The notes: a model not told the origin generated them from the sequence alone. A stretch of 64,000 nt of DNA from a virus (IMGVR_UViG_3300042458_000756:1-64000), one strand, 5' to 3'; shown: positions 1-64,000, numbered from the stretch's first letter. Numbers and translations: made by a program.

Positions 1-3000
1 AAAGGATCTTATTGTCTTTTCCTTTACCTACAGAGTCTGTGTGTCCTTGAACAACTATTGATGCTAGCTTATGCTTAATAAGATCTTTAGCAATTGCCTG
101 AAGTTCTAGTCTTTGTTCTTTATTTAACGTGTAAGAGTTTGTAGCAAAATTTGCTGTGATAGGCGGAACTTCAATTTTAATTATTTGCTTATTAGCATCT
201 TGCCATGCTTCTATTGGGCCCATCAATTTTCCGCCTTGATGATTTACGTTTACAGTTGTTGATCCATTTCCAAATGAACTCTTGTGCTCAGATTTAGCAG
301 TTGGATTTACAGGTCCGCCTGCTGCAAATCTACCAGCATTTAGTGCATCAAATGTGTCTACTCCATACTTAGCTACGGAGTCTGCTTTAATTACATATTC
401 ACCATTTGATAAGTAGGCTGGGATAGAATCAGATGTTGCAGTTCCTGCTCCCCTAATATGTCCACCATCTGCTTTTTTGTAAGGATCAGTTACTTCAATT
501 ATCTGGCCCCTGTTGTCCATCTTGTATACAAATATTTTTCCATCGTTATCAGTTAATGAGAAAAATTGTCCAGGCAAAATTCCTCTTTCTTCTGCAACGC
601 TCTTAACCTTTTGTCTAGTTCCTAACTTACCAAACCCGCCAAGACCTGACCAATCTGCCAAGGTTGTTTTGCTGATCGTGTTTGTTCCGACACCAGCTTT
701 TCCTAAATCATAAGGAGCATCTTTTGTTCCAGATCCTCTTCCACCTATATTTAATTGCTGGCCGTTTGCAAGTACTATGGTTACATTGCCATCAATACCT
801 ATGCTGCTAACTGCTCCAATCTTCTTGTCTAGTCCATCTGTAAGGGCCTTTGCTAGGTCAAGACCTTTTAATCCATTAAGTTTAATCCCTGCATCTTTGG
901 CGGCAGATGCAACAGCGGCAAGCATTGTTTCAGATTGCTTGCCTGCTTTCCACTGTGCTCTTTCTTGTTCTGGCTGCTTTAATAATTCAATCTCCCAGTT
1001 TAACATTGCAGTATTAACTGCGCTGATTGCGGTTTCTTGATTATTAATTGTCTTAGAAAGGTCTGCTAATTTTTCACCTGCAAGCGCTGCTTTATCTGCT
1101 ATACCCTGTTGCTTGCCTTGAATTGCTTCAATTAGTTTTTGCAGCGGTAAGTTCTTTAAAATATTTGAGTCTTCAATAGATTTCTTTTGTGAATTGTATT
1201 GAAGTTCGCTTTGATATCCCTGAATGTCTAGGCTTGCCTGTTGTGCGCCAGCTATGTTTCCAGTTGCAAGTGCTGCATCATATTCTGCCTGCTTCTTTGC
1301 AATTTCTCTACCGATATCGCCTTCTTGCTTTGCAGCATCTAGAGCCTTTAATCTTGCCTCTGTTAGCTTGTTGTTGGCATCTATTTGTTTTTGGATAGAG
1401 TTTATCTTATCTCTATCTGATATTTGCTGTGCAACTGACTGGCCTTTTGCTGCTCTTTCATACGCCGCTTGTAGTTTTTTATTTGCATCTAATGCTTTGT
1501 ATTGCTTTTCCAGCGCTCCGCCAGGAGCTCTATTTGCAGCCTCTATTGATTTGCCTAAAGCTATTTGCAAGTTGTATAAGTCATTTGTCTGTTGAGCATT
1601 TAGTGCTCTAAGATCTCCTGTGTATCCCTTAACTTGAATTCTTGTTTTTTGCCATAGAGACAAAGCAGTGTCTTGCTCATTAACAATTTGTCTAATGGCT
1701 GGGTCTATCTTTGCCATTTCATCTACAACTTCTTTAGTTAAGTATACTTGATTTTGTACTTTAGAATTAATAGCATCAATAGCAGCTTGTTCTTGATCAA
1801 GCATTAATTGTTTTTCGTCACCTGTTGAGAGATAGGTTCCATCTTTGTTAGCCTGTTTACGTGCTTCTTTTAATGCCTTTGCCTGCCTATCCTCTACATC
1901 AGTAGATAATGCCATCATGGCTGTATTGAGTTGGTTTGCCTGCTCTGTTGCATCACGATTGGTTGCCATTGCAGTAGTTAAGCTATCTATTGCGCTAGCT
2001 GCAGCTGAGGCTGTATCTTTTATATCATTAAATCCTTTTGAACTGACTGTATAAGCTGCTGCATTTGGAGCAAAGTCTGAAGCCGCATACATTGTGTATA
2101 TCTTTTTAGCTGCATCTTCTGCAGACATTCCCATAGCAATTAGCTGCTCTTTGAGTCTTATAGCCAAAGCTTTCTGATCTTCTGCATTGTCTCCAGTTTG
2201 ATTGATAAGGGCAACCTGATCAGAATAGTTTTCTTTAACTTCTTTTTTCAATTTCTTGTATTCTTCAATTGTAATCTTTAAAGGAGTGCCAGATCCCTTC
2301 ATGCTTTCATAAAGAAGAGTATTTTTTTCTCTTAATGCTTTTGCATTATTAATTGCTTCTTTAATCTTGTCATTAAAGTTTGTAAATTTAAGTCCTGCTT
2401 TTGATGCGGCTTCCGCTGTCATTCCGTAACCTAGGGCATTGAGTCTTAAAGTCTCTTTGTGTTCCTGCCACTTATCGTATGCAAACTTTACACCTATTGC
2501 AGTTACACCAAGTGCAAGATTAAATCTTGTAAATATTTTTAATGACGCCCCTAATGCTTTGCTAAAAAGGTTTGAACTGTTGGTTAACTTAGTAAGTTGG
2601 GTTCCATATTTTGTATCAACCAAAAGAGGCTTTCCATTACGGAAAACACCATCTACTGCTGTTTTGGCTCCAATAGGCTGTGTGGCTTTAGGGAACATGT
2701 TGCTAATTCCTTTGCCACCGCCCTTTGGCATCATGTTACCCATCAGTAAGAATGGAAGGAATGATCCCATCGTGGTCATTATGTCTCCAGGAGTGCCACC
2801 AATTTTGTTACCAGCATACTTTGAACCTTCGCTTATACCCATGATTAAAAGCAATTGTTTAAGCATTGGAATTATTCCACCTGGATTAAACCCGTTAATA
2901 GGTCCGCCAGCCTTGTATCCATTTGGAATTATGCCGCCAGCATTTCTTGGAACAAATAGCTCTGGTCCTTTTTCTCCAACAATGTATGGTTGGCCTGCAT

Positions 3001-6000
3001 TAACTGGCCCACCCATTTCTCTTTTTTCTATTCCAAATACTAACTGCTTTAAGGTTTCTGTTAATGGTGTGTCTTTTTTAGATTCCCAGTTTGCAAACTT
3101 CTTTCTAAGAATTTCTCTATCTATAGCAGAAAGAACTTTTCTTCCTTCTGGTGCAGACAATGTTAAGGAGGCCGCATCTCTTATTACAGAATCCATAACA
3201 TCTGGCTCTACTGCTCTTATTAAGTGGCCCTGTGCGTTCTTGGTATATCCATATGGCATTTCTTTAGCAAGGGATGCAGCAAATTTATCATATAGAATTT
3301 TTTGCGTTCTCTTTGTTAACCCAGTAGATCCAAAAAGTTTTTCAGCCATTCCTATCTGTAATGATGTTACTCCCCATGGGGCTGACTCATATGTGCTTGG
3401 TTTAGGTGCACCTGTTGGTCCAAATCCTGCGCCAATTCTATGCATTGCTTTGCTCTTTGTAATTGCTTCAAGCAATCCACCAAATCTAAATCCGTTTGCA
3501 TCAGTTTTAAATGCATTGTCTGACAGGCTTGCTGAGTGGCCAGTTTGTCTGCGCTTTAGTTCGTCTGCCGCTACCATCTTTGCTATAGCCGCTGGCGTCA
3601 TTTGTTTTTCTGGTGACATCTGTAAACCAGAGTGAATTCCATGAAGCTCTTTCCAATTTACGCCTCTTGCATCAGATAGCCTTTTAATCATTGCTTCATA
3701 AACAACTTTTTCTTCTGGATTTAAATCAAATCTTGAAACTGTCTGCTTAAGCTTTGGTAAAGCGCTTTCAATCTCTTTAAGCATACGGCTATGATATTCA
3801 TCTGCGGTCATGCCTTTTGGTATTTGATGAGTTGACTCAGCAAAGAATTTCTTGGCTCCGCTTCCTTTTCTTCCCAATAGATTTATATAGGCCTGATCTT
3901 TTACTGAAGGCATGACAGATGAATATTCTCTGAGGCCAGAAGCTGCTGAGAATACTCCAGCTGGTCCTACGTCTGAAAGAATGTTTCCAGATAAATTACC
4001 TCTTGCTAAATCTTTGTCTCCACGTAAAGCTGATGCGACTAGCTGTCTAAAGTATTCGTCTGTAGTAAATTTAGCATCTGTTGCTGCAATCTTTGGATCA
4101 AATTTAGATTCTAGTGCTAACAGCCTTCTTCTACCAGTTGGATCGGTAGGGTCTCTCATTACAACAACTTTTTGTGTTGGTGCATGTAATCCATGAACCT
4201 CACGAGCAATTTGTGTTGCTCTCATTTCTGCAACTGCTGCTCTTTCGTCTAATACTGGCTTTACGAATACCTTTTCATCGCCCTTCATATAGAGTCCGCC
4301 AACTCCTGGAACAGGGAAGCTGCGTCCTGAAGTAGGAGATAGAAGTTCTCCGTATTGAGTTACTGGGGTCTTTGCAAATCTAGAATCGATAACTGCCTGG
4401 TTTGCTTTTTCCATGGCAGCTCTTTTTGCTCTTTGTTCTTCAACTTGTTTTATAGTTTTAGGCATGCCAATAAAGAAAGGCTTACCGTATCCATATCTTC
4501 CTCGCTCTACAGTTCCTCCAGGAATAGATCCTCCAGCATTTCTTTTAAGAAATGCCCTTGACATCATTATGGCAAGTCTTTGTCTGCTTGCATTAAATGA
4601 GCTTCCGCTGAATGTTCCAAGCATTCCTTTTGCAAGGCCAGCCAACTTTGAATTTTCAATTGTAGTTAAACCATTTCTGGATTTAACAAGTGTTTCTAAT
4701 GCCGCAATAGGCTTTCCGTCTCTTGGCCCCATAGGCTGTAGAACTGAATTAAATATTGATCTGAAAGACCTGTCTCCAACTCTTATATCTTTAAATGATT
4801 TAGAACCAATTACTTCTTTTTCAAACCATTTTTCAAATGTCATGGCTCCATTTTTACCACCAAACACTCTATTATCTTTTTCAAGATTTCTAAGCATTTC
4901 ATTAAACACTTTATTAAATTGAGTATTATTTCTTGGGTCTCCGCCCAATTCTTGAGCTGCGGTCATCCATGGCTCAAATGGGTGTCTTCCTGCTGCAATA
5001 GCTCTTCTAAATTCTTTTGCTAATTGTGGGCCAGTCATTCCCTTGCCAACTGATCTAGTTTCTTGATTTGCATCTCTGCTCATCCAAATTGGAATTCCCC
5101 GACCAACGCTCACGGTATTAGCGTATCCTCTTGTTGCCCGCACCTTTTTAATATCAGCAGAAGATGCTTCAGAAACGTGACTTCTTTCAAAAGCTGTTTC
5201 TCCGCCTAGTTCGTGCATACCACTTCCAGATGTGTTTCCAGGTCCGCCATTTAGTTCGTACATCAAAGGCATATTTCTTTTTGCAATATGCGCTGGTATT
5301 ACTGCTTCTCCAGGTGTTAGTACAACGGGGACCTGTCCGCCTTCTTGTGCATAATAAGATTTGCCTCCAAGTATATTTGTTATTAACGGAAGATGCTTTT
5401 CGGTTGCAGCTTTATTAATTACAAATGCGCCAGGCTCTGCTGTGGTGTGGTAGGTGTCTGTATCACCAGTTCCTGGTACGAAGCCTCCTTTTGCAAACCT
5501 TGGCTTTGTTGTTTCAATATTATATCCAGCGCCAGATGTTCTTACGCCACCAAGAGCTCTTGCAATTCTATCAACCATTGCTTTTGTAGGGCCCTTATGA
5601 AACATTTCTTTCATATTAGATTTGCCTGTAGCTGGATCTACAACTGGCTGAGAAGTAAGTGGTACTGTGGTAAGGTTTGCTGTTCTGCCCATTCCTGCTG
5701 CAGTTAATCTTGTTGTTTCTGCAAGCATTGCTTCTACAGTTGCATTTAATGAAATTATTCTTGCTCTGGCCTGCTCTACAGTTATTTTACTTTGCTGAAC
5801 TTGCTGCACAATTGCTGCAGTCTCTTTTGCGGCAAGGTCTGTTATCTGACTAAACTCTGGGAGTAGTGCTTGATATGAATCGGATAAACTTGATGTAACA
5901 GTTCCTGTTGCCATAACTTCTGCTTTTAATATTTTAAGTTCTGCTTCAGATTGCATAGCAATAGCAGCTGTCATAGCATGCCATTTTGCAGCCTCTGCTG

Positions 6001-8200
6001 CAACAATTCCTGTAGAGGTTCCACCTACTGATGTTAGGCCAGGTATCTTTGGAAGATCTCCATCCATATAGGCCTGTGGGTTTCTACCAACTCTTATGTT
6101 TACTGGCTTTGCTCCTGGAACTGTTCCAAATATTGTTCCTTCTTGGGGATTGCCAGAAGGGATCAAATGAGACATATCTCTTGAATATGGTTTACCGACT
6201 AGGGGGTTATTTTTATCTACTACTCTGCCTGAACCGCCTGCTGCCATAATTACTCCGCCTGCAACTGTTGATACTGCTGGCTGAACTGCTACCTTTGCTG
6301 CATTTGCTTTTGTTTCTAAGTTTATAAAAGATTGAGCTAAAGTATTTACTGCATTAGATAAAACAATAGTTGCTTCTGTGTCTGAGTAGAATGAGGTGGC
6401 TAATCCTTTAGCTGCAGCATCTGCGGCTATGATCTCTGGCGTTAGAAGCCTGAACCCTTGACCGCCTTTTGCAAGTTGTCTTAAGTGGAATATTCCCTTA
6501 ACTACGTAACCAATAAAGTTACCCATTACACCAGCCATCATAATTAGTGGACCAGCTATTGCAGTTAATCCTCCTAATACGTTTAGTAATGTTTTAACTG
6601 GCTCGGGAAGCTTTTGGAAAAACTTTATAATTGCGTCAACAACTTTTAAGACCTTTGTGCTTATTCTTAAAAATTGCTCTCCTGCTCCAGCAAGATCTGC
6701 TTGTACTGACGCCCAGGCTCTTTTAAATTGTCCAGAGGCTGACTCTGTCATCATCTTTAATTCTCGCTCTGAAATTGCTGCTAAATCTGTTACGCTTGCT
6801 TTCATTAAGTCCATAACCTGAAGTGTCTGTGATCCAGACTTTCCTAGGTTTTCAAACAACGCTGACATTCTTGCAAACTGGAACTTACCAAAAAGCTGTT
6901 CGATTGCTCTAGATTTGTCTAGCGGATTAAGATTATCTAGTGCGGCCTGCAATGATAATATCGTTGCAGTTAGATCGCCAGCGTTATCATTTACAATACC
7001 CTTTAGATCAATTCCAAATCCCATAAACTGCTCTGTTGCAACTTTAGTTGGGTTAATAAGAGATGCCATTGCTGACTTAATTGCATTTGCACCTTCAGAA
7101 GCATTCACTCCACCTTCTTTCATTGCTGTGAGGTAAAGGGCTAAATCTTTTACATCTCCGCCAAGAGATTTAATTACGGGACCAGCTTTAGGAATTGCTT
7201 CAGTCAAATCTGCAAGGCTTGTTGATGTCTGGTTTTCAACTGCGTTGAGGAAGTCAATTGATTGGGCTAGTTCGTCGGTGCTCTGCTTAAAAGCATTTTG
7301 AATTGCAAGAGTTGCTTTCATCGCATCTTGTCTATCAACTTCACCAAGCACGGCAAGTCTTGTTGTTTGCTGCGTAGCGGCAATTAAATCATTGCCCTGT
7401 TGCCCTGTTGCTGCTAAGTCTGCAGCAAGTGCGATTGTTTCTTTATATGCAACACCATAAGAGCCAGCAATTTCTCTAGCTGTTGCAGTAACATCTTTTC
7501 TTACTTGTGCTAAATCTGCAGATGAAGTTGCGGCAAGACCGCCATAAACCTTTGTTAGTCTTACTAGCTCTGCATCTGCTTCTCTAAATGCTTTTTGGGC
7601 TGCTGCTCCGAACATAACTAGCGGAACTGTTAGTCCTACTGTTAGCTGTCGTCCCGCCCACTGTGTATTTTTACCCCAGTTGATGAGTCCTGTTGATCCA
7701 TCAAGCATGACCTTATTCATGATTGCAGCTTCTTGTCTAGCAATCGCCATCTTGTTCTTTATTTCATCAAGACCTTTTGCAACCATTACGTTATATTGCA
7801 TATGGCCTTGTGCGTTTTTACCCACAGGCTGTACTATTGCTTGCTGAAGCATTACTTGCTGCTTAGCAAGATCTCTAATTAATGAGCTTGTTTTCTTTGT
7901 ATGGCCGCTCCAAGCATTATAATAATCGTTGAGCTTGAGGCGACCTCTATCTAAGTTCTTACCGAACTTGTCTACGTCTGAAGATAGTGATACAAAGTGT
8001 TGAGAGAACTGGCCTGTTGATGTAAGCGTTGTAGCAAACGACTTGTTCATCACTGCAATTTGGTTTGCAAGCTTTGCGTTTGTTCCCGCTGTTGTTTCTT
8101 GTAACTTTACGAGTTGGGCAGTAACCGCAGCTAGTTGAGCTCTTAAGCTCGTGAAGTCTGCGTGGGCGGTAATATTGGTCGTTATTACATTATCTGCCAT
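1..8200 (-). CDS. Tape measure protein (C-terminus beyond window)
   Basis: Open without a stop from an ATG at 8200 to the left edge, at least 2733 residues. It sets tail length and is threaded into the cell during infection. Visible features: an N-terminal coiled region; a hydrophobic block near residues 535-560; a motif typical of tape measures (GEKGPELFVP) near residues 1730-1760; and an Ala/Gln/Lys-rich helical region at about 1950-2450. The last ~55 residues in the window (about 2680-2733) match the OmpA C-terminal peptidoglycan-binding pattern, with a GHTDS core. Around residues 1290-1410 a kinase-like pattern appears (VFVKP, later GNLSGNILSD). It follows the tail chaperone genes, the standard position. 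The start lies 10 nt after the chaperone stop and lacks a strong ribosome site, so translational coupling is likely. Tape measure identity is firm; the two extra domains are inference. Confidence 0.93.
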   Translation of the reverse strand, partial: MADNVITTNITAHADFTSLRAQLAAVTAQLVKLQETTAGTNAKLANQIAVMNKSFATTLTSTGQFSQHFVSLSSDVDKFGKNLDRGRLKLNDYYNAWSGHTKKTSSLIRDLAKQQVMLQQAIVQPVGKNAQGHMQYNVMVAKGLDEIKNKMAIARQEAAIMNKVMLDGSTGLINWGKNTQWAGRQLTVGLTVPLVMFGAAAQKAFREADAELVRLTKVYGGLAATSSADLAQVRKDVTATAREIAGSYGVAYKETIALAADLAATGQQGNDLIAATQQTTRLAVLGEVDRQDAMKATLAIQNAFKQSTDELAQSIDFLNAVENQTSTSLADLTEAIPKAGPVIKSLGGDVKDLALYLTAMKEGGVNASEGANAIKSAMASLINPTKVATEQFMGFGIDLKGIVNDNAGDLTATILSLQAALDNLNPLDKSRAIEQLFGKFQFARMSALFENLGKSGSQTLQVMDLMKASVTDLAAISERELKMMTESASGQFKRAWASVQADLAGAGEQFLRISTKVLKVVDAIIKFFQKLPEPVKTLLNVLGGLTAIAGPLIMMAGVMGNFIGYVVKGIFHLRQLAKGGQGFRLLTPEIIAADAAAKGLATSFYSDTEATIVLSNAVNTLAQSFINLETKANAAKVAVQPAVSTVAGGVIMAAGGSGRVVDKNNPLVGKPYSRDMSHLIPSGNPQEGTIFGTVPGAKPVNIRVGRNPQAYMDGDLPKIPGLTSVGGTSTGIVAAEAAKWHAMTAAIAMQSEAELKILKAEVMATGTVTSSLSDSYQALLPEFSQITDLAAKETAAIVQQVQQSKITVEQARARIISLNATVEAMLAETTRLTAAGMGRTANLTTVPLTSQPVVDPATGKSNMKEMFHKGPTKAMVDRIARALGGVRTSGAGYNIETTKPRFAKGGFVPGTGDTDTYHTTAEPGAFVINKAATEKHLPLITNILGGKSYYAQEGGQVPVVLTPGEAVIPAHIAKRNMPLMYELNGGPGNTSGSGMHELGGETAFERSHVSEASSADIKKVRATRGYANTVSVGRGIPIWMSRDANQETRSVGKGMTGPQLAKEFRRAIAAGRHPFEPWMTAAQELGGDPRNNTQFNKVFNEMLRNLEKDNRVFGGKNGAMTFEKWFEKEVIGSKSFKDIRVGDRSFRSIFNSVLQPMGPRDGKPIAALETLVKSRNGLTTIENSKLAGLAKGMLGTFSGSSFNASRQRLAIMMSRAFLKRNAGGSIPGGTVERGRYGYGKPFFIGMPKTIKQVEEQRAKRAAMEKANQAVIDSRFAKTPVTQYGELLSPTSGRSFPVPGVGGLYMKGDEKVFVKPVLDERAAVAEMRATQIAREVHGLHAPTQKVVVMRDPTDPTGRRRLLALESKFDPKIAATDAKFTTDEYFRQLVASALRGDKDLARGNLSGNILSDVGPAGVFSAASGLREYSSVMPSVKDQAYINLLGRKGSGAKKFFAESTHQIPKGMTADEYHSRMLKEIESALPKLKQTVSRFDLNPEEKVVYEAMIKRLSDARGVNWKELHGIHSGLQMSPEKQMTPAAIAKMVAADELKRRQTGHSASLSDNAFKTDANGFRFGGLLEAITKSKAMHRIGAGFGPTGAPKPSTYESAPWGVTSLQIGMAEKLFGSTGLTKRTQKILYDKFAASLAKEMPYGYTKNAQGHLIRAVEPDVMDSVIRDAASLTLSAPEGRKVLSAIDREILRKKFANWESKKDTPLTETLKQLVFGIEKREMGGPVNAGQPYIVGEKGPELFVPRNAGGIIPNGYKAGGPINGFNPGGIIPMLKQLLLIMGISEGSKYAGNKIGGTPGDIMTTMGSFLPFLLMGNMMPKGGGKGISNMFPKATQPIGAKTAVDGVFRNGKPLLVDTKYGTQLTKLTNSSNLFSKALGASLKIFTRFNLALGVTAIGVKFAYDKWQEHKETLRLNALGYGMTAEAASKAGLKFTNFNDKIKEAINNAKALREKNTLLYESMKGSGTPLKITIEEYKKLKKEVKENYSDQVALINQTGDNAEDQKALAIRLKEQLIAMGMSAEDAAKKIYTMYAASDFAPNAAAYTVSSKGFNDIKDTASAAASAIDSLTTAMATNRDATEQANQLNTAMMALSTDVEDRQAKALKEARKQANKDGTYLSTGDEKQLMLDQEQAAIDAINSKVQNQVYLTKEVVDEMAKIDPAIRQIVNEQDTALSLWQKTRIQVKGYTGDLRALNAQQTNDLYNLQIALGKSIEAANRAPGGALEKQYKALDANKKLQAAYERAAKGQSVAQQISDRDKINSIQKQIDANNKLTEARLKALDAAKQEGDIGREIAKKQAEYDAALATGNIAGAQQASLDIQGYQSELQYNSQKKSIEDSNILKNLPLQKLIEAIQGKQQGIADKAALAGEKLADLSKTINNQETAISAVNTAMLNWEIELLKQPEQERAQWKAGKQSETMLAAVASAAKDAGIKLNGLKGLDLAKALTDGLDKKIGAVSSIGIDGNVTIVLANGQQLNIGGRGSGTKDAPYDLGKAGVGTNTISKTTLADWSGLGGFGKLGTRQKVKSVAEERGILPGQFFSLTDNDGKIFVYKMDNRGQIIEVTDPYKKADGGHIRGAGTATSDSIPAYLSNGEYVIKADSVAKYGVDTFDALNAGRFAAGGPVNPTAKSEHKSSFGNGSTTVNVNHQGGKLMGPIEAWQDANKQIIKIEVPPITANFATNSYTLNKEQRLELQAIAKDLIKHKLASIVVQGHTDSVGKGKDNKIL

Positions 8201-8209
8201 ATATATATG

Positions 8210-8874
8210 TTACTCTATAGAGTATCCTAATCCCGCTCCGACACCAAATCCAGCTTCCGCTGCAAAGCCACCTTGTAATGAAACAACATCGTCTGCTGAT
8301 GCGTTAATACCGAGTGCTCTTCTTCTAACGTCTTCGAAGGTTGATCCCTCCCCATTTTGATTACTGCTTTCATTTAATTCAACACCCTGAATTAAAGCTA
8401 AGAACTTTCTTTTCTCTTCTTCAGTTTTTTGCATTGACTTAAAAGTCTGGACCATCTCTGGCATTGAAAGACTATCTTCTAGTTCTTCGTAATTTTTCCA
8501 ATTACCTAAAAGAAATACTTCCCCTTCTAAAGCGGCTAAATCTAGTTCTGACCAGCCAGTACTGTTGCCGCTAGTAGGTTTGGGTCGTCCATCTTAATTC
8601 CTCCGCATACTTCAAGAATGCGATTGATTGTTGGAACGTCAAGTGTGTCTTCAAATGCGTCAATATCTTTAACTAGCTCTGGGAGTTGCTTTTCTAAAGC
8701 CACTGCACATGCTTCAATTAAAATTGTTAGTGTTTCGTCTTCTGATGTTACTTCTGCTGTCTTTTGAATGACTATCATAAACTTACGAAGCTCTTTAATT
8801 GTTAAAGGCTTAAGTTTAACTGTTGCGCCATTTGCTAGTTGAATTTCTTCAACATCATATACTGTACTTGCCAT
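8210..8874 (-). CDS. Tail assembly chaperone, -1 frameshift fusion (gpGT-like)
   Basis: After residue 99 a -1 slip on CCCAAAC re-reads base 8578 and enters a frame open to 8210, giving a fusion of about 221 residues. The T part (122 residues) has no convincing start of its own: the first in-frame ATG (8464) cuts it in the middle and lacks a ribosome site. Its C-terminus is Gly/Ala-rich and ends 10 nt before the tape measure start. In lambda the equivalent fusion recruits the tail tube protein. Confidence 0.82.
8542..8874 (-). CDS. Tail assembly chaperone, zero-frame product (gpG-like)
   Basis: A 110-residue acidic helical protein lying between the tail tube and tape measure genes, the invariant position of gpG-type chaperones, which coat the tape measure during tail assembly. 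GGAGG lies just upstream of the ATG. Residues 97-99 (Asp-Pro-Asn) are encoded over a canonical -1 slippery heptamer, and the zero frame stops 11 codons later. Family assignment rests on position, size and the frameshift site rather than on a recognised domain. Confidence 0.85.
   Translation of the reverse strand: MASTVYDVEEIQLANGATVKLKPLTIKELRKFMIVIQKTAEVTSEDETLTILIEACAVALEKQLPELVKDIDAFEDTLDVPTINRILEVCGGIKMDDPNLLAATVLAGQN
8578..8584 (-). other. -1 programmed frameshift slippery heptamer
   Basis: On the minus strand the codons GAC CCA AAC contain C CCA AAC, a perfect X-XXY-YYZ heptamer. Shifting back one base keeps CCC and AAA pairing in the P and A sites. It sits 11 codons before the zero-frame stop, where tail chaperone genes normally shift. 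Confidence 0.85.
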
Positions 8875-8935
8875 TTTAATCCTCCTAGGATCTTGTCTTA
8901 ATTATTGTATCATATTCAAAATACAAGAGCAATAG

Positions 8936-8960
8936 AAAACCCCCCAATTTCTTGGGGGGC
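8936..8960 (-). terminator. Terminator after the tail tube gene
   Basis: On the minus strand a six-to-seven-pair G/C stem (GCCCCCC...GGGGGG) is followed by TTTTCTATT. It lies between the tail tube protein and the chaperones, so it probably lowers downstream expression relative to the abundant tube protein. Confidence 0.75.
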
Positions 8961-8984
8961 AATCTATTAATTAAATTAAATTAA

Positions 8985-9677
8985 TTATGCTACTAGGACA
9001 CGGTCAACGATAACGCCGTATTCCTTGCCTGTCTTTGCTTCTACTGGAAGCAAACGGAAGGTTACTGGGAATGTTGTTGCTGCGTTACGTGATAGTGAGA
9101 ACTGTGACTGTTGTACAGAAAGAACACGACGAGCATAATATACACGCTCTGCCTTTGTTACGCCTTCTGTAGGTGCCTGTCCAACTGCTACTAGCTGACG
9201 CTCTGTTGGTGCAATACCAAGAGCTCCTGCTTCTAGACCAATTGTAGATGTCTTTGCATCTGTTGCACCTGCTGTTGCTGGTGATCCTGCTTGTCCGAAT
9301 ACTGCAAGAACGTTCTCAAGAGTACCTTCTGCAAGCTCTGTTGCAATCATAACTTCCATTGACTCTTTGAAAAGCTTTGCTGAGTCAAGAAGCTGATCTA
9401 CTGTTACTGAACCGTATGATGGGTTGTAAGTAATTTGAAGACCGTTATTTGTAAAACCTACGTTTCTCCACTTTGCAGCGTTTGCTGGCAAGTTAAGAGT
9501 GTCTGCGTATGGTACTGTTGCTGGTACTGGTGGTGTTGCTCCTGCTGCTTTTACAACAAAGCTTACACCGTCGGTTGAACCTGGCTCCATGTCTTCCTTG
9601 TAGTTTGCTGATGTTGAATCAAGTGCTGACAAGAATAGTGGAGAAGCTCCAACTAGAATATTTTTGGCTGATGCCAT
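8985..9677 (-). CDS. Major tail (tube) protein
   Basis: 230 residues from an ATG at 9677. GGAGG lies 9 nt upstream of it and belongs to an earlier in-frame ATG (9692) that would bury the ribosome site, so 9677 is the better start. The protein is rich in Ala, Thr and Val with beta-type alternation, as in tail tube proteins, and begins MASAKNILVG. It precedes the frameshifting chaperones and is followed by a strong terminator, as expected for the most abundant tail protein. Identity is from position, size and composition. Confidence 0.8.
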   Translation of the reverse strand: MASAKNILVGASPLFLSALDSTSANYKEDMEPGSTDGVSFVVKAAGATPPVPATVPYADTLNLPANAAKWRNVGFTNNGLQITYNPSYGSVTVDQLLDSAKLFKESMEVMIATELAEGTLENVLAVFGQAGSPATAGATDAKTSTIGLEAGALGIAPTERQLVAVGQAPTEGVTKAERVYYARRVLSVQQSQFSLSRNAATTFPVTFRLLPVEAKTGKEYGVIVDRVLVA

Positions 9678-9795
9678 TTGTATTACCTCCATTAAATAAA
9701 TATATATATTGACTTACTTTTAAATCTAAATCAAAGCTGGCTAGGCTCTCTTTTTCCTCTTGCCTAATTCTACTGGATAACTATACTAAAAGCAA

Positions 9796-10305
9796 CTAGT
9801 TGAATCTGCCGCTTTTGTCTGTAGTCCTTGAATACTTGACTTCTAGGATCACATCTGTGGACATAAAGCCCTTTAGCTCCAGGGACGGATCTATGGGAGA
9901 TGTCTCTACAATATGGATGCTGTGAAACTTTAGCTTGCTAGGCCTATTTGTATCATTTACATCTACTGCCGATTCGTCCATTCTTCTAAATAGATCAGTC
10001 ATGAGGTTTCTAATCTCATATATTTCCGTTACGTCTGTGGAGTATATTGTAAATAAGATCTTCTCGCAGCATATCAACCAGTTCTCTTCATATGACATCC
10101 CTATCTTGTCATAGATTATATGCTTTTTGCCATTTAAAAATTGGTCCATTTCTGGGGATTGCTGTACTGGGATGATTGGAATTATCTCTTTTCCGAGATT
10201 ATCTGAATAGTAGTCATAGGCATCAAATATAAAAGAATCTTTTAGTTCTTTCCATAAAAATTTACGGAGCTCAAACATTGCGTCTATTTTATAGTCTACG
10301 GTCAT
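9796..10305 (-). CDS. Probable tail terminator protein
   Basis: 169 residues, mixed alpha/beta. Its ATG overlaps the upstream gene's stop (ATGA), showing coupling. Position just before the tail tube gene and size match siphovirus tail-terminator (gpU-like) proteins, which cap the tail. No diagnostic motif was recognised, so the function is inferred from gene order. Confidence 0.5.
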   Translation of the reverse strand: MTVDYKIDAMFELRKFLWKELKDSFIFDAYDYYSDNLGKEIIPIIPVQQSPEMDQFLNGKKHIIYDKIGMSYEENWLICCEKILFTIYSTDVTEIYEIRNLMTDLFRRMDESAVDVNDTNRPSKLKFHSIHIVETSPIDPSLELKGFMSTDVILEVKYSRTTDKSGRFN

Positions 10306-11138
10306 AGTGAGCCTCCAAATGCTGCATCCAAGGATGCGTCTGCCTGTATCCTTATTTTACCAGGGGTAAAGCTATATTGCACTTTTTTAATATTCATAGG
10401 TACTCCCAGAGCCCTTGCCATTTTTAAATTAAATATTCTTTGTAGGCCTGATGATTTTATTGAAGAGTTTACTAATTGCCCGCCAAAAAATCTTCCATAA
10501 GATAGTGAGAACTGGTGAGATGCTTGTGCCCCACCAGGCTTCCTAACGGTCACTGAGGTGCCTTTGGGCATAAAGACTGTTTCACCATCCATCTCGAATA
10601 CAAGGCGCTCAGCGGACCTTGGGCGGATTACTATGGGCATTCCAGCTTCCATCACGTCAGCTTTGTTTCCAAATACATATTTTTTCTTTTGTTTTTTATT
10701 TTTAGTGGGTACAGATGATTTTGATAATTTAAAATTATAGTTTACTCTAAATGATAGACCTTCCATTTCAATTGCATAAAGATGAAATAATCTAGAAGAA
10801 GGTATGCCTGTTTTATTCCATTCATAAACATGATGCAATGATCGGGGCCTTGTTCTTGCTTGGGAATCCATATATAGCCCAAAGTCTTTTTCTATCTGAT
10901 TAAAGATAGTTGTTTTAAATAGATTTTTAAATGATTCGTTTGTGGTTAATTTTGAAAGGACTGCGGCCTCATAATATAAGAATGCTGATATTTGTGCAAC
11001 TGTACTGTCCTTGATAACTCCTGGGACTGAGCCTGCCATTAATCTTTCTAGGCCGCTTGCTGTTTGAATTAAAGCTACGCTAGAATCCAATTTCCTGATT
11101 CTCCGATCTCTTTGCAATAGAGTTGTATGCAAGGACAT
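10302..11138 (-). CDS. Minor head-tail protein, unrecognised family
   Basis: About 278 residues if it starts at the ATG at 11138. That start overlaps the previous gene by about 60 nt. An alternative ATG at 11039, preceded by AGAAAG and lying after the previous stop, would give about 245 residues. The centre carries a Lys-rich patch (KNKKQKKKY). By position between head closure and tail terminator it should be a neck or HK97-gp10-like joining protein. Confidence 0.6.
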   Translation of the reverse strand: MSLHTTLLQRDRRIRKLDSSVALIQTASGLERLMAGSVPGVIKDSTVAQISAFLYYEAAVLSKLTTNESFKNLFKTTIFNQIEKDFGLYMDSQARTRPRSLHHVYEWNKTGIPSSRLFHLYAIEMEGLSFRVNYNFKLSKSSVPTKNKKQKKKYVFGNKADVMEAGMPIVIRPRSAERLVFEMDGETVFMPKGTSVTVRKPGGAQASHQFSLSYGRFFGGQLVNSSIKSSGLQRIFNLKMARALGVPMNIKKVQYSFTPGKIRIQADASLDAAFGGSL

Positions 11139-11505
11139 TACCAAATGGATCGGTAATCGGGGTAGAGCTTATAACCTCAAATACTGTTGGGGTATTGTTT
11201 GGATAGTTTATTTCTTTCCATACTACGTTGCCGTTCATATCTCTAACGTTAGTAACCTTCTCTCTATACGTTATTGGGTCTGGAGTTCTTATCTCAAGCA
11301 TTTGCTCATTCATATACTTGTTGTTAAATGTTTGTTTGTCTCCTCCTCTGCCTGTACCAGAATTTGAAATCATTCCTTTTGCAGAACATGGAACAGACCT
11401 AGTGAATATCCACTCTTTTTTAATAGCACCAGTATTTTCATCCTGAGTGTCTAATTGAAGGTAGATATCTAGCTTCATTGGCATTAATGAAGTTGCTAGG
11501 CTCAT
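11080..11505 (-). CDS. Probable head-closure (stopper) protein
   Basis: 141 residues. The ATG follows the previous gene's TAA directly (TAAATG), so the two are coupled. Its beta-rich sequence and position between the adaptor and the neck gene match SPP1 gp16-type closure proteins. Function is inferred from order; no motif proves it. Confidence 0.5.
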   Translation of the reverse strand: MSLATSLMPMKLDIYLQLDTQDENTGAIKKEWIFTRSVPCSAKGMISNSGTGRGGDKQTFNNKYMNEQMLEIRTPDPITYREKVTNVRDMNGNVVWKEINYPNNTPTVFEVISSTPITDPFGNVLAYNSIAKRSENQEIGF

Positions 11506-12474
11506 TTAGAATACGACCATGCCATTTGTTACATATGGCGCAAGCAGTTGATCCGCGTATAAATTTCCAGTTCCTCTGTGTGCGTCTTCCATAAACTCAA
11601 ACTTCCAGTCAAATGTGCTTATGTTTTTTACGTATTTATCTTTCCATGCACGATCTTGCTCAAAGTATTGTTTCATTAAAATTTTACAAGCTTCTTTAAC
11701 ATTGTCTGGAACATAGTTCCAGCCAAATAAACCTTCAACCTGGTATCTAAGGTCTTTCTTAAATGTTCCAGAATGACCCCTGCTATTAACTGATGGGGTA
11801 ACCATTCCGTTTGCTGAGTATATTGTGTCGTCTTGAAGATCTTGTAGATTAACTCTGACTCCGTAATTTGATTCAGAAACTATTGGTATATAGAACCAGT
11901 TGTTTACGGAAAGCGCAGAATCAAATACTTTAACATCTTGCTCATAAAGTTTTGTAATTTGCTCTATTCTAATTGGAAGCGGAAGAATGTCTGATCCGTG
12001 ACCTTGTGCAACTTGTGTGCCTATATAGCTATGAAAAAATTGATTTGTATACGCTTCAATTAATTTTCTAGCATATTTCTCTGCTTGCTGTAAATCATTA
12101 TATGTTTTATGATTTGGGTCAGAAGGGTCCGTCCCAATATTCAAATCGTCAATTACATCGTATATATTTACATACGGCGTAACAATATCTACCATTTGAA
12201 TGTTTGAAGAAGATACACCAGAGACTGAATAAGTCCATTCAATTCTAAGCTTTTTAGGTTGGCTTGCGATTGTATGTGGAATTATAATTTCATACGTTCC
12301 GATATCTGTATCTAGTTTTGTGGCAGTATAAGTTGCTATTGTAGCGCTTAGAGTACCAGATGGTAATGCTTCTTTTACTACCGCAGTTACACTACCAGTT
12401 GCATCTGTTATTTCTCCACCCCAGTATAATTTAAATCTTACTGGTGAAGCTTGCTTTACATATATTTCTGCCAT
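11506..12474 (-). CDS. Head-tail adaptor-like protein
   Basis: 322 residues from the ATG at 12474; a TTG one codon upstream is less likely. The first ~105 residues look like an Ig-like beta domain (SGTLSATIATY region). Residues ~110-200 carry the helical segment (DLQQAEKYARKLIEAYTNQFF) typical of gp6/gp15-type connectors that bind the portal. The fusion of a beta domain ahead of the adaptor is unusual for the family, which is usually about 100-150 residues. Confidence 0.6.
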   Translation of the reverse strand: MAEIYVKQASPVRFKLYWGGEITDATGSVTAVVKEALPSGTLSATIATYTATKLDTDIGTYEIIIPHTIASQPKKLRIEWTYSVSGVSSSNIQMVDIVTPYVNIYDVIDDLNIGTDPSDPNHKTYNDLQQAEKYARKLIEAYTNQFFHSYIGTQVAQGHGSDILPLPIRIEQITKLYEQDVKVFDSALSVNNWFYIPIVSESNYGVRVNLQDLQDDTIYSANGMVTPSVNSRGHSGTFKKDLRYQVEGLFGWNYVPDNVKEACKILMKQYFEQDRAWKDKYVKNISTFDWKFEFMEDAHRGTGNLYADQLLAPYVTNGMVVF

Positions 12475-12490
12475 CAACTTATGTTAACGT

Positions 12491-12883
12491 TTAGTTATAG
12501 AAGTCTTGAACTTCCTTTGGTGTCGCTAAACGAAAACCCTCCTCTGTATCAAAGATTTTTTGAGCATCATCTTCAGACATTGCTATAAAAGGATGATCTT
12601 TTGTAAAGGTATATCCGTGGATATCGTATCTGTGATTATCTCTTGTCATTCTTACAAGCAGGGTATCTTCTGGTTGCGCTTTTGGATCAAACTTTGGAAG
12701 AATTTCAATTTCTTCTGTGTCTCTTTCAATTGCCTCTACCGTACTTTGATATACACTCCAGGTAACGCCTTCTTCTGCTAGAGCTGCAATAATGTCTTTT
12801 TTGTTCTTTAGGCCTTCTGTATCAACTGCAAAATCTGTTGCAATTACTTTTAATTCAGCCACCTTTAATGTGTCAAACGACAT
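12491..12883 (-). CDS. Rho-N/SAP-like head-associated protein
   Basis: 130 residues. The N-terminus (LKVAELKVIATDF...LKNKKDIIAAL) has the helix-extended-helix pattern of HeH/SAP/Rho-N domains, common in phage proteins encoded just after the capsid gene. The C-terminal half is acidic with no motif recognised. A clear ribosome site (AGGAG) lies upstream. Likely a head-connector accessory; nucleic-acid binding is possible but unproven. Confidence 0.6.
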   Translation of the reverse strand: MSFDTLKVAELKVIATDFAVDTEGLKNKKDIIAALAEEGVTWSVYQSTVEAIERDTEEIEILPKFDPKAQPEDTLLVRMTRDNHRYDIHGYTFTKDHPFIAMSEDDAQKIFDTEEGFRLATPKEVQDFYN

Positions 12884-12942
12884 ATTTTATTTCTCCTTTT
12901 TCTAGGTCCTTTAATTATAGCATTGTTAAATTTAAATGAAAA

Positions 12943-12964
12943 GCCCCCAAAATTAATTGGGGGC
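12943..12964 (-). terminator. Terminator after the major capsid gene
   Basis: The stem GCCCCCAA/TTGGGGGC with a short AT loop is followed on the minus strand by TTTTCATTT. It lies directly behind the capsid gene, matching the arrangement after the tail tube gene. Confidence 0.75.
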
Positions 12965-12990
12965 CTTTCTGTAGTCTAATTCTTAATTAA

Positions 12991-14040
12991 TTAAGAAGCA
13001 ACCTTAACGTTCTTTACAACGACCCAAGCGTCTGCCTGCTCGATTTGAACGCCAACACGAGTATACATTGTGTACTCAATTGTGTCCTTACGTGGCTGGA
13101 AGAAGCGGTAAACAGTTACATCACGCTTGATACCAATAACTACGTTATTTGGGAATGTCAAGTGGACGTCTCCGTGTGAACCTGATGGGGTTGCGTATGT
13201 ACCTGTCTGTGTCTCAGGAAGCAATGGAACTTCAATGATTGGAATACCAAATGCGTATGGAGCTACATATCCTGCTGGACCTCCAAGAACAGGAACATCG
13301 CCACGGATAATGCCAGAGGCAATATCTTGTGGAGTAACGTTCTGAATGTTCTGTGAGTTAGAGAACAAGTAATCTTGGATCAAGTTTGATCCAGAAAGGA
13401 AGCGAAGGTCTGTACGACGTTGCTTGTACTTACGTGGCATTGCCTTAAGAGCCTTGTTGAAGATCTCACGGGAAATTCCCGCACCTGCTGCATCTACTAC
13501 GCGACCATGTGTCTTTGCCTTCTTAACTGCACCGTCAAATGACTTGTACAGAGCATCGGCTGAAAGTGATGTGTCACCGTTAAGAATAAGATCTTCGATG
13601 TCATTTCCAGCTTGTGTTGCCATCATACGTGCAATATGATCTTCAAGATCTGCACCTTCGATGTTGTCTTCTAGAGACTCAGTTGAAAGTTCCCAGTCCA
13701 TGCGGAGCTTCTTTGTTGTGAGAGAGATCTTTGAGAATGTTACGCCTTGGTTTATGGCTGTGTTTTCTCCTTCGGATGCAAGCTTTACAAGCTTTTCTCC
13801 TACTGACATACGATCAATTTCTGTTGTGTCTGATTTCATACGAACCGTACGTGCAACTTTACCAATTACGGTAGCATCGAACATATAGTCCAAGAATCTT
13901 GCTGATTGTTCTGGGTTTAGAAGTCCACCGTTGCCATTTTCTGAAGCAACATGAACGCCTGAACCACCTGTTGAAGAACCGAAACCAGTTGATACTGTTG
14001 TACCAGCTGCTGCGGCCTTTTCTAATAATTCATTACTCAT
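12991..14040 (-). CDS. Major capsid protein, HK97 fold
   Basis: 349 residues. The Gly/Ser-rich N-terminus is followed by features of HK97-fold capsids: an N-arm, the E-loop region, a long central helix (LEDHIARMMATQAGNDIEDLILNG, in part) and a C-terminal segment with PRKDTIEYTMYTRVG. It lies directly after the protease/scaffold gene and before a strong terminator, as the most highly expressed gene should. Codon use here is more GC-rich at third positions than in the fibre genes, consistent with high expression. Confidence 0.9.
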   Translation of the reverse strand: MSNELLEKAAAAGTTVSTGFGSSTGGSGVHVASENGNGGLLNPEQSARFLDYMFDATVIGKVARTVRMKSDTTEIDRMSVGEKLVKLASEGENTAINQGVTFSKISLTTKKLRMDWELSTESLEDNIEGADLEDHIARMMATQAGNDIEDLILNGDTSLSADALYKSFDGAVKKAKTHGRVVDAAGAGISREIFNKALKAMPRKYKQRRTDLRFLSGSNLIQDYLFSNSQNIQNVTPQDIASGIIRGDVPVLGGPAGYVAPYAFGIPIIEVPLLPETQTGTYATPSGSHGDVHLTFPNNVVIGIKRDVTVYRFFQPRKDTIEYTMYTRVGVQIEQADAWVVVKNVKVAS

Positions 14041-14061
14041 TTTTATTTCACCTACCTTATT

Positions 14062-14628
14062 TTAGTTAAAGATTTCATTTACGGAACCGAGGAAAGCTCC
14101 AGACCATTTTGATTTTGATTTGGTAAATACCTCAGACCCGCCAAGGTCAGAGGACTTCTTAATTGCGGTATCGCCTTCTACGGCATCAACCTGCTTTTGA
14201 ACACCATCAATGGTGCCCTTTATTTCTGTCACAGCAGCACTAAGTGCGCTGTGCTTTTCTGCCAACTCAGAAATTCTATCGTCGACGCTTTTGCTGAAAG
14301 CTTCTACAGATGTCTTAATCTCTGTAACTTGTGCAGCATTTGCTTCTGTAGCTTTTGTGAGTGTCTCTGCGAAAAAGCCTTTGAGATCGCCTAACATTTT
14401 TGCAAAATCAGGTTCATCAACCATAACTTCTACTGTATCGGCTGCTTTTTCAACGTTGTCGGCAGAGGCTTCTTCAGTTGCAACTTCTGCAACTTCTGAT
14501 GATTTGTCAAAAAGATCGACATTTGCTTCATCTGCTGCTGGAGCTTCTACGGCTACTGCGTCAGTTGATTCGATTGCTGCTTCTGCTACTGGAGCTTCTA
14601 CAACATTATCAATGTTTGTATCTGACAT
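14062..14628 (-). CDS. Scaffold protein from internal in-frame start
   Basis: At codon 263 of the protease gene an ATG (14628) is preceded by AAGGAGG with 6 nt spacing, the best ribosome site in the region. It would make a separate 188-residue acidic scaffold identical to the protease C-terminus. The same arrangement is known for lambda gpC/Nu3. The sequence shows the site; production of the short form is inference. Confidence 0.75.
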   Translation of the reverse strand: MSDTNIDNVVEAPVAEAAIESTDAVAVEAPAADEANVDLFDKSSEVAEVATEEASADNVEKAADTVEVMVDEPDFAKMLGDLKGFFAETLTKATEANAAQVTEIKTSVEAFSKSVDDRISELAEKHSALSAAVTEIKGTIDGVQKQVDAVEGDTAIKKSSDLGGSEVFTKSKSKWSGAFLGSVNEIFN

Positions 14629-15414
14629 TTTATTACCTCCTTCTACGTTTGCCTGTTTTGCTAATTGTGTTTCAGGCAACGGTAATCTTGACTTCTTAAA
14701 TGAAGCAAGAATCTTATCTATTTCTTTTGACTTGTTAATATCTGAACTTTCTACCCAACCAATTAGCGAGGCTGGTTTTCCAGATATAGGTGAATCAAAA
14801 GTTTTTTCTGTAGACATAAACACTGAGTCGCTGTCTTCGCAATAAAAAATATTTTCTGTTACTACATTTGTAGCAAGGCCTTTGTAAATCATTTGTCCGT
14901 TAACCTTTTCGATTGACAAAATATTACATAGCTCATTTGCTGGTGAGTCAACAATTGAAAGTTCAACTAGATCGTAGTCCTTGATAAATCTGACTGCTTC
15001 TCCTGTTGCTTTGTTAACTTCGTTGTCTGACTCTTTAATCTTTCCGCCAATTGAAAAACCAGAAAGAGTGCCATCAAGAACTTTTTCCCAAGTATCTTGT
15101 GCACCCTTTGAAATGTATGAAGTTACATAAACGCCATTGTAAAAAGTTTGAGATTTTTGGTCGTAGTATGTTTCTGGCTTGAATGAAACAACTTTACCAA
15201 CTGCATTTGACTGATGCATCTCACGGAGATTTCCTCTGAAGTTTTCAAAAGCTTTTACGCTTGCTTCTGCTGTGACTACATCGCCTGTCTGGTCAACATT
15301 GTCTAATGTTGCAAAACCAGATACAGTTCTATTTTCTCGATTGACCTTAGTAAACGGAATCGACAAATGTAGATTTTCGCCATTACTAGACCAATGGCCT
15401 TTTTCAATGTTCAT
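14062..15414 (-). CDS. Prohead protease fused to scaffold domain
   Basis: 450 residues. Residues 1-165 are an HK97-type (S78) prohead protease: a probable catalytic His at MHQSNAVG and Ser at VELSIVDSPAN. Residues ~265-450 are acidic, Ala/Glu/Val-rich and coiled, as in scaffolds. The full-length product would carry the protease into the procapsid; the scaffold would then be digested. It lies between portal and capsid. See the internal start at 14628. Confidence 0.88.
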   Translation of the reverse strand: MNIEKGHWSSNGENLHLSIPFTKVNRENRTVSGFATLDNVDQTGDVVTAEASVKAFENFRGNLREMHQSNAVGKVVSFKPETYYDQKSQTFYNGVYVTSYISKGAQDTWEKVLDGTLSGFSIGGKIKESDNEVNKATGEAVRFIKDYDLVELSIVDSPANELCNILSIEKVNGQMIYKGLATNVVTENIFYCEDSDSVFMSTEKTFDSPISGKPASLIGWVESSDINKSKEIDKILASFKKSRLPLPETQLAKQANVEGGNKMSDTNIDNVVEAPVAEAAIESTDAVAVEAPAADEANVDLFDKSSEVAEVATEEASADNVEKAADTVEVMVDEPDFAKMLGDLKGFFAETLTKATEANAAQVTEIKTSVEAFSKSVDDRISELAEKHSALSAAVTEIKGTIDGVQKQVDAVEGDTAIKKSSDLGGSEVFTKSKSKWSGAFLGSVNEIFN

Positions 15415-15467
15415 ATGGTTAATTTTAGTGGTTTATCTACTATAACGCAAATAACAGTTGATTAAAC

Positions 15468-17057
15468 TTATTTGACTTTTGGACCATCGCCCTTGGGGTT
15501 TCTGGCTTCTCCGCTTTTATCTGGGGCATTGGCGGATCTTTGCTGATCTCGCTTTTTATTTCCAGTAGATTTTGCTTGCTGGTCAGCCACCTGCTGTGGC
15601 TTTAAATCTACCATTTCGTCCCCGCCGTCAACGGTTGTCATATTCTTTCTAATACGAACTTCGTTTGGAGTTATTACCTGCATTCTTAAATAAATTTCAT
15701 CAATACGGCTTTGAGTCTCTTCATCAGTAAGGCTAAGCTCGTTAAATTTTAATTGTACGACATCTGTCTTTTCGGCAATTAAATAATTTAATTTCTTTTC
15801 AAGTCTATCCTGTGAAGGTCGGCAAACCTGTTCCTTAAATGTCTTGTCCGCATCTCTGGCAGCTGCTAGGTTAATTCCTTCTGGAATACCTATCTTGCTA
15901 ATTGGAACACGGTGAGCTAATAGGATTTCATCTCTATTAGACTTACGATAGATATTAAATGAAGACTCTTGTTCTCCTGCTTCAATTGGCTCCATCTTAA
16001 ATTCAGTCTTTGAGTCTGGAGTATCGGCTGGGAGTGGAATATAAAGGGATCTGTGATTCTTGCCTTTTAGCCCAACCTGGAAAAATTCAAGCAATTTTCT
16101 TTCTGACTCTGGTGAAAGCTTTGCTCCCTTTACTGTAATAATATATCTTGGGACCGCCTTGTTTTCAAAGTAGTCTAAGTTATATCTGCCAGCAAATTCA
16201 TTTCCTGCCAGCGCTTGCTGTGCTGCAATAATGTCTGGGACTCCGTAGTAGTTATTCATTGGAGTGTACTTCTTTAAATGGATAATTTCATTTGGTCGAT
16301 CTTCTTGACCAGCAATTGGGCTTGGTGTTTCAAGGTCTCCAAAATTTCTAAAATAGACTGCCTTGCCATAAAGCAATTGAATAAATCCATCACGTAATCT
16401 ACGTACACGCATTGTCTTGGCTGGTATGTGGCCTATGTAGCCTATGTCTCCAGCAGTTGTACGTCCAACCTCTATGTAGCCGTTTCCAGTTGCCTCAAGG
16501 TCCGTGTAGGCCTTTATAAGGGTCTCTGTAAATGACTCCTCTTCGTTGCAATCATCGAGCCAGCGATCTAACTGTGTTTTAATTCTATCAATTTTTGCAC
16601 GTGCTCTGTCGACCTGCTTTTGATCGGTTATGGCATCCATTGCATCTTTTGCTTTTGATGTCTCAGTAAACATATATCCTAGACCAACAATATTAGAAAC
16701 CTTTGCATTAATTGCTGCGTAATTGTATGTTGAAACTTCATATATTTTTGAAAGATATTCTAAATTATAAGTTGGCTCGACAAGGTCAAATAAAGCATAT
16801 CCGCTAATTGCTTGCTGCAAAAGGTTTTGTTGTGTTCCTGCGCCGTCGACTCCTACAAAAGCCTTTGAAAAATCACGATTAATTTTGCGCTTAAAGTTTG
16901 TTCCAAGTCCTCTAAGTTTTTTAATTTCTTCTAAGCCCATTTTAAATGGGTCTTCTGACTCTTCTGCTTTTTGAAAATGAAACCAATCAGATGTATTTGA
17001 AATGTCAATTGTATTGGAAGAGCTGTCGTCTTCTAAAACTTCTATATTGCGTGTCAT
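15468..17057 (-). CDS. Portal protein
   Basis: 529 residues. Recognisable portal-family segments include LEATGNGYIEVGR, GVPDIIAAQQALAGNE and the region around RNLDYFENKAVPRYIIT. The portal forms the dodecameric DNA gate of the capsid. Its ATG overlaps the previous stop (ATGA), so it is translationally coupled. The C-terminal ~50 residues are Gln/Lys/Pro-rich and disordered. It lies directly upstream of protease and capsid. Confidence 0.88.
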   Translation of the reverse strand: MTRNIEVLEDDSSSNTIDISNTSDWFHFQKAEESEDPFKMGLEEIKKLRGLGTNFKRKINRDFSKAFVGVDGAGTQQNLLQQAISGYALFDLVEPTYNLEYLSKIYEVSTYNYAAINAKVSNIVGLGYMFTETSKAKDAMDAITDQKQVDRARAKIDRIKTQLDRWLDDCNEEESFTETLIKAYTDLEATGNGYIEVGRTTAGDIGYIGHIPAKTMRVRRLRDGFIQLLYGKAVYFRNFGDLETPSPIAGQEDRPNEIIHLKKYTPMNNYYGVPDIIAAQQALAGNEFAGRYNLDYFENKAVPRYIITVKGAKLSPESERKLLEFFQVGLKGKNHRSLYIPLPADTPDSKTEFKMEPIEAGEQESSFNIYRKSNRDEILLAHRVPISKIGIPEGINLAAARDADKTFKEQVCRPSQDRLEKKLNYLIAEKTDVVQLKFNELSLTDEETQSRIDEIYLRMQVITPNEVRIRKNMTTVDGGDEMVDLKPQQVADQQAKSTGNKKRDQQRSANAPDKSGEARNPKGDGPKVK

Positions 17058-17392
17058 TGTACTTTACCGCCTCTTGATACAGAGTCTTTATAAACTCCTA
17101 TGTCATATGGATCTGGGGGAAGTCCCCATCTAAGTCTTTGTTCTTGCTCTTCAAGCTCTTCGTTGTTGATCTTTCTTCTTCCAGAAAGAAATTTAGGCTG
17201 GCCCTCATGAATACCGTATGAGCGAACCTCTCTAGCCAAAGCATCGATTTTGGATCTATTGCCTTTGATTGCCGTGATCGAAAGAAAATTGCCATCATCA
17301 TCTCCAATCCATCTGCCATCAGGCATTTCCCAGACGTATATGCCAAGGGTTGTCTCTTCGACAATTTTAGTGTTTTTCTTTAAGATATCCAT
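17054..17392 (-). CDS. Conserved-type small protein upstream of portal
   Basis: 112 residues from the ATG at 17392; a TTG 9 nt further upstream is also open. The sequence is charged, with a WEMPDGRWIGDDDGNFLS segment and a Pro-rich C-terminal region (WGLPPDPYDIG). It overlaps the portal start by 4 nt. I do not recognise the family; coupling suggests a head-assembly accessory. Confidence 0.65.
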   Translation of the reverse strand: MDILKKNTKIVEETTLGIYVWEMPDGRWIGDDDGNFLSITAIKGNRSKIDALAREVRSYGIHEGQPKFLSGRRKINNEELEEQEQRLRWGLPPDPYDIGVYKDSVSRGGKVQ

Positions 17393-17454
17393 AGACCACA
17401 ATCATACCATTATCTGAGACCAAAGTCCAGATTTATGCCATGCCTTTGCAAATA

Positions 17455-19260
17455 TTAAAGACTTACTGACAGCGGCTCTACAGAAGTCAATGTAAATGAG
17501 GTAGCGTCATTCCCGTTTGTTGCCTCAAATATAGTCATGCTGGTGTCATCTATAACCTTTACAATATTCCCTGTATATAGCAGATAGTGCTGAGCTATCT
17601 TGGCCTGTGTGAGTGCCTCTTGATATATAGCCAAATTGTTATACATGCTTCCAATTCCTGATTTTGAATCTGTCTGGTTTTGATTAAATTTTAAGTTAGA
17701 TGCAGCCGAGGTAAAGGTTATAACAACATGGTGAGGAAGCCCTACTGACATAAAGTCAAAAACATTTGTCTCGGCTGTCCTATTTATGCCATTTACATAT
17801 ATTGAAGAAATTGCTGTTTTAGATATAACTCCAGAAGATGACCATTCATATATTTTTGAAGAAGCAGATACCAATACATTTTCTCCTAATTCTGGAGTGA
17901 ATATCATTTCAACTGATCTGACATCTGGTATATTGTTTAAGCTAAACCCATGCCCATTATGCATCTTTAATCCATTATTCTTATTGTAAGATAGAATTCT
18001 TCCATTGTTTCTTGGTAAGGCGTAATCAAAATTTGATGATACATAATACCCAGAGTTATCGCTATAAAAATTTTTTGAACTATAAAACAATATCTCTAGA
18101 TTTCTTAATATAGGTTGATACTTGCTTGTGTCATCTGATGACATGGTGACTCTTAACTCTAATATATCTGCTATCTGATTATCATTTTTATTATAGTATG
18201 GGAGGGGACTTCCATTTTTACATTCTTCCCATTCCGCCCCATCTATTCTTACCTCAACCTTAATTCCTTTTACATCATTAGACCAGTATATTTGGCTGGT
18301 AGATATGTCTAAATAATCAGGAACAATAAAATAATCTGTAAAAGAATGGCTTACTGCAACTGGGTCGGTGGTTTCTGGTAAATATAAATAAGATCCATCA
18401 TTAGACAAAGACATTCCGCTTGCAGATACATCTGCCCAGGATCTTGATAGCGGATAAGAAAATTTAAACTTTGGTTTAATTGCAGAGGAGTTCATGCTAA
18501 ACATATATCCACCGTCAGCATTAACGATTTGAGATGGATTAATTTCTTTTATTCCCTCAAGGTAGTGTTGCTTAATTTGATTTGGGGAAAGATTAAAGTT
18601 ATAAAATCCCACACAGTCAATAACAAATTTTCCATCTGCTGGTCCTGTTTTAAAATCAATAGATGAGTTGGAAAATCTATATCCATCTACTGAAGCTGTG
18701 TCAACAATGGATCCGTTTACATAAAGAGAGATTGATGCATTTTGAAATATACCAACTACGTAAAGGGACTCTGTTTTAGATGCAGTATATTGAGTTTCGC
18801 TTGATCCAACTTTAAAAACAATGTTTCCATTTTTGTAAAAAATACCTGCATTTATTGATGTGTCTGCAACTATTGTTATGTCGCTTTCAGTTGGAGGAAG
18901 AACGCACCAAGCTTCAATTGTAAAAGAGTCGTCGGCATTATGTTCGTTTGCAATTCCCTTAGAAATATAATGAATTGCTGTATATGGGAGGATCTGTGTG
19001 CCCCTGATCCCGCCAGAAATTAAAGGCATTAATTCTTTTGTTGATGCATTTACTGCGTATCCATTATTTATATTTCCAGAGTAGTCGTAAACTGGTAGCC
19101 CGCTTAATGCAGAGTATGTAAGACCGCTATCTTTTAATTGTTGATAAGTTGCAAATTGAGAAATTAATCCTGTGTAAGATGTTGCATCTCCTGATGTAAC
19201 TTCGTCTAATAAATAAAATGATGTTGGGTGGTCATTTAAGACTACGCTTTTGTATGACAT
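17455..19260 (-). CDS. LamG/concanavalin-like structural protein
   Basis: 601 residues. Residues ~100-235 form a LamG-type jelly-roll lectin pattern (SFTIEAWCVLPP, ISLYVNGSIVDTASVDG, CVGFYNFNLSPNQIKQHYLEG). A second, weaker copy lies at ~450-580 and ends in a similar YQEALTQAKIAQHYLLYTG segment. Such domains bind sugars on cell surfaces, so a receptor-binding or virion-decoration role is likely. It begins 7 nt after the preceding fibre gene stops. Confidence 0.75.
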   Translation of the reverse strand: MSYKSVVLNDHPTSFYLLDEVTSGDATSYTGLISQFATYQQLKDSGLTYSALSGLPVYDYSGNINNGYAVNASTKELMPLISGGIRGTQILPYTAIHYISKGIANEHNADDSFTIEAWCVLPPTESDITIVADTSINAGIFYKNGNIVFKVGSSETQYTASKTESLYVVGIFQNASISLYVNGSIVDTASVDGYRFSNSSIDFKTGPADGKFVIDCVGFYNFNLSPNQIKQHYLEGIKEINPSQIVNADGGYMFSMNSSAIKPKFKFSYPLSRSWADVSASGMSLSNDGSYLYLPETTDPVAVSHSFTDYFIVPDYLDISTSQIYWSNDVKGIKVEVRIDGAEWEECKNGSPLPYYNKNDNQIADILELRVTMSSDDTSKYQPILRNLEILFYSSKNFYSDNSGYYVSSNFDYALPRNNGRILSYNKNNGLKMHNGHGFSLNNIPDVRSVEMIFTPELGENVLVSASSKIYEWSSSGVISKTAISSIYVNGINRTAETNVFDFMSVGLPHHVVITFTSAASNLKFNQNQTDSKSGIGSMYNNLAIYQEALTQAKIAQHYLLYTGNIVKVIDDTSMTIFEATNGNDATSFTLTSVEPLSVSL

Positions 19261-19267
19261 CCCAAAC

Positions 19268-20437
19268 CTACTTTTCTTCTAGTGATTTTACTCTTGCTGT
19301 AAGTTCTTGTACCGCTTTAATTAATGGTGAAATAAACTCTTCATATCTTAATGCCTGTGTTCCTTCTAAGTCATTAACATCAGATATTAGCCAGCCGCCA
19401 AAATCGGCAACTCCAGAAGCATCTAATACTGATTTAACTTCTTGTGCAATTAGACCATAATGTGTTCTGTTTCCTTCAATTTTATTATACTTAACGGGAT
19501 GCAAATTATTTATAAAGTCTAGCCCGAGGTCAGAGGTTACTACATTTTCTTTTGTTCTTGCATCAGAAATTGTTGTGGCGTTATTATTTGAATATATATT
19601 TTTCCAGCCTCTTGTTACACGATCAGTACCAGCATTTAGAGGACCTATAAGGCCCAAGCTAAATGTATTATTTGTTAAGGGGAACCAGTTTGAATTTACT
19701 CCGACTGGAGATAAGTCTGTTGCTCCATAGTTTAATGAAATTCTTGTAGTAATTGGATCTATAACGGCATTGGTACCATTTGCTCCAGGTGCTCCAGGTG
19801 CTCCAGGTGCTCCGTCTGCGCCAGGTGCTCCGTCTGCTCCAGGTGCTCCGTCTGCGCCACGTGGAATTACAAAATCTAAAAGAACATTGCTGGAGGTTCC
19901 ACTATTTGTAACTACTGCGTTTGATCCTGGTAGGGATGTTGAAGTTGAGTTAACTGTTATGGTTGCGGCTGCATCTCCTTTAGGTCCAGGTGCTCCAACA
20001 GCACCGTTAGTTCCGTTAGTGCCAGCTGCGCCTGTTGCGCCTGTATCACCTTTTGGTAAAACTAAATTTAATACTTGGGATGGAGAAGTTCCTGTAATTG
20101 TTGCAGATGCACTTACTCCTGCAGTAACAGTTCCAATTGATAATACGTTAGAGGGTCCTGGGCCGCCAAGAATTCCGTCTTGGCCTCTTGGTATATTGAA
20201 TGTTAAAGATTGTGCAGGAGATGTTCCACTGATAGTTACGGTGGCACTTTGTCCAGGATTAAGTGTATTTGTTGCTGCTACGCTTAACACGTTAGCAGGG
20301 CCTGCTATTCCTTGTGGGCCAGGGTTTGCAGCAATAAATGCAGCAATGTCTGCGCCTAAAATACCAAGGTCCCTAGGTACGTCGGGTGAGTCCGAGTAAC
20401 TTGGGAAACGCCATCCATTAACACCTACTGTTGCCAT
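19268..20437 (-). CDS. Collagen-like tail fibre with S74 chaperone domain
   Basis: 389 residues. Residues ~140-225 contain Gly-X-Y runs (GAPGADGAPG type) broken by beta segments. From residue ~290 comes a peptidase_S74 intramolecular chaperone: SDARTKENV with the self-cleaving Ser-Asp, then HYGLIAQEVKSVLD, ending in a coiled coil. The chaperone folds the fibre as a trimer and then cuts itself off. It is the last gene of the oxygenase cassette and many of its prolines sit in X-Pro-Gly. A -10 box ends 6 nt before the ATG, so the transcript may be leaderless. Confidence 0.88.
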   Translation of the reverse strand: MATVGVNGWRFPSYSDSPDVPRDLGILGADIAAFIAANPGPQGIAGPANVLSVAATNTLNPGQSATVTISGTSPAQSLTFNIPRGQDGILGGPGPSNVLSIGTVTAGVSASATITGTSPSQVLNLVLPKGDTGATGAAGTNGTNGAVGAPGPKGDAAATITVNSTSTSLPGSNAVVTNSGTSSNVLLDFVIPRGADGAPGADGAPGADGAPGAPGAPGANGTNAVIDPITTRISLNYGATDLSPVGVNSNWFPLTNNTFSLGLIGPLNAGTDRVTRGWKNIYSNNNATTISDARTKENVVTSDLGLDFINNLHPVKYNKIEGNRTHYGLIAQEVKSVLDASGVADFGGWLISDVNDLEGTQALRYEEFISPLIKAVQELTARVKSLEEK

Positions 20438-20443
20438 TTTTTA

Positions 20444-20449
20444 ATTATA
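20444..20449 (-). promoter_or_regulatory. Extended -10 promoter for the collagen-like fibre
   Basis: TGGTATAAT on the minus strand, followed by exactly 6 nt and then the ATG at 20437. The predicted transcript starts at the A of the start codon. Confidence 0.5.
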
Positions 20450-20453
20450 CCAC

Positions 20454-21071
20454 CTATGAAATTATCTTACTTGTTTTAAACATAAACGCTGGGCACATGT
20501 ATTTGTTGCCAGATATTAGCGGGGTTGAGGCGTGAAAATATGGCTTAACTGAAGGAAATATAACCAGGCTACCAGCTTCTGGCTTGATCTTTATTTTTTG
20601 CTCTGGAAAAGAAAGTTCTCCTCCAGTGTAATTATCATTTAAATACAACACAATTGATGCAGTAAGCCTAGCCTCTTCATCGTCCTCTTCGCAATCGATG
20701 TGTGGACCCATCTGAGCTGGTGGGAAATACTTGCTTATTCTTACTTCGTTTGGCAAAAAGCCAAGATCTTTTCCCAATGATTTTGAATAATCTTCAACGC
20801 ACAAATTAATAGCATCTAGTATTGTAGATACGACCAAGGCATACCTTTTATTAATTTCATTATCTGTTTTTGATATGGTAAAGGATCCGACCTTATACTC
20901 GCCAAAAACATCATTTTCATTATTACTAGAAACCCATCTCATCCATTTTGTTAAATGAGGGTTGTCATAAGATATCTTGTCTAGTGTTTCTATTTCTTCA
21001 ACAAACTCACTTGGGTTTGGTATAACGTTTTTATAATAATAGATATTGTCATCTAAAATTTCTTTAATCAT
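20454..21071 (-). CDS. 2OG-Fe(II) oxygenase, prolyl-hydroxylase-like
   Basis: 205 residues. Iron ligands His124-x-Asp126 and distal His180 are present, with the core strand LYLNDNYTGGELSF typical of the P4H-type superfamily. The basic residue expected to hold 2-oxoglutarate is Lys190 rather than Arg. These enzymes hydroxylate using Fe(II), O2 and 2-oxoglutarate. It ends just upstream of the collagen-like fibre and overlaps the previous oxygenase by 4 nt. The substrate is not shown by sequence. Confidence 0.85.
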   Translation of the reverse strand: MIKEILDDNIYYYKNVIPNPSEFVEEIETLDKISYDNPHLTKWMRWVSSNNENDVFGEYKVGSFTISKTDNEINKRYALVVSTILDAINLCVEDYSKSLGKDLGFLPNEVRISKYFPPAQMGPHIDCEEDDEEARLTASIVLYLNDNYTGGELSFPEQKIKIKPEAGSLVIFPSVKPYFHASTPLISGNKYMCPAFMFKTSKIIS

Positions 21072-21766
21072 TCTCTACCTTCTGGCATTACTGGTCTTCC
21101 TTCTGGGGTTGCCCATTTTTTATAAATTTGTTCCTGCTCTGCTCTAACAGCCTTTAGCTCCATGTCCCAAGCTTCTCGTTGTTTGTCGGTATATACAATG
21201 CTTGCATCATCCCAAAACGATCCTATTGTGTATCTAATGCCACCCTTTACTGTTGTAACCATGTGCTCTCTTGTATGCCCGCCAGCAAAAAATGCGCCCA
21301 ATCCAATTTTTGGCTTGATGTCAATACTTCCATCCTTAAATTTTAAATGACCGCCTTCAAAATTATCATTCAGGTAAATAAACACTGCATACTTACTTCT
21401 TTCAAAAGCAGTTGGGTTTCCAACTTCATCTGAGTTGTCTGAGTGATAGTCTGCAAAAGCTCCTTCAAGCCACCTTTGTGCGTGATAGCTAACTTCTGAG
21501 ACTTCAAAGCCTAGCAATTCTTCGGTTTTAGATTTTATTTTTTCTTTAAACTGATTAAAGAAATCTTCTGGCAATCCAAAAAGTTTTAAATTTGGGTCGG
21601 ACGGCCAGTAGCCCATAGCCTGTGAGCCGTAGAAGGATATCTCATTCCATTTTAATATTTTGTGTTCTACCAAAAAATCAAAATAATTTATAATAGCAGA
21701 GCAAGTTTCTGGATCTATAAAATTCTCTACTATAAAAAATTCGTCTCTTATCTTTGGCATAGTCAT
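21068..21766 (-). CDS. 2OG-Fe(II) oxygenase, prolyl-hydroxylase-like
   Basis: 232 residues with His108-x-Asp110, distal His168 and Arg178 for 2-oxoglutarate; the core is IYLNDNFEGGHLKF. The closest pattern is the PKHD/P4H group. Stop and start overlap the downstream oxygenase (ATGA), and the start lies one base after the upstream stop, so it belongs to one operon. The C-terminus is charged and extended. Confidence 0.85.
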   Translation of the reverse strand: MTMPKIRDEFFIVENFIDPETCSAIINYFDFLVEHKILKWNEISFYGSQAMGYWPSDPNLKLFGLPEDFFNQFKEKIKSKTEELLGFEVSEVSYHAQRWLEGAFADYHSDNSDEVGNPTAFERSKYAVFIYLNDNFEGGHLKFKDGSIDIKPKIGLGAFFAGGHTREHMVTTVKGGIRYTIGSFWDDASIVYTDKQREAWDMELKAVRAEQEQIYKKWATPEGRPVMPEGRE

Positions 21767-21767
21767 A

Positions 21768-22550
21768 TTAGTACCCTAAATTCTTTCTATCTGAGTACTT
21801 CATGTTTGCTGGATTTTCTTTTTCAATTCTTTTTTGCTCCATCTTAGCCCAGGTATAAGCACCCCAGTGCTTTTGATTTGCAAGCCATTGTGGGTGCCCA
21901 TCATAATAGTACTGTATGAAGTTTCTAATAAAAAACTTGTTTCCATTTCTAATCGTTCTAACTCCATGAAAATATGGATCTTGTGATGGAAATACAAGTA
22001 TGTCGCCAGCCTTGGGCTTGTATGGATAGTATTGGTCGTTCATGTAAAACTCTATATCGCCACCTTCATAGTCATCGTTAATATATGTTGTGCAGGTAAG
22101 CAAAAATTTTGGACCAGGCATATCTCTTTCTGAAATGATAAAATCTGTATGGTACTGCATAGACATTTCATTGCCCATAGTATCTACATTTGCATCGTAT
22201 TTTGAAAAAGATGATGTCATTAATTTAGCCGATTCTGGCAAAACAATTCCGTATGTCTTTTTGTAATCTTCAATGGCAGTGTTGTAAGCCTCATAAACTC
22301 TGTCTGAAAGAAACTTTTCTTCATCATATCTTGGACCAAACTCTCTGGGCTCGTTCTCATTATGTTTTTGCTGTGAGTAGCTTCCAAAAATTGACCACTT
22401 GTCCCAAGTTCTTAAATAATATCTTCCTGCCGCATCGGCATCAGATTCCTTCATTATTCTGTACAATTCATCTGCATCTGGCAGTAGTCCCTGATAAATC
22501 CTTACATTTGGCAAAAGCTCAAAAGATGTGTATTCGTAATTAGTTGTCAT
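21768..22550 (-). CDS. 2OG-Fe(II) oxygenase
   Basis: 260 residues with His134-x-Asp136, distal His195, and Lys205 or Arg209 as the likely 2-oxoglutarate anchor; core TYINDDYEGGDIEF. An insert before the HxD (residues 110-130) distinguishes it from its neighbours. Its start overlaps the upstream oxygenase by 11 nt. Substrate unknown; neighbouring repeat proteins are candidates. Confidence 0.84.
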   Translation of the reverse strand: MTTNYEYTSFELLPNVRIYQGLLPDADELYRIMKESDADAAGRYYLRTWDKWSIFGSYSQQKHNENEPREFGPRYDEEKFLSDRVYEAYNTAIEDYKKTYGIVLPESAKLMTSSFSKYDANVDTMGNEMSMQYHTDFIISERDMPGPKFLLTCTTYINDDYEGGDIEFYMNDQYYPYKPKAGDILVFPSQDPYFHGVRTIRNGNKFFIRNFIQYYYDGHPQWLANQKHWGAYTWAKMEQKRIEKENPANMKYSDRKNLGY

Positions 22551-23214
22551 TGTCTATCCTACCTAGTCTGGTTATTGTCCAAAAGAATGGTGCGGTATAT
22601 CTTGTTCCGCTTGTTACTTTTGTTACCCCATGAATATAGTTCTTATCTCCTGGGAAAAAATATGCTGCTCTTGCTTTGGGCTTAAATTTAATATTTTGAA
22701 GTGGGAAGAATAGCTCTCCGCCTTCGTAATCATTATTTAAATAAAACACTGTTCCTATGTCGTACCATGGAAACTCATTTTCTGTTCCAGCGTCTGGGCC
22801 TTCGTGTAGCTCCTTGTCAGCATGAGGAAACTGCATCGCTCCAACTGGCCATCTAACAATGGCTGCTTCTGTCGGTGAAACTTCTACATCAAATTTTTCT
22901 CTAATAAATGGAGTCATTCTTTGGATAACTAGATTTAGAATTCTGACAACTTCTGGGTCTGCTTTCATTAGTGAGTCTTTAGTAGCAACTCTATCTTCCC
23001 ACACTCTGTGATCATAAATAATGTTTCCATTTTCATTCCACTGAGATTCAGTAACATCCCACACTGTGTTATTTCTTGCAAAGTTTAAAAGGTACTCTTG
23101 CTCTTCAAGAGTCACCATATCTTCTAGCTCTACAACATTGTCTGGTGAGGTTCCGAAATGCCCTGAAGGTGTTATTGACTGTCTTGCAAATCTAGCTCTT
23201 TTTGTATATTCCAT
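22540..23214 (-). CDS. 2OG-Fe(II) oxygenase
   Basis: 224 residues with a complete active site: His131-x-Asp133, His195 and Arg205; core FYLNNDYEGGELFF. The ~35-residue N-terminal extension is basic then acidic. It follows the DUF6065-like pair with a 7 nt gap. Confidence 0.85.
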   Translation of the reverse strand: MEYTKRARFARQSITPSGHFGTSPDNVVELEDMVTLEEQEYLLNFARNNTVWDVTESQWNENGNIIYDHRVWEDRVATKDSLMKADPEVVRILNLVIQRMTPFIREKFDVEVSPTEAAIVRWPVGAMQFPHADKELHEGPDAGTENEFPWYDIGTVFYLNNDYEGGELFFPLQNIKFKPKARAAYFFPGDKNYIHGVTKVTSGTRYTAPFFWTITRLGRIDNDN

Positions 23215-23221
23215 TTTTCAC

Positions 23222-23950
23222 CTATTCATATTTCTTTAAAGATCTAACGGTTAGCTTGTATGCCCCGCCGTCTTTGGTTCTAAATTTTTTTGCTTGCTGG
23301 TCATGTCTTTTTTCTATTTCTGACTTAGAATAGAATTTTTTTTCCATCTTCCAGTCTTCTCTTTTATATGGAATTAATTGCATATAAGGTGTTCCCGCTG
23401 GTATGGTGCCCTCAAAATCCTTTTTGAGAAAAAATGGCATTAATCCAGGAGTGTCCATCTTATCATTATCTATTATAGCAGAGGTGGTAGTAAATGGTAA
23501 GTCAAATCTATTTATTGGGTGAACATACATTACGCTGTATCCTTCTGGGACGGATGGTGCCCAGTTAGGATACCAATGAAAATGAAAATCGTCGTGTCCA
23601 GTTGGTACTGGGAATTCTTTCATGGGTTGCCTTGAGCCAACAAAATCCTCATATCCAGATTCTGTTTTTACGGTTGTGATTCCGTTAGCGTTTTTTTTAA
23701 ATACTATATTGCATGGAGTTACATACATATAGCCACTAATAAATATGTCCAAAAGTCCTGGGCAAGATCTGAAAGTTCTAACTGGGCCTCCTTCTGTATT
23801 TAAGTACGGCTCGTTTGTCTCAGGATTAATCTCAAATTTTTGTGCATCTTTAAACCAATTTGGCATTAATGATTTTGTGGTATGAGGAGCATAGGATTCA
23901 GAAATAATATTATATAACCTATTGGAATGAAAAGTTATTTTATTTGTCAT
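23222..23950 (-). CDS. DUF6065-like / cyanophage-type conserved protein
   Basis: 242 residues. It carries segments such as SCPGLLDIFISGYMYVTPC, MYVHPINRFDLPFTTTSA and the ending YMQLIPYKREDWK, which I associate with a conserved phage family of unknown function found with oxygenase genes. Conserved His/Asp residues (HFHWYPNW) could bind metal in a cupin-like fold, but this is not established. It overlaps the upstream gene by 11 nt. Confidence 0.6.
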   Translation of the reverse strand: MTNKITFHSNRLYNIISESYAPHTTKSLMPNWFKDAQKFEINPETNEPYLNTEGGPVRTFRSCPGLLDIFISGYMYVTPCNIVFKKNANGITTVKTESGYEDFVGSRQPMKEFPVPTGHDDFHFHWYPNWAPSVPEGYSVMYVHPINRFDLPFTTTSAIIDNDKMDTPGLMPFFLKKDFEGTIPAGTPYMQLIPYKREDWKMEKKFYSKSEIEKRHDQQAKKFRTKDGGAYKLTVRSLKKYE

Positions 23951-24644
23951 TTACTCTCAACCTTAAAGTTTTTGTTTCGTGTTCACCAATAGTATTGCCT
24001 TTGTGATCAGTTGCATTTCTATAAAACCCAGCCCATTTGCCAGACATATTTATTTTATCTATTGTCATTCCATAAGCTCTTCCATCATATGGAGACCCTA
24101 CATAACCTTTCCCATCGTATAAGTCAACCTCGTAATTATTGATTTCTTTTAATGAGACTGGCAAAAATACGGCAACAGGTGTGCCTGCTTTTACTGTTAT
24201 TATTTTACCTGGCGATGTCACCCTCCAAACTACGGGAACCTCGGCAGAGAAAAAAGATGTGGTTAGCAATGTTGTAAATGCCTGTGCTCCATCTATAAAA
24301 AAGTTTGGAGCAGGCATAGTTAATATAGTTGTGTCTTTATCGGTTTTAAAGGTTAAGCCAGTAATAAAGCTTATGGTTGCATTTGCCCTGTTTGTGTGTA
24401 CATACTTTTCACCAGAAAGTATTTTTACATGAATGGACTGGCTATCTGAGATGCCGTCCCAAATAAAAGAAATATCTTCTGGGAAGGAGATTCCCCATCC
24501 TAGAGTGTTAGATAAACTAACTGGAAAACAGTTGTATGCATGTCTGTCAGCTGTCTGGTCCATCCATTCCCTGTTTACTTTTACCTGCTCTATTTTGGCG
24601 GGGCTGTCTCCTGTTTTAAAAACATCAATTTTACGCATATCCAT
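23940..24644 (-). CDS. DUF6065-like protein
   Basis: 234 residues. The N-terminal region (REWMDQTADRHAYNCFPVSLSNTLGWGI) matches my memory of DUF6065, a family of unknown function. Its C-terminus has a different composition from the 242-residue neighbour, but both share a beta-rich layout and may be distant relatives. It overlaps the upstream oxygenase by 14 nt, so it is co-translated with it. Confidence 0.6.
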   Translation of the reverse strand: MDMRKIDVFKTGDSPAKIEQVKVNREWMDQTADRHAYNCFPVSLSNTLGWGISFPEDISFIWDGISDSQSIHVKILSGEKYVHTNRANATISFITGLTFKTDKDTTILTMPAPNFFIDGAQAFTTLLTTSFFSAEVPVVWRVTSPGKIITVKAGTPVAVFLPVSLKEINNYEVDLYDGKGYVGSPYDGRAYGMTIDKINMSGKWAGFYRNATDHKGNTIGEHETKTLRLRVNDK

Positions 24645-25329
24645 CGGTATACTTCTTTTCTATTTCTCTGTAGGCTGGTGTGTGAGGAGCCTCTAGGTAA
24701 TCTAGCATAGTTACAATAGAGTATTTTGTTCCACTTGTTACTGGAAGCGATGCGTGTGAAAATAAATAAGATGAAGGGAATAGATAAAGATCCCCAGCCT
24801 TAGGCTTTATTTTTAAATTAAATTTATCAAAAAATAGCTCCCCGCCCTCGTAATCATCGTTAATATATCCAACAGAAGATAGCACACAAATATAAGAGTA
24901 TCCATGATCAGAGTGTACTTGAAAATGCTGTCCTGGACCGTATTTAACAAAGTTAAAAGACTCCCAATAATTTAGTGGTGCAAGGTTAAATTTTTGTCTA
25001 TAGTCTTCTACTGGGCCCAGCTGTGCATCCTTAGCGTCCTCCCATATCGATTCTAGTTTAATTTGATCTTCGCTTTTGCCATCATTATCTTGCTTGTTTT
25101 TCTTAATCTTAAAATCAAATGCGTCTCTATACTTTAAGTTGCTTGAAGCGTATCCAGTTGTGGCCTGCTTCCATTTATAGGTTGCATGGGGCGAATCTGA
25201 ATACCCAACACCTTCGGCATCTGGGTCTCTAGACAAACAATCTTCAAGTCTATTTATAAAATCCATGTCTTTTGGAAATATGTTTCTATAGACGAGCACT
25301 CCTGGTGCTAAAACTTCTGGCTGGTTCAT
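24631..25329 (-). CDS. 2OG-Fe(II) oxygenase (paralogue pair member A)
   Basis: 232 residues with His139-x-Asp141, distal His182 and Lys192; core GYINDDYEGGELFF. It aligns along its length with the adjacent upstream oxygenase (shared FDFKI, NYWE.FNFVKYGPG, SDLYLFPS-type and KYSIVTM segments), showing a tandem duplication. The DHGYSYICVL segment after the HxD is shared by both. Confidence 0.86.
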   Translation of the reverse strand: MNQPEVLAPGVLVYRNIFPKDMDFINRLEDCLSRDPDAEGVGYSDSPHATYKWKQATTGYASSNLKYRDAFDFKIKKNKQDNDGKSEDQIKLESIWEDAKDAQLGPVEDYRQKFNLAPLNYWESFNFVKYGPGQHFQVHSDHGYSYICVLSSVGYINDDYEGGELFFDKFNLKIKPKAGDLYLFPSSYLFSHASLPVTSGTKYSIVTMLDYLEAPHTPAYREIEKKYTDGYA

Positions 25330-25330
25330 A

Positions 25331-26029
25331 TCAATCTCCCTTAATTATTTTATCTTGTTTTCTTTTTTTAATAAGTTGTGAAAAGTCTTCACCGTGATGA
25401 TCGTCATTGTAGTCTGTCATAGTTACAATAGAGTATTTTATTCCCTCTGATATTGGCATGGCGGCATGAGAAAATAAATATGTCGATGGGAATATGTAAA
25501 GGTCACCAGATTTTGGTTTAACCTGAATTCCTATTTTTGGAAAAACAAGTTCTCCTCCAACATAGTCTTCATTAATATATCCTACCATGGAGACTGTAGC
25601 AACATAAGAAAATCCATGATCTGCATGTTCTTTAAAGTAATTTCCTGGTCCGTATTTAACAAAGTTAAATTGTTCCCAGTAATTCATTTGTATATTGTAC
25701 ATATTGCAGTAATCAATTAAAGCTGGGTTTTTAGCATCGTATGTATCTTGCCATATTGAATTTAATACATCGTATTCGTTACTTAAACCAAAATTATTTT
25801 TTCTTATTTTAAAATCAAAACAATCTCTATAGTCTGAGTCTTTTTTATCAGTGCCAACTTTGGCTTTTTGCCAACTATGAAGACTAGACAAAGAAAGCTC
25901 TTCCTCTAGTCTTTGGGAAAGATTTAATTCTTTTTTAATTACATTTCTGTAAACCCAAAGTCCAGGGAAAAGCTGTTCTTTTGAAGACCACGTCTCCGAC
26001 AAACTGTTTTGCATTAAACTACCTATCAT
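25331..26029 (-). CDS. 2OG-Fe(II) oxygenase (paralogue pair member B)
   Basis: 232 residues with His135-x-Asp137, distal His188 and Lys198; core GYINEDYVGGELVF. It is the first gene of the oxygenase cassette, directly downstream of the PPG-repeat/Hint protein. A second in-frame ATG at 26014 could be the true start (AGGTAG upstream). It was duplicated to give the next gene. Confidence 0.85.
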   Translation of the reverse strand: MIGSLMQNSLSETWSSKEQLFPGLWVYRNVIKKELNLSQRLEEELSLSSLHSWQKAKVGTDKKDSDYRDCFDFKIRKNNFGLSNEYDVLNSIWQDTYDAKNPALIDYCNMYNIQMNYWEQFNFVKYGPGNYFKEHADHGFSYVATVSMVGYINEDYVGGELVFPKIGIQVKPKSGDLYIFPSTYLFSHAAMPISEGIKYSIVTMTDYNDDHHGEDFSQLIKKRKQDKIIKGD

Positions 26030-26039
26030 TTATTCATTA

Positions 26040-26063
26040 TGACATTTATAAACATAAATGTCA
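26040..26063. promoter_or_regulatory. Perfect inverted repeat before the oxygenase cassette
   Basis: Two 10-bp arms, TGACATTTAT and ATAAATGTCA, are separated by 4 nt. There is no U-run on either strand, so it is not a typical terminator. It lies between the Hint protein and the first oxygenase and could be an operator or an mRNA-processing hairpin. Confidence 0.6.
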
Positions 26064-26079
26064 ATATAGAACAATAACA

Positions 26080-27516
26080 TTACATCAAGAGCCACCACTT
26101 ATAGTTGTGCATCAAGATATTTTCTGTAACGAACCAGTCTTGAGGCTCCGTGTTTAGTCTGTAAACTGTTGAGACTCCGTCGACAAGTGTAATAGATGTA
26201 ATTAATAGATCAGAAATAAGTCCATTTTCGTCTAGTTTAATTAAATGATCTCCTACTACTATGTCTGAGGACAGTTCGACGCTATAGACACCGTCTCTTT
26301 TTATAAACACATGTTGATGTAAAGAAATCTTTAAAGATTCGTCTCCATTAAAATACATGATTTGTGGAACAATTTTGCCTATCTTTGAAACTACTGTTGC
26401 TTCGACAAAACCGTTAGATGAAAGTGAATTAGAAGACCAAGTTTCATAATCAAGCTCAGATTCTTCTTGAGTTCCTACTAATGGCAACTCATTTAAATCT
26501 GCGGTGACTATTATATCTCCAACTTCAATATCTTTTATTTTTTTAAATCCATCTTTAGTTTTAATTAGAGTGTTTTCTTCAATACATCCGCCGCCGCCAC
26601 CAAAAGATGGAGGTGAGAAGAACCCTGGAGGTGAGAAGAACCCAGGAGGTGAGAAGAACCCTGGAGGACCAAAGAACCCTGGAGGTGCGAAGAACCCTGG
26701 AGGTGAGAAGAACCCTGGAGGTGAGAAGAACCCTGGGGGACCAAAGAACCCTGGGGGTGCGAAGAACCCTGGAGGTGCGAAGAACCCTGGAGGTGCGAAG
26801 AACCCTGGAGGTGCGAAGAACCCTGGAGGTGCGAAGAACCCTGGAGGTGCGAAGAACCCTGGAGGTGCGAAGAACCCTGGAGGTGAGAAGAACCCTGGGG
26901 GTGAGAAGAATGACGGTGGTGAGAAGAAGGTTGTAACTGAAGCGGAGGCACCTGATGTGACACCATTTCCGTTAGCATTATGTGCATAAACTGTATAAGT
27001 TTGTGCTGTTCCTTGCTCTTGGGCTACTGATACTGATGTAGCTGCTGTGTTTCCTTGCTTTCCATCGGATGATGCCCAGTAATACAAATCAATTGCTGAT
27101 CCACCATTTGCTGGGGCTGGCCAAGATACTACGTCTGTTCCTGCTGTTGATGATGATGCTGAAACAAGACCAACTTGGTCTGGGACGGTAGTAGGTGTTG
27201 TAGCATTTGAAGTAGTGGTAGGACCGTTGCCAACTGCATTAGATGGAGTTATTGTAAATGTGTATGATACTCCACCAGCGAGGCCTGTAAAGGACTTTGT
27301 AGTAGAAGTTGATGTTTGTGTTGTTGTTGCTGGACTTGACACTATTGTATATAGTGTTGCTGCTGGTGAATCGGATGGAAGCGTCCAAGCTAAGTTCGCT
27401 GAACCGTTATTGAACGCCCCTCCGTTAACACCAGTGGCAGTAAATCCAGTAACGGCCTTTGGCTCCAGGAAGTTGTCCTGTGCTGAAGACTTAATACCGA
27501 TTTTCTTATTTGCCAT
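26080..27516 (-). CDS. FN3 / PPG-repeat fibre with C-terminal Hint domain
   Basis: 478 residues in four parts. Residues ~20-200 are two fibronectin type III repeats. Residues ~203-305 are about 18 units of a six-residue repeat, mostly GFFAPP or GFFSPP, so Pro-Pro-Gly recurs throughout. A GGGGG linker follows. Residues 311-478 are a Hint (hedgehog/intein) domain: Cys311 starting block A (CIEENTLIKTKDG), a SLHQHVFI block and a C-terminal His470-Asn471 (WFVTENILMHN). A Hint domain can make a thioester at Cys311 and release or transfer the repeat part. The residue after Asn471 is Tyr and only 7 residues follow, so protein splicing is unlikely. It stands next to the 2OG oxygenases, for which PPG is a classic P4H target. 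Confidence 0.85.
   Translation of the reverse strand: MANKKIGIKSSAQDNFLEPKAVTGFTATGVNGGAFNNGSANLAWTLPSDSPAATLYTIVSSPATTTQTSTSTTKSFTGLAGGVSYTFTITPSNAVGNGPTTTSNATTPTTVPDQVGLVSASSSTAGTDVVSWPAPANGGSAIDLYYWASSDGKQGNTAATSVSVAQEQGTAQTYTVYAHNANGNGVTSGASASVTTFFSPPSFFSPPGFFSPPGFFAPPGFFAPPGFFAPPGFFAPPGFFAPPGFFAPPGFFAPPGFFGPPGFFSPPGFFSPPGFFAPPGFFGPPGFFSPPGFFSPPGFFSPPSFGGGGGCIEENTLIKTKDGFKKIKDIEVGDIIVTADLNELPLVGTQEESELDYETWSSNSLSSNGFVEATVVSKIGKIVPQIMYFNGDESLKISLHQHVFIKRDGVYSVELSSDIVVGDHLIKLDENGLISDLLITSITLVDGVSTVYRLNTEPQDWFVTENILMHNYKWWLLM
26599..26930 (-). repeat. 18-nt tandem repeat coding for PPG units
   Basis: About 18 near-identical 18-nt units inside the Hint-protein gene. They vary only at the codon for Ala/Ser/Gly and at a Pro/Gly third base, so unit number could change easily by slippage or recombination. 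Confidence 0.9.
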
Positions 27517-27544
27517 TTTTTATCTCCTATTATTTTTTATCTAA

Positions 27545-29695
27545 TTAAGCTGACAGATCGCCAACAACTACCCAAGTATTTGCTGCTCTCTTTATTAATG
27601 TTACTGATGACCACTGTGCACGAAGCTTTAATCCAGGAGTTGCATTTACTGTTGTTGTTCCTGGTGCAACTGCTTCAATTGTTACAGGGCCAGTATTTGT
27701 TCTAAGAACGTCAATAGATGTTCCGATTGGATAGTTAAGTGTAGCATCTGTTGGGATTAAAACTTTAACTGCAGTGACACCTGTATGGGAAACTTCAATT
27801 AAAGAATCTCTTTCAGTAAGTGCTGAAAGTGCGTACTCTGCTGTTTTTTGAATAATTGGTGTACGTGATGGAACACCTTCTTTGGTTTGTGTGCCGTCTG
27901 TAAATGCTATTCCAGATGCTGCAACTGTTACTGTACCAGTAAATGTTGGTGAAGCAAGTGGTGCTTTTAAACCAAGTGATGTAGTGACTGTTGATGCAAA
28001 GTTTGCGTCATCACCAAGTGCTGCGGCAAGCTCGTCAAGTGTGTTGAGTGCTGCTGGTGCTGATGCAATTACTGCATTTACCTGAGCTGTTGCATCTGCA
28101 ATTGCCTCTGACTTAGCAGTTGCGATTGCTGTAGCCTGTGCTGTTGACACTGGCTTTGATGCATCTGAAGTATTGTCAACATTTGCAAGTCCTACTGAAG
28201 ACTTTGTAAGTGCTGCTACTGCTGCTGCAACCTTAGAGTCTGCTGCTGTTCCTGCTGCAGTAATTGCATCTGCTTCTGCAGTGTCTGCATAAGACTTTGT
28301 TGCAAGAAGTGATGTGTCTGCAATTCCATGAACATCTGTAGTATCTGCACTGTGTGTTGAAAGAGCGGTTTCTGCTGCTGTGGCTGCTGCTGAGATCGCT
28401 GCTGCCTGTGCTGCGTTAGCCTTTGCAGTTGCATCTGCTGCTGCCGTTGCTACAGCTCCATTTGATTTGCCTGTTGCATCTGCTGCTGCGGCTGAGATAG
28501 CTGCTGCCTGTGCGTCATTAGCCTTTGTGCTTGCATCTGCTGCTGCTGCTGAGATCGCTGCTGCCTGTGCTGCGTTAGCCTTAGTTGTTGCATCTGTGGC
28601 TGCTAAATCTTGTGCTGTGTTAGCTTTAGCTGAAGCATCTGCGGCTGCTGTAGCTTCTGCGGCTGCTTGCGCTGCGTTAGCCTTAGTTGTTGCATCTGTT
28701 GCTGCTGCGGTCTGTGCTGCGTTAGCCTTAGTTGAAGCATCTGCGGCTGCTGCGGTCTGTGCTGCGTTAGCCTTTGCAGTTGCATCTGCTGCTGCTGCTG
28801 TTTCTGCTGCTGCAATCGCTGCTGCGTTAGCTGCATCGCCTGATACTCTAAGTGCTGCTTCTGCTGCTACCTTAGTTGTAGCATCTGCTGCTGCTGCTGT
28901 AGTTGCTCCAGTTATTGCTGACTCGCGGTCGGCCTGTAAATCGTATCCAGAAATTACTGCTCCTGCTGGGATTGTTACTGTTCCAGTAAATGTTGGCGAA
29001 GCAATTGTAGCCTTGGTTGCAAGGCTGTTTGTAACAGTTGTTGAAAAGTTTGCATCTGAACCTAGGGCATTTGAAAGCTCTAGCAATGTGTCTAGTACAC
29101 CAGGTGCACCATTTACAATATTTGAAACCTGTGTGTTAACATAACCTTTACTTGCAACTGCTGTTGCTGAATCTGTTAGGTCTAGTGATATTACACCAGT
29201 TGATGAGCTGTAGTTGATACCGTCGCCAGAGACGCTTAGCTTTCCTCTTACTGAAGAATCGCTTATTTGAGCTGTAGGAACCTTAGCAGCTGAATCAAGT
29301 GATGCAACTCCAAAAGCAAGTCCCTTATCTGATTCTGGAACATATGTTGCATCTGCTGTATTACCTAGGCTTGCAACTGCTGCATCTACGTAGGCTCTGT
29401 TTGCCCATACTGTATCTTCAAGTGCAATTGTTATTGTGTTGGCGCCGTCGTTATATGTCTTTGTAAGACCTGTTCCAACCGCAAGTGCTGCGTTGATTGC
29501 ATCTTGTGCAATTTCTGTAACGCCAGGTGTATCTGAAGCGCCGTATGAAAGTGTGCTCCATGCTCCTGTGCCGTTACCAAATTTAAACTTGTTTGTATCT
29601 GATTCGTAACCCATTTCTCCTGCTGCTAGTATTGGGTTAACTGAGGTCCAGTCTGCTGCGGTTCCTCTTCTTACTTGAATTCTTACTGTTGACAT
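27545..29695 (-). CDS. Tail fibre with Mtd-like N-domain and Ala-rich stalk
   Basis: 716 residues. The N-terminal 50 residues (RIQVRRGTAADWTSVNPILAAGEMGYESD, in part) match the beta-prism N-domain of Mtd-type fibres used for trimer attachment. Residues ~260-440 are an Ala-rich heptad-like stalk built from units like ADATAKANAAQ. Further TFTGTVT motifs follow. The start has AAGGGGTGG upstream and a -10 box (TGGTATACT) about 30 nt before it. Confidence 0.82.
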   Translation of the reverse strand: MSTVRIQVRRGTAADWTSVNPILAAGEMGYESDTNKFKFGNGTGAWSTLSYGASDTPGVTEIAQDAINAALAVGTGLTKTYNDGANTITIALEDTVWANRAYVDAAVASLGNTADATYVPESDKGLAFGVASLDSAAKVPTAQISDSSVRGKLSVSGDGINYSSSTGVISLDLTDSATAVASKGYVNTQVSNIVNGAPGVLDTLLELSNALGSDANFSTTVTNSLATKATIASPTFTGTVTIPAGAVISGYDLQADRESAITGATTAAAADATTKVAAEAALRVSGDAANAAAIAAAETAAAADATAKANAAQTAAAADASTKANAAQTAAATDATTKANAAQAAAEATAAADASAKANTAQDLAATDATTKANAAQAAAISAAAADASTKANDAQAAAISAAAADATGKSNGAVATAAADATAKANAAQAAAISAAATAAETALSTHSADTTDVHGIADTSLLATKSYADTAEADAITAAGTAADSKVAAAVAALTKSSVGLANVDNTSDASKPVSTAQATAIATAKSEAIADATAQVNAVIASAPAALNTLDELAAALGDDANFASTVTTSLGLKAPLASPTFTGTVTVAASGIAFTDGTQTKEGVPSRTPIIQKTAEYALSALTERDSLIEVSHTGVTAVKVLIPTDATLNYPIGTSIDVLRTNTGPVTIEAVAPGTTTVNATPGLKLRAQWSSVTLIKRAANTWVVVGDLSA
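28380..28890 (-). repeat. Degenerate Ala-rich coding repeats
   Basis: Repeated blocks of about 30-60 nt encoding ADA[ST]xKANAAQAAA. Near-identical blocks also occur in the 508-residue fibre at 30545-31480, so the two genes can recombine. Confidence 0.8.
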
Positions 29696-29750
29696 TATGC
29701 CACCCCTTGTTTTATATTATTTGTAAAGTATACCATTTGTACCATTATAA

Positions 29751-30110
29751 TTATGCGCTAATTGTACTGGAATCAAATGCTAGGTCAAACGATGTTGTTC
29801 CTGGGGTTCCTCCGTCAGCGAATTTAGTCGCTGTTGTTACAACCCCGTTTGCTTGTACTGTATAGACTGGTTGACCGTTATAATCAATGGCCAATCCAAT
29901 ATCCATAAAGCTAATTGCTCCAGATGTATCTACTACATCTGTTGTATGTGCTAAAGAGACCCAGTCTCCATTAATTTGGATCTGTAGTCTCCCTGTTGTT
30001 TGATCAAATGCTATCGGGGCGGTGCCTAATACAATGTTAGAATCAAACGTAGCTGTACCAGCCACATTCAATCCATTCTTTACTCTAAAATTCTTATTTA
30101 CTGTTGCCAT
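29751..30110 (-). CDS. Short structural protein sharing fibre N-terminus
   Basis: 119 residues beginning MATVNKNFRVKNGLNVAGT. The same pattern (MATVVKNFRIKSGLIVEGT) opens the next upstream fibre, so this is a stalkless relative with the same attachment tag. The rest is short beta segments. Likely a virion or fibre-base protein. Confidence 0.7.
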   Translation of the reverse strand: MATVNKNFRVKNGLNVAGTATFDSNIVLGTAPIAFDQTTGRLQIQINGDWVSLAHTTDVVDTSGAISFMDIGLAIDYNGQPVYTVQANGVVTTATKFADGGTPGTTSFDLAFDSSTISA

Positions 30111-30177
30111 TTAAGTTCACATATCCCCTAATTGTTATTTGGTGGGGTTTTGAAAGGACCCCATACCTTTTATTAAA

Positions 30178-31704
30178 TTATTTAATTAGTGTTGCTACTA
30201 CTGTTACTGTTGTATTTGCATAAACAGTATTTACTTCTACTCCGATGTTTCCACCCAAGTATGATGCACTAATTGTTCCAAGAGAACCGTTTGTGCCAGT
30301 CTCAGCAAAGTCTGTAATTGCTATATTGTTTGATGAGTCTGTGGTTAATAGAATTTCTGAAATCTGTGAGTGAGTTGCTGTTGCAAACTTAACCCATAGC
30401 TTAGCTGTTGGATAATCTGTTTTAGCCCATGACATCACAGAAGATCCTGTTGATATTGAAGCTAATGTTGCTTGTACTGCTCTTTGTGAAACTAGGTCGT
30501 TTACGTTTACTGCTGTAAACTTTGTAGTTCCGTCCTTAACCAAACCAAGAGCTGCTGCTGCGGTTGCTTCTGCGGCTGACTGTGCGGCATTAGCCTTTGA
30601 AGTAGCGTCTGCGGCTGCTGTTGCTTCTGCACCACTCTTTGCGGCGTTAGCCTTTGAAGTAGCGTCTGCGGCTGCTGTAGCTTCTGCGGCTGACTGTGCG
30701 GCATTAGCCTTTGAAGTAGCGTCTGCGGCTGCTGTAGCTTCTGCTGCTGATTTAGCGGCGTTAGCCTTTGAAGTAGCGTCTGCGGCTGCTGTAGCTTCTG
30801 CGGCTGCTTGCGCTGCGTTAGCCTTAGTTGTTGCATCTGTTGCTGCGTTTGATGCTGCAGTTGATATTGCTGTTGTGACATCTGCTGAATTAGCTTTTGT
30901 TCCAAGAGCGGTTGTAATAGTTGTTGTGTAGTTTGCATCATCATTAATTGCTGCTGCTAATTCATTTAATGTATTAAGAAGCGCTGGTGCACCATCTACT
31001 AATGAATCCACTGCAGTTGAAATTGCTGTGTTACGATTTGAAACTTCTGTTGATATTGCAGATGAAAGGGCAGATGCTGCTGTTGCTTCTGCGGCTGCTT
31101 GCGCTGCGTTAGCCTTAGTTGTTGCATCTGTTGCTGCTGCTGCGATAGCGGCTGACTGTGCGGCGTTAGCCTTTGAAGTAGCGTCTGCGGCTGCTGTTGC
31201 TTCTGCACCACTCTTTGCGGCGTTAGCCTTAGTTGTTGCATCTGCAGCGGCTGCAGAAATAGCTGCTGCCTGTGCGGCGTCAGCTTTAGTTGTTGCATCT
31301 GCGGCTGCGGTTGAAACTGAAGCTGCATCGCCTGATACTCTAAGTGCTGCTTCTGCTGCTACCTTAGTTGTTGCATCTGTTGCTGCTGCTGTGGTTGCGG
31401 CTGACTGTGCGGCATTAGCCTTAGCTGATGCATCTGCTGATGCAGTTGCTTCTGCTGCAGTCTGTGCAGCTGCTGCTGCTCCCGCTGCATCAAATACGCC
31501 AGACTTTACGGATAGCTTTCCTGCTCCGTTTACTTCAAGCTGCGTGGCTTCTACTGATTTTACAAGAGTCGCTCCGCCAACAAGATTGAGGATATAACTA
31601 TCTGCGCCTGTTTCTGTAAGTATGTTTTGGCCGTTGATTGTACCTGTTGTACCTTCAACAATGAGGCCTGATTTAATTCTAAAATTTTTGACTACTGTTG
31701 CCAT
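30178..31704 (-). CDS. Tail fibre with Ala-rich stalk
   Basis: 508 residues. It has a KNFRxKxGLxVxGT N-tag, then about 300 residues of Ala/Lys/Asp/Asn repeats (units like ADATSKANAAQSAAEATA) predicted to form a long helical coiled stalk, and a ~70-residue beta C-terminus likely to be the tip. The stalk DNA is nearly identical to that in the 716-residue fibre. Confidence 0.8.
   Translation of the reverse strand: MATVVKNFRIKSGLIVEGTTGTINGQNILTETGADSYILNLVGGATLVKSVEATQLEVNGAGKLSVKSGVFDAAGAAAAAQTAAEATASADASAKANAAQSAATTAAATDATTKVAAEAALRVSGDAASVSTAAADATTKADAAQAAAISAAAADATTKANAAKSGAEATAAADATSKANAAQSAAIAAAATDATTKANAAQAAAEATAASALSSAISTEVSNRNTAISTAVDSLVDGAPALLNTLNELAAAINDDANYTTTITTALGTKANSADVTTAISTAASNAATDATTKANAAQAAAEATAAADATSKANAAKSAAEATAAADATSKANAAQSAAEATAAADATSKANAAKSGAEATAAADATSKANAAQSAAEATAAAALGLVKDGTTKFTAVNVNDLVSQRAVQATLASISTGSSVMSWAKTDYPTAKLWVKFATATHSQISEILLTTDSSNNIAITDFAETGTNGSLGTISASYLGGNIGVEVNTVYANTTVTVVATLIK
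30545..31480 (-). repeat. Ala-rich tandem coding repeats
   Basis: Multiple 54-63 nt units such as those at 30560-30790 repeat almost exactly, encoding the fibre stalk. Confidence 0.8.
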
Positions 31705-31729
31705 TTATATGACTCCTCTTATTGCTTTT

Positions 31730-32281
31730 TTATGCCTTAATTGCAGTTCTATAATACTTAAAAGTAATAGATCCACCATTAGGGATAACTCTTAAACTAA
31801 TTATACCTGAATTTTCTTCAAAAGTATAAGTAAATAAAGTATTGCTTGTTGTTGAAACTATGTTAGACTCTGAAACTAATATGTCTGTTCCATCATGAAT
31901 TGCTGTGATTTCTGATGTGTATACATCTACACCCTTTTTAACCTGTACCTTATAGTTAACCGTTCTCCATGAAGCCTTTGCAAATGAATCTACGTTAGTA
32001 GCATTTTCAATTCCATTTACTTCAAGATCGTTGTTTCCGTCTAAACCCAAAAGCTCTGTTATTGCATCAGATGTATTTGAGATGCCTACTAGTTCTGAGG
32101 AAAGGGCATTTACTTTATATGTAAGAGAGTTTGAATCAGTAGAGTTAGTTACACCAACTGCTGTTTCAAGTGCTTCAATTGCATCATTAGCATTTGCGTG
32201 TTGCGCTGCATGTCCAGTTAATTCATCAGATCCTGACGGATTAGTTAGATTGTCTTTACTTGTTGGAAAAGCCGTTGCCAT
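31730..32281 (-). CDS. Fibre-associated protein, unrecognised
   Basis: 183 residues. The N-terminal half (NPSGSDELTGHAAQHANANDAIEALETAVG) resembles segments found in phage tail proteins before a trimeric coil; the C-terminus is beta-rich. AGGAGG precedes the ATG. Confidence 0.7.
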   Translation of the reverse strand: MATAFPTSKDNLTNPSGSDELTGHAAQHANANDAIEALETAVGVTNSTDSNSLTYKVNALSSELVGISNTSDAITELLGLDGNNDLEVNGIENATNVDSFAKASWRTVNYKVQVKKGVDVYTSEITAIHDGTDILVSESNIVSTTSNTLFTYTFEENSGIISLRVIPNGGSITFKYYRTAIKA

Positions 32282-32340
32282 TTATAAATCCTCCTGGCGG
32301 TGTTGCGTGTTATCCTATTATATCCTAGATATAATTATAA

Positions 32341-32544
32341 TTACGCTAATACCGCTGAAATTTGACTTTGCTTTTCTGCCATAGATGCGTTTAGCTCTGC
32401 AACTAGATTTGCATCTGGAGTAGACTTTGCATTTTCTGCAATAAGTTTTACTTCAACTGCATACATCTGGTACTCTAAGTTTCTTACTTCTCCTTGAGCA
32501 ATTGCTGCCTTTTCATCATTTGTTAGGGCTGTGTATGTTGTCAT
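32341..32544 (-). CDS. Small coiled-coil protein
   Basis: 67 residues, helical and charged, with two helices (NDEKAAIAQGEVRNLEYQ and later). AAGGAG precedes the ATG. It stands in tandem with a similar 66-residue protein, suggesting a pair of fibre-assembly helpers. Function unknown. Confidence 0.7.
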   Translation of the reverse strand: MTTYTALTNDEKAAIAQGEVRNLEYQMYAVEVKLIAENAKSTPDANLVAELNASMAEKQSQISAVLA

Positions 32545-32545
32545 T

Positions 32546-32746
32546 TTATTCTCCTTGTTCTATTTTTATTTTTTCAAGCTCAATAGACTGAATCTGTTCA
32601 TCTATTGTTTGTATACTGTAGTTTATCTCAGCAATTTCCTCTTGATTTAACTCAGAGGTAATCTTATCGTTTAGCATTATTTTTTGAGCCCCTAATGATT
32701 TTAGGTGCCCGTTTATAATAAATAGCTTATGTTCTTTTAATATCAT
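32546..32746 (-). CDS. Small coiled-coil protein
   Basis: 66 residues from the ATG at 32746, preceded by AAGGAG. The open frame extends 6 codons upstream, but that start would lack a ribosome site. The predicted helical hairpin resembles its downstream neighbour in layout. Function unknown. Confidence 0.68.
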   Translation of the reverse strand: MILKEHKLFIINGHLKSLGAQKIMLNDKITSELNQEEIAEINYSIQTIDEQIQSIELEKIKIEQGE

Positions 32747-32756
32747 ATCATTCTCC

Positions 32757-34574
32757 TTAAACAAAAGCCGACCATGGGCCGTTAACTAGTGCCCAAGTTA
32801 CAGTATTCCATCCGTATAGTCTAAATCTTAAATATCTTGCTGATGTTGTAGCGGTCAAGTCCCCAGCATGAGTTCCAACAATATAATGCCAGATTGAAGG
32901 AAGTCCACTAGTTGAAATCCAGCTGTCGTTATAGTCTCTTGTGTTTCCGCCTGTAATTAATGTTCCTCCAGAAGAAGCAGACGCTCTTATTTCCCATTCT
33001 ACTCCAACTGGATCAAGTGGTCCAGTCCATATTGGGTTATCAAATCCCCATTTCATTGTTGATCCGCTTCGATAAAATGTTGGTTGGGTTGGGGTATATA
33101 TTGTAACTGTTGGGTTTGCTGTAGTAGTTGCTGAAGCTGGGCCGCCAGGCCCATATCCATAACCAGGTTTAGATGCTGCAACTGTTACATAATATGGAGT
33201 GCTTTCAGATAAAGATGAAGCGGCATATGAGGTATAAGATGTAGTTGTGTCTACTATGTTGCTTCCTCCAGAAGAAGTTCCAATTTTTACAGAATAAGTG
33301 TCTGCTCCTGGAATGGCGCTCCAGCTAATATTAAAAGAATTATGTGTTATTGAAGATGTGGATGGAGAAGGTGTGCCTGGGGCTTTGACAGTAAATGTTC
33401 CGCTACCTGTTCCTGCAGCTGAAGTCCATATGCCATCAAAACCAGTTACAGATATGGTAAAAGATCCTGTTGCGGGAACTGCTACGCTTGTTACACCTTG
33501 TGCAGTAGTGCCAGAAGCGTAAAACGATCCATTCTTATTTATTGTATAAGAATGATAAAGTATTGTTCTGCCTATTGGTGAAGTAGAAGAGTTCCAAGAA
33601 AAAGATCCGCTATCTGCGCTAGAGCTATCATAACCAGATACGTTGGTTGGGGCTGAGGGATACGGCTCATATAAATTAGAGCTTGCACTACTTGGTACAC
33701 CAGTTTTATTAGAAGCAGATACGCTCTGACTGGCTCCATACCCTTGCAATCCCGCTGGTGACTTTGGGTATATTGAAAAACTATTTGTCTCGTTTCCAGT
33801 TGCAATGTCCCAAGTATAGTTTGTTTGAGATGAAGGAACGTTTACTGTTGTTGTAACGTTATTTCCATATTTAACAACATCATAAGATGCCGCACCAGGT
33901 GCGGCAGACCAACTCATATAAACTTTTTTATTTGTGTTTGTGGGGGTAGCTGATACTGAAATTGGGTTCGCTGTTCCAGTTCCAGTATAATTTCCAGAAG
34001 GTCCTGTAGAGTCTGGATAAATCTGTCCGTTTGTTGTTGCTATTGAAACTGATGTCGCATTTGTTGAAGACCAGGATCCTGAATAAGAAAGTCCATTTAC
34101 TGATAAATTTATAGAAGCTGTTGGGGTTGGCGTTGAGTCATAAGCAACAAGACTAGATACTGTTGGAAGGGTAGCTGATCCAGCACTTCCGCTGATTGTT
34201 GTACTTCCTCTTGCATTTGTTGCAACTACTGTTACCCCTAAAACTGAGTCAACGTCCGCTGCAACCGTGGTGTAAGTAGCAGATGTTGCTCCTGAAATAT
34301 TTGTAGCTCCGCGTTTCCACTGATAAGTGTATGAGGTTGGTACGTCTGCTGGATCTGTTTTCCAGTTTCCCATAACAGACCATGTTGTTCCAACTGTTGG
34401 ATAAAGTGTGCCAGAATAAAGAAGGGTAATTCCTGAAGATGACGGGTAGTTTGGATAACCCAATTTCCATGTACCATCATAGACCCAGCCTTTAATAGCC
34501 GCAACGGCGGTAGACCCATTATGTATTTTTAATGATTTAGATTCTTGCCAGGTTGTTCCGTTATATATTTTCAT
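32757..34574 (-). CDS. Fibronectin/Ig-like repeat tail protein
   Basis: 605 residues. It opens with MKIYNGTTWQESKSLKIHNGST, a tail-protein N-tag. Several FN3/Ig-like domains follow (for example PGAASYDVVKYG, WSAIPGADTYSVKIG, STPYYVTVAASKPG). It is rich in Ser/Thr/Gly and Pro with almost no Cys. Such proteins decorate tails and bind carbohydrates weakly. It overlaps the next small gene by coupling. Confidence 0.75.
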   Translation of the reverse strand: MKIYNGTTWQESKSLKIHNGSTAVAAIKGWVYDGTWKLGYPNYPSSSGITLLYSGTLYPTVGTTWSVMGNWKTDPADVPTSYTYQWKRGATNISGATSATYTTVAADVDSVLGVTVVATNARGSTTISGSAGSATLPTVSSLVAYDSTPTPTASINLSVNGLSYSGSWSSTNATSVSIATTNGQIYPDSTGPSGNYTGTGTANPISVSATPTNTNKKVYMSWSAAPGAASYDVVKYGNNVTTTVNVPSSQTNYTWDIATGNETNSFSIYPKSPAGLQGYGASQSVSASNKTGVPSSASSNLYEPYPSAPTNVSGYDSSSADSGSFSWNSSTSPIGRTILYHSYTINKNGSFYASGTTAQGVTSVAVPATGSFTISVTGFDGIWTSAAGTGSGTFTVKAPGTPSPSTSSITHNSFNISWSAIPGADTYSVKIGTSSGGSNIVDTTTSYTSYAASSLSESTPYYVTVAASKPGYGYGPGGPASATTTANPTVTIYTPTQPTFYRSGSTMKWGFDNPIWTGPLDPVGVEWEIRASASSGGTLITGGNTRDYNDSWISTSGLPSIWHYIVGTHAGDLTATTSARYLRFRLYGWNTVTWALVNGPWSAFV

Positions 34575-34580
34575 AAAACT

Positions 34581-36794
34581 TTACCCAACCTGAATATAAA
34601 TATCTCCAGCAACCATTCCAGAAGCTGGTAGGACGCCAGTATTATTATAGAATGTTTTTGCTCCAACGGGAATTGTTGTTATTGATCCCAAAGAAACTAG
34701 TTGTCCATTAATTCCAACATAATTATTTGCAAGCATAACATTTGTAACTGTCGCTGTATCAGCTAAAGTAACTGCTGTTCCAGCAATTTTGCTTTTATCT
34801 ATTGATGCTGATGCGCTTATATCTGTGTTTACTATTGTACCGTCTGCAATTTTTGCAGAAGTTATAGAGCTGTCTGCTATTGTTGTAGACAGTCCAGTTA
34901 CTGTAGCACCAGAAAAATCTACTGTTCCAGTAAATACTGGTGATGCTTTAGTTGCATAGCTTGTTAAGTTTAATGTTGCCCATGAAGCAGATGTGCCATC
35001 TGTAGTTAAATATTTACCAGTGTTGTTAATTTGTGGTGGTAAGGCTGTAATTCCTGTTACCGTAGCACCAGAAAAATCTACTGTTCCAGTAAATACTGGT
35101 GATGCTTTTGTAGCGTATGTTGTTGATGCAGTTGATATTGCCAACTTGGCATCTAATGCTGATTGGGTGGCTGTGGAAATTGGCTTTAGTGCATCTGTGG
35201 TATTGTCTACGTTTCCGAGTCCCACCATTGATTTAGTAACACCAGAAACTGTTCCAGTAAATGTTGGAGAAGCAAGTGGCGCATATGTTGATGCGGCAGT
35301 TGCTGAGGATAGTTTAGTTCCAACTAATGTTGTTAATGCTGTTCCTGCTGTTTCATCTGTAGCAATATAATCTGCAATTTCTTTAAGGGTATCGAATGTG
35401 GCTGGTGCACCATTTACAACTGTAGCTATCTGGGAAGCAATGTCTGAAGTTCTTGCAATTGTTGATGGTATTACTGTGTCAAGAATTTTTCCACTAGTAA
35501 CTCCAATTTTTGCATATCCTCCTGCTAAATCTGCATCCGCTTCCATTACATATCCGTCTAGTCTATTGTCTAGATTTGATATTGTTACAAAGTTATTTCC
35601 TACATATGTCATTATTTCATCTGTAGCGGCGTTAATGTTTACATATACGTCTGTAAATCTGGTATTGTTTGCAGCTGAAGCTCTTTCATTTGTAAAGTAA
35701 AGATTTGTAGAGCCTTCTGCTACTGCATCAGTATTTCCAGAAAAAGTTGAACCACCGCCAGATCCTGTTGCGCCCGTAGCGCCAGTGGCTCCTTGTGGAA
35801 TTGTAAAGTTTAGTATTGCTGCTGATGTTGTGCCTGAGTTTGTTACAGAAACAGATGAACCAGGTGTTCCTGTTGTAACAGAGCCAACTGTTATTGTTGC
35901 TGCGGTTCCAGGCGCTCCTGTAGGACCAGTATCTCCAGGTAAACCTTGTGGACCTGTTGCGCCCGTAGGACCAGTATCTCCAGGTAAACCTTGTGGACCT
36001 GTTGCGCCAGTGGCTCCAGTGGCTCCAGGTAAACCTTGTGGACCTGTTGCGCCAGTGGCTCCAGGTAAACCTTGTGGACCTGTTGCGCCAGTGGCTCCAG
36101 GTAAACCTTGTGGACCTGTTGCGCCAGTGGCTCCAGGTAAACCTTGTGGACCTGTTGCGCCCGTAGGACCAGTTGATCCACCACCAGAAGACAAACCAGA
36201 AACTGCTGTTGATATTGCAGAGTTTCTATTTATTACTTCTGTTGCAATTGCGGAGTTTGTGTATGTAGCTGACAACGAAACAGCGTCTGCTTTGGCTGCA
36301 ATTACTTTTGCAGATGCATCGTCAGATGCTGCAGCTATTGCTTGTGTTTTTGCTGTTGCAATTGCTGCTGTTGTAGAAGATGCTTGTGTTGCAATAGCGG
36401 CGTTTCTATTTGTAGTTTCAGTTGCAATTGCAGAAGATATCGCTTCAGATACTGCATCAATTGCTCTTTGATTTGTAAAATACTTATTTGTTGAACCTTC
36501 TGTGATGGAGTTTGTAGTTAAAGCTGCTATTGCTGCTGCGAAATCTCCTCCTACTGATATTGAATCTGGTAGCTGAGATGAAGGAATTTTTCCAGAAGAG
36601 TTTAGTGTGGCTAGGCCATTGGCTTCTCCAGCTTTAAATGCATAGGAAGTTGTTGCATTCCATCTTGACCCATTACCAATTTTAAACTTTAGGCTGTCTG
36701 TTTCGATGCCTAATTCACCTGGTAATAATATAGGGTTGTTGGACACCCAGTTTGCTGCTGTGTCTCTTCTGAGTTGTATTCTTAATGATGCCAT
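34581..36794 (-). CDS. Collagen-like tail fibre with Mtd-like N-domain
   Basis: 737 residues from the ATG at 36794 (AGGAGG 8 nt upstream); an earlier in-frame ATG would lie inside the previous gene. N-terminal [25 protein letters not shown] is an Mtd-type attachment domain. Residues ~210-305 contain about 29 Gly-X-Y triplets, repeatedly [12 protein letters not shown], so GLPG gives many X-Pro-Gly sites. Repeated [15 protein letters not shown] beta units follow toward the C-terminus. Confidence 0.83.
35905..36165 (-). repeat. 36-nt tandem repeat coding for collagen triplets
   Basis: Four or more near-identical 36-nt units within the collagen-like fibre gene, plus two variant units at the low-coordinate end. 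Confidence 0.85.
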
Positions 36795-36795
36795 T

Positions 36796-37254
36796 TTATG
36801 AACCTCCTGCATCAACAATTATACCATCGTTGTCTGCAGAACTTCCTCCTTCTAGAATTTCGTCTTGTACTTCTATAACACTGCCTTCTGGGTTTCCGCC
36901 ATCAAGCAATGTTTGGTTTTCAAATGTTCCGCCTTGATTTGATATTGAAGGACTTTGTCCATCGTATCCGACTACAAGCGGCAATACTAGATTGGGAGAA
37001 TCGGCAGTATTTGTTTCCTTAAATGTAATCTTATTCTGAACATCAATTGTATGAACATTTCCATCAAATGTATGGGTGTGCATGTAAAATGGTGTTGGAT
37101 CTGTACTGGGAGGGGTTAGTTCTACCCAGACAATACCATTATATATTCTTAAATTCTTACTGACTACGTTAAAATAAATATCTCCGACTGTGGCTATATC
37201 AGGGTTCTCCATAGAAGTAAGAAGATTAAGTGCAACCTTCATTTGTCTGGACAT
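36796..37254 (-). CDS. Small structural protein next to collagen fibre
   Basis: 152 residues. The segment [23 protein letters not shown] matches a fibre N-tag (also GQIYFDTGTHVLYFYNGTEW in the next gene). The C-terminus is Gly/Asp-rich and disordered. It probably sits at the fibre base. Confidence 0.68.
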
Positions 37255-37258
37255 TTTA

Positions 37259-38443
37259 TTATCCTACAACTACTACTTTATATTCTCCAGCTGACGGGGC
37301 TATTGCAAAGTCTACTGTTACTGTATTTGAGCTAGTTCTTTTTACATCAGCTTCGACTTGTGCAAATGGGGATGCCGCTTCAAATATTTGAACTGTTACA
37401 TCGGCTGTGCCTAAGTTGTGTGTTATTGTATAGGATGTGGCAGATGCACCAAGTGTTTCTGCATACTTTCTAGCAATTGCATGGTAGGCTGTTCCATTAT
37501 TAGTTAATGTCCATGTATCAGATGTTTCATTCCATAGAATTTCTACGTCTGTCTCTAGTCCACGCTCTACTGTTATTCCTGCGTCTGTTGTTGGGGTGCC
37601 AGCAAAATTACTATTTAGTTTTACCTTATTATCTTCAATATTAATCTGTGTTGTGTTTACAGAGTTAACGGTTCCAATAACATTTAAGTTTCCACCAACT
37701 TGTAAGTTACCAGTAATTTCTACGTTGTCTGGCAAGCCTACTGTTACGGCTGCATTGTGTCCACTATTTGGAGAAACAGTAACTTCGTTTGCTGTTCCAA
37801 TAATAGTTGCTACATAGTCGCCTGTTGTTTGTGAATCTAAATTAATATCTTTTACGGTTACTACGCCTGCATTTACATTAAAGTCTGCTGCATCAAAAGA
37901 AGCAATACCTTTATTTGTTGTAGATGCATCTTCCCCAGAAATTGTAATCGTGTTGTTTGTTACAGCAACATCAATTCCTTCTCCGCCATTTACAGCCAAT
38001 CCTTCTGTAAGAAGAGATATCGCGGTAGTTCCAGTGTCTCCAGTTATTGAAAGATCAGTTGCAACATTTACTTCGCTGGCAGCAGTTAGTCTACCTTGCT
38101 GATCTACTGTAAATGTAGGTATCTTTGTTTGTGATCCATATGTTCCAGCAGTTACTGCTGTGTCGTCTAAATCTAATGTTGTTACGCCTGATGAATCTGA
38201 GTAAGTTCCTGTTAATCCAACTCCGCCAGCAATAGAGGAACCAATTAAATCTTGAATTACTTCAGTAGATCCAGATGTTGGTGTCCACTCTGTTCCGTTG
38301 TAGAAATAAAGTACATGTGTTCCTGTATCAAAGTAAATTTGACCAGCAACTGGTGATGAAGGGGCAGCCCCTAAATTTTGGATTCTAGCATTAAGGAGCT
38401 CATTCTTATTGAGATCAATGCTAACTAAAAACTTTTTTGCCAT
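37259..38443 (-). CDS. Tail fibre / virion structural protein
   Basis: 394 residues with the same IYF...L.FYNG.EW tag near residues 37-53, a long Thr/Gly/Val beta region (NLQVGGNLNVIGTVNSVNTTQINIEDN) like many marine-phage structural proteins, and a C-terminal SYTITHNLGTADVTVQIFEA domain. AAGGAG is upstream. Likely trimeric fibre. Confidence 0.75.
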   Translation of the reverse strand: MAKKFLVSIDLNKNELLNARIQNLGAAPSSPVAGQIYFDTGTHVLYFYNGTEWTPTSGSTEVIQDLIGSSIAGGVGLTGTYSDSSGVTTLDLDDTAVTAGTYGSQTKIPTFTVDQQGRLTAASEVNVATDLSITGDTGTTAISLLTEGLAVNGGEGIDVAVTNNTITISGEDASTTNKGIASFDAADFNVNAGVVTVKDINLDSQTTGDYVATIIGTANEVTVSPNSGHNAAVTVGLPDNVEITGNLQVGGNLNVIGTVNSVNTTQINIEDNKVKLNSNFAGTPTTDAGITVERGLETDVEILWNETSDTWTLTNNGTAYHAIARKYAETLGASATSYTITHNLGTADVTVQIFEAASPFAQVEADVKRTSSNTVTVDFAIAPSAGEYKVVVVG

Positions 38444-38455
38444 TTTCTTTCTCCT

Positions 38456-38890
38456 TTATGACAGATATGCTGTCCCTGAAAACGGTTGCGCCATAGTCAG
38501 TGTTATTTGATTAATACTATTATAGTCTATTCCAGTTTCTAATATGTCTCCAGCGCTGGACTTCACGGTTACATTTGGGTTGAACCCAAGATTATGATTT
38601 ATCCGAACTGAATATATGCCATTGACTGGGCCAGTTACTTGTGCCATTTCCCATGGATAGGTCAAAGAAATTTGTTTATCCAGGATAAAGCTATTGTTTA
38701 TATTCCAGGTATTTGTTGCAGCTTTGGGACCCCAAAACCTTGTTGTGTTTGTATCAAAATAAAAGTCTCCTGGCACTCCCAATGTGTTGTCTGGGTTTCC
38801 GCCTCCACTTATTATTGTTCTTCCAGGGGCTCCAGTAGACCTTACTACAACAAGTGGGTTGTTTTCTGTGACTATTAACCTTGTTGCCAT
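38456..38890 (-). CDS. Small virion protein with the HNLG-type end domain
   Basis: 144 residues. The C-terminal half (YSVRINHNLGFNPNVTVKSSAGDILE) resembles the end domain of the neighbouring 394-residue protein (THNLGTADVTVQIFEA), and GDFYFDTNTTRFWG resembles its N-tag. The start overlaps the previous stop. Confidence 0.7.
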   Translation of the reverse strand: MATRLIVTENNPLVVVRSTGAPGRTIISGGGNPDNTLGVPGDFYFDTNTTRFWGPKAATNTWNINNSFILDKQISLTYPWEMAQVTGPVNGIYSVRINHNLGFNPNVTVKSSAGDILETGIDYNSINQITLTMAQPFSGTAYLS

Positions 38891-39234
38891 TATACTGTTA
38901 CCGCCCTATTTAATGTCATATATCCTTCTAATAATCTTGTCTTATTGACACTAGGATCAACCAGCACAAGATCGTATGCAGATTTTGGGAAAAACATTTT
39001 GTTTGTTCTATCTGCAGATATCGATATTTGTATTTTGCCTTCTACTGGACTTATGGTTAGTCCGTCTTGTTCTGTTAATGTAAACGCTAGCTTTTTTCCG
39101 CCTTGAGTATCTCTAACTTGAAGTTTTGCTGTGTGGTTATGAAGCTGAATGGGTGTTTGATCTTCGTCTAGGTATTGAACCTCAAACGTAAACGTTGTAT
39201 TTTGATCAACTTCAAAATTCTTTTGCGCTGCCAC
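38890..39234 (-). CDS. Baseplate-type beta protein
   Basis: 114 residues, mostly beta, with TFTFEVQYLDEDQTPIQL and YDLVLVD segments like the N-terminal domain of BppU/baseplate proteins. It lies at the head of the fibre block. Role inferred from pattern and position. Confidence 0.6.
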   Translation of the reverse strand: MAAQKNFEVDQNTTFTFEVQYLDEDQTPIQLHNHTAKLQVRDTQGGKKLAFTLTEQDGLTISPVEGKIQISISADRTNKMFFPKSAYDLVLVDPSVNKTRLLEGYMTLNRAVTV

Positions 39235-39249
39235 ATTTACCCCTAAATT

Positions 39250-39281
39250 AGAAAAGCCCTTATGCCAATTTTAGCATAAGG
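39250..39281 (-). terminator. Terminator after the holin-like gene
   Basis: An 8-bp perfect stem, CCTTATGC/GCATAAGG, with an 8-nt loop is followed on the minus strand by GCTTTTC. Confidence 0.7.
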
Positions 39282-39302
39282 ACCTTCCCAATCAACTACA
39301 AC

Positions 39303-39542
39303 TTAGGCTTTGTTGACAAATCCAAAATTCTTATCGTTTGGATTTAATGCCTTTAAAATTACGGGTGCGACTGCTGCAACTCCGCCGAGCAATAAATCTC
39401 TAGGATTTGTATTGCCTGTCATATATAGCGCTAATGCTGCTGAAAGAAATGCTCTTCCGTAGCTTGCTAATGCTGCTAGTATCTGTTCTTGCATAGTTAC
39501 CTTTCCATCTTTATTTAAATCTGCTTTTGCAAATTTAGCCAT
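39303..39542 (-). CDS. Holin-like membrane protein with EF-hand
   Basis: 79 residues. Residues ~7-19 form an EF-hand-like loop (DLNKDGKVTMQEQ, with Asp-Asn-Asp-Gly and Glu at position 12). Two hydrophobic segments follow (about 27-42 and 50-65). Size and topology suit a phage holin, and short actinophage holins with similar tails are known. AAGGAGAT precedes the start. The calcium loop in front of the membrane part is unusual. Confidence 0.6.
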   Translation of the reverse strand: MAKFAKADLNKDGKVTMQEQILAALASYGRAFLSAALALYMTGNTNPRDLLLGGVAAVAPVILKALNPNDKNFGFVNKA

Positions 39543-39611
39543 TTTATTATCTCCTTGTGGGCAATTTGCCCTTGGAATTTTCGGCCTTGGCCGAATACTA
39601 TAATTCTACCA

Positions 39612-41546
39612 CTATGCTGAAATATCTACAAGCTCGCAATTACCGTCTGAGCTACAGGCAAGGGTGGCAGAGGGTGAAGTTCCATCTTCTGTCTCATAAA
39701 ATGAAAGGTCTTCCCATCTAATGCTCTTTGGCATTTTCCCCAAAAGGCTTTCATATTCTTCTTTTGAAACCTCTTGATATGGCGCCTGCTTGTATGTGTG
39801 GTCTGAGTGAGGAAGGAAAGAAATTCCAGAAACCTCGTCAAAATTCTTATATACCCAAGCGCCAACTTCCATCCACTCTTCTTCTTTTACAGAAACAGTA
39901 ATAGATGGCTTGTGCTCACACCATGCACGTTGATAAACTAGCCAAATGTCTAAGTGCTGAATAGCAGTTAAGTCGTTTCTAACAATTGAGCCTTCTGGTG
40001 CTTTTACTGGAAACGAAAAAACATATGTTTCGTTTGGCTTCATTACATCATCTTCTACTGGGATGCCGACTTCCTTTAAAAATGTAGAAATTGGATCCCC
40101 TTTTGAGCCACGAACAGTACGAATGTAATATGGTGAATGCCATGGGTGCATTCCTGAAGATACTCCAACTAATTGAGATACCGTTCCTGAAGGTTTTACG
40201 CATGTAATAGCTGCTGACTCTGGGATTCCAATTTTTCCAGATTCTTCTCTGTTAATCTCTCTTGCTTTTTCACGCAATGTCATTAGAAATGACTCAAGCA
40301 TAACTATATCTTCTTTGCCAGACATAAATTTGTGACCAAACTGTCCAGTCAATGAAACTCCAAGAAGTCTTTCTTCTTCTGTGTTGTCTTTCCAAATTTT
40401 ACGAAGATACTTAAAGTCTGTTAGGGTTGATTGCCAAGTCCCAAGAATTGTTGCAAGCTCAACTTTGCGCTGGATGTCTTTCTTTGTATCGTTTTCACGT
40501 AATACAACTTCTGAAAGGTTACAAAACTGATAAGGACGTAAAATAATTTCTGAACACGGGTTAGTTCCGTAGTGTATATCTGGATCTCTTCTTCCAAACT
40601 TTGATGCTTGGGCTTGAGCTGCGGCCACATTGTATATGCCTCGCTCTCCTGATTTTGAGTCATATAAAGATTTCCATTCTGCAATAAATTGCTCCATCTG
40701 TGGCTTTCTTGAATATGCAACAGAATTGTTTGACAAAGCACGTTGTGGGCTTTGCTCCCACCAATTTCCTGATTTGGCTTGAGCCATTTCAATGTCATTA
40801 ATATTTGAAAGAGATATCATTGCTGATCTGCGAACCCCTCCAACTACAACAACCTCACCAATCTTGCACATAATGTCATGGCATTCAATTGGCTTTAAAT
40901 TTCTTCCTGCAGCGTTCTTAAACTTTGCAATTGTAAAATCAAATAGATTAATAAGCGGCTGTGGTCCTGAAGACCTTCCACCCATGGTCTTTAATCTTGC
41001 GCCTGCGGGACGAACTTTAGAAACATCAATAGCTGGAATATGTCCAGTCCAAAGTAAAGCAAGCAATTCACGATAAGCTTTTGCCCAACCTTGTTTTGAA
41101 TCTTCAACAACAATTACTGTGTCTGATTTTTCAAGTTTCTCTGGGACTGACGGGAGCTTGTTAATATATTTATATTCTACTGAGAATCCGACACCAGTTC
41201 CACACATAAGAACATACATTGTTTCATCAAATGAGCGGGGAGAATCAACTGGAAGAAAAGCACAGTTGTATCCAGCCACATTATCTCTTTCTAGAGCAGC
41301 ACCTGAAGTCATTACTGATCTCATAGATGGCATTACATTTCGTTCAAAAACAAACTCTTTTAATTCCGCAACTAGCTTTTCATTTGGAATATAATTATAG
41401 TTTGTTTTTAAATGATTAGTCATAAAGTTAAAGTATCTATCTACTGTTTCTCCCCATGTTTCTCTACGACCTTCTGTTTCTACCCATTTTGCATATCTAG
41501 ATAGAGCAATAAAGTTTTCATAAGGATTTTCAATAGTTTGTGACAT
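39612..41546 (-). CDS. nrdJ: Adenosylcobalamin-dependent ribonucleoside-triphosphate reductase (class II)
   Basis: 644 residues. It reduces ribonucleotides to deoxyribonucleotides with coenzyme B12, without oxygen or a second subunit. Key residues are visible: Cys95 (NCAFLP), the Asn329-Pro-Cys331-Ser-Glu333 active-site loop and Cys342 (CNLSE), 11 residues on as in the Lactobacillus leichmannii enzyme, plus a C-terminal Cys pair (CSSDGNC) that recycles the disulfide. The pattern is the monomeric class II type. It heads the minus-strand block; a palindrome-rich gap follows its stop (39577-39600). It supplies dNTPs for phage replication. Confidence 0.95.
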   Translation of the reverse strand: MSQTIENPYENFIALSRYAKWVETEGRRETWGETVDRYFNFMTNHLKTNYNYIPNEKLVAELKEFVFERNVMPSMRSVMTSGAALERDNVAGYNCAFLPVDSPRSFDETMYVLMCGTGVGFSVEYKYINKLPSVPEKLEKSDTVIVVEDSKQGWAKAYRELLALLWTGHIPAIDVSKVRPAGARLKTMGGRSSGPQPLINLFDFTIAKFKNAAGRNLKPIECHDIMCKIGEVVVVGGVRRSAMISLSNINDIEMAQAKSGNWWEQSPQRALSNNSVAYSRKPQMEQFIAEWKSLYDSKSGERGIYNVAAAQAQASKFGRRDPDIHYGTNPCSEIILRPYQFCNLSEVVLRENDTKKDIQRKVELATILGTWQSTLTDFKYLRKIWKDNTEEERLLGVSLTGQFGHKFMSGKEDIVMLESFLMTLREKAREINREESGKIGIPESAAITCVKPSGTVSQLVGVSSGMHPWHSPYYIRTVRGSKGDPISTFLKEVGIPVEDDVMKPNETYVFSFPVKAPEGSIVRNDLTAIQHLDIWLVYQRAWCEHKPSITVSVKEEEWMEVGAWVYKNFDEVSGISFLPHSDHTYKQAPYQEVSKEEYESLLGKMPKSIRWEDLSFYETEDGTSPSATLACSSDGNCELVDISA

Positions 41547-41748
41547 TTACTATACGACCTTTTCTCCGCCTTGCGGTGCTAATTTTAAGTGAAGTCCTAG
41601 TGTATCAAACTTTTATTTAATGGTCTAGGGGTTAAAAATATTTTTAAAAATATCATTATGTGAGATAGTGTTTTGGTCAACTAACTTGACAGATCTTTGT
41701 ATTTAATGATACTCTTAGAGTTCGTTATCTCTATAGGAGGAAATGCCA
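41547..41748. other. Divergent intergenic region
   Basis: Separates the leftward nrdJ/structural block from the rightward lysis genes. It holds the plus-strand promoter at 41686-41713 and, on the minus strand, a possible TGATACACT -10 near 41600. No ORF is seen. Confidence 0.6.
41686..41713 (+). promoter_or_regulatory. Sigma-70-type promoter for the lysozyme gene
   Basis: TTGACA and GATACT separated by 16 nt. This is a conventional -35/-10 pair, unlike the TGTCAG promoters of the right arm. Confidence 0.6.
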
Positions 41749-42297
41749 ATGGAGAATATAAAGCAACAGTTTAGCGATTTAGTTCGTGACTGGACAATAA
41801 TAGCAGTGACAACACTGTTTTTGTTTTCTGGACAACCATCATCTAGCGCTTTAACTGTAGTAGCACCTTTAGTGAAAACTGAAGCCCAATTAAAGCAAGA
41901 AGTCTTAGATAGCTTTAGTAAAGAAATTTACAAACCATCTGAGATGCTTACAGACAAAGAGTTAAAACTATTACTTGAGACTGTAGGATTCGAAGGAGTA
42001 GGCCTTAAAAAAGCTTGGTCCATAGCAAAGCGTGAATCTAATGGAAGACCGCTTGCATATAACGGGAATAGGAATACAGGAGACAGTTCTTACGGACTGT
42101 TTCAGATAAACATGATTGGAAATCTTGGTCCTACAAGACTTGAGAAATTTAATCTACAGAGTAACAAAGAGTTATTCGACCCAGTAACAAACGCAGAGAT
42201 AACGTACTATATGACTAATGGCGGTATTGATTGGTCAGCTTGGAAGGGTATGACCCCAAGAGCTAAGGAATTTTTATTAAAATTTCCGACAAAGTAA
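41749..42297 (+). CDS. Secreted lysozyme-like/transglycosylase protein
   Basis: 182 residues from the second ATG (41749), which is correctly spaced from AGGAGG; the ATG at 41743 is too close. Residues ~14-36 are a signal or anchor segment (DWTIIAVTTLFLFSG). The C-terminal domain has the lysozyme-fold pattern: catalytic Glu96 (AKRESNG), then GDSSYGLFQINMIG. It would cut cell-wall glycan, either as endolysin or for entry; the signal segment suggests a holin-independent export route. Confidence 0.78.
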   Translation: MENIKQQFSDLVRDWTIIAVTTLFLFSGQPSSSALTVVAPLVKTEAQLKQEVLDSFSKEIYKPSEMLTDKELKLLLETVGFEGVGLKKAWSIAKRESNGRPLAYNGNRNTGDSSYGLFQINMIGNLGPTRLEKFNLQSNKELFDPVTNAEITYYMTNGGIDWSAWKGMTPRAKEFLLKFPTK

Positions 42298-42307
42298 AGG
42301 AGATGGG

Positions 42308-42517
42308 ATGAGGATACAATACGTATCAACCTACATCTCCATGTCAGAAGAAGGATTGGTTGAAAAGCTTTTATGCCCAGTAGACCAATCCATTCTTTTT
42401 TGTAATCAGACTATTTCAGATGAGGTATACTTATATTGCCTATCTTGTGAGTATAAAAAAGCATTAGGGCTAGCAACTTATCAGAATATAGTTGCTCAGG
42501 TGGATAAAAATGTGTAA
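42308..42517 (+). CDS. Small zinc-ribbon-like protein
   Basis: 69 residues with Cys pairs (LLCPVDQ and YCLSC) that could form a zinc ribbon. AAAGGAGATGGG precedes the ATG. It overlaps the next small gene. Function unknown. Confidence 0.7.
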   Translation: MRIQYVSTYISMSEEGLVEKLLCPVDQSILFCNQTISDEVYLYCLSCEYKKALGLATYQNIVAQVDKNV

Positions 42518-42626
42518 AGAAGAATGTATTTGTAAATTAGAAACTGAGTCTGCTCCAATTCAAGTGACAGACGCAATGGGTAGAGAGGTTTTTTGGCTAG
42601 ATGCAGGAAGACCAGAAGGACAATAA
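42510..42626 (+). CDS. Small Cys-containing protein
   Basis: 38 residues (MCKEECICKLE...), three Cys near the N-terminus. It overlaps both neighbours (8 and 26 nt), consistent with a compact operon. Unrecognised. Confidence 0.55.
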   Translation: MCKEECICKLETESAPIQVTDAMGREVFWLDAGRPEGQ

Positions 42627-42819
42627 TATATCAACCTCTGATTTAGAGGATAATTTACCTATGGTAACTTATATAATGCTTCACAGAATATATGACGTAT
42701 TGACGCTATTGGCAAATAAAGTTGTCGGTGGAGAAGATACTCAAAAAATGGTAGAATATCATAACCAGGGCTATCTGCTTGGACCAGCCCCATCATTTAA
42801 ACCAAACGAGGAAGAATAA
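42601..42819 (+). CDS. Small acidic protein
   Basis: 72 residues with a central amphipathic helix (MLHRIYDVLTLLANKV) and acidic ends. It overlaps the previous gene in another frame. Unrecognised. Confidence 0.6.
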   Translation: MQEDQKDNNISTSDLEDNLPMVTYIMLHRIYDVLTLLANKVVGGEDTQKMVEYHNQGYLLGPAPSFKPNEEE

Positions 42820-42820
42820 A

Positions 42821-43009
42821 ATGGAAAAAGAAAAAGTAGTGCTTTTAATGCTTGAAAAATTAAACAATGACACACGATTTGCTGGCGTATCTAGCGGAGC
42901 AGATATTGCAGACGTAGAACAACAAATAATTAAAAACCAGCCGTTCCTTGAATGGCAAATGGGTAACATGTACGACACTCTTGTTGAAAAAGGTATTATT
43001 ATTCCTTGA
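42821..43009 (+). CDS. Small helical protein
   Basis: 62 residues. The start at 42821 (MEKEKVVLLML) is 1 nt after the previous stop and is preceded by GAGGAAG. It is the last gene before a strong terminator. Unrecognised. Confidence 0.68.
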   Translation: MEKEKVVLLMLEKLNNDTRFAGVSSGADIADVEQQIIKNQPFLEWQMGNMYDTLVEKGIIIP

Positions 43010-43070
43010 CATTAAATCTTTATTAACTTATAATAAAGTGTTGGTTGAGATTATTCTCCCAATTGTAAAG

Positions 43071-43105
43071 CCCCCTTTTGGATCCGCCTCCGAAGGGGGT
43101 TTTTT
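43071..43105 (+). terminator. Rho-independent terminator
   Basis: CCCCCTT/AAGGGGG stem, then TTTTTT. It closes the 41.7-43.0 kb operon. Confidence 0.9.
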
Positions 43106-43118
43106 ACATCTCTGGTGG

Positions 43119-43124
43119 TATAAT
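43119..43124 (+). promoter_or_regulatory. Extended -10 promoter, near-leaderless
   Basis: TGGTATAAT, with the ATG of the next gene 9 nt downstream, so the mRNA would have a leader of about 3 nt. Confidence 0.45.
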
Positions 43125-43133
43125 AATTATATA

Positions 43134-43292
43134 ATGGCAAGGGACCACTTTTCGCAAGCATCAAGGAATCCTAGGTATAACAGCAGTTTTTATAAAAACC
43201 AGGAGTCTAAAGAAGCCACGTCGGAAATCAAAATTGAATTATTTTTTTTAAAAATATTTTCTAAACTAAAAAGAATGGCTGGCAAAAAATAA
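43134..43292 (+). CDS. Small basic protein
   Basis: 52 residues with a Lys/Phe-rich C-terminus (FFLKIFSKLKRMAGKK), possibly membrane-active or nucleic-acid-binding. Its stop overlaps the next gene's start (TAATG), so it is probably translated with the oxygenase-CDGSH gene. Unrecognised. Confidence 0.55.
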   Translation: MARDHFSQASRNPRYNSSFYKNQESKEATSEIKIELFFLKIFSKLKRMAGKK

Positions 43293-44131
43293 TGTTTACA
43301 GATAATCCAAACGTTGAGCAAATAGCAGACCAGGTCTGGGTATATAGAAACTTTATAACAGAAGAAGAAAACGAAACTATACTGCGTCTTATGAAAGAGC
43401 ATGAAGAGTCATACAAAGACTCTAAAGATGCGTTTATTTTTGAAGATCAGTATATAGACTGGTACAAGGACAAAACTGGACCACTGATGCCAGAGCTTAA
43501 GCCAATATGGGACAGAATATCTATGTTGATATATCCAGAACATTACATCCACCCACAGCTTTTTGTAAATGTTATGCGTCCTGGAGATGACGGAATGTTT
43601 GTACACGCAGATAGCCCTGGCATGAATATGGAACACGATTTAACACAGCTAGACCGATGGTCAACATGCTGCAGACTTAGCCATGGAATTGTTGCTTATT
43701 TGGGAAATTACGAAGGCGGAGAAATATTTTACCCAAACATAGAAAAAGACGGCACAGTTAAGGATCGACCAGGAGACCCAGATGATTGCCTTCAGGTAAA
43801 TGTTAGACCTAGAGATATTGCAATACATGGAGCCACTCACCCTTGGGAACACGGAGTAAGGCAAATAACTAGTGGGATTAGATTTGCTTATTCAAACTTC
43901 TGTATGGAAAAAGAACACGCACCAGGAACTTATGAATTGTTTAACCCAGACAAGCACCCTTTGATGTCGGACCCAGAAGAGATTAAACTTTGGAACAATA
44001 CTGTTTATCCTGAAACAACATTTTGCAAAAAGAAATGTATTTGTGGTCAATCAGCAGATTTTCCTTATTGCGATAACACCCACAAGATTATTAATAAGAA
44101 GAAACAAGAAGAAGGCAATTCAGACATTTAG
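43292..44131 (+). CDS. 2OG-Fe(II) oxygenase fused to CDGSH iron-sulfur domain
   Basis: 279 residues. Residues ~1-215 are an oxygenase with His105-x-Asp107, distal His187 and Arg197, and a core YLGNYEGGEIFY. Residues 245-264 match the CDGSH signature: Cys249-x-Cys251, Ser254, Pro258, Cys260-Asp261 and His264, the three-Cys-one-His set that holds a [2Fe-2S] cluster; the usual Gly is Asn262. The cluster could pass electrons to the iron centre or keep it reduced. It is the only plus-strand member of the ten oxygenases here. Confidence 0.88.
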   Translation: MFTDNPNVEQIADQVWVYRNFITEEENETILRLMKEHEESYKDSKDAFIFEDQYIDWYKDKTGPLMPELKPIWDRISMLIYPEHYIHPQLFVNVMRPGDDGMFVHADSPGMNMEHDLTQLDRWSTCCRLSHGIVAYLGNYEGGEIFYPNIEKDGTVKDRPGDPDDCLQVNVRPRDIAIHGATHPWEHGVRQITSGIRFAYSNFCMEKEHAPGTYELFNPDKHPLMSDPEEIKLWNNTVYPETTFCKKKCICGQSADFPYCDNTHKIINKKKQEEGNSDI

Positions 44132-44186
44132 TGCGAAAGTGCAAAAGTGAAAAAATTGAAGTGCGGCGGCGGTAGAAGAACCCATT

Positions 44187-44456
44187 TTAGAATTTAGCAT
44201 CATACAGGGGATCTCCACTATATTCGTATATTAGATTCATTAATAATAAACAGCTTGTATGCGATTCTAAGTACCATATGTCACATACCCCTGAACTTGC
44301 ATTCAAACATTCCTCTAATCGGCTCTTGAGACCTTTTAAGACCCATTCTAGCGAAGACCTAGCCATAAGATTGTTAGCTTCAAAATAATTATTTTCTTGA
44401 TATCGAACTTCGGCTAGATATTTCGCTAACTTGTCCGATATGTCCTTATTTATCAA
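44187..44456 (-). CDS. Unrecognised protein, non-ATG start
   Basis: 89 residues from a TTG at 44456. The frame stays open upstream to 44507 and would add LNCYICRNR, a likely zinc CxxC. It is in frame with the 49-residue gene upstream, separated only by one TAG (44508-44510). Later Cys/His (GVCDIWYLESHTSC) could complete a zinc site, so the longer form by amber readthrough or a non-AUG start is possible. Confidence 0.55.
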   Translation of the reverse strand: MINKDISDKLAKYLAEVRYQENNYFEANNLMARSSLEWVLKGLKSRLEECLNASSGVCDIWYLESHTSCLLLMNLIYEYSGDPLYDAKF

Positions 44457-44507
44457 AATAGACCTATTACGACATATATAGCAATTAAGCTGAAGATTTG
44501 TAAAGCT

Positions 44508-44657
44508 CTATAGACTGGGAAGTTCATCGTCTATGTCCTCATTTAGGTCAAAATCAAAGATTTCTCTTTCCCCCGCCCAATTTAGAAATTTAGACAATGC
44601 AAGTCCTGAAAGGATTGCTGTCGCAATTAGACTTATCAATGCCCATAACTTCTTCAT
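44508..44657 (-). CDS. Small single-pass membrane protein
   Basis: 49 residues (MKKLWALISLIATAIL...), one membrane segment at ~4-22 and an acidic tail. AGGA precedes the ATG. It ends in an amber codon, after which the same frame stays open. Confidence 0.65.
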   Translation of the reverse strand: MKKLWALISLIATAILSGLALSKFLNWAGEREIFDFDLNEDIDDELPSL

Positions 44658-44664
44658 ATATATC

Positions 44665-44772
44665 CTAGTTGACTGAGATTATTAGTATCGATATCATGAT
44701 TACTAATAGAATACAAATTGATCTTACTTTTTTTCTTCTTGGCCATTCTTGAGGTACTTTTACATTATTCAT
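44665..44772 (-). CDS. Small membrane protein
   Basis: 35 residues with a basic N-terminal half (PRRKKVR) and a hydrophobic C-terminal helix. GGAGTAG precedes the ATG. It lies between a tRNA and another small membrane gene. Unrecognised. Confidence 0.6.
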   Translation of the reverse strand: MNNVKVPQEWPRRKKVRSICILLVIMISILIISVN

Positions 44773-44786
44773 TTTCTACTCCATTG

Positions 44787-44861
44787 TAGGGATATTGGGA
44801 TTTGAACCCAAAGTCGTTTGTATATAAGACAAATGCTTTAACCAGATTAAGCTATATCCCC
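44787..44861 (-). tRNA. tRNA-Ile (anticodon UAU)
   Basis: 75 nt with a 7-bp acceptor (GGGGATA/TATCCCU, one G-U pair), U8-A9, D-stem GCTT/AAGC, anticodon stem TTTGT/ACAAA with loop CTTATAT (anticodon TAT), T-stem TTGGG/CCCAA, loop TTCAAAT and discriminator A. CCA is not encoded. It reads AUA, common in this AT-rich genome but rarer in higher-GC hosts. Confidence 0.88.
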
Positions 44862-44941
44862 TAGTTTATATATAGTTGTAGGATTAACCCACATATATTA
44901 ACTAGGACTACTATAATCCCGATCTTAAGCATTAATTTCAT
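44861..44941 (-). CDS. Tiny membrane peptide
   Basis: 26 residues, nearly all hydrophobic (KIGIIVVLVNICGLILQ). Its ATG overlaps the preceding stop (ATGA). Small size makes it tentative. Confidence 0.4.
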   Translation of the reverse strand: MKLMLKIGIIVVLVNICGLILQLYIN

Positions 44942-45060
44942 TTCCCGCCCTTTGTTTGCTGAACAACTTTTTCTATGCACTTTGTGCAAAAATTCTCAAG
45001 TATGCCTTTAGCGTTAATACGCTCTACATACTTTGGGTTTTCGCAAAAGTCACATTTCAT
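44938..45060 (-). CDS. Zinc-ribbon mini protein
   Basis: 40 residues with two CxxC pairs (CDFC and CTKC), the layout of a zinc ribbon. TATACT lies 6 nt before the ATG, so it appears leaderless. Nucleic-acid binding is likely for such proteins but not shown. Confidence 0.7.
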   Translation of the reverse strand: MKCDFCENPKYVERINAKGILENFCTKCIEKVVQQTKGGK

Positions 45061-45066
45061 AATATT

Positions 45067-45072
45067 AGTATA
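45067..45072 (-). promoter_or_regulatory. Leaderless promoter (-10 TATACT)
   Basis: TGGTATACT on the minus strand, exactly 6 nt before the ATG at 45060. Confidence 0.5.
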
Positions 45073-45080
45073 CCATGATT

Positions 45081-45986
45081 CTAGTCAACTGCTTTTACTA
45101 CATATACAGTTGTATTGTTTGCATCGTGACTTTCCTGAGCTTTTTGAAGAGAATCATATACTCTGCACTGCCAGCCAAATTTTGCAAATCCTTCTTTTTC
45201 TTTTTCTTTAAGCAATGCCTCAAACTCTTCTTCTGGCATAGAATTTTTTGTATTAACAAAATCTTCTTTAAACGATGCCGTTAAGAATTGACGAACATAA
45301 AACTTGTTTCCTACTACTGGTGTAACTGCATGATATAAGTCTGTTCTAAATAGCAGACCGTCTCCAGCCTCCATCTTATATCTAATTGGTGGATCAATCA
45401 TACGACACTGTTGTTCTTTTCCAGTACAATCTATATATGTCGATAAATCTGCATCTTCAGTATTTATAAGAAGTATTTCTCCACCTTCATAATCATCGTT
45501 TGTATAAATGTTGAAATTGAAGATGTGAGGAGTTCCTCCAAACCAAGGTCTGCGATCTTGATGATATTCCATTGAAAGCTGAAGAGACTTGTCTGTATTT
45601 TCTGATTCTAGAATAACTACATCTGCAGAGCAATATGAAGGATGCTCTCTAGCTTCTTGCATTGATGTTGGAATATTTGGATCTTCATTTATTAGTTTAA
45701 AGTAATCTTCGTTTAAATAGTTTTCTTTGTAGATCTTCATAGCGTCCCAGAAAATATCTAAAAATTCTCTAAGATGTGCTCCACCTTCATTTTTACATAC
45801 TTCATATGATGGATCTTGATATGGGTATGCTTTTGAATATTGACCCCATGGTCTCCAGTCTTGCCAATCGCCAAACCACTGGTCATTATTTGTCTTTGAT
45901 CGTATAATAAAATCTTGAGTCGCTGCTGGGTCCTTTAAAGTATTTTTAAAAAGGATTACATCTTTTGTTAATAGTTTGTGTTCCAT
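45081..45986 (-). CDS. 2OG-Fe(II) oxygenase, extended
   Basis: 301 residues, the longest single-domain member. His142-x-Asp144 and distal His219 are present, with Lys228 or Arg232 likely to hold 2-oxoglutarate; core IYTNDDYEGGEILL. An insert at ~170-205 contains two Cys. GGGGG precedes the start. It follows another oxygenase directly, in one operon. Confidence 0.84.
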   Translation of the reverse strand: MEHKLLTKDVILFKNTLKDPAATQDFIIRSKTNNDQWFGDWQDWRPWGQYSKAYPYQDPSYEVCKNEGGAHLREFLDIFWDAMKIYKENYLNEDYFKLINEDPNIPTSMQEAREHPSYCSADVVILESENTDKSLQLSMEYHQDRRPWFGGTPHIFNFNIYTNDDYEGGEILLINTEDADLSTYIDCTGKEQQCRMIDPPIRYKMEAGDGLLFRTDLYHAVTPVVGNKFYVRQFLTASFKEDFVNTKNSMPEEEFEALLKEKEKEGFAKFGWQCRVYDSLQKAQESHDANNTTVYVVKAVD

Positions 45987-46637
45987 TTATCCCCCTAATA
46001 TGTCTCTTGCCCAAAAAGGCCATTCTTCTGCCCAGCGTTTTCCAGTTTCTGAAGATAGCCAGTCCTTACATCCTCTAATTGTATCAGTTCTCCATTTTAA
46101 ATATTCTTCTTGGTCCCAGTTTGTTCCTGGTTTAGTTTTATCGTATACTACAAATGTAACAGTTCTCTTGTTATCTCCCGCTGCCGATTCTGCACCGTGC
46201 AATACAGCAGAAGATTGAACTACTAGGTCGCCTTTGTGTGGTTGCATCCATGTATTTGTTTCTGGATAGTAAAGTCGTCCTCCATCCATTTCTGCTAGGT
46301 ATATAACTCCGCCAAAAGATTTTTTATGTGGATGAGGGTCGTATGCCTGGTCGTCGCTGTGAATTCCAAATGGTTTACCTGGGACTGAGTACCAGTGTAA
46401 AAAAGTATTTACATCGTATTGATCTTTATCAAAGATTTCTTTAACTCTTTCTACAAGCTGGCGTAGCATGGGAACTTGCAATAAGAGTATTCCTTTATTA
46501 CTAGGGTTTTCGGTTATCTCACCGATTTCTTGTGCCATCCTAGATTGTTCAAAAGCTAAATCACATAGCTCTTCAGAGATAAATCCTCTGTATACATATG
46601 CAGAGTCATTTATTTTTTCCCAACCAGTAAAATCCAT
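45987..46637 (-). CDS. 2OG-Fe(II) oxygenase
   Basis: 216 residues from the ATG at 46637; a GTG two codons upstream is possible. His-x-Asp (IHSDD), distal His (VLHGAES) and Arg (NKRTVTF) are complete. The strand core is IYLAEMDGGRLYY rather than NDxYEGGE. A TGGTATAAT promoter lies about 25 nt before the AAAGG ribosome site, and the next oxygenase starts right after its stop. Confidence 0.84.
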   Translation of the reverse strand: MDFTGWEKINDSAYVYRGFISEELCDLAFEQSRMAQEIGEITENPSNKGILLLQVPMLRQLVERVKEIFDKDQYDVNTFLHWYSVPGKPFGIHSDDQAYDPHPHKKSFGGVIYLAEMDGGRLYYPETNTWMQPHKGDLVVQSSAVLHGAESAAGDNKRTVTFVVYDKTKPGTNWDQEEYLKWRTDTIRGCKDWLSSETGKRWAEEWPFWARDILGG

Positions 46638-46643
46638 ATACAC

Positions 46644-46975
46644 ACCTTTTCTCGTTATATAAATTATACCATTCTGCTGATTAGGATTGACTAATGGGGC
46701 TAATTATTTTAAAATGTTAATATAATTTTTTGGAGTTGTATCACTTGATCTTAGGTCTTAGGTCTTACTATATATTTAATATTTATTATTTATTGATTTA
46801 CTGACCCCCCGACCCCCCTATTGGAAGTATACTATTTCTATTTTCGATGTCAAGCTTCCCACCAAAAAATATTTTTTTTGAGATTTTACAAAATGTTAAT
46901 ATATCTTTATCTTGTACGATACACACTATAAAAAAATTCGGACATTTTGGATAGACCGCACATATTGAGCGTGAG
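46644..46975. other. AT-rich intergenic region between divergent blocks
   Basis: About 330 nt without a gene. It separates the leftward oxygenases from the rightward small-gene arm. It holds the minus-strand promoter (TGGTATAAT near 46665), two copies of AAAATGTTAATATA-like sequence, a C-rich patch near 46806 and long A/T runs. Confidence 0.6.
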
Positions 46976-47061
46976 TGTGTCCTATATCACAGGGTTTTTC
47001 TAAGATTTATTTGCGACACGCCCGAGAAACACCTCTAAATGTCAGTCCCCCCTGCTATGCT
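46976..47061 (+). promoter_or_regulatory. Right-arm cassette 1: CRP-like site plus TGTCAG promoter
   Basis: TGTGT-N6-TCACA at 46976-46991, then TGTCAG (47040) and, 10 nt later, TATGCT (47056-47061). The palindrome centre is 72.5 bp before the -10. AACGAAAGG and the gene at 47118 follow. Confidence 0.7.
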
Positions 47062-47117
47062 TAAGGTATAAAGAAAAACAAGCGGTAAAGAAATCCGCTA
47101 ACGAAAGGAGCAATCAA

Positions 47118-47270
47118 ATGCTCACTCAAAAAACACTAGACGCAATCGTCTATGAATACCAACACGGGGGCGTGAAGTCCAACCACCCCGAATTGACTAC
47201 CTATGAACGCAAGGCGTTGCTAAAGCACCTCTTTAGCCTACCGACCTATTGCGCTTGTTGTGTGAGGTAA
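47118..47270 (+). CDS. Small protein, first of the right arm
   Basis: 50 residues, starting after AACGAAAGGAG. It ends with CACC-type cysteines (YCACCVR). The stop lies within the CRP-like site of the next cassette. Unrecognised. Confidence 0.65.
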   Translation: MLTQKTLDAIVYEYQHGGVKSNHPELTTYERKALLKHLFSLPTYCACCVR

Positions 47271-47326
47271 ATCACACACGACACTAGCCCCAAATGGGTC
47301 TAAATGTCAGTAGGTCGTGATAGTCT
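47261..47326 (+). promoter_or_regulatory. Right-arm cassette 2
   Basis: Perfect TGTGA-N6-TCACA at 47261-47276; TGTCAG at 47305; weak -10 TAGTCT at 47321. Centre to -10 is 52.5 bp. Confidence 0.65.
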
Positions 47327-47445
47327 TACGACATACAAATAAATAAAGAATTAGAGCGTGAGCCTAGCAAATAATCCGAAAGGTGAGCCTAGCAAATAAT
47401 CGCTCTCAACAAAATAACCAACTAACGAAAAGGATAGAAAATAAA

Positions 47446-47595
47446 ATGACAATCACTTACTCACTATGGGACGGCGCACAATTCCTAGGTTTCTTTACAG
47501 CAACTAGCGCAGACGAAATGAACAAGACAGTAACCGAACTACAAAAGGTTTCTAAAAATGTAGTAGCACACCTACGAAAGGTAGAACAGAACTAA
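47446..47595 (+). CDS. Small protein
   Basis: 49 residues (MTITYSLWDGAQFLGFFTA...). The frame opens earlier, but AAAGGATAG precedes this ATG. It has a beta-alpha layout. Its stop overlaps the next start. Confidence 0.68.
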   Translation: MTITYSLWDGAQFLGFFTATSADEMNKTVTELQKVSKNVVAHLRKVEQN

Positions 47596-47777
47596 TGTCA
47601 TACGCATACTCTTACCAAACTAACTCAATAGATAAATACGCCTCTATCCAATCAGATGTCGCAGACGCATACGCTTACCTTGATGAAGTAGATGAGGAAC
47701 AACCTCCACTTGATGACTTTGATGACTCAGATGATGAACAACTAGCAAAACTATACTCACTAACTTGGGAAGGCTAA
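47595..47777 (+). CDS. Small acidic protein
   Basis: 60 residues, about a third Asp/Glu, with a run LDDFDDSDDEQ that suggests DNA mimicry or disorder. Coupled to the previous gene by TAATG. Confidence 0.65.
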   Translation: MSYAYSYQTNSIDKYASIQSDVADAYAYLDEVDEEQPPLDDFDDSDDEQLAKLYSLTWEG

Positions 47778-47780
47778 TAA

Positions 47781-47975
47781 ATGACTATCGAACTAAATGA
47801 ATACGGCTTAATGATTGACCTAGGCGACTTCCTCTATGTATCTCTAGGGTGGGCGTTCATTATCTTGACCGCTCTAGTTATTGTCGGCGTTAAGGTATAC
47901 AATAAGATAAAGAATAAGCGAGTAGCGGATACATTCGTAACCGATACAACTACTAACGATTTATGGAGTAACTAA
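47781..47975 (+). CDS. Single-pass membrane protein
   Basis: 64 residues; membrane helix about 17-38 (FLYVSLGWAFIILTALVIVGV), then a basic segment. Coupled to the next gene by TAATG. Confidence 0.65.
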   Translation: MTIELNEYGLMIDLGDFLYVSLGWAFIILTALVIVGVKVYNKIKNKRVADTFVTDTTTNDLWSN

Positions 47976-48100
47976 TGACTACTAATCGCATACTAACTAC
48001 ACTAGTCCAATTAGGTATCGGTATCCCCGCCCTACTTATGGCTCGCCTTGTATGGCGTGAGATCGTGTCCGATTATAGGGAGTGGGCTAAATCACACTAA
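47975..48100 (+). CDS. Small membrane-associated protein
   Basis: 41 residues with one hydrophobic helix (LVQLGIGIPALLMARLVW). Last gene of this operon; the 9-mer repeat region follows. Confidence 0.6.
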   Translation: MTTNRILTTLVQLGIGIPALLMARLVWREIVSDYREWAKSH

Positions 48101-48195
48101 CGCTACGGCGTGTCGGCTTGACAAAGTCAAGCTGGCCCGCAAAGGCACGGGGTCGGGCGTGTCGTTACGGGTACCTACTAGAACCCCTGGAATTT

Positions 48196-48272
48196 TGTGA
48201 GATTTATCACATAAAAAGATTTCTTGAAATACGGCGTGTCGTGTTGATAATGTCGGTGTGCTCGTGTATAAT
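48196..48272 (+). promoter_or_regulatory. Right-arm cassette 3
   Basis: Perfect TGTGA-N6-TCACA at 48196-48211; TGTCGG at 48251; TATAAT at 48267. Centre to -10 is 63.5 bp. AACGAAAGG follows. Confidence 0.72.
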
Positions 48273-48303
48273 ACCATTATAACCACAACGAAAGGTCGAT
48301 AAA

Positions 48304-48432
48304 ATGACACTAGATGAATACAAGGCTTATGTAGAAGCCACACGCAAGGAAAGCCTACTAAAGGCTATCGCAACAATGTCAGAGGCTAATGATAAGATGT
48401 CCTCACTATTCAATACTAAGGAGGCAGACTAA
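48304..48432 (+). CDS. Small helical protein
   Basis: 42 residues, charged helix throughout. First gene of an operon of seven. Unrecognised. Confidence 0.68.
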   Translation: MTLDEYKAYVEATRKESLLKAIATMSEANDKMSSLFNTKEAD

Positions 48433-48558
48433 ATGGGTTATGTAGAAATCTTTCGCATAGATAACGAGGGTGCGGGTTGGGTAGATTTATCCGAGGCAAC
48501 ACCAGATGAACTATTCAACATTGAATTAGGATTACTAAATGAAGGGGCGTTTGAATAA
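48433..48558 (+). CDS. Small acidic protein
   Basis: 41 residues (MGYVEIFRIDNEGAGWVDLSE...). It starts directly after the previous stop; AGGAGG lies inside the previous gene end. Confidence 0.65.
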   Translation: MGYVEIFRIDNEGAGWVDLSEATPDELFNIELGLLNEGAFE

Positions 48559-48683
48559 TGGCTAGTAATTGGACAACATTCGCAACTGTAAGAGATTACC
48601 CTAGCGGGCTAATGAATGAATGCGTATGCGGGCAAGTAGTCCTTGCGCCAAAAACACGACACGAGAATTGCGAGAATAAATAA
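48558..48683 (+). CDS. Small Cys-containing protein
   Basis: 41 residues with ECVCGQ and a C-terminal Cys/His pair (RHENCEN), possibly a zinc knuckle. Coupled by TAATG. Confidence 0.63.
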   Translation: MASNWTTFATVRDYPSGLMNECVCGQVVLAPKTRHENCENK

Positions 48684-48836
48684 ATGAAAAGATACACATT
48701 CGGCGTTTGGCTAGACATAGACGCAGAGGACGAAAATCAGGCGGTGTCTTTATTTGATAGCGTTGTGAAAAACACTTTTGTTTCAGACTCTTATTGTTTT
48801 GAATGGAAAGAGGTCGCAGATGAAATCGCAATTTGA
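48684..48836 (+). CDS. Small protein
   Basis: 50 residues; FGVWLDIDAEDENQAVSLF resembles short alpha/beta phage proteins with a similar opening. Starts 0 nt after the previous stop. Confidence 0.65.
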   Translation: MKRYTFGVWLDIDAEDENQAVSLFDSVVKNTFVSDSYCFEWKEVADEIAI

Positions 48837-49014
48837 AAAAGATTTAGAAATAAAAGAAAGTTTTATTGATTTACTAAATGATGTTTATCCAACTGTAAAA
48901 ATTGGTTATTCAACTTTTACTCCCGCCGAGATTTTGGAATGTTGCGACCCTGTTGCTTTTTCTATCGGACTAATTGAACACGAGGACTATCTAGCAGAAA
49001 TGGAAAACGAATGA
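48820..49014 (+). CDS. Small acidic helical protein
   Basis: 64 residues from the ATG at 48820, overlapping the previous gene by 17 nt with GAAAGAGG upstream. Unrecognised. Confidence 0.66.
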   Translation: MKSQFEKDLEIKESFIDLLNDVYPTVKIGYSTFTPAEILECCDPVAFSIGLIEHEDYLAEMENE

Positions 49015-49109
49015 GCGATTTATTTGGATTTGAAAAAGCAATTCAGCTCGATCATCTTACCGATAAACAAATAAACGAATTAGAAGAAATTCTAAAAGAT
49101 TATCAATAG
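49011..49109 (+). CDS. Small helical protein
   Basis: 32 residues (MSDLFGFEKAIQL...), one helix. ATGA overlap with the previous gene. Short, so tentative. Confidence 0.5.
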   Translation: MSDLFGFEKAIQLDHLTDKQINELEEILKDYQ

Positions 49110-49242
49110 ATAGCGGCGTGTCGCCTTGACAAAAGGTGATCCGCCCGCAAAAGCACGGGGTCGGGCGTGTCGTTATGAAAGAGTTATAAAACCCCTGGAA
49201 TTTTACGGCGTGTCGATTTGACAGACAAAACGGACATATCTA

Positions 49243-49328
49243 TGTGATTAGTATCACACCGCTTGAGCGTCTCAATATTTGGAATTACTGGCTAGTAATG
49301 TGAAAATGTCAGCCCTATCCGCTATAAT
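49243..49328 (+). promoter_or_regulatory. Right-arm cassette 4
   Basis: Perfect TGTGA-N6-TCACA at 49243-49258; TGTCAG at 49307; TATAAT at 49323. Centre to -10 is 72.5 bp. Confidence 0.75.
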
Positions 49329-49359
49329 TGCGGTATAACCAAACGAAAGGTGACAACTT

Positions 49360-49560
49360 ATGTCAGCAAATGTCTATTCCGTAGCAAACCTACTTGTAGG
49401 AAAAATGTATTACTCTCGCTCAGTATCGGGCGAAATTATTGACGCAGAAAAAACCGATAAGGTCTGGTATGCGGATTGCGATAGTTATCGAATTCAGGTA
49501 AGAGCGCAAAACACTTTCAGAGATACTTATCGCTATGTAGCCGTAAAGGTAGGTGAATAA
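49360..49560 (+). CDS. Small beta-type protein
   Basis: 66 residues, strand-rich with several Tyr. Follows AACGAAAGGTGA. Unrecognised. Confidence 0.68.
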   Translation: MSANVYSVANLLVGKMYYSRSVSGEIIDAEKTDKVWYADCDSYRIQVRAQNTFRDTYRYVAVKVGE

Positions 49561-49731
49561 ATGTTAGATACAAAATACATTGACGAAACCGAATTCTATT
49601 TCATAAAAGATGAAATAAAATTTCATTGTGACGAAAGCCAATTTGTTTATGTGTGTAAAGCACACGGCGAGCAAATGGGTTGCTACTATTGCGAATTTAA
49701 CTATGATGAGAATTGCGAGTGTGAAGGATAA
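49561..49731 (+). CDS. Small Cys-rich protein
   Basis: 56 residues with about six Cys (FHCDE, YVCKAHG, CYYCEF, CECEG), the pattern of a zinc-binding protein. Starts directly after the previous stop. Confidence 0.66.
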   Translation: MLDTKYIDETEFYFIKDEIKFHCDESQFVYVCKAHGEQMGCYYCEFNYDENCECEG

Positions 49732-49868
49732 TGATAAACTCAGTAATGCGTATAGATTGCTCAGATTGTAATTCAACTGGACTAATCTTTTTTGGAGATA
49801 ACAATAATTTTGATGTCGAAACTTGCGATTGCGATTTCGGCAAAGAGCAAGACTCATTTTTTAACTAA
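49731..49868 (+). CDS. Small Cys-rich protein
   Basis: 45 residues with CSDC and CDC pairs, likely a zinc ribbon. Coupled by TAATG. Confidence 0.62.
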   Translation: MINSVMRIDCSDCNSTGLIFFGDNNNFDVETCDCDFGKEQDSFFN

Positions 49869-49882
49869 CGAAAGGGAAACTA

Positions 49883-50086
49883 ATGTATAAAATAACTCTA
49901 GCCTATGACGGAAATGCGCCACATTGGCAAGGCGATTACTATGATGAAATGGAAGCGTGGTCAGCGTTTTTCAAATTCACCGATTGGGGATTTGCTGATG
50001 AATTCTCAACTGTAAATATTTACACTCCCGAATTGAAATGCTATACAAAAAACTTTTATCGTAGCGGAATGGTGGTAGCAAAATGA
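49883..50086 (+). CDS. Small protein
   Basis: 67 residues, aromatic-rich alpha/beta (YKITLAYDGNAPHWQGDYYDEME). Own AACGAAAGG ribosome site. Overlaps the next start. Confidence 0.68.
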   Translation: MYKITLAYDGNAPHWQGDYYDEMEAWSAFFKFTDWGFADEFSTVNIYTPELKCYTKNFYRSGMVVAK

Positions 50087-50274
50087 TGACACGCAAAGAC
50101 TATGTAGCAACCGCAGAAATTCTAAAGTATGCTAGCGATAAAACTCACCCCGCTTTATTTTCTAAAATCGTAAATGATTTCGCTGAAATGTTTGCGAAAG
50201 ATAATGAGCGATTTGATGTAAAACGATTTCACGAAGCGAGCAATTACAATGTTCCTAAATTCACTTCAAGATAA
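50083..50274 (+). CDS. Small helical protein
   Basis: 63 residues; TRKDYVATAEILKYAS and the following helices look like short proteins seen in many phages and plasmids, but the family has no function I know. Confidence 0.66.
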   Translation: MMTRKDYVATAEILKYASDKTHPALFSKIVNDFAEMFAKDNERFDVKRFHEASNYNVPKFTSR

Positions 50275-50380
50275 AGTAAAACGCATTCAGGAATTGCGCC
50301 GCAGTAATGCGGCGCAACCTGTTCGCAATAAAAAAAAATACACACGCAAAATAAAACATAAAAATAAATTCGATCAATAG
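50249..50380 (+). CDS. Small basic protein
   Basis: 43 residues, Lys/Arg-rich C-terminus (NKKKYTRKIKHKNKF). It overlaps the previous gene by 26 nt. Could bind nucleic acid; tentative. Confidence 0.5.
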   Translation: MFLNSLQDKVKRIQELRRSNAAQPVRNKKKYTRKIKHKNKFDQ

Positions 50381-50471
50381 CCCACAGCTCGGCCCGCAAA
50401 GGTACGGGGTCGGGCGTGTCGTTAAGACTGTGATCTAAAACACCCTGGAAAATTGGGCGTGGCGTGGAAAA

Positions 50472-50493
50472 TGTCAGTCTAATCTGCTATAAT
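50472..50493 (+). promoter_or_regulatory. TGTCAG-N10-TATAAT promoter 5
   Basis: TGTCAG at 50472, TATAAT at 50488. Only a left half-site TGTGA (50429) is kept upstream. Confidence 0.7.
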
Positions 50494-50523
50494 TCCAATA
50501 TCTACCAACGAAAGAGGTCCATT

Positions 50524-50733
50524 ATGGAACTATTTACAGTATCTTGCTTGAACTATGAAATTTGTGGCGCTCAAGAAACTTTTGACAATGATTCAGAATA
50601 TGAAATTTATGGCGATGATTATATCTGCGCTGAATGCTATGCGTCTGAGGAAATGGAATTCTTTGAAACTATTGGCTGGGCTGATTCTGATGCTCTTGCT
50701 TCCGCTGGATTTGGAATGGATGAGGATTACTAA
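50524..50733 (+). CDS. Small zinc-type acidic protein
   Basis: 69 residues with Cys at CLNYEIC and CAECY, a possible zinc ribbon, and an acidic C-terminus. Start chosen after AACGAAAGAGG. Confidence 0.68.
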   Translation: MELFTVSCLNYEICGAQETFDNDSEYEIYGDDYICAECYASEEMEFFETIGWADSDALASAGFGMDEDY

Positions 50734-50735
50734 TA

Positions 50736-50757
50736 TGTCAGACCCAACCGCTATAAT
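50736..50757 (+). promoter_or_regulatory. TGTCAG promoter 6, leaderless
   Basis: TGTCAG at 50736, TATAAT at 50752. The gp88-like ATG lies 7 nt after the -10, so the mRNA should start at or next to it. Confidence 0.65.
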
Positions 50758-50764
50758 TACCCCT

Positions 50765-51484
50765 ATGAAACTGAAACGCTCTAACGATAGAAAGGTGGCT
50801 AACCTTGTCACAAAAAATGGAAAGCAAGCGGCAATTGCTAACACTTTCGGATTACCTGCTGGAAAAGCTTACTCGTGCCCTGGTGCCACTAGTATTTGTG
50901 AAAGCGTTTGCTACGCAGGAAAACTCGAAAAGTTATTCCCTGGAGTAAAAACTAATCTGCTACACAATTGGGAATTGCTACGCAATGCCGATATGGATAC
51001 AATGCTTATTCTATTAGATGAGATGATTGTAGAATTTATCGCCGATTGTGAAAAGAAAGACGCTCCTAAGTTATTCCGTATCCACTGGGACGGGGACTTC
51101 TTCAATGATACTTACGCATATGCCTGGAAAGTAATCATTACTAACCACCCCGATGTTCAATTCTGGGTTTACACTCGTGTAAAGTCTGCAGCGCTTATTC
51201 TTAAGGATGTCTCTAATTTATCTCTTTACTATTCCACCGATGATGAGAATAAAGAAATAGCATTCGATTTGAAAACTAATTCTAAGGTCCGCCTTGCTTA
51301 TCTAGGGAAGACATTCGCTTCAACCGAAGACACGATGAAAGAATTGACTGGCAAGCCTGGCGCTAAGTGCCCTGAGAATATGAAAAGTATTCCGCTTATC
51401 TCTAGCAATGGGTCCGCCTGCGTTTCTTGTGGCCTATGTGTTTACGGTAAAGCAGATATTAGATTTTCTGCGAGTAAAAAATAA
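50765..51484 (+). CDS. gp88-like actinophage protein
   Basis: 239 residues. The pattern GLPAGKAYSCPGATSICESVCYAGKLEKLFP, then FRIHWDGDFF and a C-terminal Cys cluster (CVSCGLCVYG), is that of the mycobacteriophage gene product 88 family. Its role is unknown; the Cys groups suggest an iron-sulfur or zinc centre. The start at 50765 rather than upstream ATGs fits the promoter. Confidence 0.85.
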   Translation: MKLKRSNDRKVANLVTKNGKQAAIANTFGLPAGKAYSCPGATSICESVCYAGKLEKLFPGVKTNLLHNWELLRNADMDTMLILLDEMIVEFIADCEKKDAPKLFRIHWDGDFFNDTYAYAWKVIITNHPDVQFWVYTRVKSAALILKDVSNLSLYYSTDDENKEIAFDLKTNSKVRLAYLGKTFASTEDTMKELTGKPGAKCPENMKSIPLISSNGSACVSCGLCVYGKADIRFSASKK

Positions 51485-51627
51485 TGTATGACTTTATCGG
51501 ATCCATTCTTGGAATTGGATTAATTGCATTCTTGTGCTCACCAATTGTGCTAGCCGTGTACATGTGGAATGGCGCAAAATTTGATGATGATAATGACGGA
51601 ATAGAAGATTTGCCTAATCGTTGGTAA
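51484..51627 (+). CDS. Small membrane protein
   Basis: 47 residues with one membrane helix (~5-25) and an acidic tail (DDDNDGIEDLP). Coupled by TAATG to gp88-like. Confidence 0.63.
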   Translation: MYDFIGSILGIGLIAFLCSPIVLAVYMWNGAKFDDDNDGIEDLPNRW

Positions 51628-51676
51628 CGGCGTGTCGGCTTGACAAAGTCAAGCTGGCCCGCAATGTTGTGGGGGG

Positions 51677-51706
51677 TTATCCACAGGCTTACGAGAGTTA
51701 TCCACA
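51677..51706 (+). other. DnaA-box pair
   Basis: Two perfect TTATCCACA boxes in direct orientation at 51677 and 51698, within an intergenic cassette. Confidence 0.75.
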
Positions 51707-51717
51707 ACCCCTAGAAT

Positions 51718-51788
51718 TGTGAGTATTATCACAAAAGCTGCGACACGCCCATAATGGATTAGGTAATGTCAGTGGCAAATGCTATAAT
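51718..51788 (+). promoter_or_regulatory. Right-arm cassette 7
   Basis: TGTGA-N6-TCACA at 51718-51733; TGTCAG at 51767; TATAAT at 51783. Centre to -10 is 57.5 bp, off the usual phase. Confidence 0.72.
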
Positions 51789-51816
51789 ACTCTTATCCAA
51801 CAACGAAAGGTAACAA

Positions 51817-52023
51817 ATGACACCAGTAGAACACTCACTCAAATTCGTAACCGAGTTTGACGAAACACATCCTATCGCAAAACAATTCTTACAATTAGAT
51901 GAACAATCACAAATTGCTATGCTAGAGTCAATGCTAAAAGATTTATTGGTATCTGCTATCCAACCAGTAATTGACCACATCAACGAAAACGGCTCATACG
52001 CAATTCTAAAGGTGGCTAACTAA
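51817..52023 (+). CDS. Small acidic helical protein
   Basis: 68 residues, helical. Follows AACGAAAGG. Coupled to the next gene. Unrecognised. Confidence 0.68.
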   Translation: MTPVEHSLKFVTEFDETHPIAKQFLQLDEQSQIAMLESMLKDLLVSAIQPVIDHINENGSYAILKVAN

Positions 52024-52286
52024 TGGGATACACAACAGCGCTAGATTTATCAGACTTAGGATTAGAGCAAGGTATCTCTATTCACTTACAAGGTAATCAC
52101 TACCCACCCGTTCCACTTTCTATGGTGAAGCCGTGTATCGATGCTATCGATGCTTGGTGGGATGAGGATTCAGATAGGTTGATCGAAATGCCTGAAGGCG
52201 TATCTTATCGAGGAGATAAGTTTGCCCCCGCCCACGCAATAATTGACCAACACCACTTACACGCTTGGCTACAAGAAAGTGATTAG
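52023..52286 (+). CDS. Small protein
   Basis: 87 residues with several His (HYPPVP, HHLHAWL) and a central helix. The 3' end overlaps the next CRP-like site. Unrecognised. Confidence 0.68.
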   Translation: MGYTTALDLSDLGLEQGISIHLQGNHYPPVPLSMVKPCIDAIDAWWDEDSDRLIEMPEGVSYRGDKFAPAHAIIDQHHLHAWLQESD

Positions 52287-52353
52287 CATCACACAATAAC
52301 TTTCTCAAATAATGAGATAGGGCTAGACTAATGTCAGACCCCAATGCTACAAT
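52278..52353 (+). promoter_or_regulatory. Right-arm cassette 8
   Basis: AGTGA-N6-TCACA at 52278-52293; TGTCAG at 52332; TACAAT at 52348. Centre to -10 is 62.5 bp. Confidence 0.72.
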
Positions 52354-52380
52354 ACTACCTAACAAAGAAAAGAGGCAAAA

Positions 52381-52560
52381 ATGACAATAGAAGGAAAACT
52401 CTATCAGGTCGGCGATTTATTCACCAGCCTAAAGTCAAAAAAGACAGGTGTTATCAAGGAGATACACCCACAGGCATCTGGCTCGGTGCGTGTGCTACTG
52501 GAACTACCTAGCAGGGAAACTCGCTGGACTTCAGTATCAGCCAAGACACTACTTGGCTAA
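52381..52560 (+). CDS. Small SH3/KOW-like protein
   Basis: 59 residues, strand-rich (QVGDLFTSLKSKKTGVIKEIHP...VRVLLELP), the layout of a small beta-barrel. Nucleic-acid contact is possible, unproven. Confidence 0.66.
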   Translation: MTIEGKLYQVGDLFTSLKSKKTGVIKEIHPQASGSVRVLLELPSRETRWTSVSAKTLLG

Positions 52561-52727
52561 TAAGACGGAGGCATACACCATAATCGGGTGCTAAGCCACG
52601 AAACAGGGACAGTTTAGGAGAGTATCTAGTCCAATGTCGTAAGTAAGAACTCTCCCCCCTTCGGGGGAAATGTCAGACCCCCCTGCTATACTATCCATAA
52701 CAACAACCAACGAAAGGTAATAAATAA
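52561..52727 (+). promoter_or_regulatory. Gap with hairpin and TGTCAG promoter 9
   Basis: A CCCCC/GGGGG hairpin (52655-52667) without a U-run, then TGTCAG at 52671 and TATACT at 52687. No CRP-like site is visible here. Confidence 0.62.
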
Positions 52728-53144
52728 ATGAGCAGACAAATCACAGTAAAGGTCGCAACGACCAAAGTAATCAAGGCACTAGAAACTCGTCTAGCAACAC
52801 TAGAAAAAGACTATGCCACACAAGGCGCAAATGAAGCAAAGTATCAAAAGTCAGTAGAAGCGTGGCGCAAGGAAATTGGTAAGTGGGCTATTGCTAACTT
52901 CTCAAAGGCTGAGAACCTTCGCACAAACTATCGCTCTTGGAACAACACTCTCAATGTTGATTTTGACATCATCACAAAAGAGGGAACTTTCCCTACTGAA
53001 CCTGAAAAGGATTTTGAGGTTATCCATCAGCACAGTTATCGTGAGATGAAAGAGGACATCACAAATGCTCTCACAATTCTCAAAATGACAGATGAGGAAA
53101 CAGTAAATGCTTCCACAATGAAGCAGATTGCTAAGTATCTCTAA
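52728..53144 (+). CDS. Helical protein, unrecognised
   Basis: 138 residues, mostly long helices (ATTKVIKALETRLATLEKDYATQ), coiled-coil-like at 10-60. AACGAAAGG precedes it. The family is unknown to me; size and operon suggest an early-gene role. Confidence 0.72.
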   Translation: MSRQITVKVATTKVIKALETRLATLEKDYATQGANEAKYQKSVEAWRKEIGKWAIANFSKAENLRTNYRSWNNTLNVDFDIITKEGTFPTEPEKDFEVIHQHSYREMKEDITNALTILKMTDEETVNASTMKQIAKYL

Positions 53145-53251
53145 ATAGGTTTTGGGGGGTTAGCACACAAAGTCTAGACACCTAAACCCAAACGACCTGA
53201 GTAAGTCGCCAAACTGCTCTCCTTCGGGAAACTACTAACAAAGGTAATACA

Positions 53252-53512
53252 ATGGCAAATCGTTTCAGAGTAGAAATCTACGATGCTAACAAAGCAAATG
53301 ACATCACGATTTATTCAGATCAAGGTGTTGATAAAGAATACTTAACTGAATTAGTATTCAGCAACATCAGAAACTTTAGCGGAAAGATTAACGCTTATGT
53401 TTTTGATAATGTAAAAAAGAAAAAAACAACTGCGATGTTTCTTGATGAGAGCACAGTTGAGTTTAGTAAAAATCTAATTAGCAATGCTAAAAAGGTAGAG
53501 GTGGGGATTTAA
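53252..53512 (+). CDS. Small alpha/beta protein
   Basis: 86 residues, beginning MANRFRVEIYDANKANDITIYSDQ. ACAAAGG precedes it. No clear promoter of its own. Unrecognised. Confidence 0.68.
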   Translation: MANRFRVEIYDANKANDITIYSDQGVDKEYLTELVFSNIRNFSGKINAYVFDNVKKKKTTAMFLDESTVEFSKNLISNAKKVEVGI

Positions 53513-53541
53513 TCTCCAGCTCGGCCCCCGCTTTTGGGGGG

Positions 53542-53573
53542 TTATCCACAGGTTTACGAGTGCTTGTGGATAA
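53542..53573. other. Inverted DnaA-box pair
   Basis: TTATCCACA at 53542 and its reverse complement at 53565, facing each other with 14 nt between. Confidence 0.75.
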
Positions 53574-53584
53574 CCCTGAAAGTT

Positions 53585-53660
53585 TGTGATAATGATCACA
53601 CCGCACAATTAGGACAAATGACTATCTAATCTAGACAATGTCAGTGGGGTCTGTTATACT
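53585..53660 (+). promoter_or_regulatory. Right-arm cassette 10
   Basis: TGTGA-N6-TCACA at 53585-53600; TGTCAG at 53639; TATACT at 53655. Centre to -10 is 62.5 bp. Confidence 0.74.
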
Positions 53661-53689
53661 TACAACTAATCAAACGAAAGGAAATAAAA

Positions 53690-54694
53690 ATGGCTCATAA
53701 TCTAGAAATGGAAAATGGCGAAGTTGCTTTTGCGCTTCGTGGTGCTCCTGCTTGGCACAATCTCGCTAACCGAATCTTTACAAAAGATGAGGAAGTTACA
53801 ACCAGTCTAATGCTTGAAGAAGCAAAGTTGGCTAATTGGAATGTTCGCTTATCTCCAATCACTGAGCACATTCCAGAATCTTGGAATGATGTATCTACCG
53901 CATCTCTTGTCATTCGTGATAACCCATTCAATGGCGCAACTGATGTTCTCGCAACTGTTGGCAAGCGTTACAAGCCAGTTCAAAATGAAGAACTGTTTGC
54001 GTTTGCTGATGCTATTCACGACGCTAATGCTGATTGCCGTTGGGAATCTGCTGGCTCATTAAAGAAGGGCAAAGTGGTATTTGGAACTGTGGACATTCCA
54101 CGCACAATGGTTCTTGACCCACAAGGCGCTAATGATGAAACAAAACTCTATTTAATTGTTTGGACATCTCACGATGGTTCTGTTGCTGTTCAAGCAGCCG
54201 TTACACCTGTTCGTGTTGTTTGCCAAAACACTTTGAATCTTGCTATGCGTAATGCTAAGCAATCATTCAAGATTCGTCATACACAATCTGTTGAAGGACG
54301 AATTCAAGTTGCTCGTGAAACTCTTGGGCTTGCTCTTGGTTACTTTGATGAGTTTGAAGTTGAGGCTAAGGCTCTCTACTCTCAGGCAATTACTGATGCT
54401 GAGTTCTCTAAGTTGATTCAGACAATTTATCCTAAGCCTGAAAAGGATTCTAAGGGTGCGCTAAAGAAGTGGGAAAATAAGGTTGTTCTACTTGATGACC
54501 TTTATCATAACTCACCAACTAACGCTAACATCAAGGGAACTAAGTGGGGTGCGTTTAACGCTCTTACTGAACGCCTTGATTATTATCGTTCAGGTCGTGG
54601 TAACGGCGAAACTCTTATGGCTGGAGCATCGGGCTTTGACCCAGTTCTAACTGCTGAAAAAAATAAAATCAAGAAATTGATTTCTGCTTTCTAA
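53690..54694 (+). CDS. DUF932 phage/plasmid-like protein
   Basis: 334 residues. GAPAWHNLANRI near the N-terminus, then VGKRYKPVQNEELFAFAD and VAVQAAVTPVRVVCQNTLNLA, mark the DUF932 family (plasmid/phage TIGR03299 type). Its function is not firmly known; it is often near replication or anti-restriction genes. It has its own full cassette and is followed by a tRNA. Confidence 0.85.
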   Translation: MAHNLEMENGEVAFALRGAPAWHNLANRIFTKDEEVTTSLMLEEAKLANWNVRLSPITEHIPESWNDVSTASLVIRDNPFNGATDVLATVGKRYKPVQNEELFAFADAIHDANADCRWESAGSLKKGKVVFGTVDIPRTMVLDPQGANDETKLYLIVWTSHDGSVAVQAAVTPVRVVCQNTLNLAMRNAKQSFKIRHTQSVEGRIQVARETLGLALGYFDEFEVEAKALYSQAITDAEFSKLIQTIYPKPEKDSKGALKKWENKVVLLDDLYHNSPTNANIKGTKWGAFNALTERLDYYRSGRGNGETLMAGASGFDPVLTAEKNKIKKLISAF

Positions 54695-54742
54695 ATAAAT
54701 AAAATCCTGAGCAAGATTTAAAACTGCTCACAATTTTTTCTT

Positions 54743-54816
54743 GGTCTGTTAGCTCAGTTGGTTAGAGCGCTACCCTGTCACGGTAGAGGTCGACGGTTCA
54801 AGTCCGTTACAGATCG
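54743..54816 (+). tRNA. tRNA-Asp (anticodon GUC)
   Basis: 74 nt with acceptor GGTCTGT/ACAGATC (one G-U pair), T8-A9, D-arm GCTC/GAGC, anticodon loop CTGTCAC, T-arm GACGG/CCGTT and discriminator G, as required for tRNA-Asp. CCA is not encoded. Confidence 0.95.
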
Positions 54817-54848
54817 CAAAGCGCCCGCAATATTAAGGGGAAAAAAAG

Positions 54849-54914
54849 TGTGTTACGTCTCACATAAAAAAAACCCTGAAATCTATTGCGGATGTCAGTG
54901 GCGTCGTGTACAAT
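54849..54914 (+). promoter_or_regulatory. Right-arm cassette 11
   Basis: TGTGT-N6-TCACA at 54849-54864; TGTCAG at 54893; TACAAT at 54909. Centre to -10 is 52.5 bp. Confidence 0.7.
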
Positions 54915-54943
54915 ACTCCTATACAACAACGAAAGAGGTAAAT

Positions 54944-55372
54944 ATGTCATATGAACGGACGAAGGGCTATACAGGAAATGTCCTGGATGGCAAGAAGCTT
55001 GCTAAGATTGCAAATGATATTTATCGTGCACAATATAGCAATGACTTTAGCGAATGCACGGTTGATAACTTATTACTAATTGAATTAGAAGAGAAGAATG
55101 TATTTGGGGATCCTAAGTATGCGGTCCTATGCTCTGAAGGTGTTGGCTGGGAACAAGATGAATATGGTTGCCTAGAAATACCTACAAACATTGGGCAGAT
55201 GGGTCTATGGAATGGAAGAGTCTTTATCTCAGTAGAGACTGTTAAGTCTTGTCAGACTATCTTTAAAGAAGATGTATCAAATTACATTAGGACCTTTGGC
55301 TCCCGCCTTGATTCTAACTGCTCCCTATGGCAGTCCAAAATGTCAGTGGAACCTGTTACAATACTCGGATGA
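54944..55372 (+). CDS. Hypothetical protein
   Basis: 142 residues starting at 54944 after AACGAAAGAGG; upstream codons in frame run through the tRNA and are not used. Alpha/beta with acidic stretches. Its last codons contain the next promoter. Unrecognised. Confidence 0.7.
   Translation: MSYERTKGYTGNVLDGKKLAKIANDIYRAQYSNDFSECTVDNLLLIELEEKNVFGDPKYAVLCSEGVGWEQDEYGCLEIPTNIGQMGLWNGRVFISVETVKSCQTIFKEDVSNYIRTFGSRLDSNCSLWQSKMSVEPVTILG
55341..55362 (+). promoter_or_regulatory. TGTCAG promoter 12, leaderless
   Basis: TGTCAG at 55341, TACAAT at 55357, then exactly 6 nt to the ATG at 55369. It is inside the preceding gene. Confidence 0.68.
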
Positions 55373-56022
55373 GCACAGACCTAGTATCAACCAAGTATAC
55401 ATTTGCCTGCGACCCAGATGAATGTGATTGTTTAATCGAACTAACATCATCTGACGGATTTGGATTCCCGTCGGGTGTGATGCAAATCACTTGCCCGTGT
55501 GGCCGTAAGCCAGTCTTATTGTCAGCGGTCACTGCTACAATTGCTCCAACAAACCAAACGAAAGAGGAAACAATGGAACCAACTACAACACCAATCCCTG
55601 AGTCATATAACTCTAATCTATTGGTAACCTACAAAGTAATCCGTGGCTATTCAGATGCAGAATATGCAACTGATAAAGTTACATCTATTGAGTGGGACTT
55701 ACACAATGGACGCCAAGCACAAAAGCAAGCAAATCTTTATTTGTCTAAGATTGACACAGTTAAAGATATTATCACTGAAGCATATGCCGATTCAGATGAC
55801 CAAGAAACACTTCGTTCAATTGCTGAAGCGCTTGACATTCCATTGACACGAACAGTTGAGTGGTCTGCATCTGTTGAGGTTAGCGGAACCATTGAATTAG
55901 ATTTGCTTTCTGATTATGACACTGACATTGAGTCAGAGATTACAGATGCTCTTTATGTTGAAGCACAGAACGGCAACATTGAAATTGTTGACCAAGAAGT
56001 ATGTAATGTGCGTGAGAACTAA
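55369..56022 (+). CDS. Zinc-ribbon protein, long form of a nested gene
   Basis: 217 residues. The N-terminal ~45 have CDPDECDC and CPCGRK, a likely zinc ribbon. The frame runs on through a second TGTCAG promoter and ribosome site into a ~150-residue acidic domain. The predicted mRNA for this form is leaderless. Confidence 0.65.
   Translation: MSTDLVSTKYTFACDPDECDCLIELTSSDGFGFPSGVMQITCPCGRKPVLLSAVTATIAPTNQTKEETMEPTTTPIPESYNSNLLVTYKVIRGYSDAEYATDKVTSIEWDLHNGRQAQKQANLYLSKIDTVKDIITEAYADSDDQETLRSIAEALDIPLTRTVEWSASVEVSGTIELDLLSDYDTDIESEITDALYVEAQNGNIEIVDQEVCNVREN
55520..55541 (+). promoter_or_regulatory. TGTCAG promoter 13 inside the long-form gene
   Basis: TGTCAG at 55520, TACAAT at 55536, followed by AACGAAAGAGG and the ATG at 55573. 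Confidence 0.68.
55573..56022 (+). CDS. Acidic protein, short form of the nested gene
   Basis: 149 residues (MEPTTTPIPESYNSN...), in frame with the long form and with its own promoter and ribosome site. It has helical Gln/Lys/Ala segments then strands with VEVSGTIELDLLSD. Similar short proteins are common in actinophages; function unknown. Confidence 0.7.
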   Translation: MEPTTTPIPESYNSNLLVTYKVIRGYSDAEYATDKVTSIEWDLHNGRQAQKQANLYLSKIDTVKDIITEAYADSDDQETLRSIAEALDIPLTRTVEWSASVEVSGTIELDLLSDYDTDIESEITDALYVEAQNGNIEIVDQEVCNVREN

Positions 56023-56225
56023 TGTACTTTGAGTTGACCGCTCCCGATAGGCTATCTCTTGAGATGGCTTATTGGGATGCACAAATCACAGGGCTCGACC
56101 CTGAATTTATGCCGCCATTGACATTCAACATTGGAACTGGTAGTATTGAGAAAGTTAGTCGCATTCGTGATAAGTATAATTTAAAAGAATCGTACTGGTC
56201 AGAAAAAGAATCGACAGGATACTAG
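56022..56225 (+). CDS. Small protein
   Basis: 67 residues. TAATG coupling. Strand-helix with PDRLSLEMAYWDAQITGLDPEF. Unrecognised. Confidence 0.66.
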   Translation: MYFELTAPDRLSLEMAYWDAQITGLDPEFMPPLTFNIGTGSIEKVSRIRDKYNLKESYWSEKESTGY

Positions 56226-56233
56226 GAGATAAA

Positions 56234-56380
56234 ATGTCAGATTATAAAGATGGATTTCAAGACGGGTACAAGTTTGCTCGTGAAGAACTAATGGAAAAGT
56301 TGTCAGAGATTGACATCGCTGACATTGACTCTTGGATCCTTGACCGTCTTTCAGAAATGATTGAGGGTGGCAACCTGTGA
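56234..56380 (+). CDS. Small acidic helical protein
   Basis: 48 residues, two helices rich in Glu/Asp. AGGAG precedes the ATG. Overlaps the next start. Confidence 0.64.
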   Translation: MSDYKDGFQDGYKFAREELMEKLSEIDIADIDSWILDRLSEMIEGGNL

Positions 56381-56562
56381 TGGCTGAATGGCTTAAGTGT
56401 GATCAGTGTGCAGCTCAGGCAATGTGGGAAGCAAAGAAAGACACGATGTCTCTTTATTTTTGTGGACATCATAAGAATGAACAAGGCGAGCCCCTTGTGG
56501 ACTGGGCCGAAGAAATGGTACAATTACTCAACTACGAGCAACAACTAACAAAGGCGGAATAA
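56380..56562 (+). CDS. DUF7455-like zinc-ribbon protein
   Basis: 60 residues with CDQCAAQAMWEAKK and LYFCGHH, the CxxC...CxxH layout of the small actinobacterial/actinophage DUF7455 zinc ribbon. It supports an actinobacterial host. Start chosen at TGATGG coupling. Confidence 0.75.
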   Translation: MAEWLKCDQCAAQAMWEAKKDTMSLYFCGHHKNEQGEPLVDWAEEMVQLLNYEQQLTKAE

Positions 56563-56563
56563 A

Positions 56564-56932
56564 ATGGGCGACAGAGCAAACTTTGGTTTCAGAGATTCCA
56601 AGGAAAATATTGTATTTCTATATGGACACTGGGCAGGGCACCGTATGCTAGAGAATTTAGCGGACGCCGTGCAGATTGCACATCCACGTTGGAATGACGA
56701 GGCATATGCAACACGTATTGCTATCAGTCAAATGATTGGTGATGAATGGCCTAGCGAAACAGGCTGGGGCATTAGCGTTAATGAATTGGCCGACAATGAG
56801 CACAAGGTCCCTATTATTGATTGGAAGAATAAAACATTTACATTAATGGAAGAGGACCTGCAGACTGTAGTATTTAGCACAAGCCTTGAGGCATTCGTCG
56901 CTAAGTATTGTAGTCAACTAAGTATGGTATAA
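56564..56932 (+). CDS. Conserved-type phage protein
   Basis: 122 residues beginning MGDRANFGFRD, with YGHWAGHRMLENLADAV and a C-terminal helix. I have seen this opening in actinophage genes of unknown role. Its stop overlaps the next -10. Confidence 0.7.
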   Translation: MGDRANFGFRDSKENIVFLYGHWAGHRMLENLADAVQIAHPRWNDEAYATRIAISQMIGDEWPSETGWGISVNELADNEHKVPIIDWKNKTFTLMEEDLQTVVFSTSLEAFVAKYCSQLSMV

Positions 56933-56933
56933 T

Positions 56934-57100
56934 TAATCTAGGACCTTGGTCCTGGTTTTAATACAGAAATGAAATGGTGCGTCTAACTAGTCTACGGGCC
57001 AGGCGCTAAGTAAAGCGGTTTATTTCTTTCGTTGGAAATCAGCAGCCATATTCATTACCCCCTAGTCAGCTTCAACTCTGAGCCTAGGGGGAATTTTTTT
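56934..57100 (+). ncRNA. Candidate small RNA
   Basis: A TATAAT box (56928-56933, with AGTCAA in the TGTCAG position) starts a stretch of about 160 nt that has no ORF over 4 codons and ends in a strong terminator. It contains hairpin-forming GGACC..GGTCC just after the start. Confidence 0.5.
57058..57100 (+). terminator. Strong terminator
   Basis: 8-bp stem CCCCCTAG/CTAGGGGG, 18-nt loop, then AATTTTTTT. Confidence 0.9.
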
Positions 57101-57162
57101 GCCCGCAAGGGCGAGGGTAACATATCTCTTTTACGAGGTCAATAGCAAAACTCCTGAAAATT

Positions 57163-57245
57163 TGTGATCTTGACCACAAAGCTGAATAATGTGGGGTGTA
57201 TCACACCCAAAATCTATTCCAAATGTCAGTGGTCCATTGTATAAT
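57163..57245 (+). promoter_or_regulatory. Right-arm cassette 14
   Basis: TGTGA-N6-CCACA at 57163-57178; a second short palindrome GGGTGT/ACACCC near 57193; TGTCAG at 57224; TATAAT at 57240. Centre to -10 is 69.5 bp. Confidence 0.68.
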
Positions 57246-57272
57246 TGGAACATATCAACGAAAGGATATAAA

Positions 57273-58064
57273 ATGCCAAATTGGTGTTATAACACATTAA
57301 CTATCCAAGGACCTAAGTCTGAGGTAGATATGATTAAAGATAGATTGAATGCTCCATTTACATTAGCAATGGAGAATCACGGTATGGGTGATATCTCTTC
57401 TATGGGTTTCCCCACCAAAATTAAACAGGTTGAATATAATAATCCTGTGTTTGCTTTTCATAACATCCACTCATATAAAGATGACGGCATTACTGATGAA
57501 GAATATGCTTGCCAACCTAATCGTGGAGATATAGATATTCAGAATGACCCTGATTGGTTCCGCAAATCTATTGAGTTTGCTAAGACTCAAAAGGATTGGT
57601 ATTCGTGGAACAATTCTAATTGGGGAACCAAGTGGGATGTTGCAGTATCAGATGATGAGAAGTATTCTAATACAGAACTACTTGAATATAAATCAGAAGG
57701 TGATGACAACTGGCTTGTCTATAAATATGAAACTGCTTGGTCACCTGCTGTAACTATCTTAACTAAACTAAGTAATCTTGTTCCTAACTGCCTGCTTACA
57801 TTAGAGTTTGAGGAAGAGACAGGCTGGGGTGGGGAATATGAGATTGTTCGTGGTGAAGTAAAAGAACTATTGGCATATGAGAACCGTTGCTATGCTTGCC
57901 AGTCTTTTGATTGTATTGACTATTGCGAGAATGACTGCGGTGAATTCTGCTCAGAATGCAATGAGGGCTCTTGGCAGGATGAGGTGGCTATGAAAGAATG
58001 TCAGACCCATATGGTATTATTACCTTTGAAAACCTACACACAGGAAGAGGCACTAAATGTCTAG
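57273..58064 (+). CDS. DUF1281/YubB-like protein with Cys-rich tail
   Basis: 263 residues. MPNWCYNTLTIQGP is the hallmark opening of the plasmid/phage YubB (DUF1281) ferredoxin-like domain. The C-terminal ~45 residues hold about nine Cys (CYACQSFDCIDYCENDC..), a likely zinc cluster not usual in the family. Its end carries the next promoter. Confidence 0.78.
   Translation: MPNWCYNTLTIQGPKSEVDMIKDRLNAPFTLAMENHGMGDISSMGFPTKIKQVEYNNPVFAFHNIHSYKDDGITDEEYACQPNRGDIDIQNDPDWFRKSIEFAKTQKDWYSWNNSNWGTKWDVAVSDDEKYSNTELLEYKSEGDDNWLVYKYETAWSPAVTILTKLSNLVPNCLLTLEFEEETGWGGEYEIVRGEVKELLAYENRCYACQSFDCIDYCENDCGEFCSECNEGSWQDEVAMKECQTHMVLLPLKTYTQEEALNV
57999..58020 (+). promoter_or_regulatory. TGTCAG promoter 15 (within the YubB-like gene)
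   Basis: TGTCAG at 57999, TATTAT at 58015. The next gene has GGAAGAGG at the right distance. Confidence 0.55.
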
Positions 58065-58293
58065 TTTCTTAGAAAATGAAAATGAAATGTTGATTGACGC
58101 AATCTTCTCTGAAATTGGAGAACAACTCGTTGAAGATTGGATGAACTCTAATTTAGATGAAGGGCAACTATATGCCGATTGGTGTGTTGCCGATATGTCT
58201 AACAGCAATTATCTAAAAGGCAGGTTCAATCAGTTTCACAATTTAAGTCCAACAGATAATTACTACCTACAATGGGATGAGAACGCAGAATGA
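58057..58293 (+). CDS. Small acidic protein
   Basis: 78 residues, helical with VEDWMNSNLDEGQLYADW. Overlaps the previous gene by 8 nt and the next by 4. Confidence 0.67.
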   Translation: MSSFLENENEMLIDAIFSEIGEQLVEDWMNSNLDEGQLYADWCVADMSNSNYLKGRFNQFHNLSPTDNYYLQWDENAE

Positions 58294-58460
58294 CATACTA
58301 TAACTTCGTAATTAAATTACACGGTGCCGTTGGTGCTAATAGCGAAGAAGAAGCAATTGAAAAAATCAATGGACATCTTGATGACCTTGGTCAAGTAGAA
58401 AGTATTATTAAGTATGACTTAGGTTGGCCTGAGACATCTTGGGAATTGGAGGAACAGTAA
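58290..58460 (+). CDS. Small alpha/beta protein
   Basis: 56 residues (MTYYNFVIKLHGAVGANSEEEAIEKI..). The layout is like small phage proteins with a ferredoxin-like half. Coupled both sides. Confidence 0.65.
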   Translation: MTYYNFVIKLHGAVGANSEEEAIEKINGHLDDLGQVESIIKYDLGWPETSWELEEQ

Positions 58461-58642
58461 TGCTAGGTTATACTGAATCCGATCTAAATAGAATGATTAA
58501 TGCTATACACGATTCAAAGCTTTTCTATCTTAGGACCCCGTCCGATTTAATGGACAAGGAGCCTTTGAGGAAAGACTTGGAAGACGCTGTTAGTTTCTTG
58601 CAAGGTTTGTGGGCGGAGGGTTACTTTGACCACACAGACTAA
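58460..58642 (+). CDS. Small helical protein
   Basis: 60 residues, three helices. Starts by TAATG. Unrecognised. Confidence 0.65.
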   Translation: MLGYTESDLNRMINAIHDSKLFYLRTPSDLMDKEPLRKDLEDAVSFLQGLWAEGYFDHTD

Positions 58643-58664
58643 ATCATCATACTTCTTGGAGTAT

Positions 58665-58817
58665 ATGAAGTTACATCTAATTAGTCTTAACCAGGACTTA
58701 GAGGGTGATTATAATGTTCAATCTAAGATTAATATCCAGGGACAAATTATGGCAACCGAGCATTTATTGTCAGTGGCAACTGATATAATGAATAACTCTA
58801 ACGAAAGGTATGAATAA
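58665..58817 (+). CDS. Small helical protein
   Basis: 50 residues from the ATG at 58665 (TTGGAG upstream). A TTG at 58626 in frame would overlap the previous gene. The 3' part contains promoter 16. Confidence 0.55.
   Translation: MKLHLISLNQDLEGDYNVQSKINIQGQIMATEHLLSVATDIMNNSNERYE
58768..58789 (+). promoter_or_regulatory. TGTCAG promoter 16 (within a gene)
   Basis: TGTCAG at 58768, TATAAT at 58784, then AACGAAAGG before the gene at 58817. Confidence 0.68.
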
Positions 58818-59020
58818 TGAATATAACATCTAGAGAAGTTACTTATCGTTCCGCCGTTGAACAAATATTTTTTGAGGACGGGACAGAATTAGTAATCACA
58901 GTCGGTGCTCCTGCCGAAGGCGGAGGAGATATCGATATCGAATATAACTGGGTAGACGGGAAGCCTGATTGGGCAGACTACTTAGATGAATCAACACTAG
59001 TGAATTATGAGGTAATCTAA
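58817..59020 (+). CDS. Small acidic beta protein
   Basis: 67 residues, strand-rich, with EGGGDIDIEYNWVDG. Coupled to its neighbour. Unrecognised. Confidence 0.66.
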   Translation: MNITSREVTYRSAVEQIFFEDGTELVITVGAPAEGGGDIDIEYNWVDGKPDWADYLDESTLVNYEVI

Positions 59021-59295
59021 TGAATCAAGAAGACATTGGTCTACCACCACATTTACAGCGTATGGTCAATGCTGGAGTATCGGGCCTTGACATTATGCAC
59101 GGAGAACTAAAGAATCTAATGCTCATTGCTGAGCAAGACTTGGCAGACGCATTAGAACAAGAAACATTATCTGAAGAGGCAATGGATTCTATGGTCCGAA
59201 CAGAATGTGAAGGGCGCCTAGATACTCTGGTAGAACTATATAATCTAACATACCAACTATCATTTGCTATAGGAGAAAGGCAGGGGCAAAAATGA
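59020..59295 (+). CDS. Helical acidic protein
   Basis: 91 residues, three long helices. TAATG start. Unrecognised. Confidence 0.67.
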   Translation: MNQEDIGLPPHLQRMVNAGVSGLDIMHGELKNLMLIAEQDLADALEQETLSEEAMDSMVRTECEGRLDTLVELYNLTYQLSFAIGERQGQK

Positions 59296-59522
59296 CTCAT
59301 TATGAGCCAAGCTTGGAAATCCTTGAAATGGAATACTCTTGCTCACCTGGAGGAGTAGATACATTTGAAGTGTATGATAAAACAGATATACCTTTGTCTG
59401 TTCCAATATATGAGACTGAATCTTTGACGGATGCTGTGCTCTACTGTTATAATTTAGGAAAAGACTTTACTGTCAAAACATTAGCGGAATGGAATGAAAG
59501 GGAGTTAGCATATGAAGCCTGA
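59292..59522 (+). CDS. Small acidic protein
   Basis: 76 residues. ATGA overlap with AGGGGCAAAA upstream. Contains a DAVLYCYNLGKDF helix. Unrecognised. Confidence 0.65.
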   Translation: MTHYEPSLEILEMEYSCSPGGVDTFEVYDKTDIPLSVPIYETESLTDAVLYCYNLGKDFTVKTLAEWNERELAYEA

Positions 59523-59832
59523 AGATAAAGATAAACTCAACGAATGTTTAGAGATTCTTGATTCCACCGACCTTGGATTATCCCTGGTTTGGCTATGGAC
59601 TTGGTCTACCATTAACAACATCTTTGAGGATGAGACCTACAAGCAGAACTGCACCATAGACGAGATGTGGGACCACCTCTGTGAGGCCGTGGAGGCGGGC
59701 CAGGGCTTCTCTCTGGAGTACGGGGCGGAACAGCACAATGATGATGTACTTGAATGGATGATGAATCGTGAATACATTGTAGACACAATGTTTGAAGAAG
59801 AAGAGGAAGAAGACGAAGATGAAGATGAGTGA
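59512..59832 (+). CDS. Acidic protein with Glu/Asp tail
   Basis: 106 residues; the last 13 are nearly all Glu/Asp. Codons at 59630-59730 are noticeably more GC-rich than around them. Overlaps its neighbours. Unrecognised; a DNA-mimic or chaperone-like tail is possible. Confidence 0.66.
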   Translation: MKPEDKDKLNECLEILDSTDLGLSLVWLWTWSTINNIFEDETYKQNCTIDEMWDHLCEAVEAGQGFSLEYGAEQHNDDVLEWMMNREYIVDTMFEEEEEEDEDEDE

Positions 59833-59965
59833 TCAGTACATCAATGATCAATTAAATACAGCACAAAAGCTTTTGTGGGGTGGATCCGAAACAGAAAATA
59901 TTGAGGCCCATAACATCATTGCTAAATTAATTAAAGATCGTATTGAGCAAGTAAATCTTTCGTAG
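59825..59965 (+). CDS. Small helical protein
   Basis: 46 residues (MSDQYINDQLNTAQKLL...). Overlaps the previous gene's end by 8 nt; an ATG two codons earlier is also possible. Unrecognised. Confidence 0.58.
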   Translation: MSDQYINDQLNTAQKLLWGGSETENIEAHNIIAKLIKDRIEQVNLS

Positions 59966-60073
59966 GGGCCAAATTCGGCGGTTACGATACAACTTAATAA
60001 ACTCCTGAAAGCTATTTACAATTTCGTGAATAGTTGATATAATAAATAAAACATCTCTTGAAAGGGGATTCAA

Positions 60074-60223
60074 ATGACAACAAAGCGTGAATATCTAAAG
60101 CAGCAAGGCATTACAGTCGGTGTACGTGGGCGCTTCTCAGGAGCAGCCAAGGTAGCTCTAGCGGAAGCTGTAGCCAAGGGCGTTACATTTACTGCAGAGA
60201 CTCCAGCCAAGAAGGCTAAGTAA
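60074..60223 (+). CDS. Mini protein resembling the Lsr2 DNA-binding tail
   Basis: 49 residues. REYLKQQGITVGVRGRFSGAAKVALAEA resembles the C-terminal DNA-binding domain of actinobacterial Lsr2 (REWA..NGYEVSDRGRIPAEV), including the RGR motif that enters AT-rich minor grooves; the oligomerising N-domain is missing. GAAAGGGGA precedes the start and TATAAT lies about 35 nt upstream. Alone it could compete with host Lsr2 for AT-rich DNA. Similarity is by eye. Confidence 0.6.
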   Translation: MTTKREYLKQQGITVGVRGRFSGAAKVALAEAVAKGVTFTAETPAKKAK

Positions 60224-60231
60224 TCCAGGGT

Positions 60232-60275
60232 GGAGGTCGGGGCTTCGTTGGTCCTTGACCTCCTCTCTTATTTTT
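60232..60275 (+). terminator. Terminator
   Basis: GGAGGTC/GACCTCC stem followed by TCTCTTATTTTT, just after the Lsr2-like mini gene. Confidence 0.85.
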
Positions 60276-60308
60276 GGTACAATTGACAGTTAGGCGGAAG
60301 GCGGACAT

Positions 60309-60686
60309 ATGAGTAAGACACAAGAAATCAAAGTAGCAGAATCATTAGTTAATCTAATGGATGACCATTGGTTTAATCCAACTATCTTTGGTCGATATCT
60401 GGCGGAACAGCCAATCTATACAATTGACCGAGTTATGGAAATGATTGTTTCAGTAATTGCTGAGCAAGCAAAGATGTATGATGTATATTCAAATCAAGGT
60501 ACATATACAGAAGGTTTAAACTTAGCCAATGAACTAAATGAATGTATCAAAGCATACCAGCAAGATAACAACTTAGTTAATCTTAAGTTGCCGTCCCGTT
60601 CTTACAAAGTAAAACGGGAAGAATCAAAAGAAAGAACATATCAATTTGGATGGCGGGAAGAGAAAGATCCATTCAGTCAACCATAA
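60309..60686 (+). CDS. Hypothetical protein, last gene of the plus arm
   Basis: 125 residues, mainly helical with a basic, polar C-terminus (YKVKREESKERTYQFGW). A TACAAT box (60279) and GGCGGAAGGCGG ribosome site precede it. Unrecognised. Confidence 0.68.
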   Translation: MSKTQEIKVAESLVNLMDDHWFNPTIFGRYLAEQPIYTIDRVMEMIVSVIAEQAKMYDVYSNQGTYTEGLNLANELNECIKAYQQDNNLVNLKLPSRSYKVKREESKERTYQFGWREEKDPFSQP

Positions 60687-60744
60687 GGCATATACAATGA
60701 ATAGATGAATGCCTGGTTAGATAGATAAACATATCTAGCCCAAA

Positions 60745-60777
60745 TTATCCACAGGGTTATCCACATCCTGTGGATTT
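60745..60777. other. DnaA-box cluster
   Basis: Two perfect direct TTATCCACA boxes 12 nt apart and an 8/9 inverted copy that also forms the terminator stem with the second box. Confidence 0.7.
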
Positions 60778-60780
60778 TTT
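60759..60780 (+). terminator. Terminator formed by DnaA-box sequence
   Basis: ATCCACA/TGTGGAT stem, 3-nt loop, then TTTTTT. It ends the plus-strand arm. Confidence 0.8.
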
Positions 60781-61120
60781 GTGTGTGGGCATGAGGGCAA
60801 CATTTTGTATTTACGACAAGCTATTTTAAATCCCTGAAATTGTGGGCAAATTTTTCTATTTACGAAGGCTTGACAAAATCCCCTGAAAATGCTACACAAT
60901 ATGTCTAAATGATTAATTATACATATAGAATGTCGACAAATGTGTAGAGAATATGGCAGAATATGGCAAAATTCCTTGCATAATCTATTGACAAATATGG
61001 ATCAATATGCTGCTATATATGGCTATTGACATTACGTTAAGTATATGGGATGCTCAATTACATATGTATGTTTAACTATATATAACTATAGTATATGATA
61101 TGCTATCTATAGTATAAATT

Positions 61121-61150
61121 CTCCACTATGCTCCACTTTACTCCACTATA
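61121..61150. repeat. Three 10-bp direct repeats (iteron-like)
   Basis: CTCCACTATG, CTCCACTTTA and CTCCACTATA head to tail, one helical turn each. Confidence 0.7.
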
Positions 61151-61215
61151 TAAGCCTTCTAAGGGCTATATGAGGGGAGATAAATGGGAGGGGGATATAG
61201 GAGTTAGGAGCTAAT

Positions 61216-61380
61216 TTATTGCAATTTGCTCTTGTTCTTAGATGGTCTTCTAGACCAATCTGGAGCTTTATGTGCAGTAGTTCCTCTAGATGTAGACTCT
61301 ATTAGGGCTTTATTCTTATCTAATGCTTCTTGGGCATATTGAAGCTGTTGATCCCAATTGAACTTCCGTTTTTTTGCCAT
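61216..61380 (-). CDS. Small basic protein, leaderless
   Basis: 54 residues, Lys/Arg-rich. TATAAT (61387-61392) stands exactly 6 nt before the ATG. Likely nucleic-acid-associated; unrecognised. Confidence 0.66.
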   Translation of the reverse strand: MAKKRKFNWDQQLQYAQEALDKNKALIESTSRGTTAHKAPDWSRRPSKNKSKLQ

Positions 61381-61419
61381 ATCTATATTATACTATATTA
61401 GTATAATTCTAGTCAACCA

Positions 61420-61554
61420 TTATCTTACTGAGCATTCCAGACACACAAATGGGTCATCGTCAGCCTTATAAAACAGGATCTTGCATTCGCTGCATGCTAC
61501 CTTATATGGCTCTTTTTTAACAAACTTATTATATGATGATTCGAACTTATCCAT
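61420..61554 (-). CDS. Zinc-ribbon mini protein, leaderless
   Basis: 44 residues with CSEC and CLEC pairs. TACAAT (61561-61566) lies 6 nt before the ATG. Confidence 0.68.
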   Translation of the reverse strand: MDKFESSYNKFVKKEPYKVACSECKILFYKADDDPFVCLECSVR

Positions 61555-61566
61555 TGATCTATTGTA

Positions 61567-61851
61567 TCATTTCTTGGGATTAGTTCGATTGAAGACATCT
61601 CTTAATAGTTCTATTGGTGAGGTTAGGACTTCTTCTTCCAGCCCGCCGTATTTGTGCAGAATCTTCAACAGGATCCCCGCTATGAATAGGTCATCTGCAA
61701 ATGCCATCCAGGGAAATAGTATATCAAATGGGTCAATTGGAACAGATAGGTACATAACGCACAATATGGCTATGACCTTGATATGGATAGGGCATCTATC
61801 AAATTGAGCCTTGTAAGGCTTAAATAAAGCATTTAGTCGTTGTTTTAACAT
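61567..61851 (-). CDS. DUF1232 (YkvA-like) membrane protein
   Basis: 94 residues. VPIDPFDILFPWMAFADDLFIAGILL matches the DUF1232 core (Pro-Asp...Asp-Asp), between two hydrophobic helices. Role unknown; such proteins are membrane-bound. TACAAT is 8 nt before the ATG, so the leader is very short. Confidence 0.72.
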   Translation of the reverse strand: MLKQRLNALFKPYKAQFDRCPIHIKVIAILCVMYLSVPIDPFDILFPWMAFADDLFIAGILLKILHKYGGLEEEVLTSPIELLRDVFNRTNPKK

Positions 61852-61909
61852 GTAGCCTTATTGTAGCATTTAAGTCACGTAGTGACAATATGGTCTCTAC
61901 TTTTCGACT

Positions 61910-62545
61910 TCACTTTTTTTCGACTTCAATTAGATCAAAATCTACAAATGTACCTCTATTTAGATACTCTATAGCTTTGCTGAGTATATTTACATCATCT
62001 CTCAGTAGCCCAATGCCACCATTACATCCACTACATAGAACGCCTCTGATGCATTTACCACAGATTGTCTTGCCATTACAGCATGAATGGTCATGATCAA
62101 CGTTAAACTTGCCACCAGGAAACTCTAGGTTACAGATCAGGCATTTACCACCCTGTAGGGCAATTAAGGCCTCTATTTTTTCGTATGTAGTTCCATAGGT
62201 CCTCTTATATCGACTTCTACGAATTCTTTCTCTATTGCGCTTCCAGTCCTCTTCATTCCAATTTTCGTCTTTCCGCCTTCTAGCGTTTGCAGCTGCCCTA
62301 TCCCTATGCTTCATCATCCATACATCATTTTGTTTTTGCTTATGATAGTCCTTCAGACCCCTAGCATTTTCATTGGTACGGCATCGCCATTCATGAGGAT
62401 TTTTGCCCTTTTTAAATCGTTGCTGATGAAATACATACACAGCAATTGATGGCCCACAAACAGCGCATATCACTTCTTGTGTTTCGTGCAGGTCTCGATC
62501 TAACCCTACAAATGAATGCTTAACTCTTCCGTTGCCTGTCCTCAT
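61910..62545 (-). CDS. Recombination endonuclease VII-like
   Basis: 211 residues. The C-terminal ~85 match endonuclease VII: CLICNLEF, FNVDHDH (catalytic His-Asp), two further Cys groups (CGKC and CSGC) for zinc, and LRDDVNILSKAIEYL. It resolves branched DNA before packaging. The N-terminal ~110 are Cys-containing then strongly basic. TATAAT is 6 nt before the ATG, so it appears leaderless. Confidence 0.87.
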   Translation of the reverse strand: MRTGNGRVKHSFVGLDRDLHETQEVICAVCGPSIAVYVFHQQRFKKGKNPHEWRCRTNENARGLKDYHKQKQNDVWMMKHRDRAAANARRRKDENWNEEDWKRNRERIRRSRYKRTYGTTYEKIEALIALQGGKCLICNLEFPGGKFNVDHDHSCCNGKTICGKCIRGVLCSGCNGGIGLLRDDVNILSKAIEYLNRGTFVDFDLIEVEKK

Positions 62546-62551
62546 ATAGTA

Positions 62552-62557
62552 ATTATA
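62552..62557 (-). promoter_or_regulatory. Leaderless promoter for the endonuclease gene
   Basis: TATAAT on the minus strand, exactly 6 nt before the ATG at 62545. Confidence 0.55.
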
Positions 62558-62594
62558 CTATATTGATATAGTTCTGGTCAACTACTTTATAGGG

Positions 62595-62699
62595 CTATTT
62601 CATTGCTTTCTTGACTTTTTTTAGCGCTCTATGAAACTTTACGTATCTAATTGGATTCTTAAAAAATTTAAGTGGAAGCTTTACTTTTTTCTTTGTCAT
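62595..62699 (-). CDS. Possible basic mini protein from internal start
   Basis: The ATG at 62699 has AAGGAG at ideal spacing and is in frame with the membrane protein. It would give the basic 34-residue tail alone. Confidence 0.4.
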   Translation of the reverse strand: MTKKKVKLPLKFFKNPIRYVKFHRALKKVKKAMK

Positions 62700-62939
62700 G
62701 CTATCTCCTTGTAAGTGTATTTCATTTACTGGTTCTTTAGACCAGTGTATGTAAGATCTAATATAAACTGCTCCGTATGCTATTGCTGCAAGAATAAATC
62801 CGTACTGCTCAGTAGTAATTGCATACACAGTCCATAGACATTCATTTACTAATAATACAAGCCAGGCCCATATGACTTTACGTCCTACAAAAAATGTTCC
62901 TGTTACGCCAATTGCTGCCAATACATATGACCACCACAT
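62595..62939 (-). CDS. Membrane protein
   Basis: 114 residues with three hydrophobic helices (about 4-20, 24-42, 46-62) and a very basic C-terminus (KKKVKLPLKFFKN...KKVKKAMK). The N-terminal part has a PnuC-like feel (NECLWTVYAITTEQYGFILAAIAY), though shorter than that family. GGAAGAAC precedes the start. Confidence 0.68.
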   Translation of the reverse strand: MWWSYVLAAIGVTGTFFVGRKVIWAWLVLLVNECLWTVYAITTEQYGFILAAIAYGAVYIRSYIHWSKEPVNEIHLQGDSMTKKKVKLPLKFFKNPIRYVKFHRALKKVKKAMK

Positions 62940-62951
62940 TACAGTTCTTCC

Positions 62952-63458
62952 TTATTCCTTTACGTCAAAGAAGAGGATAATGTTTGCTCGTTCCCCAACC
63001 AAAATCTCATTAACTGAGTGCGGGTAGTTTTCATCACCCTTAAAATAAACTAATGTGCCTGGGTTTGGCTTATAAGGAGTTGGAATATTATTATCATAAA
63101 ATAATATCTCTCCGCCCTCATAGTCACCTGTAAGGTAAAGCAACGCAGAGTAGCCAATTACCCCATAGCCATCTACACCACCGTATGCATCGGTATGGTA
63201 TCCAAGATCTTCGCCTTCACACAATACCTGATACAAAACTCTATTGATTGATATTCTGTCTTCTGGGAATCCAAATTCTTTTTGAATATTCTCAACAATT
63301 GATTTAACTCTAACATAAACTTCATGGCTAGGATCAAATGGGTACAGCTGCTTACTAAGTCTTCCCATTGGGTTACGCTCAACTGTTGACCTTAAGAACA
63401 TGTGAATTTCTTTGGCCGATTCTTCTGAAATAAAATTATCTACTACCGTTGGTTGCAT
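62952..63458 (-). CDS. 2OG-Fe(II) oxygenase, compact
   Basis: 168 residues from the ATG at 63458 (AGAGG upstream); the open frame extends 13 codons further. His88-x-Asp90, distal His147 and Arg157 are all present; core LYLTGDYEGGEILF. The smallest of the ten oxygenases and separate from the fibre cassette, so its target may differ. Confidence 0.86.
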   Translation of the reverse strand: MQPTVVDNFISEESAKEIHMFLRSTVERNPMGRLSKQLYPFDPSHEVYVRVKSIVENIQKEFGFPEDRISINRVLYQVLCEGEDLGYHTDAYGGVDGYGVIGYSALLYLTGDYEGGEILFYDNNIPTPYKPNPGTLVYFKGDENYPHSVNEILVGERANIILFFDVKE

Positions 63459-63535
63459 TTGAATTCCTCTTTTCTGTGTGAAGTACAAGTATATCATTTA
63501 ATATATTAAAGCAGTTAACTAAGCTACATCTAATA

Positions 63536-63757
63536 TTAAGCTTCAGGTGAAGGAGTCGGACCTTCGTTGTCAGGTTCGGAACCTGGAGTACTGCCGTTAT
63601 ACGAACCTGAAATATTCTTAGGAATAATTCGCTTAATTTCGTAGCAACAGATTGGGCACTCTCCGATGTGCAAACTATTACCTGAATCTAAGATAACCAT
63701 TTCGGTTAACCTTCCTTCTACATTCTTATTACAAGGAACGCAGAAAGCACTCAACAT
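63536..63757 (-). CDS. Zinc-ribbon protein with Pro/Gly tail
   Basis: 73 residues from the ATG at 63757; a TTG 9 nt upstream overlaps the previous stop. FCVPCNK and CPICCYEIKR form a zinc ribbon similar to DUF5679-type proteins. The last 25 residues are Gly/Ser/Pro/Glu-rich and disordered. Confidence 0.68.
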   Translation of the reverse strand: MLSAFCVPCNKNVEGRLTEMVILDSGNSLHIGECPICCYEIKRIIPKNISGSYNGSTPGSEPDNEGPTPSPEA

Positions 63758-63762
63758 TACTG

Positions 63763-64000
63763 TCAATGAGCATCCGCTTCACGTAGCCATTGATCTTCCC
63801 ATAAGCCCATTAATGATTCGTTACCAATATCATCAAAGTAATAACGCTTGGCGTTACTATTGTAAGTCCACCCGTACCATCTATCTCCTTCTGACCATGT
63901 TAGATTAGTTGGTCCTTCTTTTTCATATTCCCACATTGATCTGTCTACAGATTGATATAATCTTACTTCATCGAATACTGCTTTGCGAAGTGGATCCCAT
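63763..64000 (-). CDS. Unrecognised protein, start beyond window
   Basis: The frame is open from the right edge to a TGA at 63763, at least 78 residues, Trp/Tyr/Asp-rich (for example WSEGDRWYGWTY). It is coupled to the zinc-ribbon gene. No family recognised. Confidence 0.6.
   Translation of the reverse strand, partial: WDPLRKAVFDEVRLYQSVDRSMWEYEKEGPTNLTWSEGDRWYGWTYNSNAKRYYFDDIGNESLMGLWEDQWLREADAH

Follow-up and report, generated by a model that had tools for sequence, protein, structure and literature searches.

Many aquatic phages carry a protein made of phenylalanine- and proline-rich repeats directly beside a block of prolyl-hydroxylase-like enzymes, and the two come and go together; these phages therefore probably hydroxylate one of their own tail proteins, which would give the puzzlingly numerous oxygenases of phages a substrate. 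The analysis started from a window of 64,000 nucleotides, taken from an IMG/VR virus record of 71,703 bases, in which a tight minus-strand operon encodes an FN3-(FFxPPG)18-Hint protein, six 2OG-Fe(II) oxygenases (OX1 to OX6), two DUF6065-type proteins and a collagen/S74 fibre. Across IMG/VR contigs, the oxygenases follow the proline-dyad (PP) aromatic repeat and not collagen.

The oxygenase operon and its repeat protein

The first-pass annotation had described six 2OG-Fe(II) oxygenases and two DUF6065-like genes lying between a protein with about 18 Pro-Pro-Gly units and a Gly-X-Y fibre, with a third, GLPG-rich collagen-like fibre upstream, and this observation is confirmed, since all of the genes are present, in the order described (Table 1). 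The gaps within the operon run from −14 to +50 bp, as in a translationally coupled operon. The repeat protein, of 478 residues, contains 18 FFxPP units, of which 16 are PPG and 2 are PPS; this is far above chance, since residue shuffles give a mean of 0.5 PPG and a maximum of 4. However, some corrections are needed. The FFxPPG repeat is a hexapeptide with Gly at every sixth residue rather than every third, so it is not a Gly-X-Y collagen, and the protein also carries an FN3 domain and a Hint/intein-like C-terminus, neither of which had been reported. In the latter region, Cys310 and a C-terminal HN are present, although the Pfam scores are below cut-off and some relatives lose the HN. Additionally, four more oxygenase-like ORFs lie outside the cassette, of which only the last passes the Pfam cut-off.

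Table 1. Features of the operon and related genes elsewhere in the window
Position	Strand	Feature	Observations
26080..27516	-	PP-repeat protein: FN3 domain, 18 FFxPP units, degenerate Hint/intein-like C-terminus	Proposed substrate
26608..26910	-	18-bp tandem array encoding the FF[A/S/G]PPG units	16.8 copies
25331..26029	-	OX1, 2OG-Fe(II) oxygenase	PF13640, 4.1e-11
24631..25329	-	OX2, 2OG-Fe(II) oxygenase	Closest to prolyl 4-hydroxylases
23940..24644	-	DUF6065 protein; predicted dUTPase-like beta fold	DUF6065, 1.5e-30; also hits phrog_7084 weakly
23222..23950	-	Second DUF6065-type protein	Matches only phrog_7084
22540..23214	-	OX3, 2OG-Fe(II) oxygenase	
21768..22550	-	OX4, 2OG-Fe(II) oxygenase	
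21068..21766	-	OX5, 2OG-Fe(II) oxygenase	
20454..21071	-	OX6, 2OG-Fe(II) oxygenase	Tet_JBP match below cut-off
19268..20437	-	Collagen-like fibre with Peptidase_S74 chaperone	Collagen 9.6e-7, 28.9 vs 27.2 bits; neighbour, not a conserved partner
17455..19260	-	LamG/concanavalin-like tail protein	End of the operon; neighbour
34581..36818		GLPG collagen-like fibre	Collagen 4.2e-14
43292..44131		Oxygenase-like ORF	Outside the cassette
45081..45986		Oxygenase-like ORF	Outside the cassette
45987..46643		Oxygenase-like ORF	Outside the cassette
62952..63497		Oxygenase-like ORF	Outside the cassette; passes the Pfam cut-off

All six oxygenases of the cassette match PF13640 above its curated cut-off (31–50 bits versus 27). 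The HxD...H facial triad and a basic 2OG anchor ten residues on are kept in all six groups over 44–84 sequences; in OX1, the catalytic residues are invariant in 84 sequences apart from 2 gaps at the anchor. The anchor is Lys, as in collagen P4H, in OX1 (82 of 84, with 2 gaps) and OX2 (55 of 55) and in the majority of OX4 and OX6, whereas OX3 and OX5 have Arg. Purifying selection is strong, with dN of 0.02–0.19 against dS of 0.8–1.7 for OX1–OX6 versus L011 (labels of this form denote individual viral loci in the comparison). OX2 is nearest to the B. anthracis P4H by sequence, with profile hits to that enzyme (3e-8) and to LH3, and its AlphaFold2 model (pLDDT 91.5) best matches prolyl hydroxylases in the PDB, including PBCV-1 vCPH and an algal P4H with bound peptide. 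OX6 and OX3 have weaker hits to P4H/PKHD enzymes; OX5 and OX3 have weak, non-decisive hits to prolyl 3-hydroxylase 1, those of OX5 not being significant; and OX4 has no significant hit. The match of OX6 to the TET/JBP DNA hydroxylases reaches only 13.8 bits against a cut-off of 34.9.

Linkage of the oxygenases to proline-dyad repeats

A search with the repeat protein returned 28 viral loci, most of them with the same order of genes. Some relatives have FFPPYFP-type repeats without PPG and keep the oxygenases, while one (L035) has (FGA)n repeats without proline and without adjacent oxygenases, which suggested a natural experiment. Four independent scans of viral contigs were therefore made, for FFxPPG repeats, for the FN3 scaffold whatever its repeat, for (FGA)n repeats and for Gly-X-Pro collagens. 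Among genes with at least 2 kb of sequence downstream, 48 of 53 distinct FFxPPG genes have an oxygenase on the same strand within 2 kb (mean 3.06 within 5 kb), compared with 2 of 46 (FGA)n genes and 2 of 61 Gly-X-Pro collagens. Within the scaffold-matched set, 74 of 75 PP repeats but 2 of 42 non-PP repeats have the cassette, as do 1 of 14 proline-rich repeats without PP. PPG itself is dispensable, since PP repeats with at most one PPG have the cassette in 17 of 17 cases. The local oxygenase profile was built partly from PP loci. With the curated PF13640 model, PP contigs have 3–14 matches in 40 of 40 records, whereas FGA contigs have matches in 20 of 38, mostly one or two. In the reverse direction, OX1/2-type genes found by their own profile have an aromatic PP-repeat gene within 5.5 kb upstream in 59 of the 61 loci where this could be judged, eleven more loci having too little upstream sequence.

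INDEPENDENCE. The P value of 1e-27 for the scaffold-matched comparison overstates the evidence, because relatives share ancestry and the large counts are pseudo-replicated. On a tree of the FN3 part, the PP state changes only three times, at least twice on well-supported branches, and one PP clade with the cassette (L116, L185, L069, L065 and L076) is nested among non-PP lineages. The effective sample is thus limited to these three repeat switches plus a second scaffold, a short protein of 120–150 residues whose N-terminus has no significant similarity to the FN3 scaffold and which carries FFxPP repeats. It lies beside OX3-, OX1/2- or OX4-type genes in 8 of 11 distinct cases, with DUF6065 where enough sequence is present; a PASTA domain suspected by eye in this scaffold had no Pfam support. 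The exceptions to the linkage are L200 and L186 (non-PP with oxygenases), L125 (PP with the oxygenase 3.2 kb away), and L060, L079 and L143, where no close oxygenase was seen (FFxPP repeats in L060 and L079). FGA phages also carry oxygenase clusters far from any PP gene. This rules out the notion that all phage oxygenase clusters are PP-linked, so the link is a property of this oxygenase type and phage oxygenases have other roles too.

The repeat protein has no annotated phage relatives in the phage collection searched. Among cellular genomes, the exact FFxPPG pattern had 0 hits in a collection of 84,980 species, and a relaxed pattern gave 11 hits, none near an oxygenase.

Interpretation and competing readings

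The first-pass annotation had proposed that the phage hydroxylates X-Pro-Gly in its own fibres, to stabilise triple helices or to prepare glycosylation, and this interpretation is only partly supported. The prolyl-hydroxylase-like character of the oxygenases and a strong, specific tie to the adjacent PP-repeat protein, in both directions and against controls, are supported, whereas collagen as the target, X-Pro-Gly as the needed motif, and glycosylation are not; no glycosyltransferase is found in the cassette or among the other window proteins scanned with Pfam. We consider it more likely than not that the operon is a self-modification cassette for a phage tail protein, in which the FN3-(FFxPPG)n-Hint protein is the substrate, the prolyl-4-hydroxylase-like OX1/OX2 hydroxylate prolines of its Pro-Pro dyads, and OX3–OX6, which are diverged relatives, add further hydroxylations, for example at the other proline of the dyad or at another carbon. 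In vertebrate collagen, Pro-Pro-Gly becomes 3Hyp-4Hyp-Gly by sequential P4H and P3H, and a similar split between Lys-anchor and Arg-anchor enzymes is possible by analogy alone. In this view, the DUF6065 proteins would serve the repeat protein or its assembly independently of proline modification, and the hydroxylated repeat would be a more polar, stiffer polyproline-like stalk or adhesive on the virion, with possible effects on the solubility of an FF-rich chain. The gene order, the catalytic residues, the purifying selection, the predicted fold and the two-way linkage of PP repeats to oxygenases are established by the analysis. By contrast, enzymatic activity, the identity of the repeat as substrate, hydroxyproline as the product, the division of labour among six enzymes and the physical effect are inferred, as is presence in the virion, which rests only on the place of the gene among tail genes.

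The alternatives are less well supported. That the oxygenases act on collagen-like fibres is very unlikely, even though a fibre with seven Gly-X-Pro-Gly sites lies just downstream in this window, another collagen fibre lies elsewhere in it, and the enzymes resemble collagen prolyl hydroxylases. Viral Gly-X-Pro collagens largely lack nearby oxygenases, as noted above, and a collagen-like protein follows OX6 in only about half of the cassettes, usually with 0–2 Gly-X-Pro-Gly sites; collagen stabilisation is therefore not the conserved function, and FFxPPG itself cannot form a collagen triple helix. It also appears unlikely that the enzymes modify the aromatic repeat at Phe, Ala/Ser or other positions rather than proline, or install several different modifications as in a peptide-tailoring pathway. 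This reading draws on the presence of six enzymes with intact catalytic residues beside one six-residue repeat, on the repeat being always aromatic, and on the divergence of the Arg-anchored OX3 and OX5 from OX1/2; however, FGA, FGFTP and FYN repeats are equally aromatic but lack the cassette, linkage follows the PP dyad, and the nearest solved relatives of OX1/2, OX3, OX5 and OX6 are mostly prolyl hydroxylases.

Similarly doubtful is the possibility that the oxygenases are auxiliary metabolic genes acting on 2-oxoglutarate pools, nucleic acid or small molecules, which merely share a mobile late-gene module with the repeat gene. Published proposals for cyanophage oxygenases invoke nitrogen/2OG control or DNA repair (PMC3037559), phage oxygenase clusters occur away from PP genes, and OX6 has the weak, sub-cut-off Tet_JBP match; nevertheless, this does not explain why presence follows the repeat sequence within one scaffold family, why the reverse link is so consistent, or why an unrelated scaffold shows the same link. 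A more far-reaching version of the favoured reading is tentative, though possible: tailed phages may run a dedicated multi-enzyme pathway that hyper-hydroxylates an aromatic, proline-rich repeat in a virion tail protein, with different oxygenases modifying different atoms of each FFxPP unit. This would be a non-collagen, hydroxyproline-containing fibre or adhesive in bacterial viruses, analogous to plant extensins or mussel adhesive proteins.

Relation to known systems and accessory genes

2OG-Fe(II) oxygenases are among the most common unexplained genes of aquatic phages and are usually filed as auxiliary metabolic genes, and whether any virus hydroxylates its own virion proteins has stayed open since the PBCV-1 enzyme was described. 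Here, one well-defined oxygenase type has a repeated, recognisable candidate substrate next door; if the reading is true, it would be a new class of phage protein modification and a source of compact prolyl hydroxylases with simple peptide substrates. No report of this linkage was found in the literature searched, which did not extend to subscription papers. The use of prolyl 4-hydroxylase by aquatic viruses has been called cryptic (PMC9301287), and a 2026 survey finds prolyl-hydroxylase-like proteins widespread in phages without naming a substrate (PMC12774648).

The PBCV-1 viral prolyl 4-hydroxylase (vCPH, PDB 5c5t; Eriksson 1999, as cited in PMC7019647 and PMC9301287) shares the 2OG-Fe(II) prolyl hydroxylase fold, which the OX2 model matches at E 1.3e-10, and acts sequence-specifically on proline-containing peptides (PMC7019647). 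However, it is a single enzyme of an algal virus with no known role and no assigned virion substrate, and hydroxyproline was sought and not found in PBCV-1 virions (PMC7019647), which counts against virion hydroxylation, whereas six enzymes lie here beside one candidate substrate in tailed phages. The bacterial P4Hs of B. anthracis (3itq/5hv0) and P. putida (4iw3, in complex with EF-Tu) are the closest solved relatives by sequence and fold and have the same HxD-H facial triad, but they are cellular enzymes with EF-Tu as the reported target (PDB titles 4iw3 and 5v7y) and are not known from a multi-oxygenase operon with a repeat protein. Cyanophage 2OG-Fe(II) oxygenases (Sullivan 2010, PMC3037559; Phold 2026, PMC12774648) belong to the same superfamily, occur several per phage and resemble human prolyl hydroxylase EGLN3; their substrates are unassigned, and the two cyanophage loci examined (S-RS29 and S-H9-1) are not beside a PP repeat. 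Phage collagen-like tail proteins (PMC3368898) are likewise repetitive fibre proteins, but they form Gly-X-Y triple helices without prolyl hydroxylation, whereas the linked repeat here is a non-collagen FFxPP hexapeptide; the same study states that bacteria and viruses lack the needed prolyl hydroxylases.

A part for DUF6065 in proline modification is unlikely, since it follows the FN3 scaffold with or without PP (72/75 versus 36/42) and also occurs in haloarchaeal viruses near DNA polymerase without an oxygenase; it is therefore tied to the repeat protein or locus rather than to proline modification. Its model (pLDDT 95.7) resembles the dUTPase fold. Finally, the capsid similarity of 55–60% to Streptomyces phages suggests, by inference, an actinobacterial host.

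Repeat-bearing tail proteins

The C-terminal 170 aa of the FN3 repeat protein comprise a putative Hint/intein-like domain, which lies directly after the repeats and contains Cys310 and a C-terminal HN, while relatives show degenerate versions without Cys or HN; the domain may once have cleaved or ligated the fibre tip. In other phages, the same FN3 scaffold carries (FGA)n, (FGFTP)n, (PVPV)n or (FYN)n repeats (viral loci L035 and L229-L317), forming a family of aromatic low-complexity tail repeats of unknown structure. Additionally, a second, larger tail protein (about 850-920 aa) with FFxPPG units is present in viral contigs L012, L014, L016 and L164, which also carry an extra set of OX1-, OX2- and DUF6065-type genes.

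Oxygenase-like ORFs and neighbouring genes

Including the oxygenase-like ORFs outside the cassette, this phage may carry ten in all. One of these displays the HxD...H motif without a PF13640 hit, together with a C-terminal CDGSH-type iron-sulfur finger that scores below the cut-off. DUF6065, for which a dUTPase-like fold is predicted, also occurs in haloarchaeal viruses, such as Halorubrum tailed phage 7 (L445), near DNA polymerase and thymidylate synthase.

Coordinates of the additional features
Position	Strand	Feature
26080-27516		FN3 repeat protein
43292-44131	+	Oxygenase-like ORF with CDGSH-type finger
45081-46643 and 62952-63497	-	Three further oxygenase-like ORFs
L035 9992-11521		FN3 scaffold, other repeats
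23940-24644		DUF6065
39612-41546	-	Ribonucleotide reductase-like gene (B12-type insertion domain), just upstream of the tail-fibre block
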